The translations under genes were made by a program, and so were the position numbers. Below the pieces are notes generated by a model. That model was not told where the DNA came from. It saw only the letters and a program-made list of their open reading frames with translations, and ran no database searches. A DNA stretch of 64,000 nucleotides, taken from Cyclobacteriaceae bacterium. GTDB lineage: Bacteria; Bacteroidota; Bacteroidia; Cytophagales; Cyclobacteriaceae. The stretch lies in contig JAEUUJ010000022.1 of assembly GCA_016786495.1 (NCBI GenBank), positions 1-64,000 on the forward strand, in the 5' to 3' direction. Positions 1 through 64,000 of this stretch are shown piece by piece (position 1 is the first letter of the stretch; every line of letters starts with the position of its first letter).

Positions 1-450
1 CCCGAACCCAAACTTCCCGCTGGCATCTCAATTGACAAACTGGTTGTTTATAAATCAAAAAGGCAACTGTTGGCCTACTCGAACGGGCAACTGGTTAAAA
101 CATATCACGTTTCTCTGGGCGGGCAACCTGCAGGCGACAAAGAATTTGAAGGCGATAAAAAGACACCGGAAGGCATCTATTTTATTAACGATAAAAACCC
201 GAACAGCAGCTATCATAAGAACCTGGGTATCTCCTACCCGAACGACAACGACCTCGCATATTCAAAAAACCTCAACAAACCCGCGGGGGGTGATATCAAA
301 ATTCACGGACTTAGAAATTACACCGGCTTTATCGGCAAGTTTCACCGCTGGTCCGACTGGACGTTAGGGTGCATAGCCGTCACCAACGATGAAATTGATG
401 AACTTTACGATGCCGTAAAAATCGGTACACCCATTGACATCAGGCCCTGA
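1..450 (+). CDS. L,D-transpeptidase (YkuD family), 5' end outside the window
   Basis: The reading frame is open from the first base, so the start and any signal peptide lie upstream. The visible 149 residues form a YkuD-type catalytic domain: a KVVVY/SxQ-like opening strand, then an IHG motif with the conserved histidine, and about 20 residues later DWTLGCIAV with the catalytic cysteine (codon 370-372). Family members cross-link peptidoglycan stem peptides, or attach proteins to them, through a cysteine acyl-enzyme in the periplasm. The fold and active-site spacing support the family call; the exact linkage made is unknown. Confidence 0.85.
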   Translation, partial: PEPKLPAGISIDKLVVYKSKRQLLAYSNGQLVKTYHVSLGGQPAGDKEFEGDKKTPEGIYFINDKNPNSSYHKNLGISYPNDNDLAYSKNLNKPAGGDIKIHGLRNYTGFIGKFHRWSDWTLGCIAVTNDEIDELYDAVKIGTPIDIRP

Positions 451-521
451 CGGACAAAACCTGCAATTTGAAAAAACAGCAAGTCTCCTGTATTTTACAT
501 CGGAGTATTCAAAACCAGATC

Positions 522-2939
522 ATGATAAAAAAGACCACTGCCACACTATTTCTAGTACTCACCATACTATTTGCCTTGCTGCACACACGTGCGAACGCAC
601 AGTTTTTGGCGGTTAGTGGTAAAAAGATCATCAATTCTTCCACCAATCAGGAGGTTATCCTGAACGCGGTAAATTTTGGAAACTGGATGGTGATGGAGGG
701 CTACATGATGAACTCTTCCAACCAGGCGCCCGATCAACATACCTGGAAAAAAAAGCTCACAACACTCATTGGCAGTACCAACACAAACACGTTTTACAAT
801 GCGTGGCTCGCCAATCATGTTACCCAAGCCGACATTAATGAAATTAAGGCATGGGGATTCAACGCCGTGCGCGTTCCGCTCCATTACGAGTATTTTGTTA
901 ATGCCGGCACACCCGATGTATGGAATGATCAGGGATTTATCCTGCTCGACAATCTCATTTCGTGGTGTACGACAGCCGAAATTTATGTGATCATCGATTT
1001 GCATGCGGCCCCCGGCGGGCAGAGCAACAATGCCATCAGCGATTACGACAATACAAAACCCTCGCTATGGGAGAGTGAAACAAATAAAACCAAGACGGTT
1101 GAACTTTGGAAAAAATTATCCGAGCGGTACAAGTCCGAACCCTGGGTTGCCGGCTATGACCTAATCAACGAGCCGGCCTGGGATTTACCGGGCGGAGTGG
1201 CTTTGCGCGACATCTATGGCAGAATAACAAACGCGATTCGGGGTAATGGCGATAATCACGTGCTCTTTATTGAAGGAAACTGGTATGCAAACGACTTCAC
1301 CGGCCTCACTCCCGCTTGGGACGCAAACATGGTTTACACATTTCATAAGTATTGGTCGGACGCCTCAAGCGAAGAAATAAAATGGATAACCGACTTTCGA
1401 AATGCACAAAACAGGCCCATCTGGTGCGGAGAACATGGTGAGAACAGCAATGAGCACTTTACGAAAATCGTTGAAACGTATAGGGCCAATGGAATCGGCT
1501 TTTCCTGGTGGCCAATGAAAAAATTCCAAAGCATGAATGACTTTGCGGACGCAAAATTTCCTGCCGGTTACACCAATCTGCTGAATTATCTGGGCGGAAC
1601 TAATCCAACCCTGAATCCCACGACTGCATTTAATACGCTCATGCAACTGGCCGAAAACCTGAAACTGGAAAATTGTACGGTCCAGACAGAAGTGCTGCGT
1701 TCCATCTTTACGCAACCCGGCAATCGAAATACCGAACCCTTCAGCGACCATGTTGTGCCGGGCAAACTCTACACCGCAAACTATGATATGGGAATGAACG
1801 GGTATGCATATTCCGATCAGGCGTGGGAAGATGTTCGGCTAACAACAGGCACCAGTACTGCCTGGAATAATGGATGGACATTTCGCAACAACGGAGTAGA
1901 CATTGAAGCCACCGCTGACCCGCAGTCAAACGGGTATACCGTTGGATGGTTTAACCGGGGCGAATGGTTGAAATACACGATTAATGTCAACGCTGCAGGT
2001 ACCTATACACTTCAATTCAGGGTAGCGAATGGAAATTCCACCAGTGGTACCGTGCAAATACAAAACGGAGACGGCACAGAATTGCTGGCGACTGCAACAG
2101 TTCCTTCAACCGGTGGCTGGAATACCTGGACCACCGTGAGTGTAACCGGAGGATTCCAGACAGACGGCGTGCAGGCAATCAGAATGGTTAACACATCAGG
2201 GGAATTCAATGTTAACTCCATCAACTTCGTTTTTAAAAATTCCACACTTCCTCCGGTAGTGACGCTTCCCGCATCACAAAAGGTAATCTACCTCAAAGGA
2301 AACAACAGTAAGTATGTAACTTTTTCGGGAACGGATAATCTGATGACCTGTACCAAGGTAACGCCGGGCGCGACAGAAGAATTCACAATCGTTGACGCGG
2401 GTGACAACCTGGTGGCGTTAAAGGGAAATAACGGTAAGTATGTGAGCGTAAACAGCTCAAACAACTTCCTCTATTGTCAGGCATCTGCCATCGGGGCAAC
2501 CGAAAAGTTTACCCTGAAAGATTTGTCGGGGGCCGTATCCTTAAAAGGATTTAACAGTCGCTACGTTTCTTCGGAGAACGGTGCAACAACGGGAATGCCG
2601 GCAAACCGGATAACCGCGCAAGCGTGGGAGTATTTCAACATCACGTACCTTCGAAACAGGGAAATCATTACGGGTGTATCCGATCCCCTGTCTCCTCACG
2701 GGTATGGAGTATTTCCCAATCCCGCAAAAAATACCATTACAGTTTCTTCCGTTCTGAACGCACTCAACGCGCCTTTCTCTGCCGTAATTTATGATCTCAC
2801 CGGAAAGGCAGTAACACACGCGTCACTAGACGGCCTGCATAAGAGCATTGATTTGAGCGGCATCCCGGATGGAGTTTATTTCATTAAAATCATCGAACCC
2901 CAAAAATCAACCACCCTTAAGTTTATCAAGGCGGATTAA
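522..2939 (+). CDS. Secreted GH5 glycoside hydrolase with CBM6-like, fascin-like and T9SS sorting domains
   Basis: An 805-residue exported glycanase. I chose the ATG at 522 because it starts directly with a signal peptide (residues 1-26, ending ANA-Q); an in-frame TTG at 468 would add 18 non-signal residues. A GH5 (clan A) domain spans about 45-390, with the acid/base Glu217 in a LINEPAW motif and the nucleophile Glu304 in WCGEHGE. A CBM6-like beta-sandwich follows (about 420-573), then a beta-trefoil fascin-like region (about 585-706) with repeated KGNNxKYV units. The last 78 residues are a type IX secretion sorting domain (GVFPNPAKN to YFIKI). The enzyme should be exported across the outer membrane and probably attacks a beta-glucan or related polysaccharide; substrate not determined. 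Confidence 0.9.
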   Translation: MIKKTTATLFLVLTILFALLHTRANAQFLAVSGKKIINSSTNQEVILNAVNFGNWMVMEGYMMNSSNQAPDQHTWKKKLTTLIGSTNTNTFYNAWLANHVTQADINEIKAWGFNAVRVPLHYEYFVNAGTPDVWNDQGFILLDNLISWCTTAEIYVIIDLHAAPGGQSNNAISDYDNTKPSLWESETNKTKTVELWKKLSERYKSEPWVAGYDLINEPAWDLPGGVALRDIYGRITNAIRGNGDNHVLFIEGNWYANDFTGLTPAWDANMVYTFHKYWSDASSEEIKWITDFRNAQNRPIWCGEHGENSNEHFTKIVETYRANGIGFSWWPMKKFQSMNDFADAKFPAGYTNLLNYLGGTNPTLNPTTAFNTLMQLAENLKLENCTVQTEVLRSIFTQPGNRNTEPFSDHVVPGKLYTANYDMGMNGYAYSDQAWEDVRLTTGTSTAWNNGWTFRNNGVDIEATADPQSNGYTVGWFNRGEWLKYTINVNAAGTYTLQFRVANGNSTSGTVQIQNGDGTELLATATVPSTGGWNTWTTVSVTGGFQTDGVQAIRMVNTSGEFNVNSINFVFKNSTLPPVVTLPASQKVIYLKGNNSKYVTFSGTDNLMTCTKVTPGATEEFTIVDAGDNLVALKGNNGKYVSVNSSNNFLYCQASAIGATEKFTLKDLSGAVSLKGFNSRYVSSENGATTGMPANRITAQAWEYFNITYLRNREIITGVSDPLSPHGYGVFPNPAKNTITVSSVLNALNAPFSAVIYDLTGKAVTHASLDGLHKSIDLSGIPDGVYFIKIIEPQKSTTLKFIKAD

Positions 2940-3030
2940 CATCAGGCCTGCAGCAAATGAAAGTCGGCAATTGAAATAAGATACAATCACAGCTTTTGTT
3001 TGTACTTTCGCTCAGCCCGTGTGAGACAAT

Positions 3031-3864
3031 ATGGTACTTCAGGAATACAAACCAAGCTTGAGTCTGGCGGAGTATATCCGTACCATCCGGCTCGTGCAGT
3101 ATCAACTGAAGCAGCGGGGATCGCTTCCCGCAAAAGCCTATCCGCCACGACCGGAACATTGCCTGAGTTTTTACGCCCGTGACCGGGAAACCGTAACGTA
3201 TAAAAACAGCGGAACAAAAACAGGCAATCTCTCCACGGTGCTTTTCGGACATCAAACTGAGGTGAGTAACCGGTTCGTGGGCAATGACTTTTTGCTGATC
3301 CAGGTGGTCTTTAAACCGGGTGCCTTGTATCGGTTAACGGGCGTTCCCTCCTATCAACTCACCAATCAATACATTGACGCGCAAACGATCTTGTCGAAGG
3401 AAGTGCGCGAGGTAAACGAGCAGATCAATGAATGCTTTACCTATCCGCAAATGATCGCTGTAGTGGAGAAATTTCTACTGCGTGAACTCAGGCGAAAACC
3501 ACGCGAAAAGCACAGGCTGGATATCGCCACTTCCAATCTCTTCAATAACAACCTGATCCCCGGAGTAGATCAACTGGCAAAAGATGCCTGCCTTACAACC
3601 CGAAGTGCCGAGCGGCATTTCCGGGAACGCATGGGCGTGTCGCCCAAGTACTTCTTAAAAGTAATGCGGTTTGAAAATGCCTTTCGGATGAAAAATATGG
3701 ATCCCAACCTCGATTGGCTTTCGATCTCCGTTCGCTGCGGGTATTACGATTACCAGCATCTGGCGCGCGACTACCGCGATTTAACCGGACTTACCCCTAA
3801 TCAATTTCATGAAATTGATTTGAAGGCTCCGGAACGACTGTTCGGGGAAGCCGACACGTATTGA
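3031..3864 (+). CDS. AraC family transcriptional regulator
   Basis: A 277-residue cytoplasmic regulator. The N-terminal about 150 residues resemble the cupin-like sensing domain common in Bacteroidota AraC proteins (LAEYIRTIRLVQYQL). The C-terminal about 100 residues carry the two helix-turn-helix motifs (VDQLAKDACLTTRSAERHFR and LSISVRCGYYDYQHLARDYR, ending LTGLTPNQF). It is followed 70 bp later by an exported cupin gene on the same strand, which may be its target. A TACTTTCG sequence at 3003-3010, one base from the Bacteroidota -7 consensus, lies just upstream. The ligand is unknown. Confidence 0.85.
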   Translation: MVLQEYKPSLSLAEYIRTIRLVQYQLKQRGSLPAKAYPPRPEHCLSFYARDRETVTYKNSGTKTGNLSTVLFGHQTEVSNRFVGNDFLLIQVVFKPGALYRLTGVPSYQLTNQYIDAQTILSKEVREVNEQINECFTYPQMIAVVEKFLLRELRRKPREKHRLDIATSNLFNNNLIPGVDQLAKDACLTTRSAERHFRERMGVSPKYFLKVMRFENAFRMKNMDPNLDWLSISVRCGYYDYQHLARDYRDLTGLTPNQFHEIDLKAPERLFGEADTY

Positions 3865-3933
3865 CTTTGTCGCGTTTTTACCACCAGCACTTTCCGGTGC
3901 CGGCTTTCTTTGCATGAAACTAAACACCTCACC

Positions 3934-4488
3934 ATGCAAAGGAGAAAATTTATCGCAACATCGGCCGCTGTCATCCCGGCCCTTGCCTTCAGTCAACACC
4001 TTTCTGCCCAGGACCCACGCACCGAAACAGGGTTTGTTGTAAAAGCTAACGAAAGCAGGTTCAACGAGTCCACGTTACTTTTTGGCGGAACCAGTCCGAA
4101 CGATATAAAAGTTTCCGGCAAGGATACTGCAGGTAACCTGACAGTATTTGAATACTCCGGAAATGTAAAAGGCGGACCACCGCTGCACATTCATGAAAAC
4201 CAGGATGAGATTTTCTTTATTCTGAGTGGAGAATATACCTTTAAAGTAGGCGAAGAACTTCATCACCTTACTGCAGGCGACACCATTTTTCTGCCCCGGA
4301 AAGTTCCGCATTGCTTTGCACAGACAACCGACAAGGGGAAGATGCTGTTTATGTTTCAGCCTTCCGGAAAAATGGAAGACTACTTCAGAAAGCTGGCGAC
4401 CTTCAAAGGCATGCCAACACCGGAGGAAGGAGCCAAACTGTTTAGCGACCACGAAATGAAGATAGTCGGGCCACCATTGCCGTATTAA
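3934..4488 (+). CDS. Exported cupin domain protein
   Basis: 184 residues from the ATG at 3934; an in-frame TTG at 3910 is less likely because it would bury the signal peptide. The N-terminus (MQRRKFIATSAAVIPALAF) has a twin-arginine-like pair before a hydrophobic stretch, so export, perhaps by Tat, is likely. A single cupin_2 fold follows, with the metal-type motif HIHENQDE and the second-motif histidine in KVPHCFA. Cupins of this kind include small-molecule dioxygenases and isomerases; no specific reaction can be assigned. A hairpin terminator lies at 4529-4554. Confidence 0.8.
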   Translation: MQRRKFIATSAAVIPALAFSQHLSAQDPRTETGFVVKANESRFNESTLLFGGTSPNDIKVSGKDTAGNLTVFEYSGNVKGGPPLHIHENQDEIFFILSGEYTFKVGEELHHLTAGDTIFLPRKVPHCFAQTTDKGKMLFMFQPSGKMEDYFRKLATFKGMPTPEEGAKLFSDHEMKIVGPPLPY

Positions 4489-4528
4489 ACCGCGTATTCA
4501 GTATATATCGTATCAAGTTCCTAGTATT

Positions 4529-4556
4529 ATGCCCCGGTCTCCGTGGGCATTTTCTA
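4529..4556 (+). terminator. Rho-independent terminator after the cupin gene
   Basis: The arm ATGCCC (4529-4534) pairs with GGGCAT (4545-4550). The inner bases CGG and CCG extend the stem around a TCT loop with one bulged T. TTTTCTATTT follows directly. It is 41 bp past the cupin stop codon and in the correct orientation. Confidence 0.65.
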
Positions 4557-4687
4557 TTTATTAGTAGCTTTCGTGAGTTTAATGTGGTAACGATCTTGCG
4601 GGAGCATGTTTAACTGACCGAATGGGAACGCTTACCGGTAGTTCTGCCCACCGGAAAACGTTATCCATCTTATTACTAATTTTCCGT

Positions 4688-5467
4688 ATGAGAAAATATT
4701 TAGCATTCTTAACGATTTGTCTGGCGGTAATCTCCGTTGCCGCAGCGCAACCCAAACAGAAGACATTGCTCGCAATCTTCGCTCATCCTGACGATGAGAA
4801 CATGATCGGTCCGGTGCTGGCGAAATATGCTAGGCTTGGCCACAACGTATATGTAATCATCGCGACCGATGGAAAAGACGGAACCCGGGTAACCAAAATT
4901 CCCGCGGGCGATTCGCTTGGCAGGCTGCGACAACAGGAAACAATTTGTGCCTGTCAAAAATTAGAAATAAATCCACCCATCTACCTGCAGATCGACAGGC
5001 TGGATACCAAACACGGGGTTCGCCCCTATTTGAATGGCCGCAAGAAAGCAATGGCGGAAGTAAAACGATACATCGAAAAGCTAAAGCCTGATGTGTTGTT
5101 AACCTTTGGCCCCGATGGCGAGTACGGCCACTCGGAACATATTGTAACAGGCGCGCTGGTTACCGAAGTGCTGCTCAAGGAAGGCTGGGTAGACAAATAC
5201 CCGTTGTATTTTCCGGTGGATATTCAGGAGGATGTGATGGATAATGATGATCTGAGCTACATTGATAAAAAATACATCAATCTGAAAGTTGTCTTTTCAG
5301 ACGAAGACGGACAAAAAATGATTGAAGCAGCAAAATGCTATGTAACTCAGTTTACACCGGAGGAGATTTCAGAGCTGGTTGAAACGGCGTCAAAAAACAA
5401 GTCGAACACGAAGTATTTCAGGAAGTTTGTCGTGACCAACAAAACACAAGCTGAGTTTTGGGATTAA
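4688..5467 (+). CDS. PIG-L family deacetylase, exported
   Basis: 259 residues from the ATG at 4688, which begins with a signal peptide (MRKYLAFLTICLAVISVAAAQ); an in-frame ATG at 4622 gives a longer, non-signal N-terminus. The PIG-L/LmbE zinc motif AHPDDE follows the first strand, and the later FGPDGEYGHSEH segment supplies the second zinc ligand region. The family removes N-acetyl groups from N-acetylglucosamine conjugates and related molecules. The export signal points to a periplasmic substrate, which I cannot name. It has the usual family length and no obvious operon partner. Confidence 0.85.
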   Translation: MRKYLAFLTICLAVISVAAAQPKQKTLLAIFAHPDDENMIGPVLAKYARLGHNVYVIIATDGKDGTRVTKIPAGDSLGRLRQQETICACQKLEINPPIYLQIDRLDTKHGVRPYLNGRKKAMAEVKRYIEKLKPDVLLTFGPDGEYGHSEHIVTGALVTEVLLKEGWVDKYPLYFPVDIQEDVMDNDDLSYIDKKYINLKVVFSDEDGQKMIEAAKCYVTQFTPEEISELVETASKNKSNTKYFRKFVVTNKTQAEFWD

Positions 5468-5667
5468 AGGACGTGCCATGTCTTACTCTTTTCGCACCGC
5501 AAAAGTCTAACCAGCGCCCTGGCAAAAGAAGTCCGCTATACCCGGGTAAACCCATCGGGTTCCACGGTTAGCATAGAAAAACAACAGCCGTAAAATCCCG
5601 ACAGAGATTGTCGCGATCGCCCCTTAGATTGTCGGATTTACACATCAATCCCCACGAGGCTGGATTC

Positions 5668-5675
5668 TATGTTTG
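5668..5675 (+). promoter_or_regulatory. Bacteroidota -7 promoter element upstream of the DoxX-like gene
   Basis: TATGTTTG matches TAnnTTTG exactly and lies 34 bp before the ATG at 5710. No good -33 TTG partner is obvious. Confidence 0.45.
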
Positions 5676-5709
5676 TACCATCAAATCATAAGCGATAACC
5701 CGACCGAAA

Positions 5710-6105
5710 ATGGAAAACACCATATCAAAATCCGCACGCTGGACCTCTTACATTATGAGTGGTCTGGTAATTTTGTTCATGCTGCTCGACAGTATCATGA
5801 AATTTGTTAAGCCCCCGGAAGTAGTAGAAGGAACGCTCGCGCTGGGCTACTCGGCACATCACCTCCCCGTTATCGGAGCACTCGGCCTCATCTCAACCTT
5901 GCTGTATGCGTTCCCGAGAACATCGGTATTGGGTGCCATCCTGCTCACCGGTTACTTCGGAGGTGCGGTAGCAACTCACATCCGGCTGGATAATCCGTTA
6001 TTTACGCACACGCTCTTTACCGTTTATTTCGGGATCTTTGTTTGGGGCGGACTATGGCTTCGGAATACGAAATTGCGTGAACTGTTTCCCATGATAAAAA
6101 ATTAA
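5710..6105 (+). CDS. DoxX-like family membrane protein
   Basis: 131 residues with four hydrophobic segments (about 12-32, 52-72, 78-98 and 104-122) and the DoxX_2 pattern GYSAHHLPVIGALGLISTLLYAFPRT followed by GAILLTGYFGGAVATHIR. DoxX-like proteins are small integral membrane proteins of uncertain function, some linked to oxidative-stress membrane complexes. The stop lies 5 bp before the DUF1801 gene, so the two are probably co-transcribed. Confidence 0.85.
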   Translation: MENTISKSARWTSYIMSGLVILFMLLDSIMKFVKPPEVVEGTLALGYSAHHLPVIGALGLISTLLYAFPRTSVLGAILLTGYFGGAVATHIRLDNPLFTHTLFTVYFGIFVWGGLWLRNTKLRELFPMIKN

Positions 6106-6110
6106 ACCGT

Positions 6111-6542
6111 ATGGCATCCAAAACAGACGAACAGATCGACCGCTATCTTGACGGTCAACCTGAATCCAAACGGACCGACCTGCACGCGTTGCACAAGCTG
6201 GTTCGCAAGGCATCTCCGAAAGGAAAATTGTGGTTCAGCGATGGCCGCAACAGCGAAGGAAAAGTTGTTTCCAATCCCAGTATCGGATACGGATCGTACA
6301 CGATAAAATATGCCGATGGAACCTCCCGCGAGTTTTACCGGATCGGCCTGAGTGCCAACACTTCCGGCATCTCCGTTTACATCATGGGACTCGCTGATAA
6401 GACGTATCTGGCAAAAACGTACGGCAAAAAGCTTGGAAAGGCATCCGTTACCGGTTATTGCATCAAATTCAAATCATTAAAGGATATCGATGCAACGGTG
6501 CTTGGAGAGGCGATAAAATATGGCCTTGCACTCAAACACTAA
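6111..6542 (+). CDS. DUF1801 domain protein
   Basis: 143 residues, soluble. It resembles the DUF1801 (YdhG-like) fold found in small Bacteroidota proteins: an N-terminal helical QIDRYLDGQPE segment, a central KLWFSDGRNS and FYRIGL region, and a C-terminal CIKFKSLKDID segment. The molecular role of the family is not established. It immediately follows the DoxX-like gene. Confidence 0.7.
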   Translation: MASKTDEQIDRYLDGQPESKRTDLHALHKLVRKASPKGKLWFSDGRNSEGKVVSNPSIGYGSYTIKYADGTSREFYRIGLSANTSGISVYIMGLADKTYLAKTYGKKLGKASVTGYCIKFKSLKDIDATVLGEAIKYGLALKH

Positions 6543-6642
6543 CCACACACTTAGACTTCAACGCTTTTAAAAAAGAGGTGAACCACCTTGGCAGGGAGAC
6601 ACAAAGATAAGTGTATCTTCGTGAGACAATCCATCGACCCTC

Positions 6643-7590
6643 ATGACACAAACAATTCTCGGAGCGGGTGGTTCAATTGGCATTGAGCTCGCCAAATACC
6701 TGAAAGACTATACCACCGACATCAGGCTGGTGAACCGAAATCCAAAAAAGGTTAATCCAACCGATACGTTGTTCGCTGCAGACCTGACCGACCGAAGCTC
6801 GGTTTTCAAAGCGATTGAAGGCTCGCACATCACTTACGCAACCATTGGTTTCCCCTACTCGGTTAAGATGTGGCAACAACTCTGGGTACCGTTCATTCAA
6901 AACGTGATTGATGCATGCCTGAAGAACAATTCAAAGCTTGTGTTTTTAGATAACGTGTATGCGATCGGCGGCAATAACGTAAATCATATTACCGAGAACT
7001 CACCCATAAGCCCGACCAGCCGGAAAGGTGAGATTCGGGCTGAGGTTGACAAACTTATTCTCGACGGCATAGCGACAAAAGGCTTGAAGGCCATCATTGC
7101 CCGGGCACCGGATTTCTTTGGCGGTACTGCACGGGATAACAGCATTCCGATAAACCTGATTTACAATAATCTGGTGAAGGGCAACAAGGCACAATGGTTC
7201 TGCACCGTAAAAGCGATTCACACGATGGGATTTGTTCCGGATCTTGCGAAAGGAACAGCGCTGCTCGGTAACACGCCTGATGCCTACAACCAGGTTTGGA
7301 ATCTGCCGTGTGATCCAGCCCGAATAACAGGAGAAGGGTGGATAAAACTTTTTGCAGAAGCGATGGGCACGAAAAGCAGCTACCTGGTTTTGCCTAACTG
7401 GCTTGTGAAAGGCATGGGATTGTTTGTCCCGGTTTTAAAAGAGGTGGCCGAGATGAACTATCAGTACGACCGTGACTACTACTTCGACAGTACGAAGTTC
7501 AATACCTATTTCAACTTCACCCCTACGCCCAATGCCGTTGCTGTGAAGCGCGCGGTTGCACAACTACAGGCTTCAGCCGCAAAAGGTTAA
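6643..7590 (+). CDS. NAD(P)-dependent epimerase/dehydratase family (extended/atypical SDR)
   Basis: 315 residues. The N-terminus is a Rossmann nucleotide-binding motif (TILGAGGSIG), followed by a FAADLTDRSSV segment and a TIGFPYSVK segment typical of atypical SDRs of the NmrA/epimerase type. The catalytic YxxxK is not obvious, so the reaction is uncertain. TATCTTCG at 6614-6621 (one mismatch to TAnnTTTG) is a plausible -7 element 21 bp before the ATG. It converges on the minus-strand CHAT gene. Confidence 0.8.
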   Translation: MTQTILGAGGSIGIELAKYLKDYTTDIRLVNRNPKKVNPTDTLFAADLTDRSSVFKAIEGSHITYATIGFPYSVKMWQQLWVPFIQNVIDACLKNNSKLVFLDNVYAIGGNNVNHITENSPISPTSRKGEIRAEVDKLILDGIATKGLKAIIARAPDFFGGTARDNSIPINLIYNNLVKGNKAQWFCTVKAIHTMGFVPDLAKGTALLGNTPDAYNQVWNLPCDPARITGEGWIKLFAEAMGTKSSYLVLPNWLVKGMGLFVPVLKEVAEMNYQYDRDYYFDSTKFNTYFNFTPTPNAVAVKRAVAQLQASAAKG

Positions 7591-7647
7591 AATACCTTGC
7601 AGGCAGAGAAGCGGACTTACCGCATCATGGTGCATTGCGTTCACACG

Positions 7648-10600
7648 CTACTCGCCCATCATTACAAAAGCGCCCCAGTAATACGGATGCGGAAATTGCT
7701 GACGAAGTTTGAGTTGTGCTTCGCGGAACGCACGCTGCTTCTTACCCTTACTAAGCCATTCGCTGTAAAAGCCGGTCATTAATTTTTGCGTAGCCTGATC
7801 ATCCACTTTCCACAGCGACATCAGCACCGATTGTGCACCGGCCGCACGAAATGCACGCTGCAATCCATACACACCTTCACCGGTTTGAACCTGCCCTAGT
7901 CCGGTTTCGCATGCCGAGAGTACAACCATGTCGGTCTGATTAAGGTTGAGGTTCATGGCCTCAAAGGCTGTGAGCACTCCATCTTCGATTTGATCGGCCT
8001 GACGACCTTCTGAGATTGTTTTTCCGGCACCGGCCAGCAACAAGCCTGAACGCAGTAACGGATTTTCGGCAAGTGTTGAATTGGCAACGCCCGTCACACC
8101 CCGCTGGCTATCGTCACTTCCGGAGATATCATCCAGAAAGAATCCGTGCGTGGCGATGTGCAACAGCCGGGGGGCTTCCATGGCTTTCATTTTCTCTTCC
8201 GAAGCATCCGCAGCCATGTATTTGGTTACCTCCAGTTTCGGTTTCAGTAGTGTTTCAATCGCATTCACCTCGGTGCGTGTGCCCGGAAGTTCCGTTACGG
8301 TGTTACCATTCATAAACCGTTGTGCCGAATCCTTTTTCAATAACATAAACTCAGAGGGCTGTTTCGGGCTTGATGTACCGGCCTTGTTGTAATCCGGAAA
8401 GCCTATCAACACTGCTTTCGTGGAAACAGACGGCACAGGCTGGCGAAGGATGTCGGCGGTGTTGCTTACCAATACGAGTTCTGTGTCGTCCAGCACATAG
8501 CGTTTTGATTCGGGATTGTATAATGTGTTCGGATTAATGGTGTTGTACACACCATCCGGAGAGAAATAAACCTTCGACACACCTCCTAACACATTTTGTA
8601 AGGGCTGCCAGAAAACGGAGTACGAATACAAATCTTCAACCTGATGGGTAATGGCGTTGCGGTAGAATTTTGCAAATTTGGTTTCCATCGCATCTCCATT
8701 TGCCATCACTACATACTTCGGAGTTTGCACATCGGGTGTGATGATCAACGCTACATACCGCACTTTTTTCGGGTAGCTCCGGTAAAACACTGAATCACTT
8801 TTAATATCTGCAGTATATGTGGTTTTCGTGTTCTTTTTCCGCACAACCAGTTTAGCAGGATTTGATCGCAACAAATCAATAATGTCGTCCATCGTTTTGC
8901 CTTTCGTAGGTTGATTGTTGATACTCAAAATAGTTTCGCCCACACGAAGCCCGGCCTTGAGGCCTGAACACTTCACCTCCAAGTTGGTCACGCGGGCATA
9001 GCCTTCGGCATCCAGCGTGTCGATCGTGATGCCTTTGCCGATGTAATCAAATGCATACTCCGGCAGTGCCTCTACCACCCGAACCATCTCGATTGCGGCT
9101 TCGCCCGGCTTGAGCGCAGCACGAATGGCTTTCCAATCGGGATTGTCACTGATCAGACGGGCAAATAACTCCGACTTTACGGTAAGCTCCCGCTCAAGTT
9201 CATTGACATTTTTCTCAAGCTGCTTTTCATCAATTCCGGCAGCGGCCTTCTGTTCTGCGCTAAGCTGATACACTTTCGACAATTGATCCCGCAACGTTTT
9301 CCAGCGACTGTATTGCGCCTTGAGGTTTTCATCTTTGCTGTTCAGCACGCTGGTGCGAACGCGGTCGGTCGCTTTAAACAACAACGACTTCGACACCAGT
9401 TGCAAATTGTACATCTCTCCTGCTTCCGCAGGAACCTCTTTGAGCTGATGCATCGCGAACACATTGTACGTGTTGAACTGCGATCGTGCGAGTGAATAAA
9501 AATCTGCTTTCTCCTTTTCGCTTAACAGCGGAAACAGGTTTCGAACCTGGTCGAGGTTCAGCGCCACCTGATCGTGATAAATCGGGGCAGCCTTCGCCCA
9601 TTGACCGGAATACGTGTACAATAAGCCGAGGTCAGCCAATACACCGCGATACCGGTCGCTTCGGGTACCCATGGCCGACTGGTAGAACGTCTTTGCTGTG
9701 AGATAGGAACTTTCAGAAGCCGCGTAGTTTCCCTGAAGCAGATAAATGTTGGCCAGGGTTCTGGAAGCATCGATGTACACAAACGACTTCTCGCCCATCT
9801 CTTTCCGGATCACGGGCATTGCCTCCTCATACAACTCGGCCGCGCGTACAAACATGTGCATCCGTTGATATAAATCAGCCAACAACGTTGCTGTAAAGTG
9901 ATACGGTAAACTGTTTTTACCGGTGGTCTTTTCGCGATAGGCTAACACATCGTAGTACAACCGTTCGGAATCCCGAAAATATTCCCATCGCGCATACAAT
10001 CCCGCAAGCCGTTCCGCCAACCGGTAATAAAGCTCATCATTCTTTTTTGCGTTGGCAGCCGTGCGCGCTTTATTCAAGATCTCCATGCCGGCATAAAAGG
10101 TTTCATCGGCATCCTTAAACTGGCCGGTTCCTGCGTAATAGTCACCGAGGGTGAGCAGCATATGCTGATACGTTTCGGAAGCCTTGTCGAGATGTGTGTC
10201 CGCAAGCTTTTTTGTCTCCAGCAATAATTGACCGGCCTTGTATAAATCTCCCGTTTGCTGGTAACACATTGCAACACCGCTGCTAACGAGTATCAGGCCT
10301 TCATAGTCCTGCTTCTGCTCATAGTACGTCTTCATCATGGCATAGCTGCGTTCGAAGATTCGTACGGCTTCCGCAAACTTGCCTTCGGCAAGAGCCTTCT
10401 GCAACAAAGCCGGATCGTTGTTTGAACTTCCGACTCCCATAAAATTGGCTATCTGCTCCTGATCGGACGTGCTGAGATTCTGCCCATTTGCTTTGGCCAG
10501 GTCTGTTTTGCCCTGCAACTCATAGATATTGGATAGCGTTGCAGCCACTACTTTGTACTCAGCGCTGGCTTTCCCATACTGCTTCTCGGCAGCAGGTAAC

Positions 10601-12018
10601 ATCTTCACGAGCGTCTTCTCTGCAAGCGGATAGTCGTTAACAGCTTTTCCATACCGCACAACTTCGGTGAGGTTATCGATATACGTTGCTCCCAGGTATT
10701 CGGCAAAGCGGTCGCTCCATTGATCAAGTGTTTCGAAAACAGTTCGGGCGTTGGCGTCATACTTCTTCGATTCGTTGTAACACCCGGCCGACAGCGACAA
10801 TGAGTTGTAATAAATCTTCTGGTTTTCCTCGGCATTTAATCCTACACGAGCATCCGCGTAGCTTTTCAGGGCGCGCTCATACTGCCCTTTTGCCTGTTGA
10901 ATTTTTCCGAACGCAAGCCACGCTTCGGAGTATCCTGCATCTTTTTGATTCTTCTGTTCACGATCCCGTAAGTAGTTCTCGCAGGCTTTCTCAATTTTAC
11001 TGAAATATGCCGGTTGCTTGCTGGTGATGGAATACGAAGCCCAGTCGTACAAGTGCTTGCCCAACGCACGTTCACCGGCAATAACCGTTGCTATCTTTTC
11101 GAAATAATATTGAAGCGAATCAGTTTTATCGAGCCAGTACCGGGTATCCAGAATACCTTTAAGATCTTTATAATATGATGCATCGGAAAGCCAGTTGCGT
11201 TGTTCGCGGGTACGTGCAGCCAGTTGATATAGTGAAATGGCCGCGTCATATTTTTTGTCGGTCTTCAGTTTATCGGCATATTTTTCTGCATCTTCAAGTA
11301 CGCGAATCTCAAACTCATCGCGAAGCACTGCACTCGCGCGCGCAGCATCGCGCAAAGCGGTAACCGCTTCCGGAATGTTACCCGACTCGCTGTACACGTA
11401 GTACATCCACCAACGCGTATCGCGATACGGAATGGACGAAGTCCCATAATTTTCAATTGCAACCGCTAACGTCTTTTTAAAGGCCGGTTCTGCTTTTGCA
11501 TATTCCTTGCGCTGATAGAATTGTGTCGCGATGGCCGACAAGCTGCTATAATCCGTGGCGTAGTAAATCCAGTCGAGATTCTTTTGTTCGTTTGTGTAGG
11601 TCCCTTCGGCATATTTCTTTCCCTGGAAGTACAACACCTCTTTGCCTTCACGTTTTCCGTTGACAAAAGTCGACTCGCGTTGTTTCGTCCCGTCTTCGTT
11701 GTACCAGGTGCATATGCCCGTGTTGACATCCGGATTTTCGCTTAACAACTGCCCCTCCCACTGTAACCGGCCGTCCGCAAAATAGTCGCGCGCGGTACCG
11801 GTTGGTTTACCGGCATTGTATTCGATCAGCCTGTAGTACTTGGCCTGACCCGCATCACCGATTTCTTTCCAGTCTTTATCAAACAGCAACGTCCACTTTC
11901 CTTGCCGCTGGCCGCCTTCAAGCTTGTTGGGATTTTGCGGGATTTTTTGCGCGAGAACAGCGTGGGCAAATACCCCAAACAGTACGGTTAAAAAAATGGT
12001 ATTAAACCGGGCAGGCAT
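7648..12018 (-). CDS. Secreted MORN-TPR-PDZ-CHAT domain protein
   Basis: A 1456-residue exported protein with a signal peptide (residues 1-23, ending VLAQ). Residues about 35-150 carry MORN/YwqK-like repeats (GKWTLLFDK, GKREGKEVLYFQGKKYAEG). A long TPR array spans about 150-860, followed by a coiled-coil-like helical region. A PDZ-like domain sits at about 980-1065 (GLRVGETILSINNQPTKGKT). The C-terminal CHAT peptidase domain has both catalytic residues: His1291 in HIATHGFF and Cys1370 in LSACETGLG. CHAT proteins are caspase-like (clan CD) peptidases; several known ones are activated by partner binding through TPRs. Export implies action in the periplasm or at the cell surface; the substrate is unknown. 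Confidence 0.9.
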   Translation of the reverse strand: MPARFNTIFLTVLFGVFAHAVLAQKIPQNPNKLEGGQRQGKWTLLFDKDWKEIGDAGQAKYYRLIEYNAGKPTGTARDYFADGRLQWEGQLLSENPDVNTGICTWYNEDGTKQRESTFVNGKREGKEVLYFQGKKYAEGTYTNEQKNLDWIYYATDYSSLSAIATQFYQRKEYAKAEPAFKKTLAVAIENYGTSSIPYRDTRWWMYYVYSESGNIPEAVTALRDAARASAVLRDEFEIRVLEDAEKYADKLKTDKKYDAAISLYQLAARTREQRNWLSDASYYKDLKGILDTRYWLDKTDSLQYYFEKIATVIAGERALGKHLYDWASYSITSKQPAYFSKIEKACENYLRDREQKNQKDAGYSEAWLAFGKIQQAKGQYERALKSYADARVGLNAEENQKIYYNSLSLSAGCYNESKKYDANARTVFETLDQWSDRFAEYLGATYIDNLTEVVRYGKAVNDYPLAEKTLVKMLPAAEKQYGKASAEYKVVAATLSNIYELQGKTDLAKANGQNLSTSDQEQIANFMGVGSSNNDPALLQKALAEGKFAEAVRIFERSYAMMKTYYEQKQDYEGLILVSSGVAMCYQQTGDLYKAGQLLLETKKLADTHLDKASETYQHMLLTLGDYYAGTGQFKDADETFYAGMEILNKARTAANAKKNDELYYRLAERLAGLYARWEYFRDSERLYYDVLAYREKTTGKNSLPYHFTATLLADLYQRMHMFVRAAELYEEAMPVIRKEMGEKSFVYIDASRTLANIYLLQGNYAASESSYLTAKTFYQSAMGTRSDRYRGVLADLGLLYTYSGQWAKAAPIYHDQVALNLDQVRNLFPLLSEKEKADFYSLARSQFNTYNVFAMHQLKEVPAEAGEMYNLQLVSKSLLFKATDRVRTSVLNSKDENLKAQYSRWKTLRDQLSKVYQLSAEQKAAAGIDEKQLEKNVNELERELTVKSELFARLISDNPDWKAIRAALKPGEAAIEMVRVVEALPEYAFDYIGKGITIDTLDAEGYARVTNLEVKCSGLKAGLRVGETILSINNQPTKGKTMDDIIDLLRSNPAKLVVRKKNTKTTYTADIKSDSVFYRSYPKKVRYVALIITPDVQTPKYVVMANGDAMETKFAKFYRNAITHQVEDLYSYSVFWQPLQNVLGGVSKVYFSPDGVYNTINPNTLYNPESKRYVLDDTELVLVSNTADILRQPVPSVSTKAVLIGFPDYNKAGTSSPKQPSEFMLLKKDSAQRFMNGNTVTELPGTRTEVNAIETLLKPKLEVTKYMAADASEEKMKAMEAPRLLHIATHGFFLDDISGSDDSQRGVTGVANSTLAENPLLRSGLLLAGAGKTISEGRQADQIEDGVLTAFEAMNLNLNQTDMVVLSACETGLGQVQTGEGVYGLQRAFRAAGAQSVLMSLWKVDDQATQKLMTGFYSEWLSKGKKQRAFREAQLKLRQQFPHPYYWGAFVMMGE

Positions 12019-12324
12019 AGGTTGACGATTTATCAGAAAGTTGCTGCTTTTTTCGGATCGCTCCCATTCCCGGCATCACGGATTTTGCGGTACGTGGTAG
12101 CACGGAGGAGCCTTCTGTACCGTCCGAATTTCTTCCGACACCGCCGGGACGATAAAATGAAAGCATGTATGGGCAAAATCTTTACCACAAACCATAGTTT
12201 CGTTACATCAGGCCATTCCCGCGTATCAGTCGGTTTGCAGTACTTTCTTTAGTTTTGGATCGACAAAAAATTAAAAGCGTTGCTCCACTCATACGTTTCC
12301 AAAATTGCACCCGTTTTCTATCCG
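12019..12324. other. Divergent intergenic region between the CHAT gene and the TPR gene
   Basis: About 300 bp without a convincing gene; the only open frame across it has no family resemblance. It should contain both divergent promoters. For the plus-strand gene a perfect -7 element is visible at 12250-12257. I saw no clear -7 element for the CHAT gene, no inverted-repeat operator and no RNA-like structure. Confidence 0.5.
12250..12257 (+). promoter_or_regulatory. -7 promoter element of the TPR/DUF6624-like gene
   Basis: TAGTTTTG matches TAnnTTTG exactly, 67 bp before the preferred ATG at 12325. A TTTG lies at 12234-12237, but its spacing is shorter than the usual 19-21 bp. Confidence 0.4.
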
Positions 12325-13284
12325 ATGAAATCCTTTTTCACCGCTATTTTGTTTCTAACCTGCTCGATCTGCTATGGGCAAACGTACGCCTCACTGGTCG
12401 CCGAGGCCAATACAGCCTACAATAAAAAGGAATACGAAAAATCGGTTAATGCATACCAGTCTGCGTTTAAACTCGAACGGAAAAATGCAAACGACTTATA
12501 TAACGGAGCCTGTTCTGCAGCGCTGCTGGGAAAGAAAGACCTGGCCCTTGAATGGCTAACGCTCGCTGCAAAAAACGGCTGGTCTGACATTCATCATCTA
12601 AAAATTGACAAAGACCTGAACTCGCTGCACGGCAGCAAGGAATGGGACAAACTGGTTGCTGACCTACAGGTACAGGTCGATCAGCGCGAGGCGAAGTATG
12701 ACAAGCCTTTGCAGAAACGCCTGTTGGCAATCTACGATGACGATCAGGTTATCCGCAGGGAATTTCTGGATGCGCAACGAAAATTTGGTAACACGAGTAA
12801 GCAGGTTGACAGCCTGGGTAAGATTATGATGCATAAAGACAGCATCAACCTGATCAAGATTGTTGAAATCCTGGATACGCACGGATGGGTTGGTCCCGAA
12901 AAAGTTGGCGGGCAAGCGAATCAAACACTGTTTCTGGTAATTCAGCACGCTGACTTAAAAACCCAGCAAAAATATCTTCCGATGATGCGGGAAGCCGTGA
13001 AGAACAAAAACGCGAACGCAAGTGCTTTGGCTTTATTAGAAGACAGGATTGCACTGCGCGAAGGTAAAAGGCAGGTGTACGGCAGCCAGATCGGCCACGA
13101 CAACGAAACCAATACATATTTTATACTCCCGCTGGATGATCCGGATAACGTTGACAAACGCAGAGCAGCCGTTGGCCTCGGTCCGCTCTCCGAATATGTG
13201 CAGCGCTGGAACATCACCTGGAACGTAGCAGAATACAAAAAACAACTTCCCGACATAGAAGCAAAACAAGCAAGACAACCCTAA
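12325..13284 (+). CDS. Exported TPR protein with a DUF6624-like C-terminal region
   Basis: 319 residues from the ATG at 12325, which opens with a signal peptide (MKSFFTAILFLTCSICYGQ); an ATG at 12280 adds 15 residues. Residues about 22-110 contain TPR-like helices (AEANTAYNKKEYEKSVNAYQ, NDLYNGACSAALLGKKDLAL). Residues about 135-315 match the DUF6624 pattern: DDQVIRREFLDA, then HGWVGPEKVGGQANQTLFLVIQHAD, a pattern around conserved polar residues, and later LALLEDRIALREGKRQ. Its function is unknown. Proteins of this type are common and exported in Bacteroidota. Confidence 0.8.
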   Translation: MKSFFTAILFLTCSICYGQTYASLVAEANTAYNKKEYEKSVNAYQSAFKLERKNANDLYNGACSAALLGKKDLALEWLTLAAKNGWSDIHHLKIDKDLNSLHGSKEWDKLVADLQVQVDQREAKYDKPLQKRLLAIYDDDQVIRREFLDAQRKFGNTSKQVDSLGKIMMHKDSINLIKIVEILDTHGWVGPEKVGGQANQTLFLVIQHADLKTQQKYLPMMREAVKNKNANASALALLEDRIALREGKRQVYGSQIGHDNETNTYFILPLDDPDNVDKRRAAVGLGPLSEYVQRWNITWNVAEYKKQLPDIEAKQARQP

Positions 13285-13444
13285 CAAAAAGCGTCATCAG
13301 GCGAACATTTAGCGAGTCGCGATAGCCCCTTTCGCGATTGCCGGCACCCCTTCTTTAATCAAGATTATACAGAAGCCTGTGAGCCTGGCTGAATCGCGTA
13401 CGTATCACCAACTCAACTACCCCCTCAAGCAACGACACCCTACC

Positions 13445-14044
13445 ATGAACAGACTGTTATTGATTTTACTTTTTACTTCGCCCCTGCTTCTTCGGGCTCA
13501 GTCCGGCCAAATCCCGGTGAACATCTCCATGTTTAATGAGGCCACAGCAATTCCGTTTACACGCCTTATCACCACACCTATCCATCCGGGAATACAACTC
13601 GGCACAGAATTCGACTACCGACATCGTACGCATTCGCGTTTTTTCCAAACGGTCAACGTGTGCTATTTCTATCACAACTATTTGACGCAGGGCATTGGAA
13701 TCAATTCTGAAGTGGGGTACGAATATCGCCTGACGTGCGGGGCAGCGTTCACTGCACTTTTAGGCGCGGGCTACCTGCACACCTTTGCAACAGCAGAGGA
13801 GTTCACGTTTTCAAACGGGCATTATGAACAAAAACCCGACCGGGGAAACGCCCGACTCTATCCTTCGTTCTCGATAGATGCCGGCTACTACCTGAAACGC
13901 GATAACGAAAACGGTCCGAAAGTTTTTATCCGGTATCAATCCTGGATTGAGTACCCGTATTCGCCGGGCTTTATACCCGTTATGGGTCATATCAACTTAC
14001 ACGTAGGCGTAAAATTTTTTATCCAACGAAAAGAAAAACAATAA
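13445..14044 (+). CDS. Exported outer-membrane-like protein of unknown function
   Basis: 199 residues from the ATG at 13445 (signal peptide MNRLLLILLFTSPLLLRAQ). The rest alternates short aromatic-rich strands (GTEFDYRHRTHSRFFQTVNVCYFYH, GYEYRLTCGAAFTALLGAGY) and ends in a strand-like GVKFFIQR, which suggests a small outer-membrane beta-barrel. Its stop overlaps the next start (TAATG at 14042-14046), so it is translationally coupled to the serine hydrolase and probably works with it. Confidence 0.65.
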   Translation: MNRLLLILLFTSPLLLRAQSGQIPVNISMFNEATAIPFTRLITTPIHPGIQLGTEFDYRHRTHSRFFQTVNVCYFYHNYLTQGIGINSEVGYEYRLTCGAAFTALLGAGYLHTFATAEEFTFSNGHYEQKPDRGNARLYPSFSIDAGYYLKRDNENGPKVFIRYQSWIEYPYSPGFIPVMGHINLHVGVKFFIQRKEKQ

Positions 14045-15243
14045 TGGCCCGTATCGCATATTCCCTTCTGATCCTGCTGCTGTTCGCATCCTGCCGGGAA
14101 GGAGAGGAAATCAACGCATCGTTTTATGATTGCGAATTCAATTTTACAGACAGCAGTCTGACAAATCCCTCCCGCGCTGCCTACCAATCAGTATTAGACA
14201 ACATGACACATCGGGGCGTAGTCGGCGTAACCATGTCGGTGTATCATCCTCAAACAGGTCTTTGGCTGGGCGCAAGCGGAAAAGCGGACTTACATAATCA
14301 TGTCACCATGCAGCCCTGCAATATTTCCAGAGTAGGTTCGACCGTAAAAATGTTCACCGCTACAACCGTATTGTTGTTAGCCGAAGAAGGAAAATTCGGG
14401 TTAGATGACAAAATCTCAGACTACCTTTCGGGCGACATTATCGACAAAATTGAGAATGCCGACAAAGCCACCATCCGGCAACTCCTTCAGCATTCCAGCG
14501 GGATTTACAACTACATCCAAAATCCGAAATTCCAAACGGCATCACTCAATGATCTGATTCGCGAATGGAAGCCAAACGATCTGCTGAAGTACGCTTATCA
14601 TCAAAAATCATACTTCAAACCGGGCGAAGATGTTCGGTACTCCAACACAGGCTACATTATGCTGGGGAAATTGATCGAACACATTGAGGGGAAACCATTC
14701 TATGACGTTTTTGAAGATAAAATATTCGGGCCGCTGAACTTAACCAAGACCCAGTTTGCCGCAGCCGATCCCGTGCCGGATGGAATCGTGCGCGGGTACA
14801 TTGATCTTTACAGCAACCTGCAGGTTATAGAGTCAACGTATTTCAGCGGTTGGGACTATTATACGGCAGACGGTGGCCTCATTTCAAACCCGGCTGATAT
14901 GAGTGTATTTTTTCAGGCGCTGATGAATGGCCAGATAATTAATTCAGCTTCGCTCAATCAGATGCTAACCTGGAAAACTCCGAACGAAAAAGATCCGGAC
15001 TTCTTCCCGATTGCCTATGGGCTTGGGATTTTTAAGATTGAAACACCGCAAGGAACAGCCTACATGCACAGCGGAGATGCCATTGGCTATTATGCCAATA
15101 TGCTCTACTTCCCTGACAACGGAGTAACGATTGTGTACGCGGTAAACAGCAATTATGGAGACATCGATCAATTCGTATCCACACGTGAAGCCATGGAAGG
15201 TATCATTTCTGTAAAAGGTATCATTTCTGTAATTAGAGATTAA
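14044..15243 (+). CDS. Serine hydrolase lipoprotein, beta-lactamase/penicillin-binding-protein class C fold
   Basis: 399 residues with a lipoprotein signal (LLLFASC, acylated Cys about residue 17). The class C serine-hydrolase motifs are complete: SxxK at Ser99-Thr-Val-Lys102, YxN at Tyr199-Ser-Asn, and HxG at His342-Ser-Gly. Relatives include D-aminopeptidases, esterases and carboxypeptidases acting in the periplasm; true beta-lactamase activity is not implied. The start overlaps the stop of the preceding barrel-like gene by one base. The extreme C-terminus is lengthened by an 18-bp perfect tandem duplication (15197-15232), which doubles the residues GIISVK. Confidence 0.85.
   Translation: MARIAYSLLILLLFASCREGEEINASFYDCEFNFTDSSLTNPSRAAYQSVLDNMTHRGVVGVTMSVYHPQTGLWLGASGKADLHNHVTMQPCNISRVGSTVKMFTATTVLLLAEEGKFGLDDKISDYLSGDIIDKIENADKATIRQLLQHSSGIYNYIQNPKFQTASLNDLIREWKPNDLLKYAYHQKSYFKPGEDVRYSNTGYIMLGKLIEHIEGKPFYDVFEDKIFGPLNLTKTQFAAADPVPDGIVRGYIDLYSNLQVIESTYFSGWDYYTADGGLISNPADMSVFFQALMNGQIINSASLNQMLTWKTPNEKDPDFFPIAYGLGIFKIETPQGTAYMHSGDAIGYYANMLYFPDNGVTIVYAVNSNYGDIDQFVSTREAMEGIISVKGIISVIRD
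15197..15232 (+). repeat. Perfect 18-bp tandem duplication inside the serine hydrolase 3' end
   Basis: AAGGTATCATTTCTGTAA occurs twice back to back (15197-15214 and 15215-15232). The unit is six codons, so the frame is kept. It lies just before the stop codon. Confidence 0.9.
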
Positions 15244-15428
15244 AAACTACTTTTCGGCTGTAAGCCCCGTTTGATCCGGAAAATGACTACCCAGCCGCTT
15301 CTTGATTACATTTCAAAGCGCTCGAAAGACGGGGAAAATTAACGTGTGCAAAATTTCCATCCGGGATTAGGAAAAAATCCTCCCGTCAATCATCATCAGA
15401 AAAACCCCGCAATCTAAACTGCGTTCGC

Positions 15429-15893
15429 ATGACTAAAACCCGCTTCCTGGTGATACTTTTTGTACTCACCGCAACCGTTGCCTTCACACAAAAACCCGAT
15501 TACTCCGGCACCTGGATACTCAACCTCGAAAAAAGCAAGCTCACTTCACCTCATTCGGGACGAATCACAAAAACCGTATTCGTCATCGAGCAGCATGGCG
15601 ACAAGTTAACGCTCACGCGGTATCACTACAGAGGCGATAAAAAGCGAAGACTGAAGATCAAGATGACGGCTGACGGCCAGCAGCGAAAGGTGAAACTCTT
15701 TTTCAATGGCAAGGTTGAATGGATTGCTGAAAACCTTCGGGCATCGTTATGGAATAAAGGCTTTTCAAACGTGGTGAATTATTCTTTCGGAGCCAGCCAG
15801 GACGAATTCATCGCTGACGAAACCTTCACCAGCGCCAAAACCAACTACCACAACTACTGGGTGTTTGACCGGTCTTCGACAGGCTCAGACTGA
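15429..15893 (+). CDS. Small exported protein of unknown function
   Basis: 154 residues with a signal peptide (MTKTRFLVILFVLTATVAF). It contains the pattern DYSGTWILNLEKSKL followed by strands (TKTVFVIEQHGDKLTLTRYHY), as seen in small lipocalin-like exported proteins of Bacteroidota and Acidobacteriota that lack a known role. The last residues (STGSD) and the stop codon are encoded by a CTTCGACAGGCTCAG-type repeat, so the natural C-terminus may have been altered by repeat insertion. Confidence 0.65.
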   Translation: MTKTRFLVILFVLTATVAFTQKPDYSGTWILNLEKSKLTSPHSGRITKTVFVIEQHGDKLTLTRYHYRGDKKRRLKIKMTADGQQRKVKLFFNGKVEWIAENLRASLWNKGFSNVVNYSFGASQDEFIADETFTSAKTNYHNYWVFDRSSTGSD

Positions 15894-15915
15894 CAGCTTC
15901 GACAGGCTCAGACTG
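15874..15915 (+). repeat. Two direct copies of a CTTCGACAGGCTCAGACTG repeat
   Basis: The 19-mer occurs at 15874-15892 and 15897-15915, separated by four bases. Its CTTCGACAGGCTCAG core resembles a dispersed intergenic repeat known from many bacterial genomes. The first copy overlaps the 3' end of the upstream gene and supplies its stop codon. Confidence 0.75.
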
Positions 15916-15974
15916 GCATGTATCTTACGGGAGACTCTTTTCTTGACAAAGCCAACCAGCTTGACGTTAACTCC

Positions 15975-16826
15975 TTAGCTGCGCATCACGTAGGTAAGCA
16001 CCGGTTTGGTGGTGTGCTTGACTACATCCTCGGCAATGCTGCCGATGAATAAATGCGACAGTCCGCGATGGCCATGCGTGGCCATGCAAATCAGGTTTGC
16101 AGAAATGGTTGACGCAAAATGAATAATCCCATTCTCTTCATCCCAGTCGCTCACCATGTTCAGCGTATAGTTTTGAAGCGCCAGTTTTTTGGCAAACTGA
16201 ATCATGCCCGGTTTCACCAGGTGATCGGGCTGAAAATTCATGGGTGTATTAATGCGCACCAGATGCACTGTTGATCCGAAAATATCCTGCAACCGCTTGA
16301 CCACGTAACCGAAATCTTTTTCACGTTCGGCCAGCGATGTAGCATATACGATGTCTTTAAACGTTTGATCACCCGGCTCTTCATGTACGGTGAGCACCGG
16401 GCATTTTGCATACCGCACAACCTTATCGGAGTTGGAACCGCGGGCGAGTTCATCGAAGGTGGAATGGCCGGAGGCGCCCATCACCACAAGTTCCGTTTCC
16501 TGTTCAAGAATTTCAGTGCGAATACCATGAAACGGATTACCCATGCGCAACGCTACCCGAACATCAATGCCCTCGGCCGTTAACGCATCGGCCAGTTCGC
16601 TAAGTTTTGCCCGCCCCTGCTCGATCAGCTTCAGCGTAAACAGCTTATCTTCCCATCCCTGATCGACACCAATCTCACCCTCCACATTAAACGAATCGGT
16701 GATGGGGTGCTCAACGATGTGTAACAATAAAATTTTACTCTTTGCTTTCCGGGCAACTTTAATTGCCATTTGAAGCGCCCACTCCGCATGCTTGGAGAAA
16801 TCGGTCGGAACAAGGATAGTTTTCAT
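15975..16826 (-). CDS. Universal stress protein, tandem UspA domains
   Basis: 283 residues from the ATG at 16826 (MKTILVPTDFSKHAEWAL); a TTG at 16832 would add two residues. It has two Usp folds. The first ends with the nucleotide-binding pattern MGASGHSTFDELARGSNSDKV, the second with MATHGHRGLSHLFIGSIAEDV, so both halves keep the ATP-type G-x2-G-x9-G(S/N) motif. Such proteins are cytoplasmic and induced by starvation, redox or oxygen stress. Upstream is a TGAT-N4-ATCA dyad (16920-16931) and a perfect -7 element (16866-16873), like the other stress genes here. Confidence 0.9.
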   Translation of the reverse strand: MKTILVPTDFSKHAEWALQMAIKVARKAKSKILLLHIVEHPITDSFNVEGEIGVDQGWEDKLFTLKLIEQGRAKLSELADALTAEGIDVRVALRMGNPFHGIRTEILEQETELVVMGASGHSTFDELARGSNSDKVVRYAKCPVLTVHEEPGDQTFKDIVYATSLAEREKDFGYVVKRLQDIFGSTVHLVRINTPMNFQPDHLVKPGMIQFAKKLALQNYTLNMVSDWDEENGIIHFASTISANLICMATHGHRGLSHLFIGSIAEDVVKHTTKPVLTYVMRS

Positions 16827-16865
16827 ACACAATCAAATTTTTTATTCGTTTGGCAAATGCTGAAT

Positions 16866-16931
16866 CAAACTTAGCCGGATGACCGCAGCCGCTTCTCAGG
16901 ATTTCATCATACAGTCCGGTGATTTTTATCA
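16866..16931 (-). promoter_or_regulatory. usp promoter with FNR/CRP-like dyad
   Basis: On the minus strand, TGATAAAAATCA (16920-16931) is a perfect dyad. Exactly 22 bp nearer the gene lies a half-matching box, TGATGAAATCCT (16898-16909), and CCGG lies between them (16916-16919). TAAGTTTG (16866-16873) is a perfect -7 element, 30.5 bp from the centre of the nearer box. Regulator identity is inferred. Confidence 0.6.
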
Positions 16932-16932
16932 T

Positions 16933-16960
16933 ATAAAAAAGCGGAGTTTCCCCCGCTTGA
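16933..16960 (-). terminator. Rho-independent terminator of the ytxH-DUF202 operon
   Basis: On the minus strand AAGCGG (16953-16958) pairs with CCGCTT (16939-16944) around an 8-base loop, followed by a T run (16935-16940) and TATATG. It lies 55-80 bp past the DUF202 stop. A second weaker stem (AGTGC/GCACT, about 16964-16986) lies before it. Confidence 0.65.
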
Positions 16961-17013
16961 AAAAGTGCAGTTGTGACCCCGGCACTGCAATTTTTTAACT
17001 AACCTGATTAAAA

Positions 17014-17355
17014 TTAATCCGGGGCCAGATCACTCATGGTTCCTCGCGCAAGCTGGATAAACTCGGTACTCGTTTGTCCGATATTTTTCCGGCTCAACGC
17101 AATGGATTTTTTGATCCGCATAAAACGGTAGAAGCCTGCCATCATGATGATGAGTCCGATGATGATTACAGGTGTACCCGCGATCGACCAGAATACGGTG
17201 TTGACGATCTGCCCCAGGGTAGAACCGGCCACCAGGAAGTAAAGTCCGGTGCGGATATACGCCAGCAACGTGGTTTCGTTGGCGAGCCGCGTCCGCTCAA
17301 TGGCGAGGTGTTCGCGAAGAATCAAATCTGTTTTCATCGTTGTATATTTTGACAT
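17014..17355 (-). CDS. DUF202 (YidH-type) membrane protein
   Basis: 113 residues. It has the DUF202 signature LAIERTRLANETTLLAYIRTGLYFLVAG and two to three transmembrane segments (about 38-58, 64-88), then a short cytoplasmic tail. Members are small inner-membrane proteins of unknown function. It is the last gene of a three-gene minus-strand unit (ytxH, a membrane protein, DUF202) with gaps of 3 and 6 bp. The ATG at 17355 was taken; one at 17337 is also possible. Confidence 0.85.
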   Translation of the reverse strand: MSKYTTMKTDLILREHLAIERTRLANETTLLAYIRTGLYFLVAGSTLGQIVNTVFWSIAGTPVIIIGLIIMMAGFYRFMRIKKSIALSRKNIGQTSTEFIQLARGTMSDLAPD

Positions 17356-17361
17356 TCCCGT

Positions 17362-17880
17362 TTAATACGACCCAAACTCAATGCCAATACCGGCCATCCG
17401 TTTGAAGAATGCAGCCTCTGAGCCTTTTTCCTTTAGCCCCAGAACCAAACTATCGAACCCTGCCCACAGCAGAAACCAGCCCGCAGGTTCAAAAAGTGTT
17501 ATGATAAACGTTACCGCAAAACCTCCTGCCGACAGGCTTTTCAAATAACTGGCACCCAGCGATAACAGAAACCCGGCCAGCGCAAAGAACACGCCTCTTC
17601 TGCGGGCGGTGATCAGCGTCTCGCGCAGTCCGTTAGAAGTTTCTGTAAAAAAACTCTTCAGGCGTTGCCGGATGATTACTTCATCCTGAACCGATCTGAT
17701 TTTTTCAGGCACCAGTAAACGCAACCCGTTGGGCTGGTGACTTACCTCGCGCGAAGCGCGCCTAACCTGTGCAATAAAGTCGTCAGAAACGATGCGCGTA
17801 GCATACGGCCTCGGATCAAAATCGGAGAAGATGTCGCTGTAACCATCAATCCACAGAACAATGCCACCCGCTGCGCTCAT
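17362..17880 (-). CDS. Membrane protein of unknown function in the ytxH operon
   Basis: 172 residues, no family recognised. The first about 95 residues are soluble (WIDGYSDIFSDFDPRPYATR, then a helical region RQRLKSFFTETSNGLRETL). Two hydrophobic segments follow (about 98-117 and 123-148), and the C-terminal LKEKGSEAAFFKRMAG is polar. The layout suggests a cytoplasmic domain anchored in the inner membrane. It sits 3 bp after ytxH and 6 bp before the DUF202 gene, so it probably shares the stress promoter at 18164-18228. Confidence 0.7.
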   Translation of the reverse strand: MSAAGGIVLWIDGYSDIFSDFDPRPYATRIVSDDFIAQVRRASREVSHQPNGLRLLVPEKIRSVQDEVIIRQRLKSFFTETSNGLRETLITARRRGVFFALAGFLLSLGASYLKSLSAGGFAVTFIITLFEPAGWFLLWAGFDSLVLGLKEKGSEAAFFKRMAGIGIEFGSY

Positions 17881-17883
17881 GTT

Positions 17884-18141
17884 CTAACGATTCACAGTAT
17901 CCTCCGTTTTACGTTCGCATGCACCCGTATCGCAATCACATTGCTTACCCCGGGTGAATTTATTCCGCATGTGTTCGAACCGGTCGCCCAACGTGTCTTC
18001 CATTTCATCCAACAGGTCTTCAGCTTTGCGTCTGATTTTCCGTTGTGTTCGTTCACCTTTATCAGGTGCCAGTAAAACTCCCAACGCTGCGCCTGCGGCC
18101 AATCCGGCCAACACGCCCAAAATTGCTCTGCTCGTTTTCAT
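17884..18141 (-). CDS. YtxH domain protein
   Basis: 85 residues from the ATG at 18141 (MKTSRAILG); a GTG at 18147 would add two. The N-terminus is a glycine/alanine-rich membrane segment (GVLAGLAAGAALGVLLAPDKGERT) that defines YtxH proteins, followed by a charged helix (RRKAEDLLDEMEDTLGDRFEH) and a cysteine-containing tail (CDCDTGAC). YtxH proteins are small general-stress membrane proteins in many bacteria. It is the first gene of a three-gene unit sharing a divergent promoter region with a universal stress gene. Confidence 0.85.
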   Translation of the reverse strand: MKTSRAILGVLAGLAAGAALGVLLAPDKGERTQRKIRRKAEDLLDEMEDTLGDRFEHMRNKFTRGKQCDCDTGACERKTEDTVNR

Positions 18142-18163
18142 ACCCACGGTTTTTTAGTTGATA

Positions 18164-18259
18164 CTAAACTATCACCCACGCGGATGGAACGCCATGATAA
18201 CAATCAGCCATCCGGCTGACAATCATCAAACGCATTGCCTGTAAACAAAAACATCTTTG
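18164..18259. promoter_or_regulatory. Bidirectional stress promoter with paired FNR/CRP-like boxes (ytxH operon / usp)
   Basis: TGATAACAATCA (18195-18206) and TGACAATCATCA (18217-18228) are centred exactly 22 bp apart, with CCGG between them (18212-18215). Rightward, CATCTTTG (18252-18259, one mismatch to TAnnTTTG) begins 29.5 bp from the centre of the right box. Leftward, TAGTTTAG on the minus strand (18164-18171, one mismatch) begins 29.5 bp from the centre of the left box. The arrangement is mirror-symmetric, so one operator pair probably serves both directions. Confidence 0.65.
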
Positions 18260-18272
18260 ATAAACCCTTGCT

Positions 18273-19082
18273 ATGAAACGTATTCTTTGTCCTACCGACT
18301 TTTCTCCGGCTTCCGACAACGCAATAGCATTTGCCGCCAAAGTGGCGCAATCGACCGGGAGCACGATGACCCTCCTGCACATCGGATCAATCTTTGATGT
18401 GCTCGATGTAAATCTGAAACCCTCGCTTGCGCTGATCCGTGACGAACTGGAACTCCAGAGTTTACAGGTAAGCCGCACCTTTAAAATTTCATGCGACTCC
18501 GACATCCGGATCTCCTATCAGCAACTCAGCCATGCCATTCAAGAGTGTGAAACAACATACGACCTGCTGGTCGTGGGTACGGGCGGGCCAAACGATCTGC
18601 TCGCACTGTTATCAGGCGGTCATGCCTACCCCATCATCCGCGCCAGCACATTGCCTGTTTTGCTCATTCCCGAAGGTGTAACCTATCAGGGTTTCCAAAA
18701 AATAACCTTTGCGTTCGACTACTGGCGCACGCTGATATTACCGTACGAACCATTGCTGTGGCTGGTGCGTAAATACCAGAGCGAGCTCACCATATTACAG
18801 GTTATGGAAGAGTCGATCAGTGACGAAGCCGAAGCTGAACTCCTGCAATTGCAACGAAAATTCAATTCCGATCAAACCCGACACCTGAATTTTCACACCA
18901 CGCATGCCCGGGAGGTGCCGGATGCGATCAGCCACTACGTGAAGCATAACCACCCCGATCTGCTGGCCATGTGCGTGACGCACGACAGCTGGATAAAACG
19001 AATCTTCCACCGCAGCGCTATCAAACATCTGGCGGGCACCGCCAGATGCCCTTTGTACATATTTCCGATGGAAAATTCATAG
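18273..19082 (+). CDS. Universal stress protein, two UspA domains (second degenerate)
   Basis: 269 residues. The first Usp domain starts MKRILCPTDFSPASDNAI and has a nucleotide-loop-like VGTGGPNDLLALLSGGHAYPIIR. The second (from about residue 145) lacks a clear G-x2-G-x9-G motif and ends with HDSWIKRIFHRSAIKHLAG, so it probably does not bind ATP. Cytoplasmic stress protein; paralogues lie at 15975-16826 and 26578-27432. It is preceded by the paired operator at 18195-18228. Confidence 0.85.
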   Translation: MKRILCPTDFSPASDNAIAFAAKVAQSTGSTMTLLHIGSIFDVLDVNLKPSLALIRDELELQSLQVSRTFKISCDSDIRISYQQLSHAIQECETTYDLLVVGTGGPNDLLALLSGGHAYPIIRASTLPVLLIPEGVTYQGFQKITFAFDYWRTLILPYEPLLWLVRKYQSELTILQVMEESISDEAEAELLQLQRKFNSDQTRHLNFHTTHAREVPDAISHYVKHNHPDLLAMCVTHDSWIKRIFHRSAIKHLAGTARCPLYIFPMENS

Positions 19083-19089
19083 GGCGGGG

Positions 19090-19131
19090 TGATAAAAATC
19101 AGCCTACCGGTTGAGCAATGTGTTAGCATTC
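19090..19131 (+). promoter_or_regulatory. FNR/CRP-like box upstream of the Gre-like gene
   Basis: TGATAAAAATCA (19090-19101) is a perfect dyad, identical to the usp box at 26495. It is followed by CCGG (19107-19110) and, in the 22-bp register, only the half-match TGAG (19112). TAGCATTC (19124-19131) is a weak -7 candidate. The ATG at 19160 is 58 bp after the box. Confidence 0.5.
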
Positions 19132-19159
19132 AGAGTCCCAGGTAATCCAACTTCGATGC

Positions 19160-19633
19160 ATGAAAACGAAAAACTACAGCATTCTCCGCAGCCGCATTCT
19201 GAATGCTTGTATGGAGAAACAACAGCATCAGTTGAACGATTTCAACAACCGCATCAAGAGCATACTCGCCCACGAAGGGCTCGGCAACGAAGAAGAATAC
19301 GACACCACCGAACTGGCACATAATGCCCAGCAGGCCGATGAAATCAACGCCTTGAACGAATCGCTCACGTTTGCCAATTCAGATATGCAGGTACTTCAAT
19401 ACTTAAAAGCACTTTCCGAAGTACTGCATTCAACACCCGAATCGGGGGCCGTAGTGGTTACGGATAATGGAATGTTTTTCATTTCGGTCAGTGTCGGGCA
19501 GGTCACGGTTGACGAAAAAACGTTTACCGGGCTTTCAACGCACAGCCAGCTTTTTCTGGCGATGAAAGGAAAACATGCAGGCGACACGTTTGCGTTTGGC
19601 AAGAATAGATACCACATCCAGGAAATCTTCTGA
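19160..19633 (+). CDS. GreA/GreB-like protein
   Basis: 157 residues. Residues about 10-75 form a charged helical hairpin (EKQQHQLNDFNNRIKSILAHEG, HNAQQADEINALNESLTF), like the coiled coil of Gre factors. Residues about 90-157 resemble the Gre C-terminal FKBP-like domain, ending KGKHAGDTFAFGKNRYHIQEI, comparable with the GKKxGDxxxx-YxIxEI ending of GreA. Gre factors enter the RNA polymerase secondary channel to rescue stalled complexes. Whether this one cleaves RNA or only competes for the channel is unknown. It is followed 3 bp later by a DUF4136 gene and preceded by an FNR-like box. Confidence 0.65.
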   Translation: MKTKNYSILRSRILNACMEKQQHQLNDFNNRIKSILAHEGLGNEEEYDTTELAHNAQQADEINALNESLTFANSDMQVLQYLKALSEVLHSTPESGAVVVTDNGMFFISVSVGQVTVDEKTFTGLSTHSQLFLAMKGKHAGDTFAFGKNRYHIQEIF

Positions 19634-19636
19634 ATT

Positions 19637-20170
19637 ATGCGAACGATGTTGTTTTTGATGAGTGTGGTTTGGCTGGCCAGTTGCGGGCCTTCGTTACGCG
19701 TACAAACTGACTGCGATCCCGACTACGACTTATGGACGTACGCCACGTTCGACTGGGCGCATGTTGATTCTTCCGTTGTACGGAATCCGGCCTACTACAC
19801 CGAAATGAATGACAGGCGAATTAAGGAAGCGGTCATGCGTCAACTCTCCAAAAAGGGTTATCAACTCACGAACGAAAATCCCAACCTGTTGATTCAATAT
19901 CACCTTGTGGTAGAAGACAAAACGATGGTGGCCACGGAGCCCTTCGGCTATGTATACGGACCCTACTGGATGCGGACCCAACAAAACGTGTATCACTATA
20001 CGCAAGGCACGCTGATTATCGACATTACCGATACCCGGATCAACCAGTTGATCTGGCGCGGGTGGGCCGTGTCGGATGTGGATGGCCTTACGTCTCCAAA
20101 AGAAATTACGGCACGGGTTCATGCTGCCGTACGAAAAATGTTCGACTCGTTTCCGCAGCGTAAAAAATAA
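19637..20170 (+). CDS. DUF4136 lipoprotein
   Basis: 177 residues with a lipoprotein signal (MLFLMSVVWLASC, lipobox LASC). The body matches DUF4136: VQTDCDPDYDLWTYATFDWA near the start, NDRRIKEAVMRQLSKKGYQ in the middle, and IWRGWAVSDVDG with REITARVHAAVRKMFDSFP-like helices at the end. These are outer-membrane-anchored periplasmic proteins without an assigned function. It starts 3 bp after the Gre-like gene and is probably in one transcript with it. Confidence 0.85.
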   Translation: MRTMLFLMSVVWLASCGPSLRVQTDCDPDYDLWTYATFDWAHVDSSVVRNPAYYTEMNDRRIKEAVMRQLSKKGYQLTNENPNLLIQYHLVVEDKTMVATEPFGYVYGPYWMRTQQNVYHYTQGTLIIDITDTRINQLIWRGWAVSDVDGLTSPKEITARVHAAVRKMFDSFPQRKK

Positions 20171-20206
20171 AACGGCAGACGTTTAATCACACAGAAAATT
20201 ATCCGC

Positions 20207-20293
20207 ATGAAAAAGTATAAAAGCCACGTTTTGTTTATCATCCTTCTGACGCTTATTCTGCTGGCGATTGCCATTAAAGTTTGGGGCGAGTAA
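20207..20293 (+). CDS. 28-residue single-pass membrane peptide
   Basis: ATG at 20207, stop at 20291-20293. After a basic start (MKKYKSH) the peptide is one hydrophobic helix (VLFIILLTLILLAIAIKV) ending WGE, which fits an inner-membrane microprotein with the N-terminus inside. It lies 36 bp after the DUF4136 stop on the same strand, so it could share the stress-regulated transcript. No family recognised; short length lowers certainty. Confidence 0.45.
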   Translation: MKKYKSHVLFIILLTLILLAIAIKVWGE

Positions 20294-20311
20294 GCGTTTG
20301 CGAAAGAAGCG

Positions 20312-20497
20312 TCAGGAGCCCTGCTTGCCCTTCGACCGGATTAACTTGACAACAAAAATCAACACCACGACACCGGAAAGAAAACCCAGCGCATGTGCAA
20401 AAGGTCCGGCAATGATACCGAACCCGTAGCACAGCAAGACGGATATGGCAAGTGTTAGCTTGACAACCGAATCAGCATGGTCGAGGTTTTTAATCAT
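20312..20497 (-). CDS. Small two-helix membrane protein
   Basis: 61 residues: MIKNLDHADSVVKL, then two hydrophobic segments (about 14-32 and 34-52) and a basic tail (KLIRSKGKQGS). The pattern resembles DUF2892-type inner-membrane proteins, but I am not certain. Its start overlaps the stop of the upstream gene by 4 bp (ATGA), so the two are translationally coupled. Confidence 0.65.
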   Translation of the reverse strand: MIKNLDHADSVVKLTLAISVLLCYGFGIIAGPFAHALGFLSGVVVLIFVVKLIRSKGKQGS

Positions 20498-20898
20498 ACC
20501 TGTTTTACGTAGTCAAATACCTGTTTCTTGTATTCACGGATACGTTTCTCAAGACTGGCCATGTCGACCATGATTTCACGATGGCGCTGGCGGTATTCGA
20601 TTTCCAGTTCACCGGGAGCACGCAACAGCAGCAGCTTCAACAGTTCTTCGTGCTGGCGCAGCGATAACTTCAGGTCGGTAATGTCTTGTCCGGAAATGCA
20701 AAGCAATTCGTTTTCCAGGTCAGCAAGTTCGCGGGCCGGAAAAGCCCGGTTCACATCTTTCCTGCGGAGCAGGTTATAAAAAAATACAGCTTCATCTTTC
20801 CAAAAATCTGTTTCCCGCATCCATTCCAGCGTCTGGCTGTGCAGCCATTCGAGGTTTGCTTCAAGCAGGTGGTCGGTTTCAATTACGAGCGTTCTCAT
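20494..20898 (-). CDS. Helical protein of unknown function
   Basis: 134 residues, predicted almost wholly alpha-helical and charged (LEWLHSQTLEWMRETDFWKDEAVFFYNLL, LELRQHEELLKLLL-like, RQRHREIMVDMASLEKRIREYKKQ). No known domain recognised and no export signal. First gene of a two-gene unit, preceded by a paired TGAT-N4-ATCA-type operator (20950-20983), so it is probably part of the stress regulon. Confidence 0.7.
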   Translation of the reverse strand: MRTLVIETDHLLEANLEWLHSQTLEWMRETDFWKDEAVFFYNLLRRKDVNRAFPARELADLENELLCISGQDITDLKLSLRQHEELLKLLLLRAPGELEIEYRQRHREIMVDMASLEKRIREYKKQVFDYVKQV

Positions 20899-20918
20899 GT
20901 TTCGATCATTTTGTTTAT

Positions 20919-20983
20919 TGAAACTACTTCCGTAACCGATGAAAAGGCATGATAATGGTCAGCCCGTAATCTGACCTTCATCA
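20919..20983 (-). promoter_or_regulatory. Paired FNR/CRP-like boxes upstream of the helical-protein operon
   Basis: TGATAATGGTCA (20950-20961) and TGACCTTCATCA (20972-20983) are 22 bp apart centre to centre; each has one mismatch to TGAT-N4-ATCA. On the minus strand TAGTTTCA (20919-20926, two mismatches to TAnnTTTG) begins 29.5 bp from the nearer box. The start codon is 51 bp beyond the nearer box. Confidence 0.55.
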
Positions 20984-20999
20984 ACGCAAGCCGGAATCG

Positions 21000-22079
21000 T
21001 TATTTTCCCTCAGCGTTTGTCCCCAGCATGAGCGACCAGGTTTTCCACTTCGGGTTATGGTCGGCAATGAGTCGCGCAATGCCCACAAACGGAACAAACA
21101 AGATCATCCCCGCCATACCCCAGAGTATTCCTCCGGCAAAAATGGCCAGCAGCATTACCAGCGTATTCACATTGAGTTTCCGGCTTACCGCAAGCGGAAA
21201 GATAATATTGGCCTCGAGGTACTGAACAATCGCAAAAATGATCACCACGCCCAGCGGATACCATATCGAATCAAACGTGATCCATGCCATGGCGATCGGC
21301 AACAGGGAACCAATGATGATCCCCACGTAGGGAATAAACGTTAACACGGCAACGATAAATCCAAACAGAATGGCGTGCGGAACCCCCAGCAACAACAACC
21401 CGAGGCTGTTGAGAACACCCACAATCAGGTAGACAATCGCCATCCCTTTAATAAAACTGTAGTACGACTGAATTGTAAGCGTAATCATTTTATGAAGACT
21501 CTCCTTTCGCTCCGATGAGAAAATCCGCGTCAGCACCAGCAGCCACATCTTACGATAGTACAAAATCAGCACTGCATAAACAGGAACAAGAATCAGCATG
21601 ACCAATGAGAAGGCCGAAGCGCTGAACACATGCCGGAGCACCTGCATCAGGGTTCCGCCCGATTGATCGGTGATAGACGTAATCAGCCGCTGTTGTGCGG
21701 CCATCGAGAACCCCCAATCAGTATCCAGAAAAATCTGGAAACTGGTCATTGCCTGCGCAAGCTTTTCGCGAATCAGCGGCCACTCCTCCACAAATCCGAA
21801 GAATTGATTCACCAGCAGGAATACCAGTAACAGTGCAACGATCATCAATCCGGTAATCGAAACGATAATCGCAGGCATCCGTCCAAATCCTTTTTGTTCC
21901 AGCCAGTGACAAACGGGATACAATACAAAACTGATGAGCAGCGCAAAGCTTAACGGAACGAACAGGCTTTTGCCCACGTATAAAATCGCCGAACCATACA
22001 CCACGATCTGAAGGCCTTGCAGGAACGTAATTTTTCCTGCTTTCATTTTGCGGACAACCGATTGTGTGTAGGTGCTCAT
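21000..22079 (-). CDS. AI-2E family transporter (permease)
   Basis: 359 residues from the ATG at 22079 (MSTYTQSVVRKMK); an in-frame ATG at 22133 would run into the upstream gene. Seven to eight transmembrane segments are visible, with the family pattern LIVGVLNSLGLLLLGVPHAILFGFIVAVLTFIPYVG and the C-terminal YLEANIIFPLAVSRKLNVNTL. The family includes the AI-2 exporter TqsA and Na+/H+ antiporters; the substrate is not predictable. Last gene of a four-gene minus-strand unit from 24991, 1 bp after the MBL gene. Confidence 0.9.
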   Translation of the reverse strand: MSTYTQSVVRKMKAGKITFLQGLQIVVYGSAILYVGKSLFVPLSFALLISFVLYPVCHWLEQKGFGRMPAIIVSITGLMIVALLLVFLLVNQFFGFVEEWPLIREKLAQAMTSFQIFLDTDWGFSMAAQQRLITSITDQSGGTLMQVLRHVFSASAFSLVMLILVPVYAVLILYYRKMWLLVLTRIFSSERKESLHKMITLTIQSYYSFIKGMAIVYLIVGVLNSLGLLLLGVPHAILFGFIVAVLTFIPYVGIIIGSLLPIAMAWITFDSIWYPLGVVIIFAIVQYLEANIIFPLAVSRKLNVNTLVMLLAIFAGGILWGMAGMILFVPFVGIARLIADHNPKWKTWSLMLGTNAEGK

Positions 22080-22080
22080 C

Positions 22081-23478
22081 TTAAATTCCTTCAAACAGTG
22101 AAAACGACTCCAGGTACTCCGGCACGACCACATTCCAGTTCAACTGATCGCGAATGGACTGCGCGTATTGATCAACACCGGGTGCTTCCCCATGCACCGT
22201 AAAAACCTGCTTGGGCCGCGTTTCAAAACCTTTCATCCACGCGAACAGCTCCGTCCTGTCGGCATGACCGGAGAGGGAGGTCATATTCTCCACATGGCAT
22301 TTTACCGGAACCTCTTCCCCGAAAATGCGGATCGTTGGCTTCTTATCTACCAGATCCCGTCCGCGGGTGCCCTCGGCCTGGTAGCCAGCAACCAGCAGTG
22401 TATCTTCAGGATTCCGCAAGCGGTGATACAAATGGTGTAATATCCGCCCGCCCGTCATCATGCCGCTGGAGGATATGATGATCGCATTACTCTTGATTTC
22501 GTTCAGGCTCTTCGAGTGAAGCTCATTTTTCACAAATACCAGCATATTGGTTTCAAGTTGACGCGCAAACAACGAGTTACTGAAATCAACTTTATGATAA
22601 TCCGGGAAACGATAATACAGGTATGTAGTAGAGATCGCCATCGGACTGTCGATGTATACCGGGATATCCGGAATACGGCCTGCATCCATGAGTTGATGAA
22701 AGTAATACAGTAATGTTTGCGTCCGCCCGACAGCGAATGCCGGTATCAGCAACACACCGTTTCGTTCACAAACCGATTTTACAATCCGTTCCAGGTCAGT
22801 CATCGGATCAACTGCCGGATTATCTTTCACTCCGTAAGTCGACTCGATAAACAATACATCAGCTTCTTTGATGCGCTTGGGCGGATGCAGCATTGCATCG
22901 TTTTGTCGGCCGAGGTCGCCCGAGAAAACAATTTTCTTCGTCTGCGAATCGCCCTTGATAAAAACTTCCGTGATGGCAGAACCCAACAGGTGGCCGGCAT
23001 CGTGATAGCAAATGGAAACAGCCGGATGAATAGTTACCAGCTCTTCATAGTCAACGGTATGAATAAGCGGAAAAACCAGCTCAGCATCTGCACTTGTGTA
23101 CAGCGGCTGTGGATTACTGTGGCGCGAGTATCCTTTTCTCCGCGCGAAAGCAGCTTCCTCCTCCTGCAGCTTGGCTGAGTCGAGCAGCATGATTTTCATT
23201 AGTTCGGCCGTAGGCGGTGTGCAATAAATCTTGCCCGCAAAACCTTCTTTCATGAGTTTTGGCAAATAGCCCGAATGGTCGATATGCGCATGGCTGATTA
23301 CGACTGCATCCAGCGTGGCCGGATCAACCGGAAATTCATCCCAGTTGCGCAGCCGCAGTTCCTTCAATCCCTGGAATAGACCGCAGTCGAACAGCATTCT
23401 AAACTTGCCCACAGTAACCAGATACCGTGAACCAGTTACAGACCGGGCCGCGCCTAAAAACTTTACCGAAACATTCAT
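22081..23478 (-). CDS. MBL-fold / beta-CASP metallo-hydrolase with RNA-specificity (RMMBL) domain
   Basis: 465 residues. The metallo-beta-lactamase zinc motif is SHAHIDHSG (about 58-66), with further zinc-ligand histidine (GHLLGSA) and aspartate (FSGDLGRQND). A beta-CASP region follows (PVYIDSPMAISTTYLY, SSSGMMTGGRILHHL), and the C-terminus has SLSGHADRTELFAW and VFTVHGE, typical of CPSF-73-like RNases. Family members are endo/exoribonucleases; this bacterial branch has unknown RNA targets. In an operon with AI-2E, a membrane protein and DUF6544, under the operator at 25038-25071. Confidence 0.9.
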   Translation of the reverse strand: MNVSVKFLGAARSVTGSRYLVTVGKFRMLFDCGLFQGLKELRLRNWDEFPVDPATLDAVVISHAHIDHSGYLPKLMKEGFAGKIYCTPPTAELMKIMLLDSAKLQEEEAAFARRKGYSRHSNPQPLYTSADAELVFPLIHTVDYEELVTIHPAVSICYHDAGHLLGSAITEVFIKGDSQTKKIVFSGDLGRQNDAMLHPPKRIKEADVLFIESTYGVKDNPAVDPMTDLERIVKSVCERNGVLLIPAFAVGRTQTLLYYFHQLMDAGRIPDIPVYIDSPMAISTTYLYYRFPDYHKVDFSNSLFARQLETNMLVFVKNELHSKSLNEIKSNAIIISSSGMMTGGRILHHLYHRLRNPEDTLLVAGYQAEGTRGRDLVDKKPTIRIFGEEVPVKCHVENMTSLSGHADRTELFAWMKGFETRPKQVFTVHGEAPGVDQYAQSIRDQLNWNVVVPEYLESFSLFEGI

Positions 23479-23483
23479 GACAA

Positions 23484-23906
23484 CTATTTAAAGCGAGAAA
23501 GGTATTTACCCAATACAATCAGTACCAGGCCGATCAACCCAAACGAAATCTGAAGAAAATTCAACTCCCGTAACATCATAATCTGTACGATAATCCAGCC
23601 TGTCAGTACAATTCCCTGAAACATCACCAGCGGACCATGGAATCGCGCGTTGAAGGTTAGCGCAAGAAACGCGATCGTGCTGAACAACCCGTTGCACACA
23701 AACAACACGATACCCGGAATGAGAAAATCTGAAAACGGACTGTGTTCGAGATACCGTAACGGAATGTTACTTGTTGTTCCGCCGGGGTCAAGCATCATGG
23801 GTATACTGCCAATGAAAGCCCCGATGCCATTGAGCAGCAACAGGAATAACGCGGTGTACTTGACAAAGCTGCGGAGTTCGGGTGAGTTTGCACTGATGGG
23901 TTTCAT
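23484..23906 (-). CDS. Four-helix membrane protein of unknown function
   Basis: 140 residues with four hydrophobic segments (about 15-35, 60-85, 88-108, 113-133). No named family recognised; small Bacteroidota membrane proteins of this layout are common. Its start overlaps the stop of the DUF6544 gene by 4 bp and it ends 5 bp before the MBL gene, so it is translationally embedded in that operon. Confidence 0.7.
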   Translation of the reverse strand: MKPISANSPELRSFVKYTALFLLLLNGIGAFIGSIPMMLDPGGTTSNIPLRYLEHSPFSDFLIPGIVLFVCNGLFSTIAFLALTFNARFHGPLVMFQGIVLTGWIIVQIMMLRELNFLQISFGLIGLVLIVLGKYLSRFK

Positions 23907-24991
23907 ACGTTGTAGGCGATCTTGTCAATGTGAAATTTGCCATACACAAAATTTCCGTCTTCGTATTGATAAACTGCTTCCGCATACCGCGGCAAATGAT
24001 ATCCGAGGCGGTCGTCATACTGACTGAGGGGAGTTGACCAGGGCAATTGCTGAAACTGACCGTTGTCGAGTAACGCAGACCGGTCGTGCGATACAAAGTT
24101 TACCAGTTCAAACCGATCGTTAAAAAACAGGTCGGCAGAAACTGAAATATCCCCGTTGGTGAAGGTAGCGTTTATTTTTCCATTACCCTCATCCCGCCAG
24201 GTAATGCGCGGGTCAATCAGTGTAGCCGGAGCCATGCAGCACATATCGTTAAAAAATGTCACTGTCTCCGACTTATTCATGACCGGGCCGGAAGCGTATT
24301 GAACACGAAAGAGCGAGAGCAACCGGATGTCCATGAACGCCACGCCATCTTTCAAACAATGAAAGCCCGCCACCGGAATGCGGTTCTTGCGGGCATTCAT
24401 AAAAAACAAACGCGATGATGCGTTCATAAAGTTGTACTGCGTAGACGTAAACGGCATCCACTCGCCACCTTTGCTTCGGATCGCGCCTGTCAGCTCAACC
24501 CTGAAGTTCTTCACGCGGGGTTGCACCATTGCACCGGAATTGAGAACATAACTTCGTACCGCCTGTGGTAAGTGTTCAAGGTCAGCTTGCTGTAACGCTG
24601 TAACATTTTCTTTTTTACCCTGCTTCCGCAGCAGTTCCACTTCGCTGTGATAATGATTGCTGAAACTCCACACACCGTACCCCACAATGGTGATCACAAG
24701 AATGATGATGTTCAACGCGGTGCCGAGTGCTGCATCTTCCCAATCGCTGATGATCAGGTATTGTGAGACAATCAGTGCCAACACTGAAATCAACCACCAC
24801 CATTTATTGTAATTCAGGAAAAGCATGGCTGACGCGATAAACAAGACAGATGCAATCGCCCAAAAAATTCCATGAACCCGTGAAATCGGATGCGGGAGTT
24901 GTGGCAATTCAGCCATCCCGAATGCCTTGATAAACCCGGGCATATGCAACACTCCGTGAATAAAAATGATGATGATGAAAAGAATTCGCAT
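23903..24991 (-). CDS. DUF6544-type membrane protein
   Basis: 362 residues. Three to four transmembrane segments occupy the first about 120 residues (MRILFIIIIFIHGVLHMPG, a GIFWAIASVLFIASAMLF segment and two more). The C-terminal about 230 residues are a soluble, lipocalin-like or START-like domain of the DUF6544 kind (LPQAVRSYVLNSG, EWMPFTSTQYNFMN, ATLIDPRITWRDEGNGKI). Function unknown. First gene of the four-gene unit ending with the AI-2E transporter, 46 bp from its operator. Confidence 0.75.
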   Translation of the reverse strand: MRILFIIIIFIHGVLHMPGFIKAFGMAELPQLPHPISRVHGIFWAIASVLFIASAMLFLNYNKWWWLISVLALIVSQYLIISDWEDAALGTALNIIILVITIVGYGVWSFSNHYHSEVELLRKQGKKENVTALQQADLEHLPQAVRSYVLNSGAMVQPRVKNFRVELTGAIRSKGGEWMPFTSTQYNFMNASSRLFFMNARKNRIPVAGFHCLKDGVAFMDIRLLSLFRVQYASGPVMNKSETVTFFNDMCCMAPATLIDPRITWRDEGNGKINATFTNGDISVSADLFFNDRFELVNFVSHDRSALLDNGQFQQLPWSTPLSQYDDRLGYHLPRYAEAVYQYEDGNFVYGKFHIDKIAYNV

Positions 24992-25037
24992 AAAAGATTT
25001 TTATTTTGAATATCGCATGCTGCATAAACCGGTATGC

Positions 25038-25071
25038 TGATAAAGATCATTATCCGGCCTGATTTTCATGA
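25038..25071 (-). promoter_or_regulatory. Paired FNR/CRP-like boxes upstream of the DUF6544-MBL-AI-2E operon
   Basis: TGATAAAGATCA (25038-25049, perfect half-sites) and TGATTTTCATGA (25060-25071, one mismatch) are 22 bp apart with CCGG between (25054-25057). The nearer box is 46 bp from the ATG at 24991. No clear -7 element is visible at the 29.5-bp position, a weakness compared with the other promoters. Confidence 0.55.
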
Positions 25072-25080
25072 CCTTAGCCC

Positions 25081-26307
25081 TTAACTGGCTTTCTTCGTGA
25101 TTCTCAGATTACCGTTACGTTCTTCATACTTTTTCAGCATGGGATAAGCGTTACGATCGAGCGCTTCATTCATCTTAACGATCACCGAGTCGATCTCCAG
25201 CGCAGAGTCGCGAATCTTGTCGACCAGAAATTCCTTCTCGGGATATTCGCTGAACAAAGACGACAATCCCAGCAGCCGGGCTACCGGGCCGCGCAGTTCA
25301 TGTGACGTCTGGAATGCATAGTGCGACAGATCTTTCAGTAAAATGTTTTGCTCGTACTCCAACTGTTTACGTTCGGTAATCAGGTATCGCACCGACATGA
25401 ACATGTATATCTTCCGTTCCGAGTTGTAAACCGGGTTAATGAAGGTGTCTACCCAGTAAAAAGTACCGTCTTTACGCTTATTGCGAATATCGGCACGCCA
25501 GGTTTTTCCTTTCCCGATCGTGCGCCACATTTCTTTCCAGAACTCGGATGGATGATAACCGGAATTAACGACACTATGGTTCTGTCCGACCAGTTCGCTT
25601 TCGGCATAACCCGATACCTCACAAAATTTTTCATTGGCCTGCACAATCGTACCATTCAGGTCCGTAACGCTCACCAGCGCAGCGCTGTTGAGGGCATGCC
25701 GCATATTTTCCCGTTCGATTTCCGCGCGCATCTCCCGGTTGATGTTGATAGCCGTTACCATCCGGCAGGGCTTGTTCGCGTAGGTGGTGTCGTTTGCAAA
25801 AATGTTCACATAAAACGGCACTCCGTCTTTTCCTTTATGCAGCCACTTTTCGGTTGTCAATAATCCCGGCTGGTGTTTTGTAACGATCTCTTTCAGGCGG
25901 TCGTACTCGTCTGCCGGGCGAATGGCAAAAAGGTTCATCCGGTAAAATTCTTCGCGCGCGTATCCGTAGGCTTTACAGGCGGCATCGTTAACCAGCAGAA
26001 ACTTCAACGTCTTCTGGTCATAAATCCACATCGGGTTCGGATTCTCTGCGAACAGGCGTTTGAAATCGTTTTTGACGGCCACGATGGAACGGAATGCACG
26101 TTTGATGAGCACGGCCAGCAACAGGGATGTGACCGCTACATAAAAGAAACCTTTGTAGGTAGCCAGTTGCTGGAAATGACTATGCGCCCAGCCCGGCAAC
26201 GAACTGATACTAAACAATGCGGCATCACTAAACGTAATCCACAATAATCCCGCGATCAGGTAGACCGCAGGAATGGTGATGTAGGCGAATTTTTTACTGA
26301 GTTGCAT
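25081..26307 (-). CDS. Membrane PAS-PAS sensor with a DHp-like helix but no ATPase domain
   Basis: 408 residues. Two transmembrane segments (about 8-28 and 50-66) are followed by two PAS domains: about 80-205 (ENPNPMWIYDQKTLKFLLVN) and about 210-330 (VSVTDLNGTIVQANEKFCEVSGY). A histidine-kinase H-box-like sequence follows (SHYAFQTSHELRGPVARLLGL, His in SHELR), then a helix, and the protein stops after ITKKAS. No N, G1 or G2 box of a HATPase_c domain is present before or after the stop. It may be phosphorylated in trans, or act as a sensor without kinase activity. Its probable promoter (26441-26484) is divergent from the usp-ccoI operon. Confidence 0.8.
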   Translation of the reverse strand: MQLSKKFAYITIPAVYLIAGLLWITFSDAALFSISSLPGWAHSHFQQLATYKGFFYVAVTSLLLAVLIKRAFRSIVAVKNDFKRLFAENPNPMWIYDQKTLKFLLVNDAACKAYGYAREEFYRMNLFAIRPADEYDRLKEIVTKHQPGLLTTEKWLHKGKDGVPFYVNIFANDTTYANKPCRMVTAININREMRAEIERENMRHALNSAALVSVTDLNGTIVQANEKFCEVSGYAESELVGQNHSVVNSGYHPSEFWKEMWRTIGKGKTWRADIRNKRKDGTFYWVDTFINPVYNSERKIYMFMSVRYLITERKQLEYEQNILLKDLSHYAFQTSHELRGPVARLLGLSSLFSEYPEKEFLVDKIRDSALEIDSVIVKMNEALDRNAYPMLKKYEERNGNLRITKKAS

Positions 26308-26440
26308 AACATAAGGGGTGTTAAGCGGAAATAAGAGTTATGCCCCCCGGGAGATTCATCGGCACAGGTAACGCTAATTGCAATCCATGCTTGGCTGAAT
26401 TTCGGGGTGCGGCCAATTTTTTTCATGCTAAAATTTTAAT

Positions 26441-26559
26441 CAAAACTATCCCCGTCCTGCCCGTAATCACATGACCCGGGTCATTCCGGCCAGATGATAA
26501 AAATCAGTCCCGGCTGTGATTGTCATCAAGTGCTGCCCGGGGTCTGCGACCTATTTTTG
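26441..26559. promoter_or_regulatory. Divergent promoter region with three operator boxes (PAS sensor / usp-ccoI-ccoS operon)
   Basis: Boxes TGATAAAAATCA (26495-26506) and TGATTGTCATCA (26517-26528) have perfect half-sites, are 22 bp apart and flank CCGG (26510-26513). Rightward, TATTTTTG (26552-26559) is a perfect -7 element starting 29.5 bp from the centre of the second box. A third palindrome, ATGACCCGGGTCAT (26471-26484), is centred 29.5 bp from a perfect minus-strand -7 element, TAGTTTTG (26441-26448), which would drive the PAS gene with a long leader. Confidence 0.65.
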
Positions 26560-26577
26560 GTCACTAAACAAAAGGAT

Positions 26578-27432
26578 ATGAAAAAGCTGTTAGTCCCCTG
26601 CGATTTTTCGCACCAAGCGCTGAACGCTTTTCAGTTTGCGCTCGACATTGCCGCCAAGTCACCGAACAGCACCGTGCACCTGCTGCACGTAGTAGAGCTG
26701 CCGGTGTTGCACGATTCCGTTCTGATGCCCGTGCTCTCATTTGAGCAGGATTTGATGGATGAACTGAAGGAAAAAGCCGACAAGGAATTCGACATCGTTG
26801 AAAAAACCTACAACAAAGACAAGGTGAAGGTGGTAAGCGAAGTTCTGTTCGGAAAGGTTTCCGATATGATTGTCCGCTACTGCCAGGACCAGCAGATTGA
26901 CATGCTCATCATGGGTTCGCACGGAGCGAGCGGTGTACGAGAACTTTTCATCGGATCGAACGCAGAAAAAATTGTCCGCCATTCAGCCGTGCCCGTGCTG
27001 GTGGTGAAAGACACCTTTAAGGGACCGATCAAAAACATCGTATTCCCCAATACACTGGAAACTGAACATCAGGAAGACCTTGTGATGAAAGTGAAAGAAC
27101 TCCAGCACTTTTTCGGAGCGCACCTTCACATCCTGTGGGTAAACACCCCGCTGAACTTCACTACCGATACCGAAACCAAAAAGCGGCTTGAACAGTTTGT
27201 AAAACGCTTCCAGTTTAAGAACTACACCATCAACACGTACAACCACCTGAGTGCGGAAGAAGGCATTATCGACTTTGCCAAAAACATGGACGCCAGCCTG
27301 ATCGCCATGGGCACCCACGGCCGGAAAGGAATTGCCCACATGTTCTATGGCAGCCTGACCGAATCGCTGGTCAACCATACCGAAAAACTGGTGTGGTCGT
27401 ATGTGATGAAACCTGAACCCGTAACTGCGTAA
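26578..27432 (+). CDS. Universal stress protein, tandem UspA domains
   Basis: 284 residues from the ATG at 26578 (MKKLLVPCDFSHQALNAF), which sits just after a promoter-like TATTTTTG; an in-frame start at 26494 overlaps the operator and is rejected. Both Usp domains keep the nucleotide motif: MGSHGASGVRELFIGSNAEK and MGTHGRKGIAHMFYGSLTES. First gene of an operon with ccoI (13 bp), a CoA-transferase (20 bp) and ccoS (9 bp), which ties it to cbb3-oxidase assembly and low-oxygen conditions. Confidence 0.9.
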   Translation: MKKLLVPCDFSHQALNAFQFALDIAAKSPNSTVHLLHVVELPVLHDSVLMPVLSFEQDLMDELKEKADKEFDIVEKTYNKDKVKVVSEVLFGKVSDMIVRYCQDQQIDMLIMGSHGASGVRELFIGSNAEKIVRHSAVPVLVVKDTFKGPIKNIVFPNTLETEHQEDLVMKVKELQHFFGAHLHILWVNTPLNFTTDTETKKRLEQFVKRFQFKNYTINTYNHLSAEEGIIDFAKNMDASLIAMGTHGRKGIAHMFYGSLTESLVNHTEKLVWSYVMKPEPVTA

Positions 27433-27445
27433 CCCTAAAAAGAAA

Positions 27446-29842
27446 ATGACTCGTACAGACGTTGTTGCTGAAACCACGTGTTTTCATTGCGGAGCTACAT
27501 GTGAAGAAATTCACTGGAATAACGATAAGCCGTTTTGCTGCAAGGGGTGCGAAACGGTGTATGAAATCCTGGACAGCAACAACCTGTGCGAGTACTATGA
27601 CCTGAACGCGGCCCCCGGAACAAAAACTCTTGCAATTACCGATACCTCCTACGCGTATCTGGACGAACCGGAAATCACCGCTAAGCTTCTTACATTCAAC
27701 TCCCCTTCTTTCGCTTCCGCGGATTTCTTTGTGCCTTCCGTACACTGCGTATCTTGCATCTGGCTGCTCGAAAATCTCACGAAACTTCACCCCGGTGTAG
27801 TTGATTCGAAAGTGAACTTTGTGAAGAAGACAGTTCACGTAGACTTCAATCCTGCAAAGATCAGTTTGGGAACTGTTGCCGGCCTGCTCGCCTCGGTTGG
27901 GTATGCGCCACGCATCACGCTCGAACAGGAGAAAAAAGAAAAACCGCGCACTGATCGGTCACTCATTCTGAAACTGGCGATAGCCGGATTTGCCTTCGGA
28001 AACGTGATGCTGTTTTCATTCCCGGAATACCTGGGTATTGATCAGGCCGATCACACACTTACGCGCATCTTTTCCTGGCTGAACGTAGCACTCTCGGTAC
28101 CCGTGCTGTTTTACAGCGGCATCGACTACCTGCGGGCAGCCGTGCGCAGCTTTCAGCAAAAACAAATCAACATTGATGTACCCATCGCAGCAGGATTGCT
28201 GGCTTTGTTTTTCAGAAGCACCTACGATATTGCCACCGCAACAGGACCGGGATATCTTGATTCATTTACCGGACTTGTTTTCTTTTTGTTAATTGGCCGT
28301 TGGTTCCAGAGCAAAACATACGAAAGCCTGGCGTTCGACCGTGACTTCACCTCCTATTTCCCGCTCGCAGTGAACCGCCTCGATCAAGAGGGCGACTGGA
28401 AACCGGTGGTCATCTACCACCTTAAAAAAGGCGACACCATCCGCATTCGCAATCTCGAACTTATTCCTGCCGACAGTATCTTACTCGATGCCTCGGCTTA
28501 CATCGACTACAGCTTTGTTACCGGTGAAGCCAAGCCGGTGAAAGCAAAAAGCGGTGATAAGGTATTCGCGGGTGGCCGCCTGATCGGCACGGCCGTAAGC
28601 CTGGCAGTTGAAAAGAGCACATCACAAAGTCAACTGACCAGTTTATGGAACAGTGATGCCTTCAAAAAAGTAAACGAAAGCAAATACAAAAAGATAATCG
28701 ACCGCGCAGCCCGCAACTTTACATGGGTTATTATGGCCGTTGCAGCTGTAACGGCAGTGTACTGGTACATGACCGAACCCGCATCGATGTGGCTGGTAAT
28801 CACTTCGGTGTTAATGGTGGCGTGCCCGTGTGCGCTGGCCCTCGCAGCCCCCTTTACCCTGGGAAGCGTATTGCGTGAACTCGGCAAGCGACAACTGTAT
28901 TTAAAGAATGCCGATGTGGTGGAGCGAATGGGTACAATCAATGCAGTGGTGTTCGACAAAACCGGCACCGTTACGCATGGTCAGGATCCTGAAGTTGACC
29001 TGGTAGGAGAACTCGATGAACACGAGCTCGCCAAAGTAAAACTGCTCACCGGCTTTTCTACACACCCGCTCAGCAAGTTCGTACACGAATACATCCGCAA
29101 AAGCGCAACCGGGTCGGTTGACGATTTCCGCGAACTTCCCGGCAAGGGAATTCAGGCACACCTTCAGGGTAAAGTGTACAAGATCGGCTCTGCCGCATTC
29201 ACAGGCTTTCACGAAAAACTCGATCAGTCCGCATCTTATGTATTTGTATCCATCGATGACGAAGTGAAAGGGTATTTCATGATCCGCACGATGATTCGCA
29301 GAAATATTTCCGACATGATTCAGCGGCTCGGAAACAAATGCAAGGCCCTGCTCTCGGGCGACCACGAAACTGAAAAGCAACCGATGACCCACATCTTCGG
29401 TTCCCATACAACCTTGCGGTTTAACCAAAGTCCACACGACAAGCTTGCCTACATTCACGAACTACAGACCAGCGGCAATACGGTAATGATGGTAGGTGAC
29501 GGACTGAACGATGCCGGTGCGCTGAAGCAGGCGGATGTTGGCATTGCCGTAACCGACGACACCGGAGTATTCACACCGGCATGCGATGGCATACTGCACG
29601 GAAGTGAAATCACCAAGCTCGACAAAATGCTGGAACTCACGCGGGCATCCTCAACGATTTTAAAATCAGGCTTTGCTATTTCATTCTTTTATAATGCCAT
29701 TGCGCTAAGTTTTGCTGTGAGCGGCCACTTAACACCGCTCGTGGCAGCTATCCTGATGCCGATCAGCAGCATCAGCGTGGTTTCATTCTCTACGCTGGCG
29801 GTGAAATGGGTAGCCAACCAAAAATTCAACGATATTAACTGA
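27446..29842 (+). CDS. ccoI: Copper-type P1B ATPase for cbb3 oxidase assembly (CcoI/FixI-like)
   Basis: 798 residues. The N-terminus has the cysteine-rich metal-binding segment seen in CcoI proteins (CFHCGATCEE, FCCKGCETVY, residues about 11-45), then an HMA domain with Cys101-Val-Ser-Cys104. The membrane metal site is Cys460-Pro-Cys462, and Asp504 in DKTGTVTHG is the phosphorylated residue; GDGLNDAGALKQADVGIAV closes the P domain. CcoI exports copper needed by cytochrome cbb3 oxidase. The assignment is strengthened by ccoS two genes downstream, but the oxidase genes ccoNOP are not next to it. Confidence 0.88.
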   Translation: MTRTDVVAETTCFHCGATCEEIHWNNDKPFCCKGCETVYEILDSNNLCEYYDLNAAPGTKTLAITDTSYAYLDEPEITAKLLTFNSPSFASADFFVPSVHCVSCIWLLENLTKLHPGVVDSKVNFVKKTVHVDFNPAKISLGTVAGLLASVGYAPRITLEQEKKEKPRTDRSLILKLAIAGFAFGNVMLFSFPEYLGIDQADHTLTRIFSWLNVALSVPVLFYSGIDYLRAAVRSFQQKQINIDVPIAAGLLALFFRSTYDIATATGPGYLDSFTGLVFFLLIGRWFQSKTYESLAFDRDFTSYFPLAVNRLDQEGDWKPVVIYHLKKGDTIRIRNLELIPADSILLDASAYIDYSFVTGEAKPVKAKSGDKVFAGGRLIGTAVSLAVEKSTSQSQLTSLWNSDAFKKVNESKYKKIIDRAARNFTWVIMAVAAVTAVYWYMTEPASMWLVITSVLMVACPCALALAAPFTLGSVLRELGKRQLYLKNADVVERMGTINAVVFDKTGTVTHGQDPEVDLVGELDEHELAKVKLLTGFSTHPLSKFVHEYIRKSATGSVDDFRELPGKGIQAHLQGKVYKIGSAAFTGFHEKLDQSASYVFVSIDDEVKGYFMIRTMIRRNISDMIQRLGNKCKALLSGDHETEKQPMTHIFGSHTTLRFNQSPHDKLAYIHELQTSGNTVMMVGDGLNDAGALKQADVGIAVTDDTGVFTPACDGILHGSEITKLDKMLELTRASSTILKSGFAISFFYNAIALSFAVSGHLTPLVAAILMPISSISVVSFSTLAVKWVANQKFNDIN

Positions 29843-29862
29843 CACTCTTAGAATCCCCTTTT

Positions 29863-31167
29863 ATGAATATTACAAAATATGTTACCGGAGAAAATGCGCT
29901 GAAGTTTGTTAAATCACGCGATCGCGTGTTCGTTCATGGAGGCGCTGCGACACCCCACCACCTGCTGCGCAAGCTCGTGGAACGTGCCGATGAACTATAC
30001 GATGTGGAGATTGTGAGCATCAGCCAGCAAGGTGAAGCTCCGTTCAACGACCCGAAATACAAAGCCAGCTTCAAGCTGAACAGTTTGTTTGTGTCGGCCA
30101 ATGTGCGCGACATGGTAAACGATGGCCGCGGTGATTACATCCCGGTTTTCCTGAGCGAAATTCCAAACCTGTTTAAAAGAAACGTATTGCCACTGGATGT
30201 GGCGCTGATCCAGGTATCGCCTCCCGACAGACATGGATACTGCTCGCTGGGTGTATCCGTTGACGTGGTCGCGACTGCCATCAAAGTTGCCAAACATGTG
30301 ATTGCACAGGTGAACCCGCGCATGCCACGCACACATGGCGACAGCATGGTGCACATCAGCGCATTTCATTCTGCAGTTTACTTCGAGCAGGAACTTCCGG
30401 AAGTAGCCGCCAACGGCACCCTTTCCGAAATCTCCATGCGCATCGGTGAATATTGTGCCTCGCTGGTAGAAGATGGTGCTACGCTTCAAACCGGTATCGG
30501 TTCTATCCCCGATGCTGTTCTGGCAAGTTTAAGCAACCACAAAGACCTGGGCATGCATACCGAAATGTTCTCCGATGGCATCATTCCGCTGATCGAAAGT
30601 GGTGTGATCAACAACAAGTTCAAGCGCAAGCACCGCGGCAAGACCGTTTCGTCATTCATGCTCGGCAGCCGCAAATTGTACGACTTTGTTGACGACAATC
30701 CGTCCATTGCCATGCTGGGCATTGATTATACAAACGACACAGCTGTGATCCGGCAGAACCCCAAAGTAACCGCCATCAACAGCGCCATTGAAGTTGACAT
30801 CACCGGTCAGGTGTGTTCCGACTCCATCGGTACCTACCATTTCTCGGGCGTTGGTGGCCAGATGGACTTCGTTCGCGGAGCGTCATTGTCGGAAGGCGGT
30901 AAACCCATTATCGCGTTGCCTTCAACCACGGCAAAAAACGTATCGCGGATTTCGGCCATGCTGAAGCCGGGTGCCGGCGTGGTGACTACCCGCGCACATG
31001 CACACTACATTGTTACCGAGTATGGCATTGCGTACCTGTACGGTCAAAACATGAAGCAACGCGCCAAGGCATTGATTGAAATTGCGCACCCGAGTCACCG
31101 CGAGGCGCTGGAGCGGGCAGCCTTCGATCGCTTCCATTCGTATGAGTTTGAACGCACCATTTACTAA
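29863..31167 (+). CDS. Acetyl-CoA hydrolase/CoA-transferase family (4-hydroxybutyrate CoA-transferase-like)
   Basis: 434 residues, the usual length of the family. It has the class I CoA-transferase pattern: FVHGGAATPHHLL near the N-terminus, a LQTGIGSIPDAVLASL segment, the presumed catalytic glutamate region HTEMFSDGIIPL, and SGVGGQMDFVRGASLSEGGKPI. The family moves CoA between acetyl-CoA and organic acids such as 4-hydroxybutyrate or succinate, or hydrolyses acetyl-CoA. Its place between ccoI and ccoS suggests a role in low-oxygen carbon metabolism, for example acetate overflow; substrate not determined. Confidence 0.85.
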   Translation: MNITKYVTGENALKFVKSRDRVFVHGGAATPHHLLRKLVERADELYDVEIVSISQQGEAPFNDPKYKASFKLNSLFVSANVRDMVNDGRGDYIPVFLSEIPNLFKRNVLPLDVALIQVSPPDRHGYCSLGVSVDVVATAIKVAKHVIAQVNPRMPRTHGDSMVHISAFHSAVYFEQELPEVAANGTLSEISMRIGEYCASLVEDGATLQTGIGSIPDAVLASLSNHKDLGMHTEMFSDGIIPLIESGVINNKFKRKHRGKTVSSFMLGSRKLYDFVDDNPSIAMLGIDYTNDTAVIRQNPKVTAINSAIEVDITGQVCSDSIGTYHFSGVGGQMDFVRGASLSEGGKPIIALPSTTAKNVSRISAMLKPGAGVVTTRAHAHYIVTEYGIAYLYGQNMKQRAKALIEIAHPSHREALERAAFDRFHSYEFERTIY

Positions 31168-31176
31168 GCAGCCGCT

Positions 31177-31368
31177 ATGAGCATTATCGCCTTATTGATA
31201 TCGATCAGCTTAACCATTGCGCTGATTTTCCTGGGAGTTTTTTTATGGAGCATGAAAAGCGGCCAGTATGACGATACCTACACGCCTTCTGTGAGGATGC
31301 TGTTCGATAACGATGTCAAGCGTCCGACTGAGAAAGAAACGGCTGTTAAGGCGGAGTTGAAGAAGTAA
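31177..31368 (+). CDS. ccoS: cbb3-type cytochrome oxidase assembly protein CcoS
   Basis: 63 residues: one transmembrane helix (ALLISISLTIALIFLGVFLW) followed by the CcoS signature WSMKSGQYDDTYTPSVRMLFDNDV. CcoS is a small membrane protein needed to assemble active, copper- and haem-loaded cbb3 oxidase. It is 9 bp after the CoA-transferase. In many Bacteroidota the ccoN oxidase gene follows ccoS; here unrelated genes follow. Confidence 0.9.
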   Translation: MSIIALLISISLTIALIFLGVFLWSMKSGQYDDTYTPSVRMLFDNDVKRPTEKETAVKAELKK

Positions 31369-31445
31369 TTATTCACCCGGCTTATTATAACGTCTCTCTG
31401 ATAAGAGTAGATAACATTTTATCGGATTTGTTATCTTGCCTTGAA

Positions 31446-32065
31446 ATGATTCTATCACTCTTTATACTGCTTTTTCTAAGGGACGTTGAAGAAATTCCAA
31501 CGTTAAAAGCCGTTCAGGCGAAAGACGAAGATTTTATCAGATCGATCGATGATGGACCACTGGAGGTTCTGCCGGGTTGCAGTTGGTATTGTGGTGGTTT
31601 TGTCAGTGGCTTTAACGCGTCCTCTACTCTGTCTGCACAGAAAAACATTCGATATGCAGCCGAATTGGCACACGATTTCAACATTACTACTGCCTGGGTG
31701 GACGGGAACCCTGACTATGGAGTTGGAGAATACCTGGAGTATTCGTTCGACATGACCACAATCAAGGAACATCACGAACTTGGCATCACAAAAATTATTA
31801 TCGCGAACGGCTATAAAAAAAGTAAGAAGATTTGGCAAGAAAACTCCGGGTGAAAAAGCTCAAATTGTATGTAGACAATAAACCATTTGCACACCTGGAG
31901 TTACTTGACTCTTACGAATTTCAGACGGTAGCGATAGGCAAACTCATGCTACCACAACAGCATGTAATGACCTTACGGTTTGAGATAGTTGAAGTTTACC
32001 CTGGCACAAAGTATCAGGACACAGCGATCACTGAGTTACTGTTTGATGGGGTGGGCGTGCATTAA
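31446..32065 (+). pseudogene. NADase-type glycan-binding domain protein, split by a single-base frameshift
   Basis: The first frame (ATG 31446 to stop 31851-31853) begins with a signal-like segment (MILSLFILLFL) and carries WVDGNPDYGVGEYLEYSF and ITKIIIANGYKKSKKIWQENS. The second frame (to 32065) continues RVKKLKLYVDNKPFAHLELL. Together they form one NADase-type glycan-binding domain, whose usual sequence is NGYxKSxxxWxxNSRxKKLxLY. One extra base near 31846-31850 would restore NSRVKKL. It is therefore a recent frameshift, an assembly error or, less likely, a programmed shift. The stop overlaps the next start (TAATG). Confidence 0.75.
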
Positions 32066-32841
32066 TGAGCCACAAGCTTCACGATATCACACTCTATTAT
32101 TTCGATGACGCAGGTGACCAGAGCAAGCGATTCACCGTGCGGCAAAATGTTGTTTCAGATTTATACGTGCATTTTTTAGAAAGCTACAAACCTCCGAAAA
32201 CAACCCGGATATCCATCATGCTGAAAAATCCGGGCGAAGCAATCAACCAAACTCACTACTCTGGCAGCATTGTAATCGGAGATGTTTCTTTCGACAAGAC
32301 GGCTTTCTGGAATGCATCTGCTGACGATCAAAAAAGAATGATCCTTGATATGATTCACTCCTTTGCCATACGCTGTGCCGGGGAATTCGGGTGGGATAAA
32401 ACAGTTTTCAACCGGGCATATCAGCGCGTGCTGGATGCCAATTATATCTTTAAAACGGAAAGTAGGCCAAAATTCTCGCCTGACAGAAGGCTGAAAGCAG
32501 CCTTGATGATTGAAAAGAATGAAGAAAAAACAGTCATTAGCGCGAGCATTTACCATACAACCGGCAAGAAGCTAACAACCATCCCGCTTTTCGAATCATT
32601 TCAAAACGAGATGTTTTACGGAGGATTGGTGAAAAATTTCAAATGGTTCAGCAAGGATGAATTTGGTGTATACAGTAAAGCGGGCCAAATAAAAATTATC
32701 GCGGATTTGAAAACCTGCACATCCCGAACCAGCCTTGAACCAAAAACCACCTCGCGTGAAATTCTGGAAGGTCAGCTGCGGAGGATTCTCTTTGCCGATT
32801 TGAAAACGCAGGCTGATATCGTAGCGTGGATGAATCGGTAG
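32065..32841 (+). CDS. Hypothetical protein, translationally coupled to the upstream frameshifted gene
   Basis: 258 residues, no recognised family, no signal peptide or membrane segment. It has mixed alpha/beta composition with notable SRPKFSPDRRLKAALMIEKNEEKTVISASIYHTTGKK and a C-terminal LEGQLRRILFADLKTQADIVAWM. Its ATG overlaps the stop of the NADase-type gene, so expression may depend on that gene. The base composition seems more A+T-rich than in flanking genes. Confidence 0.6.
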   Translation: MSHKLHDITLYYFDDAGDQSKRFTVRQNVVSDLYVHFLESYKPPKTTRISIMLKNPGEAINQTHYSGSIVIGDVSFDKTAFWNASADDQKRMILDMIHSFAIRCAGEFGWDKTVFNRAYQRVLDANYIFKTESRPKFSPDRRLKAALMIEKNEEKTVISASIYHTTGKKLTTIPLFESFQNEMFYGGLVKNFKWFSKDEFGVYSKAGQIKIIADLKTCTSRTSLEPKTTSREILEGQLRRILFADLKTQADIVAWMNR

Positions 32842-32897
32842 ATTCTGGCTATCTTGCTATTTGCTGAAAGAAACCAAAAACACGAACGAAATTAAAG

Positions 32898-33503
32898 GTG
32901 AAAAAACAAAACGATACTGAAACTGTGCTAGCGGGCGGCATTTCCTTTTTGCTGGTGTTGATCTTTACTGCAATTGGCTGCTCCGAAAAGAAGATTGATC
33001 AGAATTTTTCCGTTGCGACTACTACCGGAGACAAAACCTTTACGAGTGTCTACGACACGTTACAACCATTGAAGCTACCTATTACACTAACGTGGAATAT
33101 CTGGGATAGCATCCGATGGAAGCAAATTGAAAAATATGGAATCGGAAAGGGCGACAACCCGACTGATCATCCTGTTGCAAAACTTGCCTCCCATAGCAAT
33201 TATAAAGTAATTGTTTTCTCATCAACGGACGAAACCGGATCGCCAGTAGTTATCACATTTGATAAAAATGGTGTTCAAATTGACGAAATATATTTATTGG
33301 GTGACATTTCCAGCAACGACACAGAGAAACGGACGAAAGAAATCGCTCGGATTTCAGACAAATTAACAATCCAACTTATTGATAGTGTCTGGAGTTACTC
33401 GTTAGACAGTGCCGGACAAAGAATTGAAAATTCCGGAATACTAACTACAGAATTTGAAACTTATAAAATTTCTGAGTCCGGTAAGTTTGAAAAGATTAAA
33501 TAG
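32898..33503 (+). CDS. Hypothetical lipoprotein
   Basis: 201 residues from a GTG start (32898). A lipoprotein signal ends in the lipobox TAIGC (Cys about residue 28). The rest is polar with beta-strand-like segments (NYKVIVFSSTDETGSPVVITFDKNGVQIDEIYLL) and no family I recognise. Predicted to be anchored to a membrane facing the periplasm. A+T-rich, like the surrounding block. Confidence 0.6.
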   Translation: MKKQNDTETVLAGGISFLLVLIFTAIGCSEKKIDQNFSVATTTGDKTFTSVYDTLQPLKLPITLTWNIWDSIRWKQIEKYGIGKGDNPTDHPVAKLASHSNYKVIVFSSTDETGSPVVITFDKNGVQIDEIYLLGDISSNDTEKRTKEIARISDKLTIQLIDSVWSYSLDSAGQRIENSGILTTEFETYKISESGKFEKIK

Positions 33504-33727
33504 CATCTTTTCAATTCGTTGAATCGATTTGATGTAAATATGGGACTTGACACCGTTGAACTAATTGTCGTATAGATAATAACAAAAGAATTCGATCGAT
33601 TCCAGCGGTAAAATAAATTGCAGGTGATGCAACCTTCCAAAATAAAGAGGCGTCTTCCTGAGACAGAAAGTGTGTATTTTGACGGTTCGTAACTGATTTA
33701 CTTGATTTTTTTGATTCGGTAATGCCC

Positions 33728-34222
33728 ATGAGAACAGGATACGTTGTAACAATACTATTACTCTTGCTTGCCAGCGAAGCTACCTTCGGCCAGGCCGATA
33801 GCGTAAAGACAACACGGAAGTTTCATGACAGCAGCGATATCCGGTTGGGGCTGGGCATTGAACGAAGCGTGTTTGCTGAATTGGGGTATATCTATTCTCT
33901 GTCAAATCGCGATGAAACGATTATCTTTTCCTTCTACGCATCCGGACAAGTCAATAAAACCGTAGACGATGCGCGGTTCGATTTCATGTTCGGACCGAAC
34001 GCAGGTGCAGAGGCTGTGCTCGGGGCATTTATTGGCGGCTTTGAAGTAAAGTACTTAACCACCGGATACGAGTCGCAGTTGTTTTACACCCCGCACGCGG
34101 GCCTCACCTTCGAGGGCATTTGGTCACTGATGTACGGAAGAAATTACCCGAATGATACAAGCTTCATGGGGCAGGTTAGCAAACACCAGCTTACCTTCGT
34201 CATGCGGATTTATCCGATGTAG
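33728..34222 (+). CDS. Small outer-membrane-like protein, tandem paralogue 1
   Basis: 164 residues from the ATG at 33728 (one at 33722 adds two residues), with a signal peptide ending TFGQA. Aromatic and glycine-rich strands (LGLGIERSVFAELGYIYSL, IFSFYASGQVNKT, EVKYLTTGYESQLFYTPHAGLTF, LMYGRNYPND) suggest an eight-stranded beta-barrel of the outer-membrane type. The gene that follows is clearly homologous. Function unknown. Confidence 0.7.
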   Translation: MRTGYVVTILLLLLASEATFGQADSVKTTRKFHDSSDIRLGLGIERSVFAELGYIYSLSNRDETIIFSFYASGQVNKTVDDARFDFMFGPNAGAEAVLGAFIGGFEVKYLTTGYESQLFYTPHAGLTFEGIWSLMYGRNYPNDTSFMGQVSKHQLTFVMRIYPM

Positions 34223-34245
34223 TACACGTCACGAAACGCAAAAAC

Positions 34246-34725
34246 ATGCAACGGATTTTATTCACCACCGCTTTCCTGACCGTTTCGCTGGCCGTCTTTA
34301 GCCAAACCGACAGCGTTAAAACTGCACCCGATAAATTTCACAGCCTTAGGCTTGGAGCCGGATTCGAGAAAAGCCTGTTTGTGGAAGTTGGTTATTCCTA
34401 CCTCGATATGAGTATGGACATGGGCTCAATCTGTTTTTATGCCTCCGGTCAACTGAGCAAAACATTGCACGACAACCAAACTAACTACCTGTATGGCGCA
34501 AAGGTCGGGGCTGAGACTACCTGGGTAATGTGGATGGGTGGTCTTGAATTGAAGTACCTCAGTAACGGATCAAAATCGCAGCTGTTCGTTACACCGCGCA
34601 TCGGCATCTCGGCATTGGGCGCGATCTCCTTAACCTACGGCAGAAACTACCCCGATCCCGGCAGCCTGAAAGAAGTCGGAATACACCAAATAACCCTAAC
34701 CGCTAACCTCGCTCCGCTTTGGTGA
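34246..34725 (+). CDS. Small outer-membrane-like protein, tandem paralogue 2
   Basis: 159 residues with a signal peptide ending AVFSQ. It matches the preceding gene along its whole length: DSVKTAPDKFHSLRLGAGFEKSLFVEVGYSY, CFYASGQLSKTLHD, GGLELKYLSNGSKSQLFVTPRIG and LTYGRNYPDPGS all have direct counterparts. The pair therefore arose by tandem duplication. The stop codon lies within a 15-bp palindrome (34722-34736). Confidence 0.7.
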   Translation: MQRILFTTAFLTVSLAVFSQTDSVKTAPDKFHSLRLGAGFEKSLFVEVGYSYLDMSMDMGSICFYASGQLSKTLHDNQTNYLYGAKVGAETTWVMWMGGLELKYLSNGSKSQLFVTPRIGISALGAISLTYGRNYPDPGSLKEVGIHQITLTANLAPLW

Positions 34726-34754
34726 TCCGGGATCACGCACAAAATTTCCGAAAT

Positions 34755-34762
34755 TAGTTTTG
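34755..34762 (+). promoter_or_regulatory. -7 promoter element of the YdhR-like gene
   Basis: TAGTTTTG, an exact TAnnTTTG match, lies 26 bp before the ATG at 34789. Confidence 0.45.
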
Positions 34763-34788
34763 TCACACCCCGCACAACCGGCCGTCTA

Positions 34789-35448
34789 ATGGAAAAACGG
34801 TTTATGCTAAATCCCTTACTCTATTCCGCAGCAGCGGTAGCCTCTCTCCTCCTGGTGCTGACAGGCACAGCCCTGCAGTCCGCGTCTGATGATGTCTCCC
34901 CTCATGATCGCACAACACCATCCGATACCGCTTCGGTTGTTACCATCACGTATGTCAAAAAACCCTGGTATGCGCGGCGCACACTGATTGTAAAGAAATT
35001 CAAAGAATCGATTCCCCAATACGCTGCCATTGCGGGGTTGCTTCAAAAAAATTATCATCTGAGTAAAACTCGGGAAACGTTTGGCGGAATCTACCTGTGG
35101 CGAAACGAAGCCGATGCAAAGGCGTGGTTTACGCGCGTCTGGTTCGAGCGGGTTCGCAAGACGTACGGGGCGGAAGGAAGGGTTGACTACTACGAAATCG
35201 TGCGTTCGCAGGAAATTGCTCCATCCGAAACCAGTGGTCAATACTGGTCGGTGCTTCAACTCGACAAACCGGTTTCGTTTACCGATGCCCCCGGACTTCT
35301 CCGCATCACAGAAATAAAACACGATAGTCAGTACGGCACGGTTACGCTTTGGAAATCGAAAGAAGCAGCCGAAAAGTTCTTTTCGCAACGCCTTGCAGGA
35401 ACGCTCACCTATTTTGATACGCCCGTGCTGATCGATAAATTGAAGTAA
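34789..35448 (+). CDS. Exported YdhR-like ferredoxin-fold protein
   Basis: 219 residues; N-terminal signal or membrane segment (LLYSAAAVASLLLVLTGTAL). The body resembles a YdhR/antibiotic-biosynthesis-monooxygenase-like dimeric alpha/beta barrel: TYVKKPWYARRTLIVKKFKES, then GIYLWRNEADAKAWF, and a second, more distant half ending VTLWKSKEAAEKFF. Known YdhR proteins are putative monooxygenases without defined substrates. It lies 22 bp before an ECF sigma factor gene on the same strand. Confidence 0.65.
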   Translation: MEKRFMLNPLLYSAAAVASLLLVLTGTALQSASDDVSPHDRTTPSDTASVVTITYVKKPWYARRTLIVKKFKESIPQYAAIAGLLQKNYHLSKTRETFGGIYLWRNEADAKAWFTRVWFERVRKTYGAEGRVDYYEIVRSQEIAPSETSGQYWSVLQLDKPVSFTDAPGLLRITEIKHDSQYGTVTLWKSKEAAEKFFSQRLAGTLTYFDTPVLIDKLK

Positions 35449-35457
35449 GTAATCCAA

Positions 35458-35465
35458 TACCTTTG
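35458..35465 (+). promoter_or_regulatory. -7 promoter element abutting the sigma factor start codon
   Basis: TACCTTTG is an exact TAnnTTTG match and ends only 5 bp before the ATG at 35471, which leaves almost no 5' leader. Confidence 0.5.
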
Positions 35466-35470
35466 CCGAC

Positions 35471-36337
35471 ATGAATATCCGGGATGTTTCAGCCAATGAG
35501 GAAGACCGCCAGCTCTGCACGAAAGCAGTGGCCGGGAACAAGCAAGCACTGGAGCTACTGATTCAGCGTCACTACACGTTTGTGTATAACGTGGCCTTGA
35601 AGCTGGTACTCGATCCGACCGATGCGGAAGACATCACCCACGATGCGCTTGTGAAGGTTATTACACACCTGTCACAGTTTAACGGAAACAGCGCGTTCCG
35701 CACCTGGCTTTACCGGATCGTTGCCAATCATTTCCTCGACATGAAGCGCAGAAAAATGGAAGATGTGTACGTGAACTTCTCTTCGTTTGTCGGCAACACG
35801 GAAACGCTTGAAAACATGCCTGAGGAAGCTACCACGGGACTTGACCCGACTGAGGTTGAAGAAACCCGATTGATGTGCACCACCGGAATGCTGATGTGCC
35901 TTACCCGCGAACAGCGGCTGGTATACATTCTGGGTGATGTATTTGAAATCGGGCATACAGCCGGTGCAGACGTGCTGGCCATCTCACCCGATAATTTTCG
36001 TCAGCGGCTGGCACGGGCCCGGGCCGACCTGCATGCATTTATTCATAACCGCTGCGGACTGCTTAATCCTGCTAACGCATGCCGATGCCCCAAGAAAACC
36101 CGGTTGTGGATTGATCAGGGACTGGTGAGCAAAGAAAAACTCATGTTTAACACCCGATACACGCAACGGGTGAAGGATGTTGTTCAGGATTTCCGAAAAG
36201 ATGATATTGAATCGGCCCTGACGCTGAAAGAAACACTGTATCAGAATCACCCCTACCAGGCGAGGCAACATGAACAGCAATTGGTTGCCAACCTCCTCGC
36301 CCGGCCCGAACTCAGTAAATATTTAAACTGGAATTAA
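35471..36337 (+). CDS. ECF-type RNA polymerase sigma factor with a cysteine-containing C-terminal extension
   Basis: 288 residues, longer than a typical 180-residue ECF sigma. Region 2 is clear (LIQRHYTFVYNVALKLVLDPTDAEDITHDALVKVI, then FRTWLYRIVANHFLDMKRR). Region 4 spans about 130-190 (LTREQRLVYILGDVFEIGHTAGADVLAISPDNFRQRLARARADL). A C-terminal extension carries NRCGLLNPANACRCPKKTR, a Cys cluster that might bind zinc or sense redox state, and a helical tail. No anti-sigma gene is adjacent. Near-leaderless promoter upstream; iron-uptake genes follow 130 bp later. Confidence 0.85.
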   Translation: MNIRDVSANEEDRQLCTKAVAGNKQALELLIQRHYTFVYNVALKLVLDPTDAEDITHDALVKVITHLSQFNGNSAFRTWLYRIVANHFLDMKRRKMEDVYVNFSSFVGNTETLENMPEEATTGLDPTEVEETRLMCTTGMLMCLTREQRLVYILGDVFEIGHTAGADVLAISPDNFRQRLARARADLHAFIHNRCGLLNPANACRCPKKTRLWIDQGLVSKEKLMFNTRYTQRVKDVVQDFRKDDIESALTLKETLYQNHPYQARQHEQQLVANLLARPELSKYLNWN

Positions 36338-36468
36338 GTTGCAGAGGTTCGGAAGCTACCAATTTTTGGGGTATGTAGGTTTACAGGAGCAGTTTACGCA
36401 ACCTGACAGGGGTGCCCAACTTGATAAAAGTCAATGGTTTACTTCCGGGAATCCGCTACATTTCGCAA

Positions 36469-36852
36469 ATGATCAAGAATCTGACCATCTATACGCTGCT
36501 GCTGAGCATGGCTCTTCACTGTGCGTGCCGGCTCGGAGTTCTTGACGAGCTTTACGAACGCAGGCATCAAATTGCAGTTTCCTTGGGCCTGTTGGCCGAA
36601 GTACCCATCGCTGTTTGCGGTCATAAATACGATCCCGGAACCAGTTTAAAAGTTGACACTCAGCAACAGAATGCCCAGTTGCCTTCAACGGTGTTCCAAT
36701 CGCAAGAGATTAAACTTTTCTTTGCCTCAGCTTTGCTCAGCGTTCGTCCCGATTATTACCCGCTGACAAGTCACGGTTGGCGTGATTGCGGGATGGCTAA
36801 ATACCCTTCGCCTGACGTCTCCATCTTTCATCCTCCCTCACTGATTTCCTGA
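36469..36852 (+). CDS. Small exported cysteine-containing protein upstream of the siderophore receptor
   Basis: 127 residues from the ATG at 36469 (GTG at 36412 gives 146). An N-terminal hydrophobic segment (LTIYTLLLSMALHCACRLG) is followed by LDELYERRHQIAVSLGLLAEVPIAVCGHKY, which resembles small Bacteroidota proteins with a conserved cysteine motif found next to metal-related genes. Function unknown. It precedes the TonB-dependent receptor by 86 bp and may share its regulation. Confidence 0.55.
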   Translation: MIKNLTIYTLLLSMALHCACRLGVLDELYERRHQIAVSLGLLAEVPIAVCGHKYDPGTSLKVDTQQQNAQLPSTVFQSQEIKLFFASALLSVRPDYYPLTSHGWRDCGMAKYPSPDVSIFHPPSLIS

Positions 36853-36938
36853 AATGGTAAATGCTTAATGCATTAGCCCGCAACTCCGCGGTTTCCGCGT
36901 GAGCATATCCCCCTATCATTCAAATTAACTTTCAAGAA

Positions 36939-39323
36939 ATGAAAAAGACTTTGACGTCAGTCATTGCCGCATTACTGTTATCCGTAAATCTGCTATCCGC
37001 TCAATCACAAACCGGAACCATCAAAGGAAAAATTCAAAGCGAACAGGGTGAACTACTGCCGGGCATCACCGTATCGATTCAGGGTACAACCATCGGCAGC
37101 GCCACCAACGGAAAAGGCATTTTTGTGTTGCAAAAAGTTCCAGCCGGCACGCATACACTCGTTGCTTCCGGAGTTGGATTTAAATCACAAAGCCGGCAGG
37201 TTACGGTTGAAGCCGGCCAGACTTATGAAACCGCATTTAATCTTTCTGAAGACGCGTCTGCGCTCAACGAAGTAGTCATTCACGGAGAGCGTGAAAACTA
37301 TGTAAAATCGGTCTCGTCTGTCGGGATGCGAACCGAAACCAAACTCATTGAAACTCCGCAATCCATTCAGATTATTCCCCAGCAAATTCTCCGCGATCAG
37401 CAGGTAAAAACACTGAACGAAGCAGTCAAAAATGCCGTGGGCGTATCAAGCGTATCTCCGTTTTCTGAATTTGTGTTCAGGGGGTTCACCAGCTGGAACT
37501 CAACTATGTACAACGGAATAAACGGTGCCTTATTCCCATACAATGTTCAAACACCAACGTATAACATTGAGTCAATCGATTTTCTTCGCGGCCCCGCATC
37601 CGTGCTTTATAGTACGGGACGTCCGGGAGGTGTAATGAATATGAACACCAAGAGGCCGCTCGATAAAGAGCGTTATGAAGTGAACGCCACGTATGCCAGC
37701 TGGAATGATCTGAGTCTCAACTTCGACGCAACGGGTCCGCTGTCAAAGAACAAGAAACTTTGCTACCGCATTGTTGGCGGGGCGCGTGATGCAGGCAGTT
37801 TTCGCAATTTTCAGGAAACAAAGTTCTATACACTGGCATCATCCATTTCCTATCAGTTCACACAAAAAACGAAACTGGTTTTTGAACACAATTACTTTTA
37901 TCACAAACAAATTCCGGGTTTCGATAATGGCACGGTGCTGAAAATGAAAGCCGATTCCACCTGGGACTTCAAAAATATGAACGTTAAATTTTCTGCACAG
38001 GATCCGGACGACTACACGCTCGACAAAGGTCATTCTGGCGAACTTTCAGTATCCCATAATTTTACGGACAATGTTAAGCTTACCTGGCTAAACCGGTACG
38101 TGTACAACGAAGGCTATGCTTCCAATCACGGTTCTGATTATGCAGACCCTGCGGTAGTAAATGACACCATTCACCGCTGGTATGGAAAATGGGATTACAC
38201 CTGGCACAATTACCAGACAAATTTATTTGCGCTGATCAAGTTTAAAACCGGCAAAATCAAACATCAATTGCTCACGGGCTTTGACTACAACTACCAGCGT
38301 CAGCCTTCATATCATTATACGGCTACCGCGGCACCTCCCCTTAACGTAAACAATCCCGACTATTCCGTTGACAGGCCAAAAGAATATCAATACACGTTTG
38401 ATCTACCACAGTATGACTACCAATACGTAACCAACGCGGTATACGTGCAGGAGCAGGTTGATCTCAACAAATACATTAAACTTTCTGCTGCGATCCGGTA
38501 TGATCACTACTCGTTTTACTGGAAGTATGCATACCACGATTATTCAAGCGATTCTGTTTTTCACTCTGATGGTGAGAGCATAACAGCCCATGCATTCATT
38601 CCGCGGGGTGGCATCGTTATTAATCCATGGAAGAACATTGCCTTCTATTACAGTTACTCCCAATCGTTCGAACCGCAATGGCTGAATGCAGTAAATCGGG
38701 GCGGGCCCTTTCCGCCAACGAAAGGAAAACAACACGAAGTTGGTTACAAAGGTGAATTTTTTAAGAGCCGTTTGTTTACCGGGGTGTCGCTTTACCAGAT
38801 TGATTACACCAACGTACTGGTAGCCGACCCAAGCGATACAACCGGACGCAGGTACCTCTCGGTTGAAGGTATGCGAAGCAAAGGCATCGAACTCAACGCA
38901 CAAGGAAATGTTTCGCCCAACATCCAAATTATGGCCAACTACTCGTATGGTACCGTCAAATACTTCGGAGATGCAGTTGATGGTTCGTGGAAAAAAACCG
39001 ACCGGCAACTTAACGTTCCGAGAACCATTTGGGGAATCTTCGTCAACTATAAATTCATCGATCGCGCGTTGGAAGGCCTGGGTATTAATGCAGGCGTACA
39101 TCACGAAGGCAACCGGGTGGCATCGTGGTTCAATCAGGACTTTGTTACACCGGCTTTCACTTATCTGGATGCCGGATTAAGCTACTCGTACAAGAAAGCC
39201 ACGGTCTATTTCAACATCAACAACGTCACCGATGTGAAATACATAACGGGTGGTTATGTGACCGGGTTAGTATACCCCGGAACGCCCAGAAATTTCAGAA
39301 TAAGTATAAACTATGTCTTCTGA
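36939..39323 (+). CDS. TonB-dependent siderophore receptor
   Basis: 794 residues; signal peptide 1-22, then a carboxypeptidase-like beta-sandwich domain (about 24-105), a plug domain (about 125-240) with IETPQSIQIIPQQILRDQQV and IDFLRGPASVLYSTGRPGG, and a 22-strand barrel ending in the outer-membrane signature FRISINYVF. The sequence belongs to the ferrichrome/pyoverdine receptor type. It imports ferric siderophore through the outer membrane using TonB energy. It overlaps by 11 bp the downstream PepSY gene, with which it should be co-expressed under iron limitation. Confidence 0.92.
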   Translation: MKKTLTSVIAALLLSVNLLSAQSQTGTIKGKIQSEQGELLPGITVSIQGTTIGSATNGKGIFVLQKVPAGTHTLVASGVGFKSQSRQVTVEAGQTYETAFNLSEDASALNEVVIHGERENYVKSVSSVGMRTETKLIETPQSIQIIPQQILRDQQVKTLNEAVKNAVGVSSVSPFSEFVFRGFTSWNSTMYNGINGALFPYNVQTPTYNIESIDFLRGPASVLYSTGRPGGVMNMNTKRPLDKERYEVNATYASWNDLSLNFDATGPLSKNKKLCYRIVGGARDAGSFRNFQETKFYTLASSISYQFTQKTKLVFEHNYFYHKQIPGFDNGTVLKMKADSTWDFKNMNVKFSAQDPDDYTLDKGHSGELSVSHNFTDNVKLTWLNRYVYNEGYASNHGSDYADPAVVNDTIHRWYGKWDYTWHNYQTNLFALIKFKTGKIKHQLLTGFDYNYQRQPSYHYTATAAPPLNVNNPDYSVDRPKEYQYTFDLPQYDYQYVTNAVYVQEQVDLNKYIKLSAAIRYDHYSFYWKYAYHDYSSDSVFHSDGESITAHAFIPRGGIVINPWKNIAFYYSYSQSFEPQWLNAVNRGGPFPPTKGKQHEVGYKGEFFKSRLFTGVSLYQIDYTNVLVADPSDTTGRRYLSVEGMRSKGIELNAQGNVSPNIQIMANYSYGTVKYFGDAVDGSWKKTDRQLNVPRTIWGIFVNYKFIDRALEGLGINAGVHHEGNRVASWFNQDFVTPAFTYLDAGLSYSYKKATVYFNINNVTDVKYITGGYVTGLVYPGTPRNFRISINYVF

Positions 39324-40524
39324 TATGAACTCGAAAGCCAATATCAATCGAAAACTCTTTACAATACACAGCTGGCTGGGACTGGTACTTGGAATAATCT
39401 ATTGTTTAATTTCTATTGGCGGAGCAAGTATTGTTTTCTATGGTGAACTCAATGAGTTTCTGTACGGTGATAACATCCGGATAGAAAAGCTCGGGAAAAA
39501 GAAACTTTCATACGATCAGCTCTATCAGATTGCGAGAAAAGAGTATCCGAATTCCATGTTCATAAACATTGCGTATGATCCGAACTACCCTAAAAATGCG
39601 TACTCCATTACCGGGATGGAAGAACAGCCCATGAACCTTTTTGAAAACGGGCGATTTCACAACGACTATGTCAATCCTTATACCGGTGAAATTATTTTCC
39701 GGACTGACAGCAGCTTCACCGGGAATATTCTCGTTTGGCTCGACAGCCTTCATGCATCGTTGCGGCTGGGCACCGGTGGCGCAGTAATCGTGGGTGTAAT
39801 GTCGGTAATGGTTGTACTGAGTTTAATTACAGGCTTGATATTTTACCGCAAATTTATTTTCAAAGTTCTCCTGTTCAGGGTAAAAGTAAAATTCAAGAAT
39901 TGGCGAACTGCCTCCTCCGATTTACATCGCGTAATCGGTACCTGGGCGCTGATCGTTAACTTGCTGATATTCGGATCGGGCTTTTACATGTATTATGCTC
40001 TTTTCACTCCTTCGTGGTGGAAAGAAAACTGGCCGCCTAAACATGCCGAAGTAGTGGTGCCGAAGATTGCAGTCTCGCTCGACTCGCTGGTGGAGAAATC
40101 AAAAGCCCTTATTCCTGAAATGATTCCAAGTTCAATCAGCATTGTGCACGACACGTCCGAACTGATAAGTGTTTACGGCATGACAAAACAAAAACTTTAC
40201 CTGGATGCAGATAATTACGGATATGTGGAATTTAAATCTGACGGAACCGTAAAAGAAAGTTATCACAAGCAATGGGCCGACTTCACAGGGGTTGAGAAGT
40301 TTGACAATATCAATTTTACGTTGCTGCATACCGGCTGGGCTCTTGGTTTAACCGGAAAAATCCTGTGGACATTTTTTGGTTTCGCACCGGCAATTCTGAG
40401 CATCACCGGTTTTGCCCTTTGGTGGCGAAAAAAGAAGTTCTTCCAGCGAAAATCAAAGTCACCCAGCACACAACGAGGTCCTCAAGAGACAAAAGTTGCC
40501 CCTGCTTCCAAGTCCATACTATAA
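39313..40524 (+). CDS. PepSY-associated TM helix protein (putative ferric-siderophore reductase)
   Basis: 403 residues (an ATG at 39325, directly after the receptor stop, is also possible). It has four transmembrane helices (about 14-36, 155-178, 210-235, 345-370). Histidines that may bind haem lie near them (KLFTIHSWLGLVLG, DLHRVIGTWALIVNLL and FTLLHTGWALGL). This PepSY_TM layout is typical of inner-membrane proteins paired with siderophore receptors, some of which reduce ferric siderophores. Partner: the TonB-dependent receptor immediately upstream. Confidence 0.88.
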   Translation: MSSDMNSKANINRKLFTIHSWLGLVLGIIYCLISIGGASIVFYGELNEFLYGDNIRIEKLGKKKLSYDQLYQIARKEYPNSMFINIAYDPNYPKNAYSITGMEEQPMNLFENGRFHNDYVNPYTGEIIFRTDSSFTGNILVWLDSLHASLRLGTGGAVIVGVMSVMVVLSLITGLIFYRKFIFKVLLFRVKVKFKNWRTASSDLHRVIGTWALIVNLLIFGSGFYMYYALFTPSWWKENWPPKHAEVVVPKIAVSLDSLVEKSKALIPEMIPSSISIVHDTSELISVYGMTKQKLYLDADNYGYVEFKSDGTVKESYHKQWADFTGVEKFDNINFTLLHTGWALGLTGKILWTFFGFAPAILSITGFALWWRKKKFFQRKSKSPSTQRGPQETKVAPASKSIL

Positions 40525-40540
40525 AACAGAATCAATCACT

Positions 40541-41236
40541 ATGAACAAAAGAAAATACAGATTACAGATGGTGCTCGCAGCAGGTTTGCTCTTCGCTGCC
40601 ACCTTTTTTCCGGCAACAGGACAGTCTCCGGGAAAAACAACATATAAAGTTGCCGTGTTCATTTACCAGGGTGTTGAGTTACTGGACTTTGCGGGACCGC
40701 TGGAGGTATTCAGCAATACAACGGATTTTGAAGTTTTCACCGTGGCACCGCGTATTGAAACGATTGTTGCTATGAACAAGAATATCCAATTCATTCCGAA
40801 CTATTCAATTGAAAACTGCCCGCAGCCTGATATCATTGTTTTTCCGGGTGCAAACATGGAAGGACTTATGCCCGTTTATGAAAACTTAAAGGTTATTGAC
40901 TGGATCAAAAGCATTCATACAAAAACTATTTACACCATGTCGGTTTGTACGGGGGCAGCTTTTTTGTCACGCGCAGGGATTCTTGACAACCATTCGGTTA
41001 CCACACACTGGAGCGCCATTGAAGAATTGCAGTCAATCACTCAAAATGCGAAAGTGATTGAAAATAAACGTTTCGTTTCCGATGGTAAATTGCTCACGAC
41101 AGCAGGCGTTTCGGCAGGCCTGGACGGAGCCTTATATCTCATATCAATAATCAAGGGTAAAGAAGAAGCGGTGCGCATAGCACGAGACATTGAATATGAT
41201 AAATGGAACCCTGATGCCGGATTGATTGTGCGGTAG
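40541..41236 (+). CDS. Exported DJ-1/PfpI family protein
   Basis: 231 residues from the ATG at 40541, which starts a signal peptide (MNKRKYRLQMVLAAGLLFAATFFPATG). The class I glutamine amidotransferase-like fold has VFIYQGVELLDFAGPLEVFS, an FPGANMEGLMP strand-turn, and the nucleophile elbow SVCTGAAFL with Cys136, followed by TTHW. This arrangement is that of isocyanide-hydratase-like and AraC-associated DJ-1 proteins, but most of those are cytoplasmic and this one is exported. Located 17 bp after the PepSY gene, so probably part of the siderophore cluster. Confidence 0.85.
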   Translation: MNKRKYRLQMVLAAGLLFAATFFPATGQSPGKTTYKVAVFIYQGVELLDFAGPLEVFSNTTDFEVFTVAPRIETIVAMNKNIQFIPNYSIENCPQPDIIVFPGANMEGLMPVYENLKVIDWIKSIHTKTIYTMSVCTGAAFLSRAGILDNHSVTTHWSAIEELQSITQNAKVIENKRFVSDGKLLTTAGVSAGLDGALYLISIIKGKEEAVRIARDIEYDKWNPDAGLIVR

Positions 41237-41246
41237 TGAAGCAGTT

Positions 41247-41286
41247 CAGTCAACAGAAATTTCAGCGGGTTGAAAGGACTTGACTG
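41247..41286. terminator. Possible bidirectional hairpin between convergent genes
   Basis: CAGTCAA (41247-41253) and TTGACTG (41280-41286) form a 7-bp stem enclosing a second stem TTTCA/TGAAA. It lies between the DJ-1/PfpI gene and the convergent response regulator. There is no T run, so a terminator role is uncertain. Confidence 0.3.
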
Positions 41287-41289
41287 CGA

Positions 41290-41961
41290 TTACACCCATT
41301 TATTCTTTTGCGCTACATTAATCACTTGTACCCGACTGTCGACATGCAGCTTGGTGTAAATGTTGCTAACGTGTTTACGAACGGTAAACGGACTAATAAA
41401 AAGCGTTTCACCAATCGCTTTGTAACTTTTTCCGGTCGCGAGTTCTTTCAATATATCAAGCTCGCGGTCACTCAGTACAACTCCCGTATCCGGTGTTCTG
41501 GATTCACTGCGGTGCTCACCACTTCCGTGTTTAAGCATCTCAATTACCTTGCGGGCGATAACCGGACTCAATGGCATGCCTTCAAATTGCACAACCTGAT
41601 TGATCGCGTCAATAATTTTGGAGGCGCTTTCGTCTTTTAGCAAATACCCGTGCGCCCCGGCTTTAATCGCATCAAAAATTTTATCATTATCCTCAAACAC
41701 CGTCAGCACAACAAACTTCACTTCCGGGTACGCAGCAGAAGCTACCGCGATGGTTTGAATACCGTTTAAAACCGGCATCTCTAAATCCATCAGCACCACG
41801 TGCGGTCGTTTGTCGGGGCTCATCGACTTCATTAACAGCAGGAAATCATCCCCGTTGGCCGAGTCACTCACCACTTCGAGCATTGCCTCGCCGGCAAGTT
41901 TTTCCCGGATGGTTACCCGATTAACCTGTTTATCATCTACTATCGCTATACGGATTTTCAA
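41290..41961 (-). CDS. NarL-family response regulator
   Basis: 223 residues from a TTG start (41961); an in-frame TGA precedes it, so no upstream ATG exists. The receiver domain has the acidic pair IVDDKQ, phospho-acceptor Asp59 in VVLMDLEMP, and the LKDES lysine. The C-terminal LuxR-type HTH is LSDRELDILKELATGKSYKAIGETLFISPFTVRKHVSNIYTKL. It should be phosphorylated by the histidine kinase just upstream on the same strand. A 7-2-7 inverted heptamer site (42013-42028) lies 51 bp before the start. Confidence 0.9.
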   Translation of the reverse strand: MKIRIAIVDDKQVNRVTIREKLAGEAMLEVVSDSANGDDFLLLMKSMSPDKRPHVVLMDLEMPVLNGIQTIAVASAAYPEVKFVVLTVFEDNDKIFDAIKAGAHGYLLKDESASKIIDAINQVVQFEGMPLSPVIARKVIEMLKHGSGEHRSESRTPDTGVVLSDRELDILKELATGKSYKAIGETLFISPFTVRKHVSNIYTKLHVDSRVQVINVAQKNKWV

Positions 41962-42012
41962 ACTATCGATTGTTCAGACATTAAAAGAACAGCAAATACG
42001 ACTCATTTTCAA

Positions 42013-42028
42013 TACTCATTTGTGAGTA
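42013..42028 (-). promoter_or_regulatory. NarL-type 7-2-7 operator upstream of the response regulator
   Basis: TACTCAT-TT-GTGAGTA is an inverted heptamer pair (TACTCAT and TACTCAC on opposite strands), inside the 20-bp perfect palindrome 42011-42030. It matches the TACYYMT heptamer consensus and 7-2-7 spacing known for NarL/NarP-type regulators, and it overlaps the 3' boundary of the kinase gene. Confidence 0.6.
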
Positions 42029-45000
42029 TTACACTATTCCGCTCACGATAACTTTTGTGCCCGCTCCTGCCGAACTGATCAGGTCTAAGCGGAAACCTGC
42101 TTCGGCCGCGCGTTCACGCATGTTTCGCAAACCGTTTCCCGGAGGGGTCGTATCCGGCATAAATCCCCGGCCATCATCTGCCACAACGATGCGCAGTTCG
42201 GTTGAGCACGTTAGTTCACACCGGATTTTACCGGCATGCGCATGTTTGATAATGTTCTGTATCACTTCCTGCAGAATACGCAAAAGCTGAATGGCTGTGG
42301 TCGGCTGCAATTGCACATTCCTGACAATATCATCATGGAACTCAATCTCAATTCCTTCGTGATTCCGTAAAATATTGGAACTGTAGTTAATAAAGCCTTC
42401 GTAAAATCCCGACACCGTGAGGTTCCGCGTGTTTAACAGCCAAATCGTTTCACGCAACGCGCTCAAGATATGCCGTGAGTTTTCTTTCAAGTACGATACG
42501 GTAGCGCGCATCTTGTCGCCTTGCACCTGTTGCTCGAGTGAATCGGCATTGGCCAGCAGCGCGGTACTGTACGCACCGATGTGATCGTGTAAATCGCGAC
42601 TGATCCGTTCACGCTCACGCTGCATCTCCTGTTCGAGCTGCAACTGCCGAAGCAGCTCCTGTGTTTTTATTTTATTGAAATACCATGCACCAAAACCAAA
42701 CGCTGTCATAATCAAAATACCAACGGCCCATTTAAACATGGCAGTTTGCCACCATGCCGGATGAATCGTGATGGGCAACGTGAGTTCTTTACTCCACGTG
42801 TTGCCATCGCTGCTGCCCTTAACGTACAGTGTGTAATCTCCGGGTGTCAGTAAATAACGAATGGTATGCAGGTTCTTGAGGTTCACCCATTGCTTGTCGT
42901 GACCCGCCAGTCGCACCTGATAAACATTATAGGCAGCATCACTCAGGTTCGTGAATGCAAAATTGAACGTGAGCGAATTTTGGTCGTGCGGTAATGTTAG
43001 TTTCTTTAAATCATCCGCGCGGCCCTCCTCCGGGTATGCAAGTCCGTTTACCTGCACGGCCGACAGCAATACCTCCCCCGTGTTCAGCGTTTTCAAAACA
43101 TTCCGGGGATAAAAAGCCGTGATGCCATTAATGCCACCGAAGTACAGTTTTCCGGTGGAATCTTTCCAGAACGATTGTGTATCAAACTCATCGCCTTGCA
43201 GTCCGTCAGCCTCGGTAAAAAAACTGATCGAACCATCGGGCCGAATACACCCCAAGCCCCGGTTACTGCTGTACCACGCGTTGCCGGAATCATCAAATAA
43301 AATCCCGTAGACAAATTCATTCAGCAATCCGTTGCTTTCCGTATAAAACTTCACGTCATAATTGCTTCCAATCCGGCATATTCCCCCCGGCCCTGTGGCC
43401 CAGATGTTTCCGGCACTGTCGGTGGTGATGAATTTTACCCCGAACGATCGGGTTTCCGAAAACAGTTTCCAATGACCGTCTTTTTGATAAATACCCTGAG
43501 ATGTTCCGATAATCCGTTTCCCTTCCCTGGAATATGTTATGGAGTTGATGATTCCGCCATCGTTTAACGAATCGATTACCGCCACCCGATAGCCAGGCTT
43601 TGCGTACTGTACACTCAGAATATACTTCCCATGGGTGAAGTGTGCTTCATTTTCCCTGACGGGATAGATGTTCGCATCAAACACGTTGCGGTAACGGGTT
43701 ACATAACCGGGCATGAATGCGCTCAGGTCCGTAATCTTATCGTTCGATACATCTAACACCATTAACTTGTCAAACAACGACTTCATTAAATACTGTTCGG
43801 AATTCAACCGGTTTATTGCCCGGATGGAAGGACTGAGTCCGTTTTCAGCGTTGGGCAGCGGAATGTGTTTCTTCCACGTTCCCGTTTTATCGAAAATATT
43901 CAGGCCTTTTTGAAAATTGGCAGCGATCACACGGCCGTCATCGGTTACCGCTAACGAATACACGAGGTTAAAATACTGCCGGGGCGCATGGAGGAATTCA
44001 AAGCTTAGTTTTCCGGGATAATATATCAGAAGCCCGTCACTCGCATCGCGTCCAATCCAAATGTTTCCCCGCTGATCCTCATGCAGCGCGAACATCAATT
44101 GGCGCGACAGATTTATCTGCGGATACGCAACCGTAGAGTATGGCCGAAGAATCTTTTTATCGGGCACATATTCATAAAGACCCTGTTCGCCAGGAAAAAG
44201 CACTCCGCCAGGATTATTCACGTGCAACCGGGCGTAGGGTAATCCGCGGATAAAGTTTCCCGGAATATTTTCCGTGCTAAGCATGGTAACGGGCGTACGA
44301 ACATCGCGTTCATCACAAATCGCTGTATACCGGGTACTGATAAATAACACATCATGCGCATTCAGTTGAATAACCCCCTTTACCCGTCCATAGCGACTAC
44401 CGGCCAGCGTATACCTGCGGATTTTTTCACCCGGCTTGAATCGAACCACGTAGCTGCTGTCTTCATAGTCAACCGATACCCAGGCCACCGACTCCAGCGT
44501 ACTGACTGTTGGCAAAACGACTGACTCACTTTTAAACGCGACCGGAACCAGTGTATCAAGCAGCAACGTGCGTTTGTTGAATCCGAAAAAACCTTTGCTG
44601 GTTTCAAAACACCACAAACGCAATGAGTCTTCGAGTACAGGCACGGGATACGACTGCGTTTCGGGAATATTTGACAGCGAGTCGGTACGAACCGGTGTCA
44701 ACCTTCTGAGTCCGGCAGGGATGACGTGATGTTCAGAGAAATTGAATACCCAGACATTACCGCGCGAATCTTCATACACATTTTGAGAAGCGTTGATTTT
44801 AACACCTGCCGTATCGGCCACCTCATTCCAGGGTTCGAACGTATACCCGTCAAATCGCTGAAGCCCTCCCCCTGTTCCGATCCACCACGTGCCGTTCTTA
44901 CTGCGATTAAGCGAATAAATGCTATTGCTCAATAATCCATCTTTTGTTGAGTACCGCCTGAACATGCGCGATGCTTCCTGTTGCGCTTCGCAGGTATGGC

Positions 45001-45070
45001 CTGAAAACACCAGTGCATGGAAAAGAAGAAAAAGCACTGCAACGGGCGCGTGTACGGTGTAGGTTTTCAC
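42029..45070 (-). CDS. Two-component histidine kinase with propeller sensor (Reg_prop/Y_Y_Y) and HisKA_3
   Basis: 1013 residues from a GTG at 45070; signal peptide at the N-terminus. Periplasmic sensor: Reg_prop propeller blades (DGLLSNSIYSLNRSKNGTWWIGTGGGLQRFDG and later repeats) followed by a Y_Y_Y domain (about 690-760). One transmembrane helix (about 770-790) leads to a HisKA_3 domain with phospho-acceptor His828 in SRDLHDHIG and a HATPase_c with DDGRGF and GNGLRN. No receiver or AraC output, so it is a separate kinase for the adjacent NarL-type regulator. The ligand is probably periplasmic and unknown. Confidence 0.92.
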   Translation of the reverse strand: MKTYTVHAPVAVLFLLFHALVFSGHTCEAQQEASRMFRRYSTKDGLLSNSIYSLNRSKNGTWWIGTGGGLQRFDGYTFEPWNEVADTAGVKINASQNVYEDSRGNVWVFNFSEHHVIPAGLRRLTPVRTDSLSNIPETQSYPVPVLEDSLRLWCFETSKGFFGFNKRTLLLDTLVPVAFKSESVVLPTVSTLESVAWVSVDYEDSSYVVRFKPGEKIRRYTLAGSRYGRVKGVIQLNAHDVLFISTRYTAICDERDVRTPVTMLSTENIPGNFIRGLPYARLHVNNPGGVLFPGEQGLYEYVPDKKILRPYSTVAYPQINLSRQLMFALHEDQRGNIWIGRDASDGLLIYYPGKLSFEFLHAPRQYFNLVYSLAVTDDGRVIAANFQKGLNIFDKTGTWKKHIPLPNAENGLSPSIRAINRLNSEQYLMKSLFDKLMVLDVSNDKITDLSAFMPGYVTRYRNVFDANIYPVRENEAHFTHGKYILSVQYAKPGYRVAVIDSLNDGGIINSITYSREGKRIIGTSQGIYQKDGHWKLFSETRSFGVKFITTDSAGNIWATGPGGICRIGSNYDVKFYTESNGLLNEFVYGILFDDSGNAWYSSNRGLGCIRPDGSISFFTEADGLQGDEFDTQSFWKDSTGKLYFGGINGITAFYPRNVLKTLNTGEVLLSAVQVNGLAYPEEGRADDLKKLTLPHDQNSLTFNFAFTNLSDAAYNVYQVRLAGHDKQWVNLKNLHTIRYLLTPGDYTLYVKGSSDGNTWSKELTLPITIHPAWWQTAMFKWAVGILIMTAFGFGAWYFNKIKTQELLRQLQLEQEMQRERERISRDLHDHIGAYSTALLANADSLEQQVQGDKMRATVSYLKENSRHILSALRETIWLLNTRNLTVSGFYEGFINYSSNILRNHEGIEIEFHDDIVRNVQLQPTTAIQLLRILQEVIQNIIKHAHAGKIRCELTCSTELRIVVADDGRGFMPDTTPPGNGLRNMRERAAEAGFRLDLISSAGAGTKVIVSGIV

Positions 45071-45121
45071 AGAATTTAAAGATACTAAAGTAGGACGGCT
45101 CGTGATCAGCCTGACTAAAAA

Positions 45122-45137
45122 TACTCACTACCGATTA
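45122..45137. promoter_or_regulatory. NarL-type operator in the divergent kinase/lipoprotein promoter region
   Basis: TACTCAC-TA-CCGATTA: the first heptamer is identical to the other sites and the second matches GTGAGTA at 4 of 7 positions. It lies 51 bp from the kinase start (45070) and 50 bp from the lipoprotein start (45188), midway between divergent genes. Confidence 0.45.
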
Positions 45138-45187
45138 TTGTCACGGGCGGGCCTCCTCGCGACTTTCGGTGAACAAAAAAGACTCTC

Positions 45188-46354
45188 ATGAATTCGATTA
45201 TTCAGTCACTGTTCCGGTTTTCATGGGCCGGTATGTTAATCGCTTTGATCGGAACGGGGTGTTCACCCGACGGGAACGATCCCGATGGCAGCGGAACTCC
45301 TAAACCCACGCTGGTGACCGATCTGAATGGCTTTCGGTACGAGGGCACCTTTAAAGAAACGCTCGATCCGGTACAATTCCGTAATCCGGAACTCTGGGTG
45401 ATTCAGGAATACAACGATAGTCTTCGTGTGTTCTTTACCACTCACGATGAGAACTTAGACCGGTATCGGTGGACTGTTCAAAATCTTCACAACGGAAAAG
45501 TGACCCGTGAATTTGAGGCATCGTACGGAGTAACGAGTCCATACGATTTCATTTTCGATTTTAATAACGAATCGTTTACGCTTTACGGTTACGATTTACC
45601 AAACTCATACATCACCACATTTAAACAAGGCTCCGAGCCCGAAGGTTTTTACCTGAGCAAACCGAACAACAATTTTTCGTTCGCTTTTGGCGAAAACTAC
45701 ACCACGTTTTTTGGCAGCGCGTCTGCCATTTATGTACATGAAAACAAGTATCGCCAATACACAGCTCCGGCTCCTACCGCTTCGTATGTGCTCACCGGTG
45801 AGTCCAGCGTGGCCTGGGCCGGCCACATCATCCATGACGATGCGTTAAGCGCCACCCTGTTCCGGGAGGAAATCATCACCTGCTTCTTCAACGCTACACT
45901 CGACAAATTCAACTACATCGGAATAGCACAAGGACAGCAAACCCTCGATACGCTGGTGGTCAACAAAAACAACCCGTCTCTTTATTACCCGCTTTCGTTT
46001 GTGTACGCCAGCCGGGCCGGCAACACGGTTTACCTCGGGCTTAAAAAGAAAAAGGGACTGTCGATGCCAGACGACATCAGCGTGTACGAAATGGATCTGA
46101 CGGAAAAGATTATCCGGCCCGTCTTCAAAAACATTGATGCACCAAACAGCAACGTTTCGGCATTCGTACGAGGAAAATTTTATTTTTCCGGCAACAGGCA
46201 GGTAATGAATCAAACGGGACAATTGGAAGATATTCCCTCTCCTGAATTCGTGGCCGGGGCTGGCATGACACGTGTTTATCTCGGTGAGAACAGAATATTC
46301 ATCGCTGCAGCGAAAGACCTGACGGAGATTGAACTGTATTCTAAACCCTACTAA
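45188..46354 (+). CDS. Exported lipoprotein of unknown function (possible beta-propeller)
   Basis: 388 residues with a lipoprotein signal (MLIALIGTGC, Cys about residue 25). No family recognised. Repeated aromatic strand patterns (DSLRVFFTTHDENLDRYRWTV, ESFTLYGYDL, NFSFAFGENYTTFF, GNTVYLGLKKKKGL) suggest a beta-propeller-like structure. It is divergent from the histidine kinase and 27 bp upstream of the NHL-repeat lipoprotein, suggesting a shared transcript controlled by the two-component system. Confidence 0.65.
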   Translation: MNSIIQSLFRFSWAGMLIALIGTGCSPDGNDPDGSGTPKPTLVTDLNGFRYEGTFKETLDPVQFRNPELWVIQEYNDSLRVFFTTHDENLDRYRWTVQNLHNGKVTREFEASYGVTSPYDFIFDFNNESFTLYGYDLPNSYITTFKQGSEPEGFYLSKPNNNFSFAFGENYTTFFGSASAIYVHENKYRQYTAPAPTASYVLTGESSVAWAGHIIHDDALSATLFREEIITCFFNATLDKFNYIGIAQGQQTLDTLVVNKNNPSLYYPLSFVYASRAGNTVYLGLKKKKGLSMPDDISVYEMDLTEKIIRPVFKNIDAPNSNVSAFVRGKFYFSGNRQVMNQTGQLEDIPSPEFVAGAGMTRVYLGENRIFIAAAKDLTEIELYSKPY

Positions 46355-46381
46355 TCGTTACCGAATACTTAATCATCAACC

Positions 46382-47416
46382 ATGAATCGCCAAGCCCTCG
46401 CCTCGTTAACAATCGTTCTCCAGTGTCTCACCAGCTGTTCTCCCTCAGACGAGGAACCATCAAAACAAATAACGGGATCCGTGGAAACGATTGCCGGCTC
46501 CGGCAGTGGTTTCGTGAACGGCCCTGCGGCATCCGCTAAATTCAATGAACCTGCCGGCCTGACGGTTGACACCGAAGGCAATGTGTATGTGGCTGACTTC
46601 GCCAACAATGCGATCAGGAAAATTACACCCGCAGGCGATGTTTCCACCTTTGCGGGTGGAAGCGAAGGCAATGCTAACGGAACTGGTACCGAAGCGCAAT
46701 TCAACGGGCCACACGATATTGAAATCGGAACTGACGGAAATTTTTACGTGGTGGAGGTATATGGAAACCGCATTCGAAAGATTACTCCGGACGGGGTGGT
46801 ATCAAATTTTGCAGGAAGTACTACCGGTGAACTGGCATATGTTAATGCCACCGGAAGTGAGGCCCGCTTTTATTCACCGCGATGCCTCGCGGTCGCGCCT
46901 GACGGCTCCTTTTATGTAACCGAGTTCTCAAACCGGATTCGCAAAATAACGGCTGCCGGAGTGGTCACTACGTTTGCCGGATCCGGCATCGCAGGTTCAT
47001 CCGATGGTGTGGGTGAAAGCGCCACCTTCGATGATCCCATGGGCATCGCAACCGACCTGCCGGGCAACGTGTACGTGGCACAGTATCAGTCGTCTGTTTT
47101 GCGTAAGATCACGCCAGCCGGAGAAGTGAGCACACTTACAAATTCGGGTAGCAGGTTTTTTCATTGGCCTGCAGACGTAATTGCAGACCATACAGGAAAC
47201 TGTTTCGTTGGCGAGGTTGGAAACTTCTCGATCTCACTCCTTTCTTCCTCCAATAAAAGGTCCGTTGTTTCCGGAACAGCCGGTCAGGGCACATTGGATG
47301 GTGACTGGAACGTGGGGCGCTTCGATACACCCTATGCGCTTCACTTCGACAAAACGCAAAACATAATTTATGTAAGCGATTTGCATCGCATCAGAAAAGT
47401 TACGCTTAGCCGATAG
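46382..47416 (+). CDS. NHL-repeat beta-propeller lipoprotein
   Basis: 344 residues with a lipobox near the N-terminus (QCLTSC). About six NHL repeats follow, each with the pattern GxVSTFAG ... FNxPAGLTVDTEGNVYVADFANNAIRKITPAG, forming a beta-propeller. NHL proteins on the outer surface of Bacteroidota usually bind ligands or partners rather than catalyse. Its co-orientation with the upstream lipoprotein supports a joint role. Confidence 0.85.
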   Translation: MNRQALASLTIVLQCLTSCSPSDEEPSKQITGSVETIAGSGSGFVNGPAASAKFNEPAGLTVDTEGNVYVADFANNAIRKITPAGDVSTFAGGSEGNANGTGTEAQFNGPHDIEIGTDGNFYVVEVYGNRIRKITPDGVVSNFAGSTTGELAYVNATGSEARFYSPRCLAVAPDGSFYVTEFSNRIRKITAAGVVTTFAGSGIAGSSDGVGESATFDDPMGIATDLPGNVYVAQYQSSVLRKITPAGEVSTLTNSGSRFFHWPADVIADHTGNCFVGEVGNFSISLLSSSNKRSVVSGTAGQGTLDGDWNVGRFDTPYALHFDKTQNIIYVSDLHRIRKVTLSR

Positions 47417-47426
47417 GATCATAAAA

Positions 47427-47442
47427 TACTCACTTACGAGTA
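47427..47442 (+). promoter_or_regulatory. NarL-type 7-2-7 operator upstream of an exported-protein gene
   Basis: TACTCAC-TT-ACGAGTA keeps the 7-2-7 layout; the right heptamer has two mismatches to GTGAGTA. It sits 11 bp after the NHL gene and 103 bp before the ATG at 47546. Confidence 0.5.
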
Positions 47443-47545
47443 TTGGTCACCGCTGCGCAGATCAAGAGCTTTGAATAAGAATCGACCGGCACACTGAACC
47501 CCACGTTCGTTCTGTAAAACCCTAAACGCATCAACCAAAATTATT

Positions 47546-48208
47546 ATGAAGAATCTGCTTTACCTCCTCTTTGCAGCGATCTCCTTATCCACCTCCGCCC
47601 AGAGCTTTGATGATTTCTATGAGCACCCCATTGATGTGCATGTTATCAAATCATCGCCCGGCTACGTCAGCATGGGGTTTCAGTTTGCCAGCGGGAATCC
47701 GGGGAAATTCAAACTGAACTTTGAGTACACAAGTTTGGTCGTGCCGGATGTTGCCATCATTGCAACCCTGAATACATTAACCGAAAAGCATCCCGACAAG
47801 TCACCTTTCACCAACACGTTCGGATCGCTCGCGATCGGGTTGAACGTGGTCTCGACCGAGAAACTGATTGTAAGCGCGGGAGCAAACATTACCGACTATC
47901 AAATGAATGATGATATCGCTTTTGCTGCGTTCTATACAGCCGGTTCCTACCTGCGTGCCGATTACCTGATCAATGACGTATTCATGATCCGCGTACGCAG
48001 CTACTTGTCGAAAGCGTTTAAGAATGGGGAAACCGTTTTGAATATGGGTACTTCCGTAAAAGGATTAAGCCCGGTGTTTATCCGGACCGGAGCGGAAGTC
48101 CACTATAAATCACGGTGGTTGGGCGGAGTTGAATTATACAGCCTGGCAAATTATCCCGGCGTGTCGGAAAGCCGGTTTAACATCCGGATCGGGTACAAAG
48201 CCTGGTAA
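47546..48208 (+). CDS. Exported protein of unknown function, outer-membrane-like
   Basis: 220 residues with a signal peptide (MKNLLYLLFAAISLSTSAQ). Strand-rich composition (GYVSMGFQFASGNPGKFKLNFEYTSLVV, RADYLINDVFMIRVRSYLS, SRFNIRIGYKAW) and a terminal aromatic residue fit an outer-membrane beta-barrel. It follows a NarL-type operator and a strong terminator follows it, so it is probably a separate target of the two-component system. Confidence 0.7.
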   Translation: MKNLLYLLFAAISLSTSAQSFDDFYEHPIDVHVIKSSPGYVSMGFQFASGNPGKFKLNFEYTSLVVPDVAIIATLNTLTEKHPDKSPFTNTFGSLAIGLNVVSTEKLIVSAGANITDYQMNDDIAFAAFYTAGSYLRADYLINDVFMIRVRSYLSKAFKNGETVLNMGTSVKGLSPVFIRTGAEVHYKSRWLGGVELYSLANYPGVSESRFNIRIGYKAW

Positions 48209-48255
48209 CAACGCGTGATTCTTACAGAGCCGGTCCCCTGCCAGATCACGGCCAC

Positions 48256-48287
48256 AAAAACTTCATGACGCTGCATGAAGTTTTTTT
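48256..48287 (+). terminator. Strong Rho-independent terminator
   Basis: AAAAACTTCATG (48256-48267) pairs with CATGAAGTTTTT (48274-48285) around a 6-base loop; a T run follows (48281-48287). The A-rich left flank could make it work in both directions. Confidence 0.85.
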
Positions 48288-48349
48288 ATGCGCCTGCCAC
48301 ACCTGCATGATCGCGGTTTACTACCTTACAGGGCTTAATCCCGCTCAAC

Positions 48350-49707
48350 ATGCAACGTTTAATTTTCACACTACTCGTCCTGACAGTTTCTACCGCAGCT
48401 TTTACCCAAAACATCACCGGTGCGTGGGGCGGGGTGCTGAAAGTTCAGGGCATGCAATTACGCCTCGTGTTCAACGTCACAAAAAGCGAAACGCTTACAC
48501 CTCTACCCTCGACAGTCCCGATCAGGGTGCGAAAGGCATTCCGGTAAGCTCAACGTCTTTCGAAAATTCTACCTTGAAAATTGCAGTTGCATCAGCCGGT
48601 ATCCAGTACGAGGGAACGCTGGGCCCGGATAGCACAATCACCGGAACCTTTAAACAGGCAGGTCAATCGTTTCAATTAAACCTCACGAAGCAAAAGGCAG
48701 AAGTAAAAGTTTTGCGGCCGCAGGAACCGGTTAAACCCTACCCGTATAGTGAAGAAGATATCACTTTCGAAAACAAGGGCGCATCCATTACACTCGCAGG
48801 CACGCTAACACTTCCCAAAAAGGAAGGCATATTTCCGGCTGTCGTGTTGATCAGCGGCAGCGGTCCGCAAAACCGCAACGAAGAATTGATGGGCCATAAA
48901 CCGTTTCTGGTTATGTCAGACTATCTTACCCGAAACGGCATTGCCGTACTTCGGTTTGACGACCGTGGTGTCGGGAAGTCAACCGGTAGTTTTAAAACAG
49001 CAACCAGTGCCGACTTTGCCACCGATGTGGAAGCTGCGATCGGATATTTAAAAACACGCACCGAGATCAACAAGAAGAAGATCGGACTGATTGGCCACAG
49101 CGAAGGCGGAGTGATTGCTCCGATGGTTGCTGCGAGTTCAAAAGATGTTGCATTCATCGTGCTGATGGCGGGTACAGGCGTTCCGGGTGACGAGATCTTA
49201 CTGGCACAACAAACGCTGATCGGTCGGGCGTCAGGAATTGATTCGGCTACGCTTGCAGAAAGCGAGAAGATCAATCGGAAAGGATTTGAATTAATTAAAT
49301 CCTCCACAGATGTTGAAAAACTAAAGACCGATCTTGCTGCTTTACTGCGGCAGAATAACGTTCCTGAAAACGCCGTTTCATCGGCTGTCGCACAAACTAC
49401 TACTCCGTGGATGCTGTACTTCATCCGGCATAATCCGGCAATCGTGCTTCAGAAAGTGAAATGCCCGGTGCTCGCACTGAATGGCAGCAACGACCTGCAG
49501 GTTCCGAAAGAAAATCTGATGGCGATCAAAAAAGCACTAACAAAAGGCGGCAATAAACATGTGACCACAAAAGAACTTCCGGGATTAAATCATTTGTTTC
49601 AGGAAAGTAAAACGGGTGCGCCAACGGAGTATGCAACGATCGAACAGACTATTTCTCCGGCTGCATTAACCGAACTATTAACGTGGCTGCAGGCGCAGGT
49701 AAAGTAG
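48350..49707 (+). pseudogene. Exported alpha/beta hydrolase with an N-terminal single-base frameshift
   Basis: The gene starts at ATG 48350 with a signal peptide (MQRLIFTLLVLTVSTAAFTQ) and runs NITGAWGGVLKVQGMQLRLVFNVTKS. The frame then breaks near 48488; the continuation NAYTSTLDSPDQGAKGIPVSS is in another frame and runs on to the stop at 49707. One inserted G would give KSGNAYTSTLDSPDQGAKG, the usual sequence of this family. The hydrolase core is intact: LISGSGPQNRNE, the nucleophile GHSEGG, and GLNHLFQES with the catalytic histidine. Either a recent inactivating change or a sequencing error; the catalytic part alone would lack its export signal. Confidence 0.8.
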
Positions 49708-49797
49708 CCGTCATGCGGCTGACCTCCGGCTAGTTGGGTGAATCCCGTGTGGTAACCGGCTAATCCCGGTAAAACGGAACTTGCCGGAATTTAGGGC

Positions 49798-49805
49798 TAT
49801 CTTTG
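49798..49805 (+). promoter_or_regulatory. -7 promoter element abutting the P-type ATPase start codon
   Basis: TATCTTTG is an exact TAnnTTTG match and ends 3 bp before the ATG at 49809, which would give a leaderless or nearly leaderless transcript. Confidence 0.5.
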
Positions 49806-49808
49806 GTA

Positions 49809-52328
49809 ATGCCTGCAAATCTTTATCACGTTTCCGGTTTAACAAATGAGCAGGTTGAAATAGCCAGAAAAAAGTTTGGCCAAAACAAACTTGACTATAA
49901 AAAAGAGAATACGGTATGGGATACCGTAAAACGCATCGTCAAAGAACCGATGATGATTCTGCTGCTCACCGCGGCTTCCATCTATTTCATTAGCGGAAAC
50001 ATCGGTGACGGCATCTTCCTGACGGTAGCAATCATCTTCCAAACCTCCATCTCGCTCTATCAGTATTCGCGCAGCAAGAACGCGCTTGAAAAACTCAAAG
50101 ACTTCTCGCAGCCAACCTGTAACGTCATCCGCAACAACACGCTGGAAGTAGTTAAAAGTGAGGACCTCGTGGTAGGCGACAGCCTGATGGTAGAAGAAGG
50201 AACGCTGATTACTGCAGACGGTATTATTGTTCATGCAAACGACTTCTCGGTAAATGAGTCGATCCTCACGGGTGAATCGCTTCCCGTGACGAAAGACGAA
50301 ACGCAACCCGACACATACATCTACAGCGGAACCACGGTGGTAAGCGGCCTCGCCATCGCCACGATTACTGCGATTGGAAACGAAACTAAGCTTGGCAAGA
50401 TCGGCAAAAGCCTGGAGAGCATTGATGAAGAAAAGACTCCGCTCGAAAAACAAATTGCCAATTTCGTAAAGAAGATGGCGATTGCAGGTACCGTGGTATT
50501 CGCCATTGTTTGGATTATCAACTTTTTGCGCTCGCATGAAGTGCTGAAGAGCTTATTACAATCGCTCACACTGGCCATGAGCATCCTGCCGGAAGAAATT
50601 CCGGTGGCCTTTACAACGTTCATGGCGTTGGGTGCGTGGCGTTTAATGAAGTTGGGAATTGTGGTGAAGCAAATGAAAACGGTGGAAACACTGGGCAGCG
50701 CAACCGTAATCTGTACCGATAAAACCGGAACGCTCACGGAAAACAAAATGACGCTGGCTAAAATCTTTTCATTAACCAGTAATGCGGTCGCGGATCCGGC
50801 CGAGCCGTTGCTCAGCGATCAGAAGGAACTGATCCAGGCCGCGATGTGGGCGAGCGAACCGATTCCGTTCGATCCGATGGAAATTGCGCTGCACCAGTCG
50901 TGTCGCGAGGTTGCCCCCGTGGCGGGATATGAGGGTTATAAACTCGTTCACGAATATCCGCTGGGCGGAGTTCCACCCATGATGACACATGTGTTTGAAG
51001 ACGAGCATGGCCATCGCATCATTGCGGCAAAGGGCGCACCCGAGGCATTGATGCAGGTATCGGATTTATCCGCGGATGAAAAGGAACACATCAACATCGC
51101 ACTGAAAACATTAACAGCCTCCGGCTACCGCGTACTGGGCGTGGGGCGGTCGGCCTTTGCAGGAAACGATTATCCGGCCACTCAGCAAGCGTTGCCATTT
51201 ACATTTAAAGGTATCGTAGCATTTTACGATCCTCCTAAAGAGAACATCCGCCAGGTACTGCAGGATTTTTATGCTGCAGGAATCGCGGTGAAGATCATTA
51301 CGGGCGACAATGCTGCAACGACCTCCGCCATCGCACAGCAAATCGGGTTCAAAGGTCACGAAAAAACTATCTCCGGAGATGAGTTAATGAAATTACCGGA
51401 AGCCGACTTGCAAAAACGCGTGCTTGACACGGCTATTTTTACGCGCATGTTCCCGGAGGCTAAACTTAAAATTATCAATGCGCTAAAATCTGCACAGCAA
51501 ATTGTAGCCATGACGGGCGATGGTGTAAACGATGGCCCGGCCCTCAAAGCTGCGCACATCGGGATAGCGATGGGCAAGAAAGGAACCGAAATTGCAAAAC
51601 AGGCAGCATCCCTGATTTTACTGGAAGACGACTTGTCGAAGATGGTGCATGCCGTGGCCATGGGCCGAAAGATTTACACCAACCTCAAGAAAGCGATTCA
51701 ATACATTATCTCCATACACATTCCCATCATCCTCACGGTATTTGTTCCACTCGCACTCGGATGGATTTACCCGAATATTTTCTCACCGGTACACATCATT
51801 TTTCTCGAAATTATCATGGGGCCTACCTGTTCCATCATTTATGAAAACGAACCGATTGAGGAGAACACGATGCAGCAAAAACCAAAAGCCCTTACCACCA
51901 CCTTCTTTAACTGGAATGAACTGTCGTTGAGCATCGTGCAGGGACTGGTGATCACAGCCGGCACATTATCGGTTTATCAATACGCGGTTGCACAGGGATA
52001 CAATGAATCCCTCACCCGAACGTTGGTTTTTACGGTGTTAATTGTTGCAAACGTATTTCTGACACTCATCAACCGTTCATTTTATTATTCCATGCTTACC
52101 ACACTGCGGTACCGCAACAACCTCGTCCCGTTTATTATTCTGATCACCGTTTCATTCGTGGGCCTGATTCTCTTCATCCATCCGCTCACCAAGTTTTTTG
52201 AATTCGAAACACCTACCCTGTCGCAACTCGGTCTCTGCACTGCGATCGGATTTGTCTCCGTAAGTTGGTTCGAACTGGTTAAATTGGTGAAACGATTAAA
52301 ACACCGGCCCGTGCCACCGAACGGTTAA
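49809..52328 (+). CDS. P2-type cation-translocating ATPase (calcium-type)
   Basis: 839 residues from the ATG at 49809 (a TTG at 49803 adds two). Cation_ATPase_N begins right away (HVSGLTNEQVEIARKKFG). The A domain has LTGESLPVTKD; the membrane motif in M4 is PEEIP, in place of the PEGLP of SERCA. Asp304 in CTDKTGTLTEN is phosphorylated, and GDGVNDGPALKAAHIGIAMG completes the P domain. Six C-terminal helices follow. Calcium is the likeliest ion; magnesium or others cannot be excluded. Near-leaderless promoter upstream. Confidence 0.88.
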   Translation: MPANLYHVSGLTNEQVEIARKKFGQNKLDYKKENTVWDTVKRIVKEPMMILLLTAASIYFISGNIGDGIFLTVAIIFQTSISLYQYSRSKNALEKLKDFSQPTCNVIRNNTLEVVKSEDLVVGDSLMVEEGTLITADGIIVHANDFSVNESILTGESLPVTKDETQPDTYIYSGTTVVSGLAIATITAIGNETKLGKIGKSLESIDEEKTPLEKQIANFVKKMAIAGTVVFAIVWIINFLRSHEVLKSLLQSLTLAMSILPEEIPVAFTTFMALGAWRLMKLGIVVKQMKTVETLGSATVICTDKTGTLTENKMTLAKIFSLTSNAVADPAEPLLSDQKELIQAAMWASEPIPFDPMEIALHQSCREVAPVAGYEGYKLVHEYPLGGVPPMMTHVFEDEHGHRIIAAKGAPEALMQVSDLSADEKEHINIALKTLTASGYRVLGVGRSAFAGNDYPATQQALPFTFKGIVAFYDPPKENIRQVLQDFYAAGIAVKIITGDNAATTSAIAQQIGFKGHEKTISGDELMKLPEADLQKRVLDTAIFTRMFPEAKLKIINALKSAQQIVAMTGDGVNDGPALKAAHIGIAMGKKGTEIAKQAASLILLEDDLSKMVHAVAMGRKIYTNLKKAIQYIISIHIPIILTVFVPLALGWIYPNIFSPVHIIFLEIIMGPTCSIIYENEPIEENTMQQKPKALTTTFFNWNELSLSIVQGLVITAGTLSVYQYAVAQGYNESLTRTLVFTVLIVANVFLTLINRSFYYSMLTTLRYRNNLVPFIILITVSFVGLILFIHPLTKFFEFETPTLSQLGLCTAIGFVSVSWFELVKLVKRLKHRPVPPNG

Positions 52329-52338
52329 GATTCCCGTG

Positions 52339-52704
52339 ATGAATGCCCTCGATAATTTTTATTTAAATCAGGAGGAACCTGCAAAAAGCTGCCTGCTGGC
52401 ATTGCGGGAAATTATTCTTGCCCAGGACAACGAGGTATCGAACGCCTGGAAATACGGGATGCCTTTTTTCTGCTATCGCGGAAAGATGTTTTGTTACGTT
52501 TGGGTTCACAAGAAATACGGGCAGCCCTACCTGGGCATTGTAGAAGGGAACCGGTTCACCGAGAGTTTTCTGATCCAGGAGAAACGTTCCCGCATGAAAA
52601 TCATGTTGCTTGACCCGAAAAAGGATTTGCCCGTTCGAAGAATCAACAGCCTTCTGAAAAAAGTATTGGATCTTTACCGGTCCGGAATAATAAAGATAAA
52701 CTAA
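52339..52704 (+). CDS. DUF1801 domain protein
   Basis: 121 residues from the ATG at 52339 (GTG at 52336 possible). The DUF1801 pattern includes LDNFYLNQEEPAKSCLLALREIIL, then VSNAWKYGMPFFCYRGKMFCYVWVHKKYG and RINSLLKKVLDLY. Soluble protein of unknown function; a second DUF1801 gene is at 6111. Sits 10 bp after the ATPase and 6 bp before a VOC gene, so the three may be co-transcribed. Confidence 0.85.
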   Translation: MNALDNFYLNQEEPAKSCLLALREIILAQDNEVSNAWKYGMPFFCYRGKMFCYVWVHKKYGQPYLGIVEGNRFTESFLIQEKRSRMKIMLLDPKKDLPVRRINSLLKKVLDLYRSGIIKIN

Positions 52705-52710
52705 TCGTAT

Positions 52711-53103
52711 ATGACACCCTCCTCCACATTCGCGTTAAGCCGAATTATCCTGTTCGCACATCGTGTTGACAAATTAAAATCCTTCTATACCGAAAATTTC
52801 AATTTCAAGGTAGTGGAGGAAATTAGCGACCAGTGGTTGGTGTTAAGCACAGGCGCTGCTGAATTGGCGATTCACAGAATCGGTCGCGATTACGAACCGA
52901 CAGACGGAAGCGAGTTCAGGGCTGAAAGCAATACAAAATTGGTTTTTCGGATCACGGGCGATCTGAAGAATTTCCGGCAGCAGCTTCTCGCCAAAGGAAC
53001 TACCATCGGTGAGGTTCGATCCTTTGAAGGAATCTCATCGTTATTTTGTGATGGAGAAGATCCGGAAGGGAACGTATTCCAGCTTGAACAACGACTGGCG
53101 TAA
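52711..53103 (+). CDS. VOC family (glyoxalase/bleomycin-resistance) protein
   Basis: 130 residues forming the two beta-alpha-beta-beta-beta units of a VOC protein: RIILFAHRVDKLKSFYTENFNFKVVEE, ELAIHRIG, and ISSLFCDGEDPEGNVFQLEQ with the metal-ligand type E at the end. Possible roles range from lyases to drug binding; none can be assigned. The AT-rich hairpin at 53137-53158 follows. Confidence 0.85.
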   Translation: MTPSSTFALSRIILFAHRVDKLKSFYTENFNFKVVEEISDQWLVLSTGAAELAIHRIGRDYEPTDGSEFRAESNTKLVFRITGDLKNFRQQLLAKGTTIGEVRSFEGISSLFCDGEDPEGNVFQLEQRLA

Positions 53104-53136
53104 ACACGGTCATAAATTCAACCTGTTAACGGTTAG

Positions 53137-53158
53137 AATAGAAACTCTTTCTATTTTT
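53137..53158 (+). terminator. AT-rich hairpin terminator after the VOC gene
   Basis: AATAGAAA (53137-53144) pairs with TTTCTATT (53148-53155) around a 3-base loop, followed by TTT. The stem is A+T-rich, so strength is uncertain. Confidence 0.5.
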
Positions 53159-53313
53159 GCTGAACCTGTGCAGGAAAAGCATCCGGTTCAACGATTTGTA
53201 ACACATTGATTGAATATCCTGAACTTACCCGGCAGAAAGTTCCCGGATTGTATCAGACTTAAAAAATTTCTATCTTCAACAAGCCGCTCAGATTCACTTC
53301 TACCGCTTCGCCT

Positions 53314-54210
53314 ATGAAAACGCTTGTCACGCTGGTGATTTTTGTTCTCGCTACGGCACTATGTTGTTTGGCTCAAAGTCGATTGGATTCCTTAATTAGC
53401 CTGAGAAAGACAAACTTTTTGGAGGGTAAACTACCAACATGGTATACTCCGGGACACCAGGCAGTTGCGGCCGACTTTCAACAACTCATTACAGAAGCCA
53501 TTACCTATTATGAAAAACGGTACGAAGTACAATTCCGGGTAAAGCTGATCGTACTGGACTCAAGTCAGTGGCTAACGGAAATCCTTCCCTACGGGTTCGT
53601 ATTTTTTGGGCGCGGTTGGATTGTTATGAATGCAGGAATGAACTATGCCACATTTAAAAAAGTATATAAAACAGAACAATATATAAATGAACTGGATGCA
53701 GCGTTAGCCCGGGAACATGTAAAGCCGGAAACGATGATCACTGCCTTTCTGAAATTTTATAGCATCCATGAACTCGGTCATTACTTTCTCGGAAAACTAA
53801 CAAACGCCAAATCGCCCGATGCCTGGACGGGAGAGTTTAGCGCATCGTATTTCGCGTATGAGTTTTTACTGAATAACCGGCCAGCCGAGCTAAAACCCTT
53901 TGAACTTTTTTGTCAGGCCGACAAGGATTACTACAATCCGTTATTCTCGTCTATTGCCGACTTTAATCAGAAGTACACAGGTACAGGCGTGGAAAACTAC
54001 CTGTGGTATCACAGCAATTTTTACTTTCTTGTTAAAGCGCTGTATACATGCCACCGACAAAATTTTGTTCCCATGTTCGAACGTAATTTTCCAAAGAGTG
54101 CAACATCAACATTTACAACCGAAGACATCATTACCACACTCGATGTCGACTGTAACGGTTCTGTGCGAAAATGGGTTGCTGAACTGGAAGCGCGTGCCAA
54201 GAAACGGTAA
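53314..54210 (+). CDS. Exported protein with HExxH metallopeptidase-like motif
   Basis: 298 residues; signal peptide (MKTLVTLVIFVLATALCCLAQ). The segment FYSIHELGHYFLGKL contains HELGH, the zinc-peptidase HExxH pattern, with a further acidic residue 20 residues on (GEFSASYFAYEF) in gluzincin-like order. Homologues are not recognised, so peptidase activity is a hypothesis. It should be periplasmic or secreted. Confidence 0.6.
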   Translation: MKTLVTLVIFVLATALCCLAQSRLDSLISLRKTNFLEGKLPTWYTPGHQAVAADFQQLITEAITYYEKRYEVQFRVKLIVLDSSQWLTEILPYGFVFFGRGWIVMNAGMNYATFKKVYKTEQYINELDAALAREHVKPETMITAFLKFYSIHELGHYFLGKLTNAKSPDAWTGEFSASYFAYEFLLNNRPAELKPFELFCQADKDYYNPLFSSIADFNQKYTGTGVENYLWYHSNFYFLVKALYTCHRQNFVPMFERNFPKSATSTFTTEDIITTLDVDCNGSVRKWVAELEARAKKR

Positions 54211-54379
54211 GTCACCCTGATTCGTTTTTCACGATACCTGAATTGCAACAGCACCCGGGCGCTTTGAAGAATTGGAAATAAGCCGTAATTTTTGCTTTAG
54301 GCTTCTCATGGTTATGCACTTCCACTACCAATCTTCCGTTCGTCTACAACTCGACAAGTTGCGTGACCATGGGTGCCCG

Positions 54380-55072
54380 ATGCTCTCCCCTCGTCGTCCG
54401 CATATAAAAAAAGCCAGTCTTCTCGTGATCGGTTTGGTCGTGATGTTCTTCTCACACTCGCATGGCCAGTCGCGGGCACAAAACGATTCAGTAGTTGCCG
54501 TGATGTGTCAAACGCTTCTGCGGGCAGACGGATATCCGGACTCAACAAAAGTTATCATCGTGTTTCAGGAACATTTGAAACCTTACCTCTCCCAGTTTCC
54601 CGAAAATCAGGCGGAGGAAATTTGGAGCAATATCTATTTTCGGCTTCAGCGAAACTGTTCCGAATTCAGAAGAATCCTGCAAGCCCTTCGATCTCCTTCC
54701 GAAGAATGGAATGAAGTTGGCGAACGACCTGTTTCTAAACTCAACAAGAAAACCTGCCGGGAATTTCTGCAACAAAAAAACTGCCGGTATGTACAGGCCC
54801 CGGGCGATACGGTAATGCTGACCGTTAACGATGGATACTGGATTGACCATTTCAAAGACGGCACCTATTCCAAGCTCAAATTTACCTGGATTGACGAGTG
54901 TGAATTTGAAATTGAGTTTATTGAAAGCAATAATGACGTGCGAAAAAATTTTAGTAAACCGGGCGATCGTTACCGCTATCAATTGCTTGAACAAAAAGAC
55001 AATTATTATTCCGTATCTGCGCAAATCGTTGGAACAGCCAGCTACGCATTATTCAGAATATTGTATGATTAA
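54380..55072 (+). CDS. Exported protein of unknown function
   Basis: 230 residues from the ATG at 54380, chosen because a basic start (MLSPRRPHIKKAS) and hydrophobic core (LLVIGLVVMFFSHSHGQ) form a signal peptide; upstream ATGs at 54272 and 54308 are possible. The C-terminal half has DTVMLTVNDGYWIDHFKDGTYSKLKFTWIDECEFEIEFIESNN, a beta-rich segment of unknown family. It is 169 bp after the HExxH protein and on the same strand. Confidence 0.6.
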   Translation: MLSPRRPHIKKASLLVIGLVVMFFSHSHGQSRAQNDSVVAVMCQTLLRADGYPDSTKVIIVFQEHLKPYLSQFPENQAEEIWSNIYFRLQRNCSEFRRILQALRSPSEEWNEVGERPVSKLNKKTCREFLQQKNCRYVQAPGDTVMLTVNDGYWIDHFKDGTYSKLKFTWIDECEFEIEFIESNNDVRKNFSKPGDRYRYQLLEQKDNYYSVSAQIVGTASYALFRILYD

Positions 55073-55187
55073 CAAACATTTCCATAAAACACGTGTCGAA
55101 ATTCATCATCGGATATTCAGGTGAATAATCTTCTCGCGAAGAATACCAGAATCATCCACCAAAGAAAAACACTACAACAATCACTTC

Positions 55188-57032
55188 ATGAAGAATCTGC
55201 TTACCATTACACTCGTTTCGCTTTCTACCCTTGCGGCAGCCCAAACCATTGAACGGGTGGAACCTCCCAACTGGTGGACCGGCATGAAATACGATACGGT
55301 TACACTGCTGGTGTACGGCAAAAATATTGGCGGACTTCAGCCAGCCCTCAACTACCCCGGAGTTCAACTACTTAAAACAGAACCGGTAGAAAACAAAAAT
55401 TACCTGTTCGTAACCCTTGCCATTGGCTCATCTGCAAAAGCAGGGACTGTAAAAATCAGCTTCAGTCAGAAAGGCAAGCGCGTTATCACAAAAGATTTCC
55501 CGCTTCTTGAACGCGTCCCGGGCAGCGCGCAGCGTCCCAGCTATTCCCCAAAAGATGCAATTTACCTGATCGTGCCTGACCGTTTTGCCAATGGCGATCC
55601 AACGAACGACATCGTGCCGTATTTACTGGAGAAAACAATTGACCGAAGCGGTGACGGCAAACGTCACGGGGGCGATATGCAGGGTATCATCAACCACCTG
55701 GATTATATCCAATCACTGGGCTTTACACAACTGTGGTGCACCCCGCTGGTGGAGAATAACGAACCGGAATATTCATATCACGGCTATGCGGCAACTGACT
55801 TTTACAAAATTGACCCGCGCTACGGAACAAACGAACAGTTCAAACAACTTGTAAACGAAGCCAATACGCGCGGCATAGGTGTGATCTGGGACGTTGTGCT
55901 GAATCACTGCGGAACAGAGTACTACTTTTTGAAAGATCTGCCGTTTAAAGACTGGGTCAACTTCTCAGACTCACACACCCGTTGCAATTTCCTGAAGACA
56001 ACCTTAACCGACCCCTACGCCACGGAGGTTGACAAAAAAGAATATACCGATGGCTGGTTCGATCATCACATGGCCGACCTCAACCAGCGCCATCCGCTCA
56101 TGGCGAAATACCTGACGCAAAATACCATCTGGTGGATTGAGTACGCAGGGTTATCCGGATTTCGTGAGGATACGTATTCGTATGCCGACAAAGATTTTCT
56201 GGCCTATTGGAATAAAACCATTCTGGAAGAATATCCGAACTTCAATATCGTGGGTGAAGAAATGACGCGGATTGTTTCACAGGTCTCCTACTGGCAGAAA
56301 GACAAAGTGAACTACGATGGATACGAGCCCTGTTTGCCAACGTTGATGGACTTTGGTCTGAACGATAACATTGTTTCGAGCTTAACCACCACCAACGACT
56401 GGTTCTCGACCTGGCGCGATGTGTATCAGGGTGTTGCTCAGGACTACCAATTCCCCCACCCCGAAAACCAGTTGATCTTCCCCGACAATCACGATCTCGA
56501 CCGTTTTTACACGCGCCTGAATAAAAACTTCGACAACTGGAAACTTGGTATCGCGATGTACATGACCATGCGCGGCATTCCGCAGTTCTTTTACGGGACC
56601 GAAGTTTTAATGACCAATGAAAAACTTGGCAATGATGGCTTGCGCAGAGGTGATTTTTATGGCGGCTGGAAAGAAGACGCTAAGAATGCCGTGACCGGTG
56701 CAGGCCTGAGCGCACAGGAACAGGAAGCTAAAACATTTTTCGCCACGTTGCTGAACTGGCGGAAAACAAACGATGCGATCGCGAACGGTAAGTTCATGCA
56801 CTACGCTCCGCAAAAAAATGATGTCTACGTGTATTTCCGCTACACCGACAATCAAAAGGTAATGGTAGCCTTGAACAAGAGTTCAAATCCGGTTACACTC
56901 GACATGAATCGGTATTCGCAAATAATTCCGGCAACGTATAAGGCGAGAGATGTTATTCACGATGAGATGTTAACGATTGAAAATACATTGACCGTTCCGG
57001 CAAAAACCGCCATGGTTCTGGAAATCCGTTGA
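55188..57032 (+). CDS. Secreted GH13 alpha-amylase family enzyme (cyclomaltodextrinase-like)
   Basis: 614 residues with signal peptide (MKNLLTITLVSLSTLAAAQ), an N-terminal cyclomaltodextrinase beta-sandwich (about 20-115), then a GH13 barrel. Conserved regions: DVVLNHCG, GFREDTYS with nucleophile Asp328, VGEEMT with acid/base Glu357, and FPDNHDLDR with Asp436. A C-terminal beta domain closes the protein (MVALNKSSNPVTLDMNRY). Family enzymes hydrolyse starch, cyclodextrins or pullulan in the periplasm of Bacteroidota (SusA/neopullulanase type). No SusCD pair is nearby. Converges with the ADP-ribosylglycohydrolase gene. Confidence 0.92.
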   Translation: MKNLLTITLVSLSTLAAAQTIERVEPPNWWTGMKYDTVTLLVYGKNIGGLQPALNYPGVQLLKTEPVENKNYLFVTLAIGSSAKAGTVKISFSQKGKRVITKDFPLLERVPGSAQRPSYSPKDAIYLIVPDRFANGDPTNDIVPYLLEKTIDRSGDGKRHGGDMQGIINHLDYIQSLGFTQLWCTPLVENNEPEYSYHGYAATDFYKIDPRYGTNEQFKQLVNEANTRGIGVIWDVVLNHCGTEYYFLKDLPFKDWVNFSDSHTRCNFLKTTLTDPYATEVDKKEYTDGWFDHHMADLNQRHPLMAKYLTQNTIWWIEYAGLSGFREDTYSYADKDFLAYWNKTILEEYPNFNIVGEEMTRIVSQVSYWQKDKVNYDGYEPCLPTLMDFGLNDNIVSSLTTTNDWFSTWRDVYQGVAQDYQFPHPENQLIFPDNHDLDRFYTRLNKNFDNWKLGIAMYMTMRGIPQFFYGTEVLMTNEKLGNDGLRRGDFYGGWKEDAKNAVTGAGLSAQEQEAKTFFATLLNWRKTNDAIANGKFMHYAPQKNDVYVYFRYTDNQKVMVALNKSSNPVTLDMNRYSQIIPATYKARDVIHDEMLTIENTLTVPAKTAMVLEIR

Positions 57033-57049
57033 CGAGATAATCCGGAGTA

Positions 57050-58579
57050 CTATTTCTTTGCTGGCTTGGCGTAGTAGGTCACATCCATCAAAAAGAGTTC
57101 GGCCTGCGCATCCGGGTTCAGCAACTTCAGCCGTACGGTGTGGGACTTATCCGCTAACTGATAATTCCAGTACACTTCGTTTTTGCGCGTGGTGAAACTC
57201 ATGGGCATCTTGATCTGTTCCGGTTTCATTCCATCAACCGAAATTTCGAGTACAGCCACCTTCGAAATATCCGGATCGTGTACGCTGCCGGTTTTGGGTT
57301 TATACTCACCCCGGATCACAATGCCGTTTCCCGTAAACTGCAACACATGCTCATCGGTCAGATTTTTACCAATCCACTCCCGGTCGACCGGATAAACGCC
57401 TGAAAAGGATTGTTCCCATTTCACCGGCTGAATCTTTTGCTTCCGAATGGTAATGGTATTGCCTTCCACTTTACCACCCTGGCGTTTGATATTTTCAAGA
57501 GCCTGTTCATAACTCAACCGATAAACTTTATTGAGAGACGTATGCGTGTATTTAAAGTCAATATCTTCAATTGCAGTGAGTCCCATTTTCCAGTACTCCG
57601 GAATTCCGGTGTAGCCCAGCATGACTCCAAGAATACCAGCAGCGGTTGAAGGATTACAGTCTGCATCCTGACCCGCGCGAGCCGCAATCTCAACCGTTTT
57701 TGTAAAATCGCCCTGGCCGTAAAGCAATCCCAAAACCACGTAAGCTGAATTTACCGTAGCGTCAATATTGAACTGACTGAATACACCTTCCGGGCAACCG
57801 ATATCGTCCGTCCATTTTTTTTGAATTTCAAACCAGGTGCTTCGCCAATCGCTTGGATATTGCTTATGCCACCGGATCACATCGGAAATACAGCTGTGGT
57901 ATCGGGTATTCCCGGGAATGGCGTTGAGCGCTTCCGTGACCACATAATTGATATCGTTCGAGCCGAATGCGAGCGAATACATCGCAGCTACATAAACTCC
58001 TCCATACCAGCCATCTCCATAGTTCATGATATGACCCACCGTGTCGCAGATAACCGATGCCGTGTTGGTCATCAGGGGCGACATAAGTCCTGCAAAGTCT
58101 GCCTCGATCTGAAAATCAATACAATCTGCATGCGGATTGTTCAGCCAATGGCCCGACCGGGGCGAGTTTATTCCGTTAAGTATGTTGTACCGCGCAGCCT
58201 GATTGGCGTGCCAAAGCATGTAGCCTGCCTGAGCAACTGCTTTCGCATGACTGGATGAAGGAGCGTTCAATCCTTCTTTCTCGAACACCTCAACAAACGT
58301 GATGTCGAGGTATAAATCATCATAGATACCCGGGCCTTCAAGCATCGACTTCTTCAGCAAGCCGTCATACCATTTCAGTTTTTGATACTCGTTGATCATC
58401 GTTCCCTGGTACCGGAATTCAACAGGAGCTCCGTACGTAACTCCAATCGTTTGCCCGGCCCAGCCGCCTTTTATTTTGTTTTGAAGATCAGCCGCATTGA
58501 ACGTGACCAGCTCCTGGGCAAAAAGTGTGGTAACCTGAAGCGACAGTAAAAGAAAGAGAGCAATTCGGATTTTTTTCAT
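57050..58579 (-). CDS. Exported ADP-ribosylglycohydrolase family protein
   Basis: 509 residues from the ATG at 58579, which starts a signal peptide (MKKIRIALFLLLSLQVTTLFAQ); an ATG at 58615 adds 12 residues. The ADP-ribosylglycohydrolase fold is recognisable by GGWAGQTIGVTYG, DDLYLDITFVEVFE (magnesium-type acidic motif) and GQDADCNPSTAAGILGVMLG. A C-terminal beta domain (about 400-509) follows. Classical members remove ADP-ribose from proteins in the cytoplasm; this one is exported, so its substrate may be an extracellular N- or O-glycoside. Substrate unassigned. Confidence 0.85.
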   Translation of the reverse strand: MKKIRIALFLLLSLQVTTLFAQELVTFNAADLQNKIKGGWAGQTIGVTYGAPVEFRYQGTMINEYQKLKWYDGLLKKSMLEGPGIYDDLYLDITFVEVFEKEGLNAPSSSHAKAVAQAGYMLWHANQAARYNILNGINSPRSGHWLNNPHADCIDFQIEADFAGLMSPLMTNTASVICDTVGHIMNYGDGWYGGVYVAAMYSLAFGSNDINYVVTEALNAIPGNTRYHSCISDVIRWHKQYPSDWRSTWFEIQKKWTDDIGCPEGVFSQFNIDATVNSAYVVLGLLYGQGDFTKTVEIAARAGQDADCNPSTAAGILGVMLGYTGIPEYWKMGLTAIEDIDFKYTHTSLNKVYRLSYEQALENIKRQGGKVEGNTITIRKQKIQPVKWEQSFSGVYPVDREWIGKNLTDEHVLQFTGNGIVIRGEYKPKTGSVHDPDISKVAVLEISVDGMKPEQIKMPMSFTTRKNEVYWNYQLADKSHTVRLKLLNPDAQAELFLMDVTYYAKPAKK

Positions 58580-58642
58580 GCAGATAACCGGACAACGGAG
58601 GCAGGTTCGATACAATTTTACGAAGCTATCAAAAAAACCGCA

Positions 58643-59377
58643 TTACCGGAATACATACCGGAGCGTAAGGCCCTGACTCCCGGCAGCCGAAAATGGCGTT
58701 ACCGAAACCTTGTTTTTACCCCAACGATTCTTGTGCGTGAAGTACACAAACTCGGTTGACAGAATTCCTATTCCGGCCCCGACCAACACATCCGAAACCC
58801 AGTGCCGGTTATTCAGCATCCGGAACACTCCCACGGTAGTGGCGGTTGTATACGCTCCAATGCTGATCCAGACACTCTTATGTCCGTACTCTTTCGCAAG
58901 AAACGTTGCCGCAGTAAATGCCTGCGCTGTATGACCTGACGGGAAGGAATTCTTCTTGCCCGAGTCGGGGCGAGCCTCACCCACGGTGTACTTCAACGAA
59001 TAGACAACAGCCGACATCACCAGTTCAGATTTGATGAGCAACGCAAGCTGATTAGGCAACGTGTGTTCACCCTCCACCCCGCTTACGCTCAGCAGTAGCA
59101 CGGCCGCAGCCGGTGCATACTGAAGGTAATTATCAGCATGATTGGAAAAATTCAGGAAACGTTCATTTCGCTCTTCACGCACTTCGTAGTTGCTGAGAAA
59201 AAATTCATCTGCATCGGAATCGAGCATCGTTAACGTTCCGGTGGTGATCAAAACTGCCGGAGCAATCCATTTGAATTTTTTCGGCGAAGCTGAAACTGAA
59301 TCGGTTTGTGCACACACAGGCAATGCTGAACCAGCAATGCAGAAGCATACCCAAAACACGTTGAGTCGATTTTTCAT
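58643..59377 (-). CDS. PAP2 family phosphatase
   Basis: 244 residues, signal or first helix at the N-terminus. The three phosphatase motifs are present: KYTVGEARP (K-x6-RP), FPSGHTA, and RMLNNRHWVSD (R-x5-H-x3-D). Such enzymes dephosphorylate lipids such as phosphatidic acid or undecaprenyl pyrophosphate at the membrane. It lies 24 bp after the hypothetical gene of the efflux operon, so it is probably its last gene. Confidence 0.88.
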   Translation of the reverse strand: MKNRLNVFWVCFCIAGSALPVCAQTDSVSASPKKFKWIAPAVLITTGTLTMLDSDADEFFLSNYEVREERNERFLNFSNHADNYLQYAPAAAVLLLSVSGVEGEHTLPNQLALLIKSELVMSAVVYSLKYTVGEARPDSGKKNSFPSGHTAQAFTAATFLAKEYGHKSVWISIGAYTTATTVGVFRMLNNRHWVSDVLVGAGIGILSTEFVYFTHKNRWGKNKVSVTPFSAAGSQGLTLRYVFR

Positions 59378-59401
59378 AACCGTTCAAGGGGTTAGTACGG
59401 T

Positions 59402-59953
59402 TTAGTTAAATTTAGCGTATAATTCGCTAATGACAAGCGCCTCCTTCAAATCAAGTTTATCAAGTTTTGCCTGCGCGGCCGACAAAAACTCAGGTTGTTG
59501 CCTGAAGTCTTTCGCGAGATTTTGCTTCGTGAGCCGTCTGATTTTTCCGTCTATGCCGATGCTGTAGTAATACCAAACCCGCCCGTTCGATCGATGATGC
59601 GTTGATTGCTTAGCATAGATAACCAATGCACCCTCCCTAATGACCTGGCAATATCCGTTCTCCGCAAACCAAGTCCTTCCGATCATCGCACGGTAGGTTA
59701 TACCATTTTGATGGTAACCATATACGCTTCCCGACTTATACGTGGTGGGTTTCCCCTGTCGATAAACCTTCAACTCACTGCGGTATGCCTCAATCCGGTT
59801 TTGGTCGTTGGTTGCCTCCGGATCCGTTAATCGATTCTCCGCAAAGTCGGCTCCGGTTTTATACAACCCGTTTCGATTGTCCTGCGCAATGCTTCCAACA
59901 GCCAGCGCAGTAACCAGCGCTGCCGTGAGTAAAATATAGCTGAGCGTTCGCAT
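59402..59953 (-). CDS. Exported protein of unknown function in the efflux operon
   Basis: 183 residues with signal peptide (MRTLSYILLTAALVTALAVGSIAQ). No family recognised; a pattern QGKPTTYKSGSVYGYHQNGITYRAMIGRTWFAENGYCQVI suggests a small beta-rich domain. It begins 1 bp after the adaptor stop, so it belongs to the same transcript as the RND pump and adaptor; it may assist metal efflux, but nothing shows this directly. Confidence 0.65.
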   Translation of the reverse strand: MRTLSYILLTAALVTALAVGSIAQDNRNGLYKTGADFAENRLTDPEATNDQNRIEAYRSELKVYRQGKPTTYKSGSVYGYHQNGITYRAMIGRTWFAENGYCQVIREGALVIYAKQSTHHRSNGRVWYYYSIGIDGKIRRLTKQNLAKDFRQQPEFLSAAQAKLDKLDLKEALVISELYAKFN

Positions 59954-59954
59954 A

Positions 59955-61076
59955 CTATTCTTCTTCCGTGTTCTTCAGTTTCATCAACAAGGTGTATGCA
60001 TTCTTCACGACAATGTCGTGCGCCTCCACGTCCGTGATGATCTCTGTAAATCCGTCTGTGCTCATCCCGGTTTCAACCGGTATCATCTGAAACGTATTCT
60101 TCCCGCGAACGGTAAATACGTAAGCATTGCCGCCATGCCGAACAATGGCATCATCCGGAACTGCCGTAACATCTTTATTCAATAATTGAATATCCGCTGC
60201 CACAAACATCCCCGGAAGGAAAGCCGTTGCATCGCCTTTGAAATCACAATGAACTTCACTTGTACGATCGTTTTTCACGCTTTTGCTGATCAGGTGAACT
60301 ACGGCCGTGTATTTCTTCGGATCATTATTTTTATAACAGGTTACCGTCTGGCCCACAGCGATCGAATTGATATCCTTCTCATGAACATTCAGGATCAGGT
60401 GTACATCAGCCGGATTCACCAGTTCGAACAACACATCGGTGGGTGTAACATACTTGCCCGTGTTTACAAAAATATCGGTCACGAAACCATTGATCGGTGA
60501 GTAAATACCCACATTGCCCGAGATCGTTTCTGCAGTAAGTTTATCCGGATTGATGCTGATGAGCTTCAGCTTCTCGCCCAGGGCTTTCACTGCAATCCGC
60601 TGGCGTTCATACTCATCGCGCACCTGTTGGAATAATTTGTCGCTCGTAGTTTTGTCGGCATTGAGTTCTTTCTGGCGGATGTACTCGGTTTCCAAAAACG
60701 TAAAGCTGCTTTTGGCCGTGAGGTAATCCTGCTGCAGTTGAATGTACTGCGGATCCTCCAGCGTTACGAGCAATTCTCCCCGCGACACGCGTGTACCCGG
60801 AAGCAGATTCATTTTGCGCACATATCCTCCGTAAGGAAAACTCACCGAGATCACATTACCGGGAGGCGCTTCGATGGATCCCGTTACCCGAATGGTTCGG
60901 GAAAGATTTTTTGATTCCGTCTTGCCCGTAACAATGGCGCCTGTGGCTACCTGCTCGTCCGTTAGCACGACCGTGTTATCACCGGAAGGTGCTGCTGCTT
61001 CCTGAACCGGTGCCGGTTTGTCTGTGCACGCGAAAATGATCATGAGCAGGATACTACTATAGATTAATGTTTTCAT
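59955..61076 (-). CDS. RND efflux periplasmic adaptor (CusB/CzcB-like lipoprotein)
   Basis: 373 residues with a lipoprotein signal (LMIIFAC, Cys about residue 17). It has the membrane-fusion-protein order: barrel-sandwich hybrid lipoyl half (GSIEAPPGNVISVSFPYGGYVRKM), an alpha-helical hairpin (about 105-180) and the second lipoyl half (GNVGIYSPINGFVTDIFVNTGKYV), then a beta-barrel with SEVHCDFKGDATAFLPGMFV. It links the inner-membrane pump to the outer-membrane channel. Its start overlaps the pump-TolC stop by 4 bp. Confidence 0.9.
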   Translation of the reverse strand: MKTLIYSSILLMIIFACTDKPAPVQEAAAPSGDNTVVLTDEQVATGAIVTGKTESKNLSRTIRVTGSIEAPPGNVISVSFPYGGYVRKMNLLPGTRVSRGELLVTLEDPQYIQLQQDYLTAKSSFTFLETEYIRQKELNADKTTSDKLFQQVRDEYERQRIAVKALGEKLKLISINPDKLTAETISGNVGIYSPINGFVTDIFVNTGKYVTPTDVLFELVNPADVHLILNVHEKDINSIAVGQTVTCYKNNDPKKYTAVVHLISKSVKNDRTSEVHCDFKGDATAFLPGMFVAADIQLLNKDVTAVPDDAIVRHGGNAYVFTVRGKNTFQMIPVETGMSTDGFTEIITDVEAHDIVVKNAYTLLMKLKNTEEE

Positions 61077-64000
61077 TGATTCGTTCCGTTTAATTGTTCG
61101 AGTTCAAAAGCTGTTTCATTTTTCCGCTGCACCAGATCGATGTATTGGTTGCGGATGGCAATCGACTGGTTAACCAGCATCACCCATTCGAGGTAGCTAA
61201 TCTCTCCGGTGGCCATTCGTTTTCCCGCTGCATCCAGTATGGTTTTAGATTCGGGAAGCAGCGTGGTTTCCGTTTCGGTAACCTGCCGGCTGATCTCCTG
61301 GTAAAATGCGAGGGTGTTTTGCATGCGCACCGACAACTGGCGTTTGGTGGTTTGCATGCGCAGACGACTTGCTTCAACCTGTACCGAGGCAGCCCTGATT
61401 TTTGCACGCTGAGCGCCATGAAACAAGGGAATGCCCAAACCAACCCCTACATAGGAAAAACGATCATTGATATCGAAGTATCGTTCGGCATCGCCCACGC
61501 GCTGAAAGCCGGTAAAGCTTATGTTGTTGTAACTCGCCGTAAGCGATGGATAAAGCCTTGCCTTCTCCAGTTTCTGCGCATTGATGTTTCGGCTGATCGC
61601 TTCGGCCGCGAGACTCAGCACCGGGGATTCAGCAACACTGGTATCGTTTATCATCAAGCCGTACTGAAGGTCACCTTCCGGCTCCACAAGGCTTTCAGAA
61701 TTGAGTAACAGCGCAAATTCATTCAGCTTCATCTGGTATTCGGCCCGCAAAATCATCCGCTGATTTTCAATCTGCAGTTTCTGGCTTCGGGCGGTAGAAC
61801 GTTCCAGCACATCCGCATCGCCCAACGCGAACCGTTTCTCAACTTTGGCGAGAAACTGAACATACAAACTGTCGGCCTTTCCGAGCAACGCGCCTTTCTC
61901 CTTCAACGCAAGCAATTCATAAAAAGCACGCTTTACCTCCGCCCGGATACTTACCGATTGCAGACGTGTTTCAAGCTGACTGATCCGATAGTCGGCACGC
62001 GCAAGGTTTTTCTGTTGCTGATATACGGTTGGGAAGTCAATCCCCTGTGAGATGGAAAATTTGTTATCGGTTGCCTTGCTGTTGATTTGGCCATATTCCA
62101 TCGCAACACCGGTCTTTTCTGCGGTGAAGGTATTTCGCTTCAACTGCTCGAAGTATTTTTCATTCAACCGTGCGAGGGAAAGGTTCGGGTTGTTGTTAAC
62201 AGCCGTTTCAATAGCCTTCCCCAGTGTAATGGGTGTGGGTTGCTGCGCATTGGCAGCCGATGGCCAGAGACCAAGCAAGAACAGAAGTACGATTGCATGA
62301 TGCGGTTTAACCGACACGTTGCGATCCATCAACACATACAAAATCGGAAGAACAAACAGTGTCAGCAGGGTTGAGAAAATCAATCCGCCAATCACCACAG
62401 TCGCCAAAGGCTTCTGAACTTCCGCCCCTGCCCCCTGGCTAACCGCCATGGGAATAAAGCCAAGTGCCGGAACAAAAGCCGTCATCAGCACTGCGCGAAG
62501 TTTGGATTTCGTAGCGTGCTCAACAATGCGCGCGGTGTCGGTCCAGCCTTCCTTCTTCAGGCGGTTGAATTCCGATACCAGCAAAATTCCGTTCAATACC
62601 GCAACACCAAACAAAGCAATAAAACCAACACCGGCCGAAATGCTGAAGGGCATTCCGCGAAGCCACAGCGAAAATACTCCGCCAACAGCCGACAATGGAA
62701 TAGCCGAGTAAATCAGCAATCCTTGCTTGACGGAACCGAAAGCGAAATACAACAACAGGAAGATCAGAACGAGTGCTACCGGTACAACAATCAAGAGCCG
62801 TTGCTTGGCACCGGTAAGATTTTCGAATGCACCACCATATGTGATGGTGTACCCCAACGGTAATTTCATTTCCGCTCCGACTTTCTGTTGCAATTCCGTA
62901 ACGATCGATTGAACGTCACGACCAGATACATTGAACCCCACGATAATTCGCCTGCGGGTATTCTCGCGCTGAATCTGGTTAGGTCCTTCAATCTCTTCAA
63001 TCGTTGCCACCTGATACAGCGGAATCTGCTGGCCATGTGCGGCAGGAATCAAAAGGTTCTCAATGTCGCGCACAGTTTTACGTGAATTCTTTTCCATGCG
63101 CACTACAAGGTCAAACCTCCGCTCGCCTTCATAAACCTGGCCCGCAGCCTGGCCGGCAAACGCTGCGTTAACGGTGTTATTGATGTCATGGATATTTAAA
63201 CCATACGCCACCAGGGCTTCGCGGTTGTACGTGATCACTACCTGTGGCATACCGGTTACCGATTCAACATACAACGCAGTTGATCCTTCAATTGTGTTGA
63301 TAATTTCACCGAGCTTGTGAGCTTGTTGCGCAAGGGTATCCAGGTTCTCACCGAAAATTTTACATACTACGTCTTGCCGGGCACCGGTCATCAGTTCGTT
63401 GAAACGCATCTGCACAGGAAACTGAAATCCAACGCTGAGGCCGGGCACCACCGCCAGTTCCTGGCTCATCTTGTCGGCCAGTTCCGGAAACGTTGAGGCT
63501 GACGTCCATTCCCGCTTCGGTTTAAGAATTACCATCATGTCGGCCGCTTCGAGCGGCATCGGGTCGGTAGGAATTTCCGAGCTGCCAATTTTGGTTACTA
63601 CTTTCTCAACTTCCGGAAACTTCGCGAGCAGAATTTTAGACGCCTTTTGTGTTGCCTCGATGGAGGTATTCAGATTGCTTCCGGTGAGCAGGCGTGATTC
63701 AACCGCAAAGTCACCTTCTTCCAGTTGCGGAATAAACTCGCCACCCATGTTCATCAGCAATGTAACAGCCGAACCAAACAGCAAGAGTGTTACGGTTATC
63801 ACCAACGCCTTTAGGGTCAACACTTTTTTCAGCAACGGCTGATAGCGTTTTTCAAGCCAGGCCATCATGCGATCGGCCACTGTATTCTTATGACTGATCT
63901 TTTTACTCAGAAAGAGCGAACTCATCATCGGAACATAGGTGACTGATAACAGGAATGCGCCCAGAATGGCGAAGCCAACAGTGTACGCCATCGGCTTAAA
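61073..64000 (-). CDS. CusA/CzcA heavy-metal RND pump fused to a TolC-like outer-membrane factor, 5' end outside the window
   Basis: Open to the right edge; the visible part is about 976 residues. The right side (to about 62330) is an RND pump: pump-type SFTYVPMM and IPQLEEGDFAVESRLLTG, porter domains and 6 or more C-terminal transmembrane helices (LALFGVAVLNGILLVSEFNRL). After the last helix (VLPILYVLM) comes a signal-peptide-like segment, KPHHAIVLLFLLGLWPSAANA-QQ (62246-62315), and then a complete TolC/CzcC-type channel protein (GKAIETAVNNNPNLSLARLNE and two helical-hairpin repeats). The fusion is known from Bacteroidota metal pumps; cleavage between the parts is inferred. Confidence 0.88.
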   Translation of the reverse strand, partial: FKPMAYTVGFAILGAFLLSVTYVPMMSSLFLSKKISHKNTVADRMMAWLEKRYQPLLKKVLTLKALVITVTLLLFGSAVTLLMNMGGEFIPQLEEGDFAVESRLLTGSNLNTSIEATQKASKILLAKFPEVEKVVTKIGSSEIPTDPMPLEAADMMVILKPKREWTSASTFPELADKMSQELAVVPGLSVGFQFPVQMRFNELMTGARQDVVCKIFGENLDTLAQQAHKLGEIINTIEGSTALYVESVTGMPQVVITYNREALVAYGLNIHDINNTVNAAFAGQAAGQVYEGERRFDLVVRMEKNSRKTVRDIENLLIPAAHGQQIPLYQVATIEEIEGPNQIQRENTRRRIIVGFNVSGRDVQSIVTELQQKVGAEMKLPLGYTITYGGAFENLTGAKQRLLIVVPVALVLIFLLLYFAFGSVKQGLLIYSAIPLSAVGGVFSLWLRGMPFSISAGVGFIALFGVAVLNGILLVSEFNRLKKEGWTDTARIVEHATKSKLRAVLMTAFVPALGFIPMAVSQGAGAEVQKPLATVVIGGLIFSTLLTLFVLPILYVLMDRNVSVKPHHAIVLLFLLGLWPSAANAQQPTPITLGKAIETAVNNNPNLSLARLNEKYFEQLKRNTFTAEKTGVAMEYGQINSKATDNKFSISQGIDFPTVYQQQKNLARADYRISQLETRLQSVSIRAEVKRAFYELLALKEKGALLGKADSLYVQFLAKVEKRFALGDADVLERSTARSQKLQIENQRMILRAEYQMKLNEFALLLNSESLVEPEGDLQYGLMINDTSVAESPVLSLAAEAISRNINAQKLEKARLYPSLTASYNNISFTGFQRVGDAERYFDINDRFSYVGVGLGIPLFHGAQRAKIRAASVQVEASRLRMQTTKRQLSVRMQNTLAFYQEISRQVTETETTLLPESKTILDAAGKRMATGEISYLEWVMLVNQSIAIRNQYIDLVQRKNETAFELEQLNGTNQ

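Follow-up and report, generated by a model that had tools for sequence, protein, structure and literature searches.

The window, that is the whole stretch of 64,000 nucleotides analysed here, lies on a contig of a Cyclobacteriaceae bacterium (C1), the coordinates of which extend past the window end. Genes of a stress island in the window are accompanied by a composite element consisting of two TGAY-N4-RTCA dyads, the centres of which are 22 bp apart (10-bp gap). The genes, the dyad pairs and the −7 boxes of the type TAnnTTTG are:

15975..16832, minus strand: universal stress protein (usp) gene
16866..16873, minus strand: −7 box TAAGTTTG of usp 15975-16832, one base off the standard register (found by eye)
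16898..16931, minus strand: degenerate pair, good dyad 16920 plus a mate with 3 mismatches (pair scan)
17884..18147, minus strand: YtxH-like gene
18164..18171, minus strand: −7 box TAGTTTAG (1 mismatch) of the ytxH gene, exact register
18195..18228, no strand assigned: exact pair formed by dyads 18195 and 18217 in the stretch separating the divergent ytxH and usp genes (pair scan)
18252..18259, plus strand: −7 box CATCTTTG (1 mismatch) of usp 18273-19082, exact register
18273..19082, plus strand: universal stress protein gene
19090..19123, plus strand: single good dyad with a 3-mismatch mate, 5' of ORF 19160-19633 (pair scan)
19160..19633, plus strand: ORF without Pfam match, called Gre-like in the first-pass annotation
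20494..20898, minus strand: ORF without Pfam match
Minus strand, in register with the 20950 pair: weak −7 box TAGTTTCA (2 mismatches) of ORF 20494-20898
20950..20983, minus strand: pair 5' of ORF 20494-20898 (pair scan)
21000..24991, minus strand: gene run of an AI-2E transporter, a beta-CASP MBL protein, an unnamed ORF and a DUF6544 gene
25038..25071, minus strand: pair (1 mismatch) 5' of the DUF6544 gene 23903-24991 (pair scan)
25081..26307, minus strand: PAS protein with HisKA below cut-off and no HATPase match
26441..26448, minus strand: exact −7 box TAGTTTTG of the PAS gene 25081-26307
26472..26483, minus strand: third dyad TGACCCGGGTCA, for the PAS gene, 23 bp from the 26495 dyad
26495..26528, plus strand: exact pair, dyads 26495 and 26517, 5' of usp 26578-27432 and the CcoI-like ATPase
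26552..26559, plus strand: exact −7 box TATTTTTG, in exact register with the 26495 pair
26578..27432, plus strand: universal stress protein gene (the ORF as listed, from 26494, is too long)
27446..29842, plus strand: CcoI-like cation-transporting P-type ATPase

The first-pass annotation had described six promoters sharing dyads with a 22-bp pitch. Such dyads do lie upstream of the island genes, and four full pairs (18195, 20950, 25038 and 26495) were recovered with a best match of 0-1 mismatch; the 16898 and 19090 pairs have 3 mismatches each, with one good dyad apiece (16920 and 19090) and a degenerate mate. A scan of the window for pairs with up to 3 mismatches returned 12 strand-matches at seven distinct places, a number reached in none of 100 shuffled windows (mean 2.14, largest 8). 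The seventh place, at 52337 (3 mismatches), lies outside the set described before. Genome-wide, the same threshold gave 193 strand-matches. Off contig C1, a single place has 1 mismatch (C48:60249) and is situated in no long open frame; of 11 others with loci, 9 fall within long open frames and 2 outside.

The pitch was examined in related genomes. Other gaps served as the control instead of the reversed pattern, because the latter has a different word make-up. Across 98 genomes of the family, the 10-bp gap accounted for 38 of the 90 dyad pairs among the matches listed, against a mean of 1.73 for the other 30 gaps; these 90 distinct places come from 43 of the 77 positive genomes. The 80 phylum loci listed, out of 579 relatives, contained 78 pairs at gap 10 and no more than 8 for each of the other gaps. 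Placement followed the same pattern: 37 of 38 gap-10 pairs in relatives were intergenic or at the 5' end of an ORF, compared with 19 of 40 other-gap pairs (40 of 52 places, the last 12 of the list being left out). The pair is thus rarer inside genes than upstream of them; equal frequency would have spoken against the operator.

The pair also keeps a set distance to the promoter. In 126 pooled sites, some of them from this genome and some from regions retrieved around CRP genes, the distance between the proximal centre and TTTG in the −7 box is exactly 33 bp in 46 cases; other offsets average 2.0 and reach at most 7. When the pair was not required, TTTG occurred at +33 in 61 and at +55 in 76 of 530 dyad-orientations, compared with 0-14 at the other offsets between 20 and 59. 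For Flavobacterium psychrophilum, the available part of PMC9723704 places the TAnnTTTG box at −12 to −5. With the 33-bp register, the dyad centres fall at −41.5 and −63.5; with predicted starts based on that box position, the proximal dyad is centred as in a class II promoter. On contig C1, TAnnTTTG (up to 1 mismatch) was found at 29.5 bp in 6 of 42 dyad-orientations; the remaining offsets between 10 and 79, not counting 28-30, average 0.30, yet one also reaches 6. Our guess is that this one is +51, where distal dyads would place the box. The 29.5-bp spacing claimed for the individual boxes holds exactly for 26517 (plus) and 26472 (minus) and with one mismatch for 18217 (plus) and 18195 (minus); it is off register at 16920, and at 20950, 25038 and 19090 the −7 box is a poor match with 2 to 4 mismatches, the 25038 pair having no good −7 box in register. 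The gap, placement and register controls together support a composite operator of FNR/CRP-like type near −41.5, its dyads set at a pitch of 22 bp. They contradict an origin of the pairs by chance from frequent TGA/TCA words, a reading which can practically be disregarded, common as ATCA-type words are in these genomes and numerous as the 193 strand-matches at up to 3 mismatches may seem.

The spacer between the dyads is not conserved. CCGG, previously proposed as the core of the operator, is indeed present in 5 of the 6 window spacers (binomial P ~1e-6 against the contig background, in a post hoc test), in no fixed register within the spacer. It is rare elsewhere, being present in 5 of the 126 pooled spacers and in 3 of the 58 oriented sites of the phylum, and was rejected as a general operator core; CCGG is local to this genome. 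The unit is polar, the interior of the distal dyad being 90% AT in the pooled sites versus 51% in the proximal one, and 78% versus 60% in the phylum loci, while both dyads have the same half-site consensus. These features bear on whether the 34-bp unit could be one long palindromic site, bound by a repressor or a higher oligomer that represses in oxygen. The unit reads almost the same on both strands, as such a site would, but the polarity breaks the symmetry, and an unconserved spacer together with dyads centred at −41.5 and −63.5, on the upstream side of the −7 box, is the layout of an activator site, which makes repression very unlikely.

Genes facing the pair in relatives (43 genes; among the families listed, 25 of 45) include Usp (6), Hsp20 (2), molybdopterin oxidoreductase (2), hydrogenase (1), HypA (1) and FixH (1). 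In this count, site L133 of the 38 was dropped, as it shares the promoter of L132, and sites without a gene within 400 bp contribute none. For control pairs, Usp accounts for 1 of 27; COX1, a cytochrome oxidase gene, also occurs once among their facing genes. In the genome studied here, ccoNO are among the genes facing the pair. The assignment of the window to a stress and microaerobic island is supported, and the island continues beyond the window end to a cbb3 operon and more usp genes. The operator noticed in the first-pass annotation is real and extends more widely than was claimed: it is a two-site switch at one exact promoter distance, which in many Bacteroidota precedes genes for stress and low oxygen.

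As stated before, the window carries no CRP/FNR gene, which a domain search confirmed. The genome contains 14 cNMP-domain matches, three of which are on C1 past the window end (73132, 80663 and 94758). There, a FixL-type haem-PAS kinase (C1:95496-96746) is followed by a fusion of receiver, cNMP domain and HTH_Crp_2 (C1:94431-95492); a plain CRP/FNR paralogue is located at C1:73003. The kinase has the architecture of FixL, in which a PAS domain carrying the haem His and the distal Arg precedes HisKA and HATPase, and is predicted to bind haem. Its PAS domain matches FixL at 8e-14, the best match being another kinase (10jx, 7e-15), and its His and Arg align with those of FixL. Both residues were conserved in all 18 aligned sequences, from 30 loci. 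The distal Arg was kept in 34 of 69 phylum matches, where the residues were taken from the first match per locus, sometimes a kinase other than the neighbour of the fusion. A classical Fe-S FNR is unlikely as the regulator because neither of the two contig candidates shows an N-terminal cysteine cluster by eye (the 247-aa protein has one cysteine, the fusion three scattered ones). The fusion lacks the GerE/LuxR-type output of FixJ, and with its CRP part joined to a receiver it is not a stand-alone CRP/FNR protein under FixJ as FixK is.

Across the class, the operator and the receiver-CRP fusion encoded behind a FixL-type kinase tend to occur together. The exact composite site occurs in 25 of 73 class genomes, and the fusion is present in 23 of these versus 20 of the 48 without the site (Fisher 3.5e-5, genomes taken as independent). 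In the class table, presence of the fusion means an E value below 1e-70, genome G000 was added from the family listing, and plain CRP/FNR proteins are not included. Within one genus, the sole control for kinship (genomes again taken as independent), the site was found in 3 of 4 genomes with the fusion and in 0 of 13 without (p 0.006). In 13 of 23 genomes, no more than 25 kb separates the site from the fusion gene; 7 of the 23 have site and fusion on different contigs and were counted as not near. Furthermore, at 18 of 51 loci the 260 bp preceding the kinase-fusion operon contain a pair, compared with 0-4 for nine other gaps. The association is incomplete: 33 of the 51 kinase promoters have no pair (up to 1 mismatch), and of the 43 class genomes that have the fusion, 20 lack the exact composite site. 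In this genome the kinase-fusion promoter has a degenerate pair with its −7 box one base out, and the nearest site entered is 68 kb from the fusion gene.

The plain CRP/FNR paralogue might be the true reader everywhere, with the fusion a neighbour that has other targets. Of 30 plain-CRP loci, 16 have a pair with up to 1 mismatch (mean for other gaps 0.07), versus 7 of 30 fusion loci (0.23), two of the 25 class genomes with composite sites have no fusion, and family genomes with the plain protein alone have as many pairs as the others. Against this stand the co-occurrence of site and fusion in the class and in the one genus and the pairs directly 5' of the kinase-fusion operon, and we consider an exclusive role of the plain protein possible but doubtful. 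The pairs at plain-CRP loci often occupy the interval that separates the 3' end of the CRP gene from its neighbour. Near full-length fusion matches were found in 44 of 98 family genomes among the matches listed. With regulator groups assigned on the same matches, median pair counts in the family were 4 for both proteins (17 genomes), 4 for the fusion alone (27), 4 for the plain protein alone (44) and 2.5 for neither (10), so that pair counts do not separate the regulator types; one genome with neither close regulator match (G056) has up to 12 pairs.

We favour tandem class II activation of the CRP/FNR type, in which the main activator is probably the fusion where present and the plain paralogue in genomes without it. 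A first dimer would occupy the proximal dyad at −41.5, replace the upstream promoter element and touch RNA polymerase; a second dimer at −63.5, two helical turns upstream on the same face of the DNA, would assist the first. Falling oxygen would cause the haem-PAS kinase to phosphorylate the fusion, and the two proteins would represent a one-step version of FixL-FixJ-FixK. The plain paralogue, here at C1:73003, probably reads the same sites and would act where the fusion is absent. The two dyads could instead bind different proteins, for example the fusion on the proximal and a plain CRP/FNR on the AT-rich distal dyad, thereby combining two signals. This would suit the polarity of the unit (90% vs 51% AT; 78% vs 60% in phylum loci) and the presence of at least two CRP/FNR-type genes on the contig, but the dyads have a common half-site consensus, the pair also occurs in single-regulator lineages, and the polarity may reflect only DNA bending or differing affinity; we regard a heterotypic pair as unlikely.

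Tandem class II activation has counterparts in known systems. The rhizobial FixL-FixJ-FixK2 cascade likewise has a haem-PAS kinase with the FixL His and Arg, a receiver, a CRP/FNR-type HTH and likely cbb3 targets. In the present system, receiver and CRP/FNR parts are united in one protein, so that no separate FixK step exists, and FixK uses a single box, where two dyads are found here. In E. coli, tandem CRP/FNR (class III) promoters also combine a class II site with an upstream site for a like dimer, whereas the 22-bp pitch and the polarity are fixed across the class here. DosR-type dormancy regulons share haem kinases and Usp and Hsp20 targets, but the output domain of DosR is LuxR-type and recognizes another site. 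In the available part of PMC7713065, ccoN and uspA of Sphingopyxis granuli have Fnr boxes at −41.5. These FNR class II promoters resemble the present ones in the TGA-type dyad at −41.5 and in serving cbb3 and usp genes; they differ in that here a second dyad at −63.5 is common, the candidates have no Fe-S cysteine cluster and the −7 box is TAnnTTTG. Among the matches listed in the open-licence literature searched, no description of the pair or the fusion was found, nor do the available parts of PMC9723704, PMC4999443, PMC1183210 and PMC7713065 describe either.

The element provides an exact rule, two dyads at a 22-bp pitch with TTTG 33 bp from the proximal centre, which could allow a low-oxygen and stress regulon to be read from Bacteroidota genome sequence. 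There is, in our estimation, an even chance that this is a class-wide Bacteroidota module, in which a haem kinase acts on a receiver-CRP/FNR fusion, two dimers of which bind the polar −41.5/−63.5 operator, replacing both Fe-S FNR and FixJ-FixK in the control of a survival regulon of cbb3, Usp, Hsp20 and hydrogenase genes. The two-gene circuit of kinase and fusion is the object on which this can be tested. If true, the functions of FixJ and FixK would be united in one protein, and tandem class II activation would be fixed across a whole bacterial class.

The paired dyads that the first-pass annotation had described were present in the window sequence as claimed. Two TGAY-N4-RTCA dyads with a 10-bp gap (22-bp pitch) and up to three mismatches gave 12 strand-matches at seven places in the window, against a mean of 2.14 strand-matches in shuffled sequence. 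Across the 4.0-Mb genome assembly of 90 contigs, six places had 0 or 1 mismatch, five of them on C1, the contig that starts with the window. Of 30 perfect dyads on C1, 17 were not within genes: 15 were classed as intergenic, and two (26495 and 26517) fell inside an over-long ORF start. Sequence outside called ORFs makes up 8.5% of C1. The proposed CCGG core was found in five of the six spacers of this genome but was rare in relatives, and its position varies within the spacers of window 16898-26528.

A search of 98 genomes of the family for TGAT-N4-ATCA, 0-30 bp and TGAY-N4-ATCA with zero mismatches revealed gap 10 in 38 of the 90 distinct places listed, spread over 22 genomes; the remaining 30 gaps had a mean of 1.73 of these places each (maximum 5). 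This search of relatives, suggested by the first-pass annotation, supported a promoter location: 36 of the 38 gap-10 pairs were intergenic, one was at an ORF 5' end and one in a coding frame, versus 12, 7 and 21 of the 40 control pairs with other gaps. Pairs with up to one mismatch occurred in 92 of the 98 genomes, partly by chance. A phylum set comprised 80 of 579 relatives, as named loci around a fusion regulator gene described below, from Ohtaekwangia, Chryseolinea, Pontibacter, Dyadobacter, Hymenobacter, Reichenbachiella and MAGs labelled Flavobacteriales, Chitinophagaceae and Saprospiraceae. Here, gap 10 gave 78 pairs (up to one mismatch) in 47 loci, followed by gap 11 with eight.

At many sites, the pair stands in a fixed register to a -7 box, TAnnTTTG. 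Among 126 pooled pair sites, TTTG started exactly 33 bp from the centre of the proximal dyad in 46 (other offsets: mean 2.0, maximum 7). In the phylum loci, 52 of the 78 pairs had TTTG in register on a side, six of these on both, as for divergent promoters. When perfect dyads were examined irrespective of pairing (530 dyad-orientations), TTTG was found 61 times at +33 and 76 times at +55, and 0-14 times at each other offset from 20 to 59. Upstream of the 61 dyads, a second dyad (up to one mismatch) lay at 22 bp in 25 cases and at 23 bp in seven; every other spacing from 12 to 50 bp gave 0 or 1. In a study with mapped starts, the TAnnTTTG box of Flavobacterium psychrophilum is located at -12 to -5 (PMC9723704), which would place the dyads at -41.5 and -63.5 and agrees with the earlier estimate of about -41.5 for the nearer box.

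The two dyads are not equivalent. The AT content of the four inner bases, taken over the 46 oriented sites, was 90% (distal) versus 51% (proximal), and the AT-richer dyad was the distal one in 34 and the proximal one in five; the distal consensus approximates TGAYAAAAATCA. The 58 oriented phylum sites had 78% versus 60% AT, with perfect dyads at 50 distal and 25 proximal positions. The spacer was T-rich over the 46 sites (47% T), though not in this genome. The stress/microaerobic island extends past the window on C1, with these features:

18195 (window): pair with a one-mismatch -7 box on each side, for usp and ytxH
26472 (window): third dyad; its perfect -7 box, TAGTTTTG, belongs to the PAS gene that lies opposite usp and the P-type ATPase
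ccoNO promoter (C1): distal dyad perfect, proximal dyad with one mismatch, TACTTTTA in exact register
C1:85514: ccoNO fusion, cbb3 operon
C1:87905: ccoP, cbb3 operon
C1:88997: ccoG, cbb3 operon
C1:90468: ccoH, cbb3 operon
C1:91744: YceI gene
C1:96827 and C1:112835: two further usp genes
C1:73003, 80570 and 94431: CRP/FNR-type genes

At window 36422, a lone dyad with TACATTTC in exact register lies upstream of an ORF that weakly matches an O-methyltransferase dimerisation domain. The PAS protein at window 25081-26307, whose gene is served by a separate dyad and a perfect -7 box, has a HisKA match below cut-off and no HATPase match, and may be unable to phosphorylate on its own. A perfect dyad at C1:79081 (position 15081 of locus L021) separates a PAS kinase gene (-) from a gene run (+) leading to a CRP-like protein without Pfam HTH match; no -7 box was found in register with it.

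The product of C1:94431 (353 aa) fuses a receiver to a cNMP-binding domain with Crp-type HTH and resembles FixJ and FixK combined in one protein. Receiver residues Asp52 and Lys104 were invariant in 14 aligned relatives. A kinase gene directly precedes the fusion gene on C1, as in 71 of the 80 phylum loci. In FixL, one histidine and one arginine have a role at the haem. Kinase His69 aligns with this histidine and Arg89 with the arginine changed in entry 1y28; the kinase PAS matched FixL at 8e-14, the best match being another kinase (10jx, 7e-15). Both residues were kept in all 18 kinases with aligned PAS among 30 family loci examined. Among 69 phylum matches, read from the first match per locus and thus not always the kinase beside the fusion, His was present in 67 and Arg in 34. 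Met occupied the distal Arg position, with the proximal His kept, in 17 of the 69 (within loci L248-L305), others having Leu or Ile; such kinases might use haem with a different ligand or for redox sensing.

Of 296 phylum genomes, 26 carried the composite site in exact form (a pair, then 27 bp, then TTTG): 25 of them are among the 73 genomes in the class of the window and one is among the 223 outside; the reversed pattern occurred in none of the 296. The outside genome, G365, carries four such sites on its contig C1, one of which is roughly 16-17 kb distant from two neighbouring CRP genes without receiver (plain CRP). The fusion, scored present at E below 1e-70, was found in 43 class genomes: 23 of 25 with a composite site versus 20 of 48 without. 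Within one genus, three of four genomes with the fusion had composite sites, versus none of 13 without. In 13 of the 23 genomes having both, a site was less than 25 kb away from the fusion gene, location on different contigs (seven genomes) being counted as not near; the distance entered for this genome was 68 kb. Of 51 loci, 18 had a pair in the 260 bp preceding the kinase. Other data weaken this link to the fusion: pair numbers were no lower in family genomes with plain CRP/FNR only, pairs were present in 16 of 30 plain-CRP loci versus 7 of 30 fusion loci, and G056, a genome without close match to either regulator, has a pair directly before another CRP-family gene (contig C168). Because these observations speak against the fusion alone, the operator is most likely recognised by several related CRP/FNR-type proteins, chiefly by the fusion in genomes that have one.

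Among 43 genes facing gap-10 pairs of relatives, the Pfam families listed included Usp (six), Hsp20 (two) and molybdopterin oxidoreductase (two), with single cases of hydrogenase small subunit, HypA, FixH, BON, DUF4136, PEP carboxykinase and methylmalonyl-CoA mutase. The 27 genes facing control pairs included one Usp, two cNMP-domain genes and one COX1; given the latter two, the regulon may include some of the other-gap sites. The haem-linked residues of the kinase, together with the target genes, suggest that oxygen would be the signal. The dyad, its class II placement and the haem kinase are of known kinds. In the open-licence literature searched, we found no description of a tandem operator with polarity and fixed pitch joined to a FixJ-FixK-like fusion; this combination would be a variant of these kinds.
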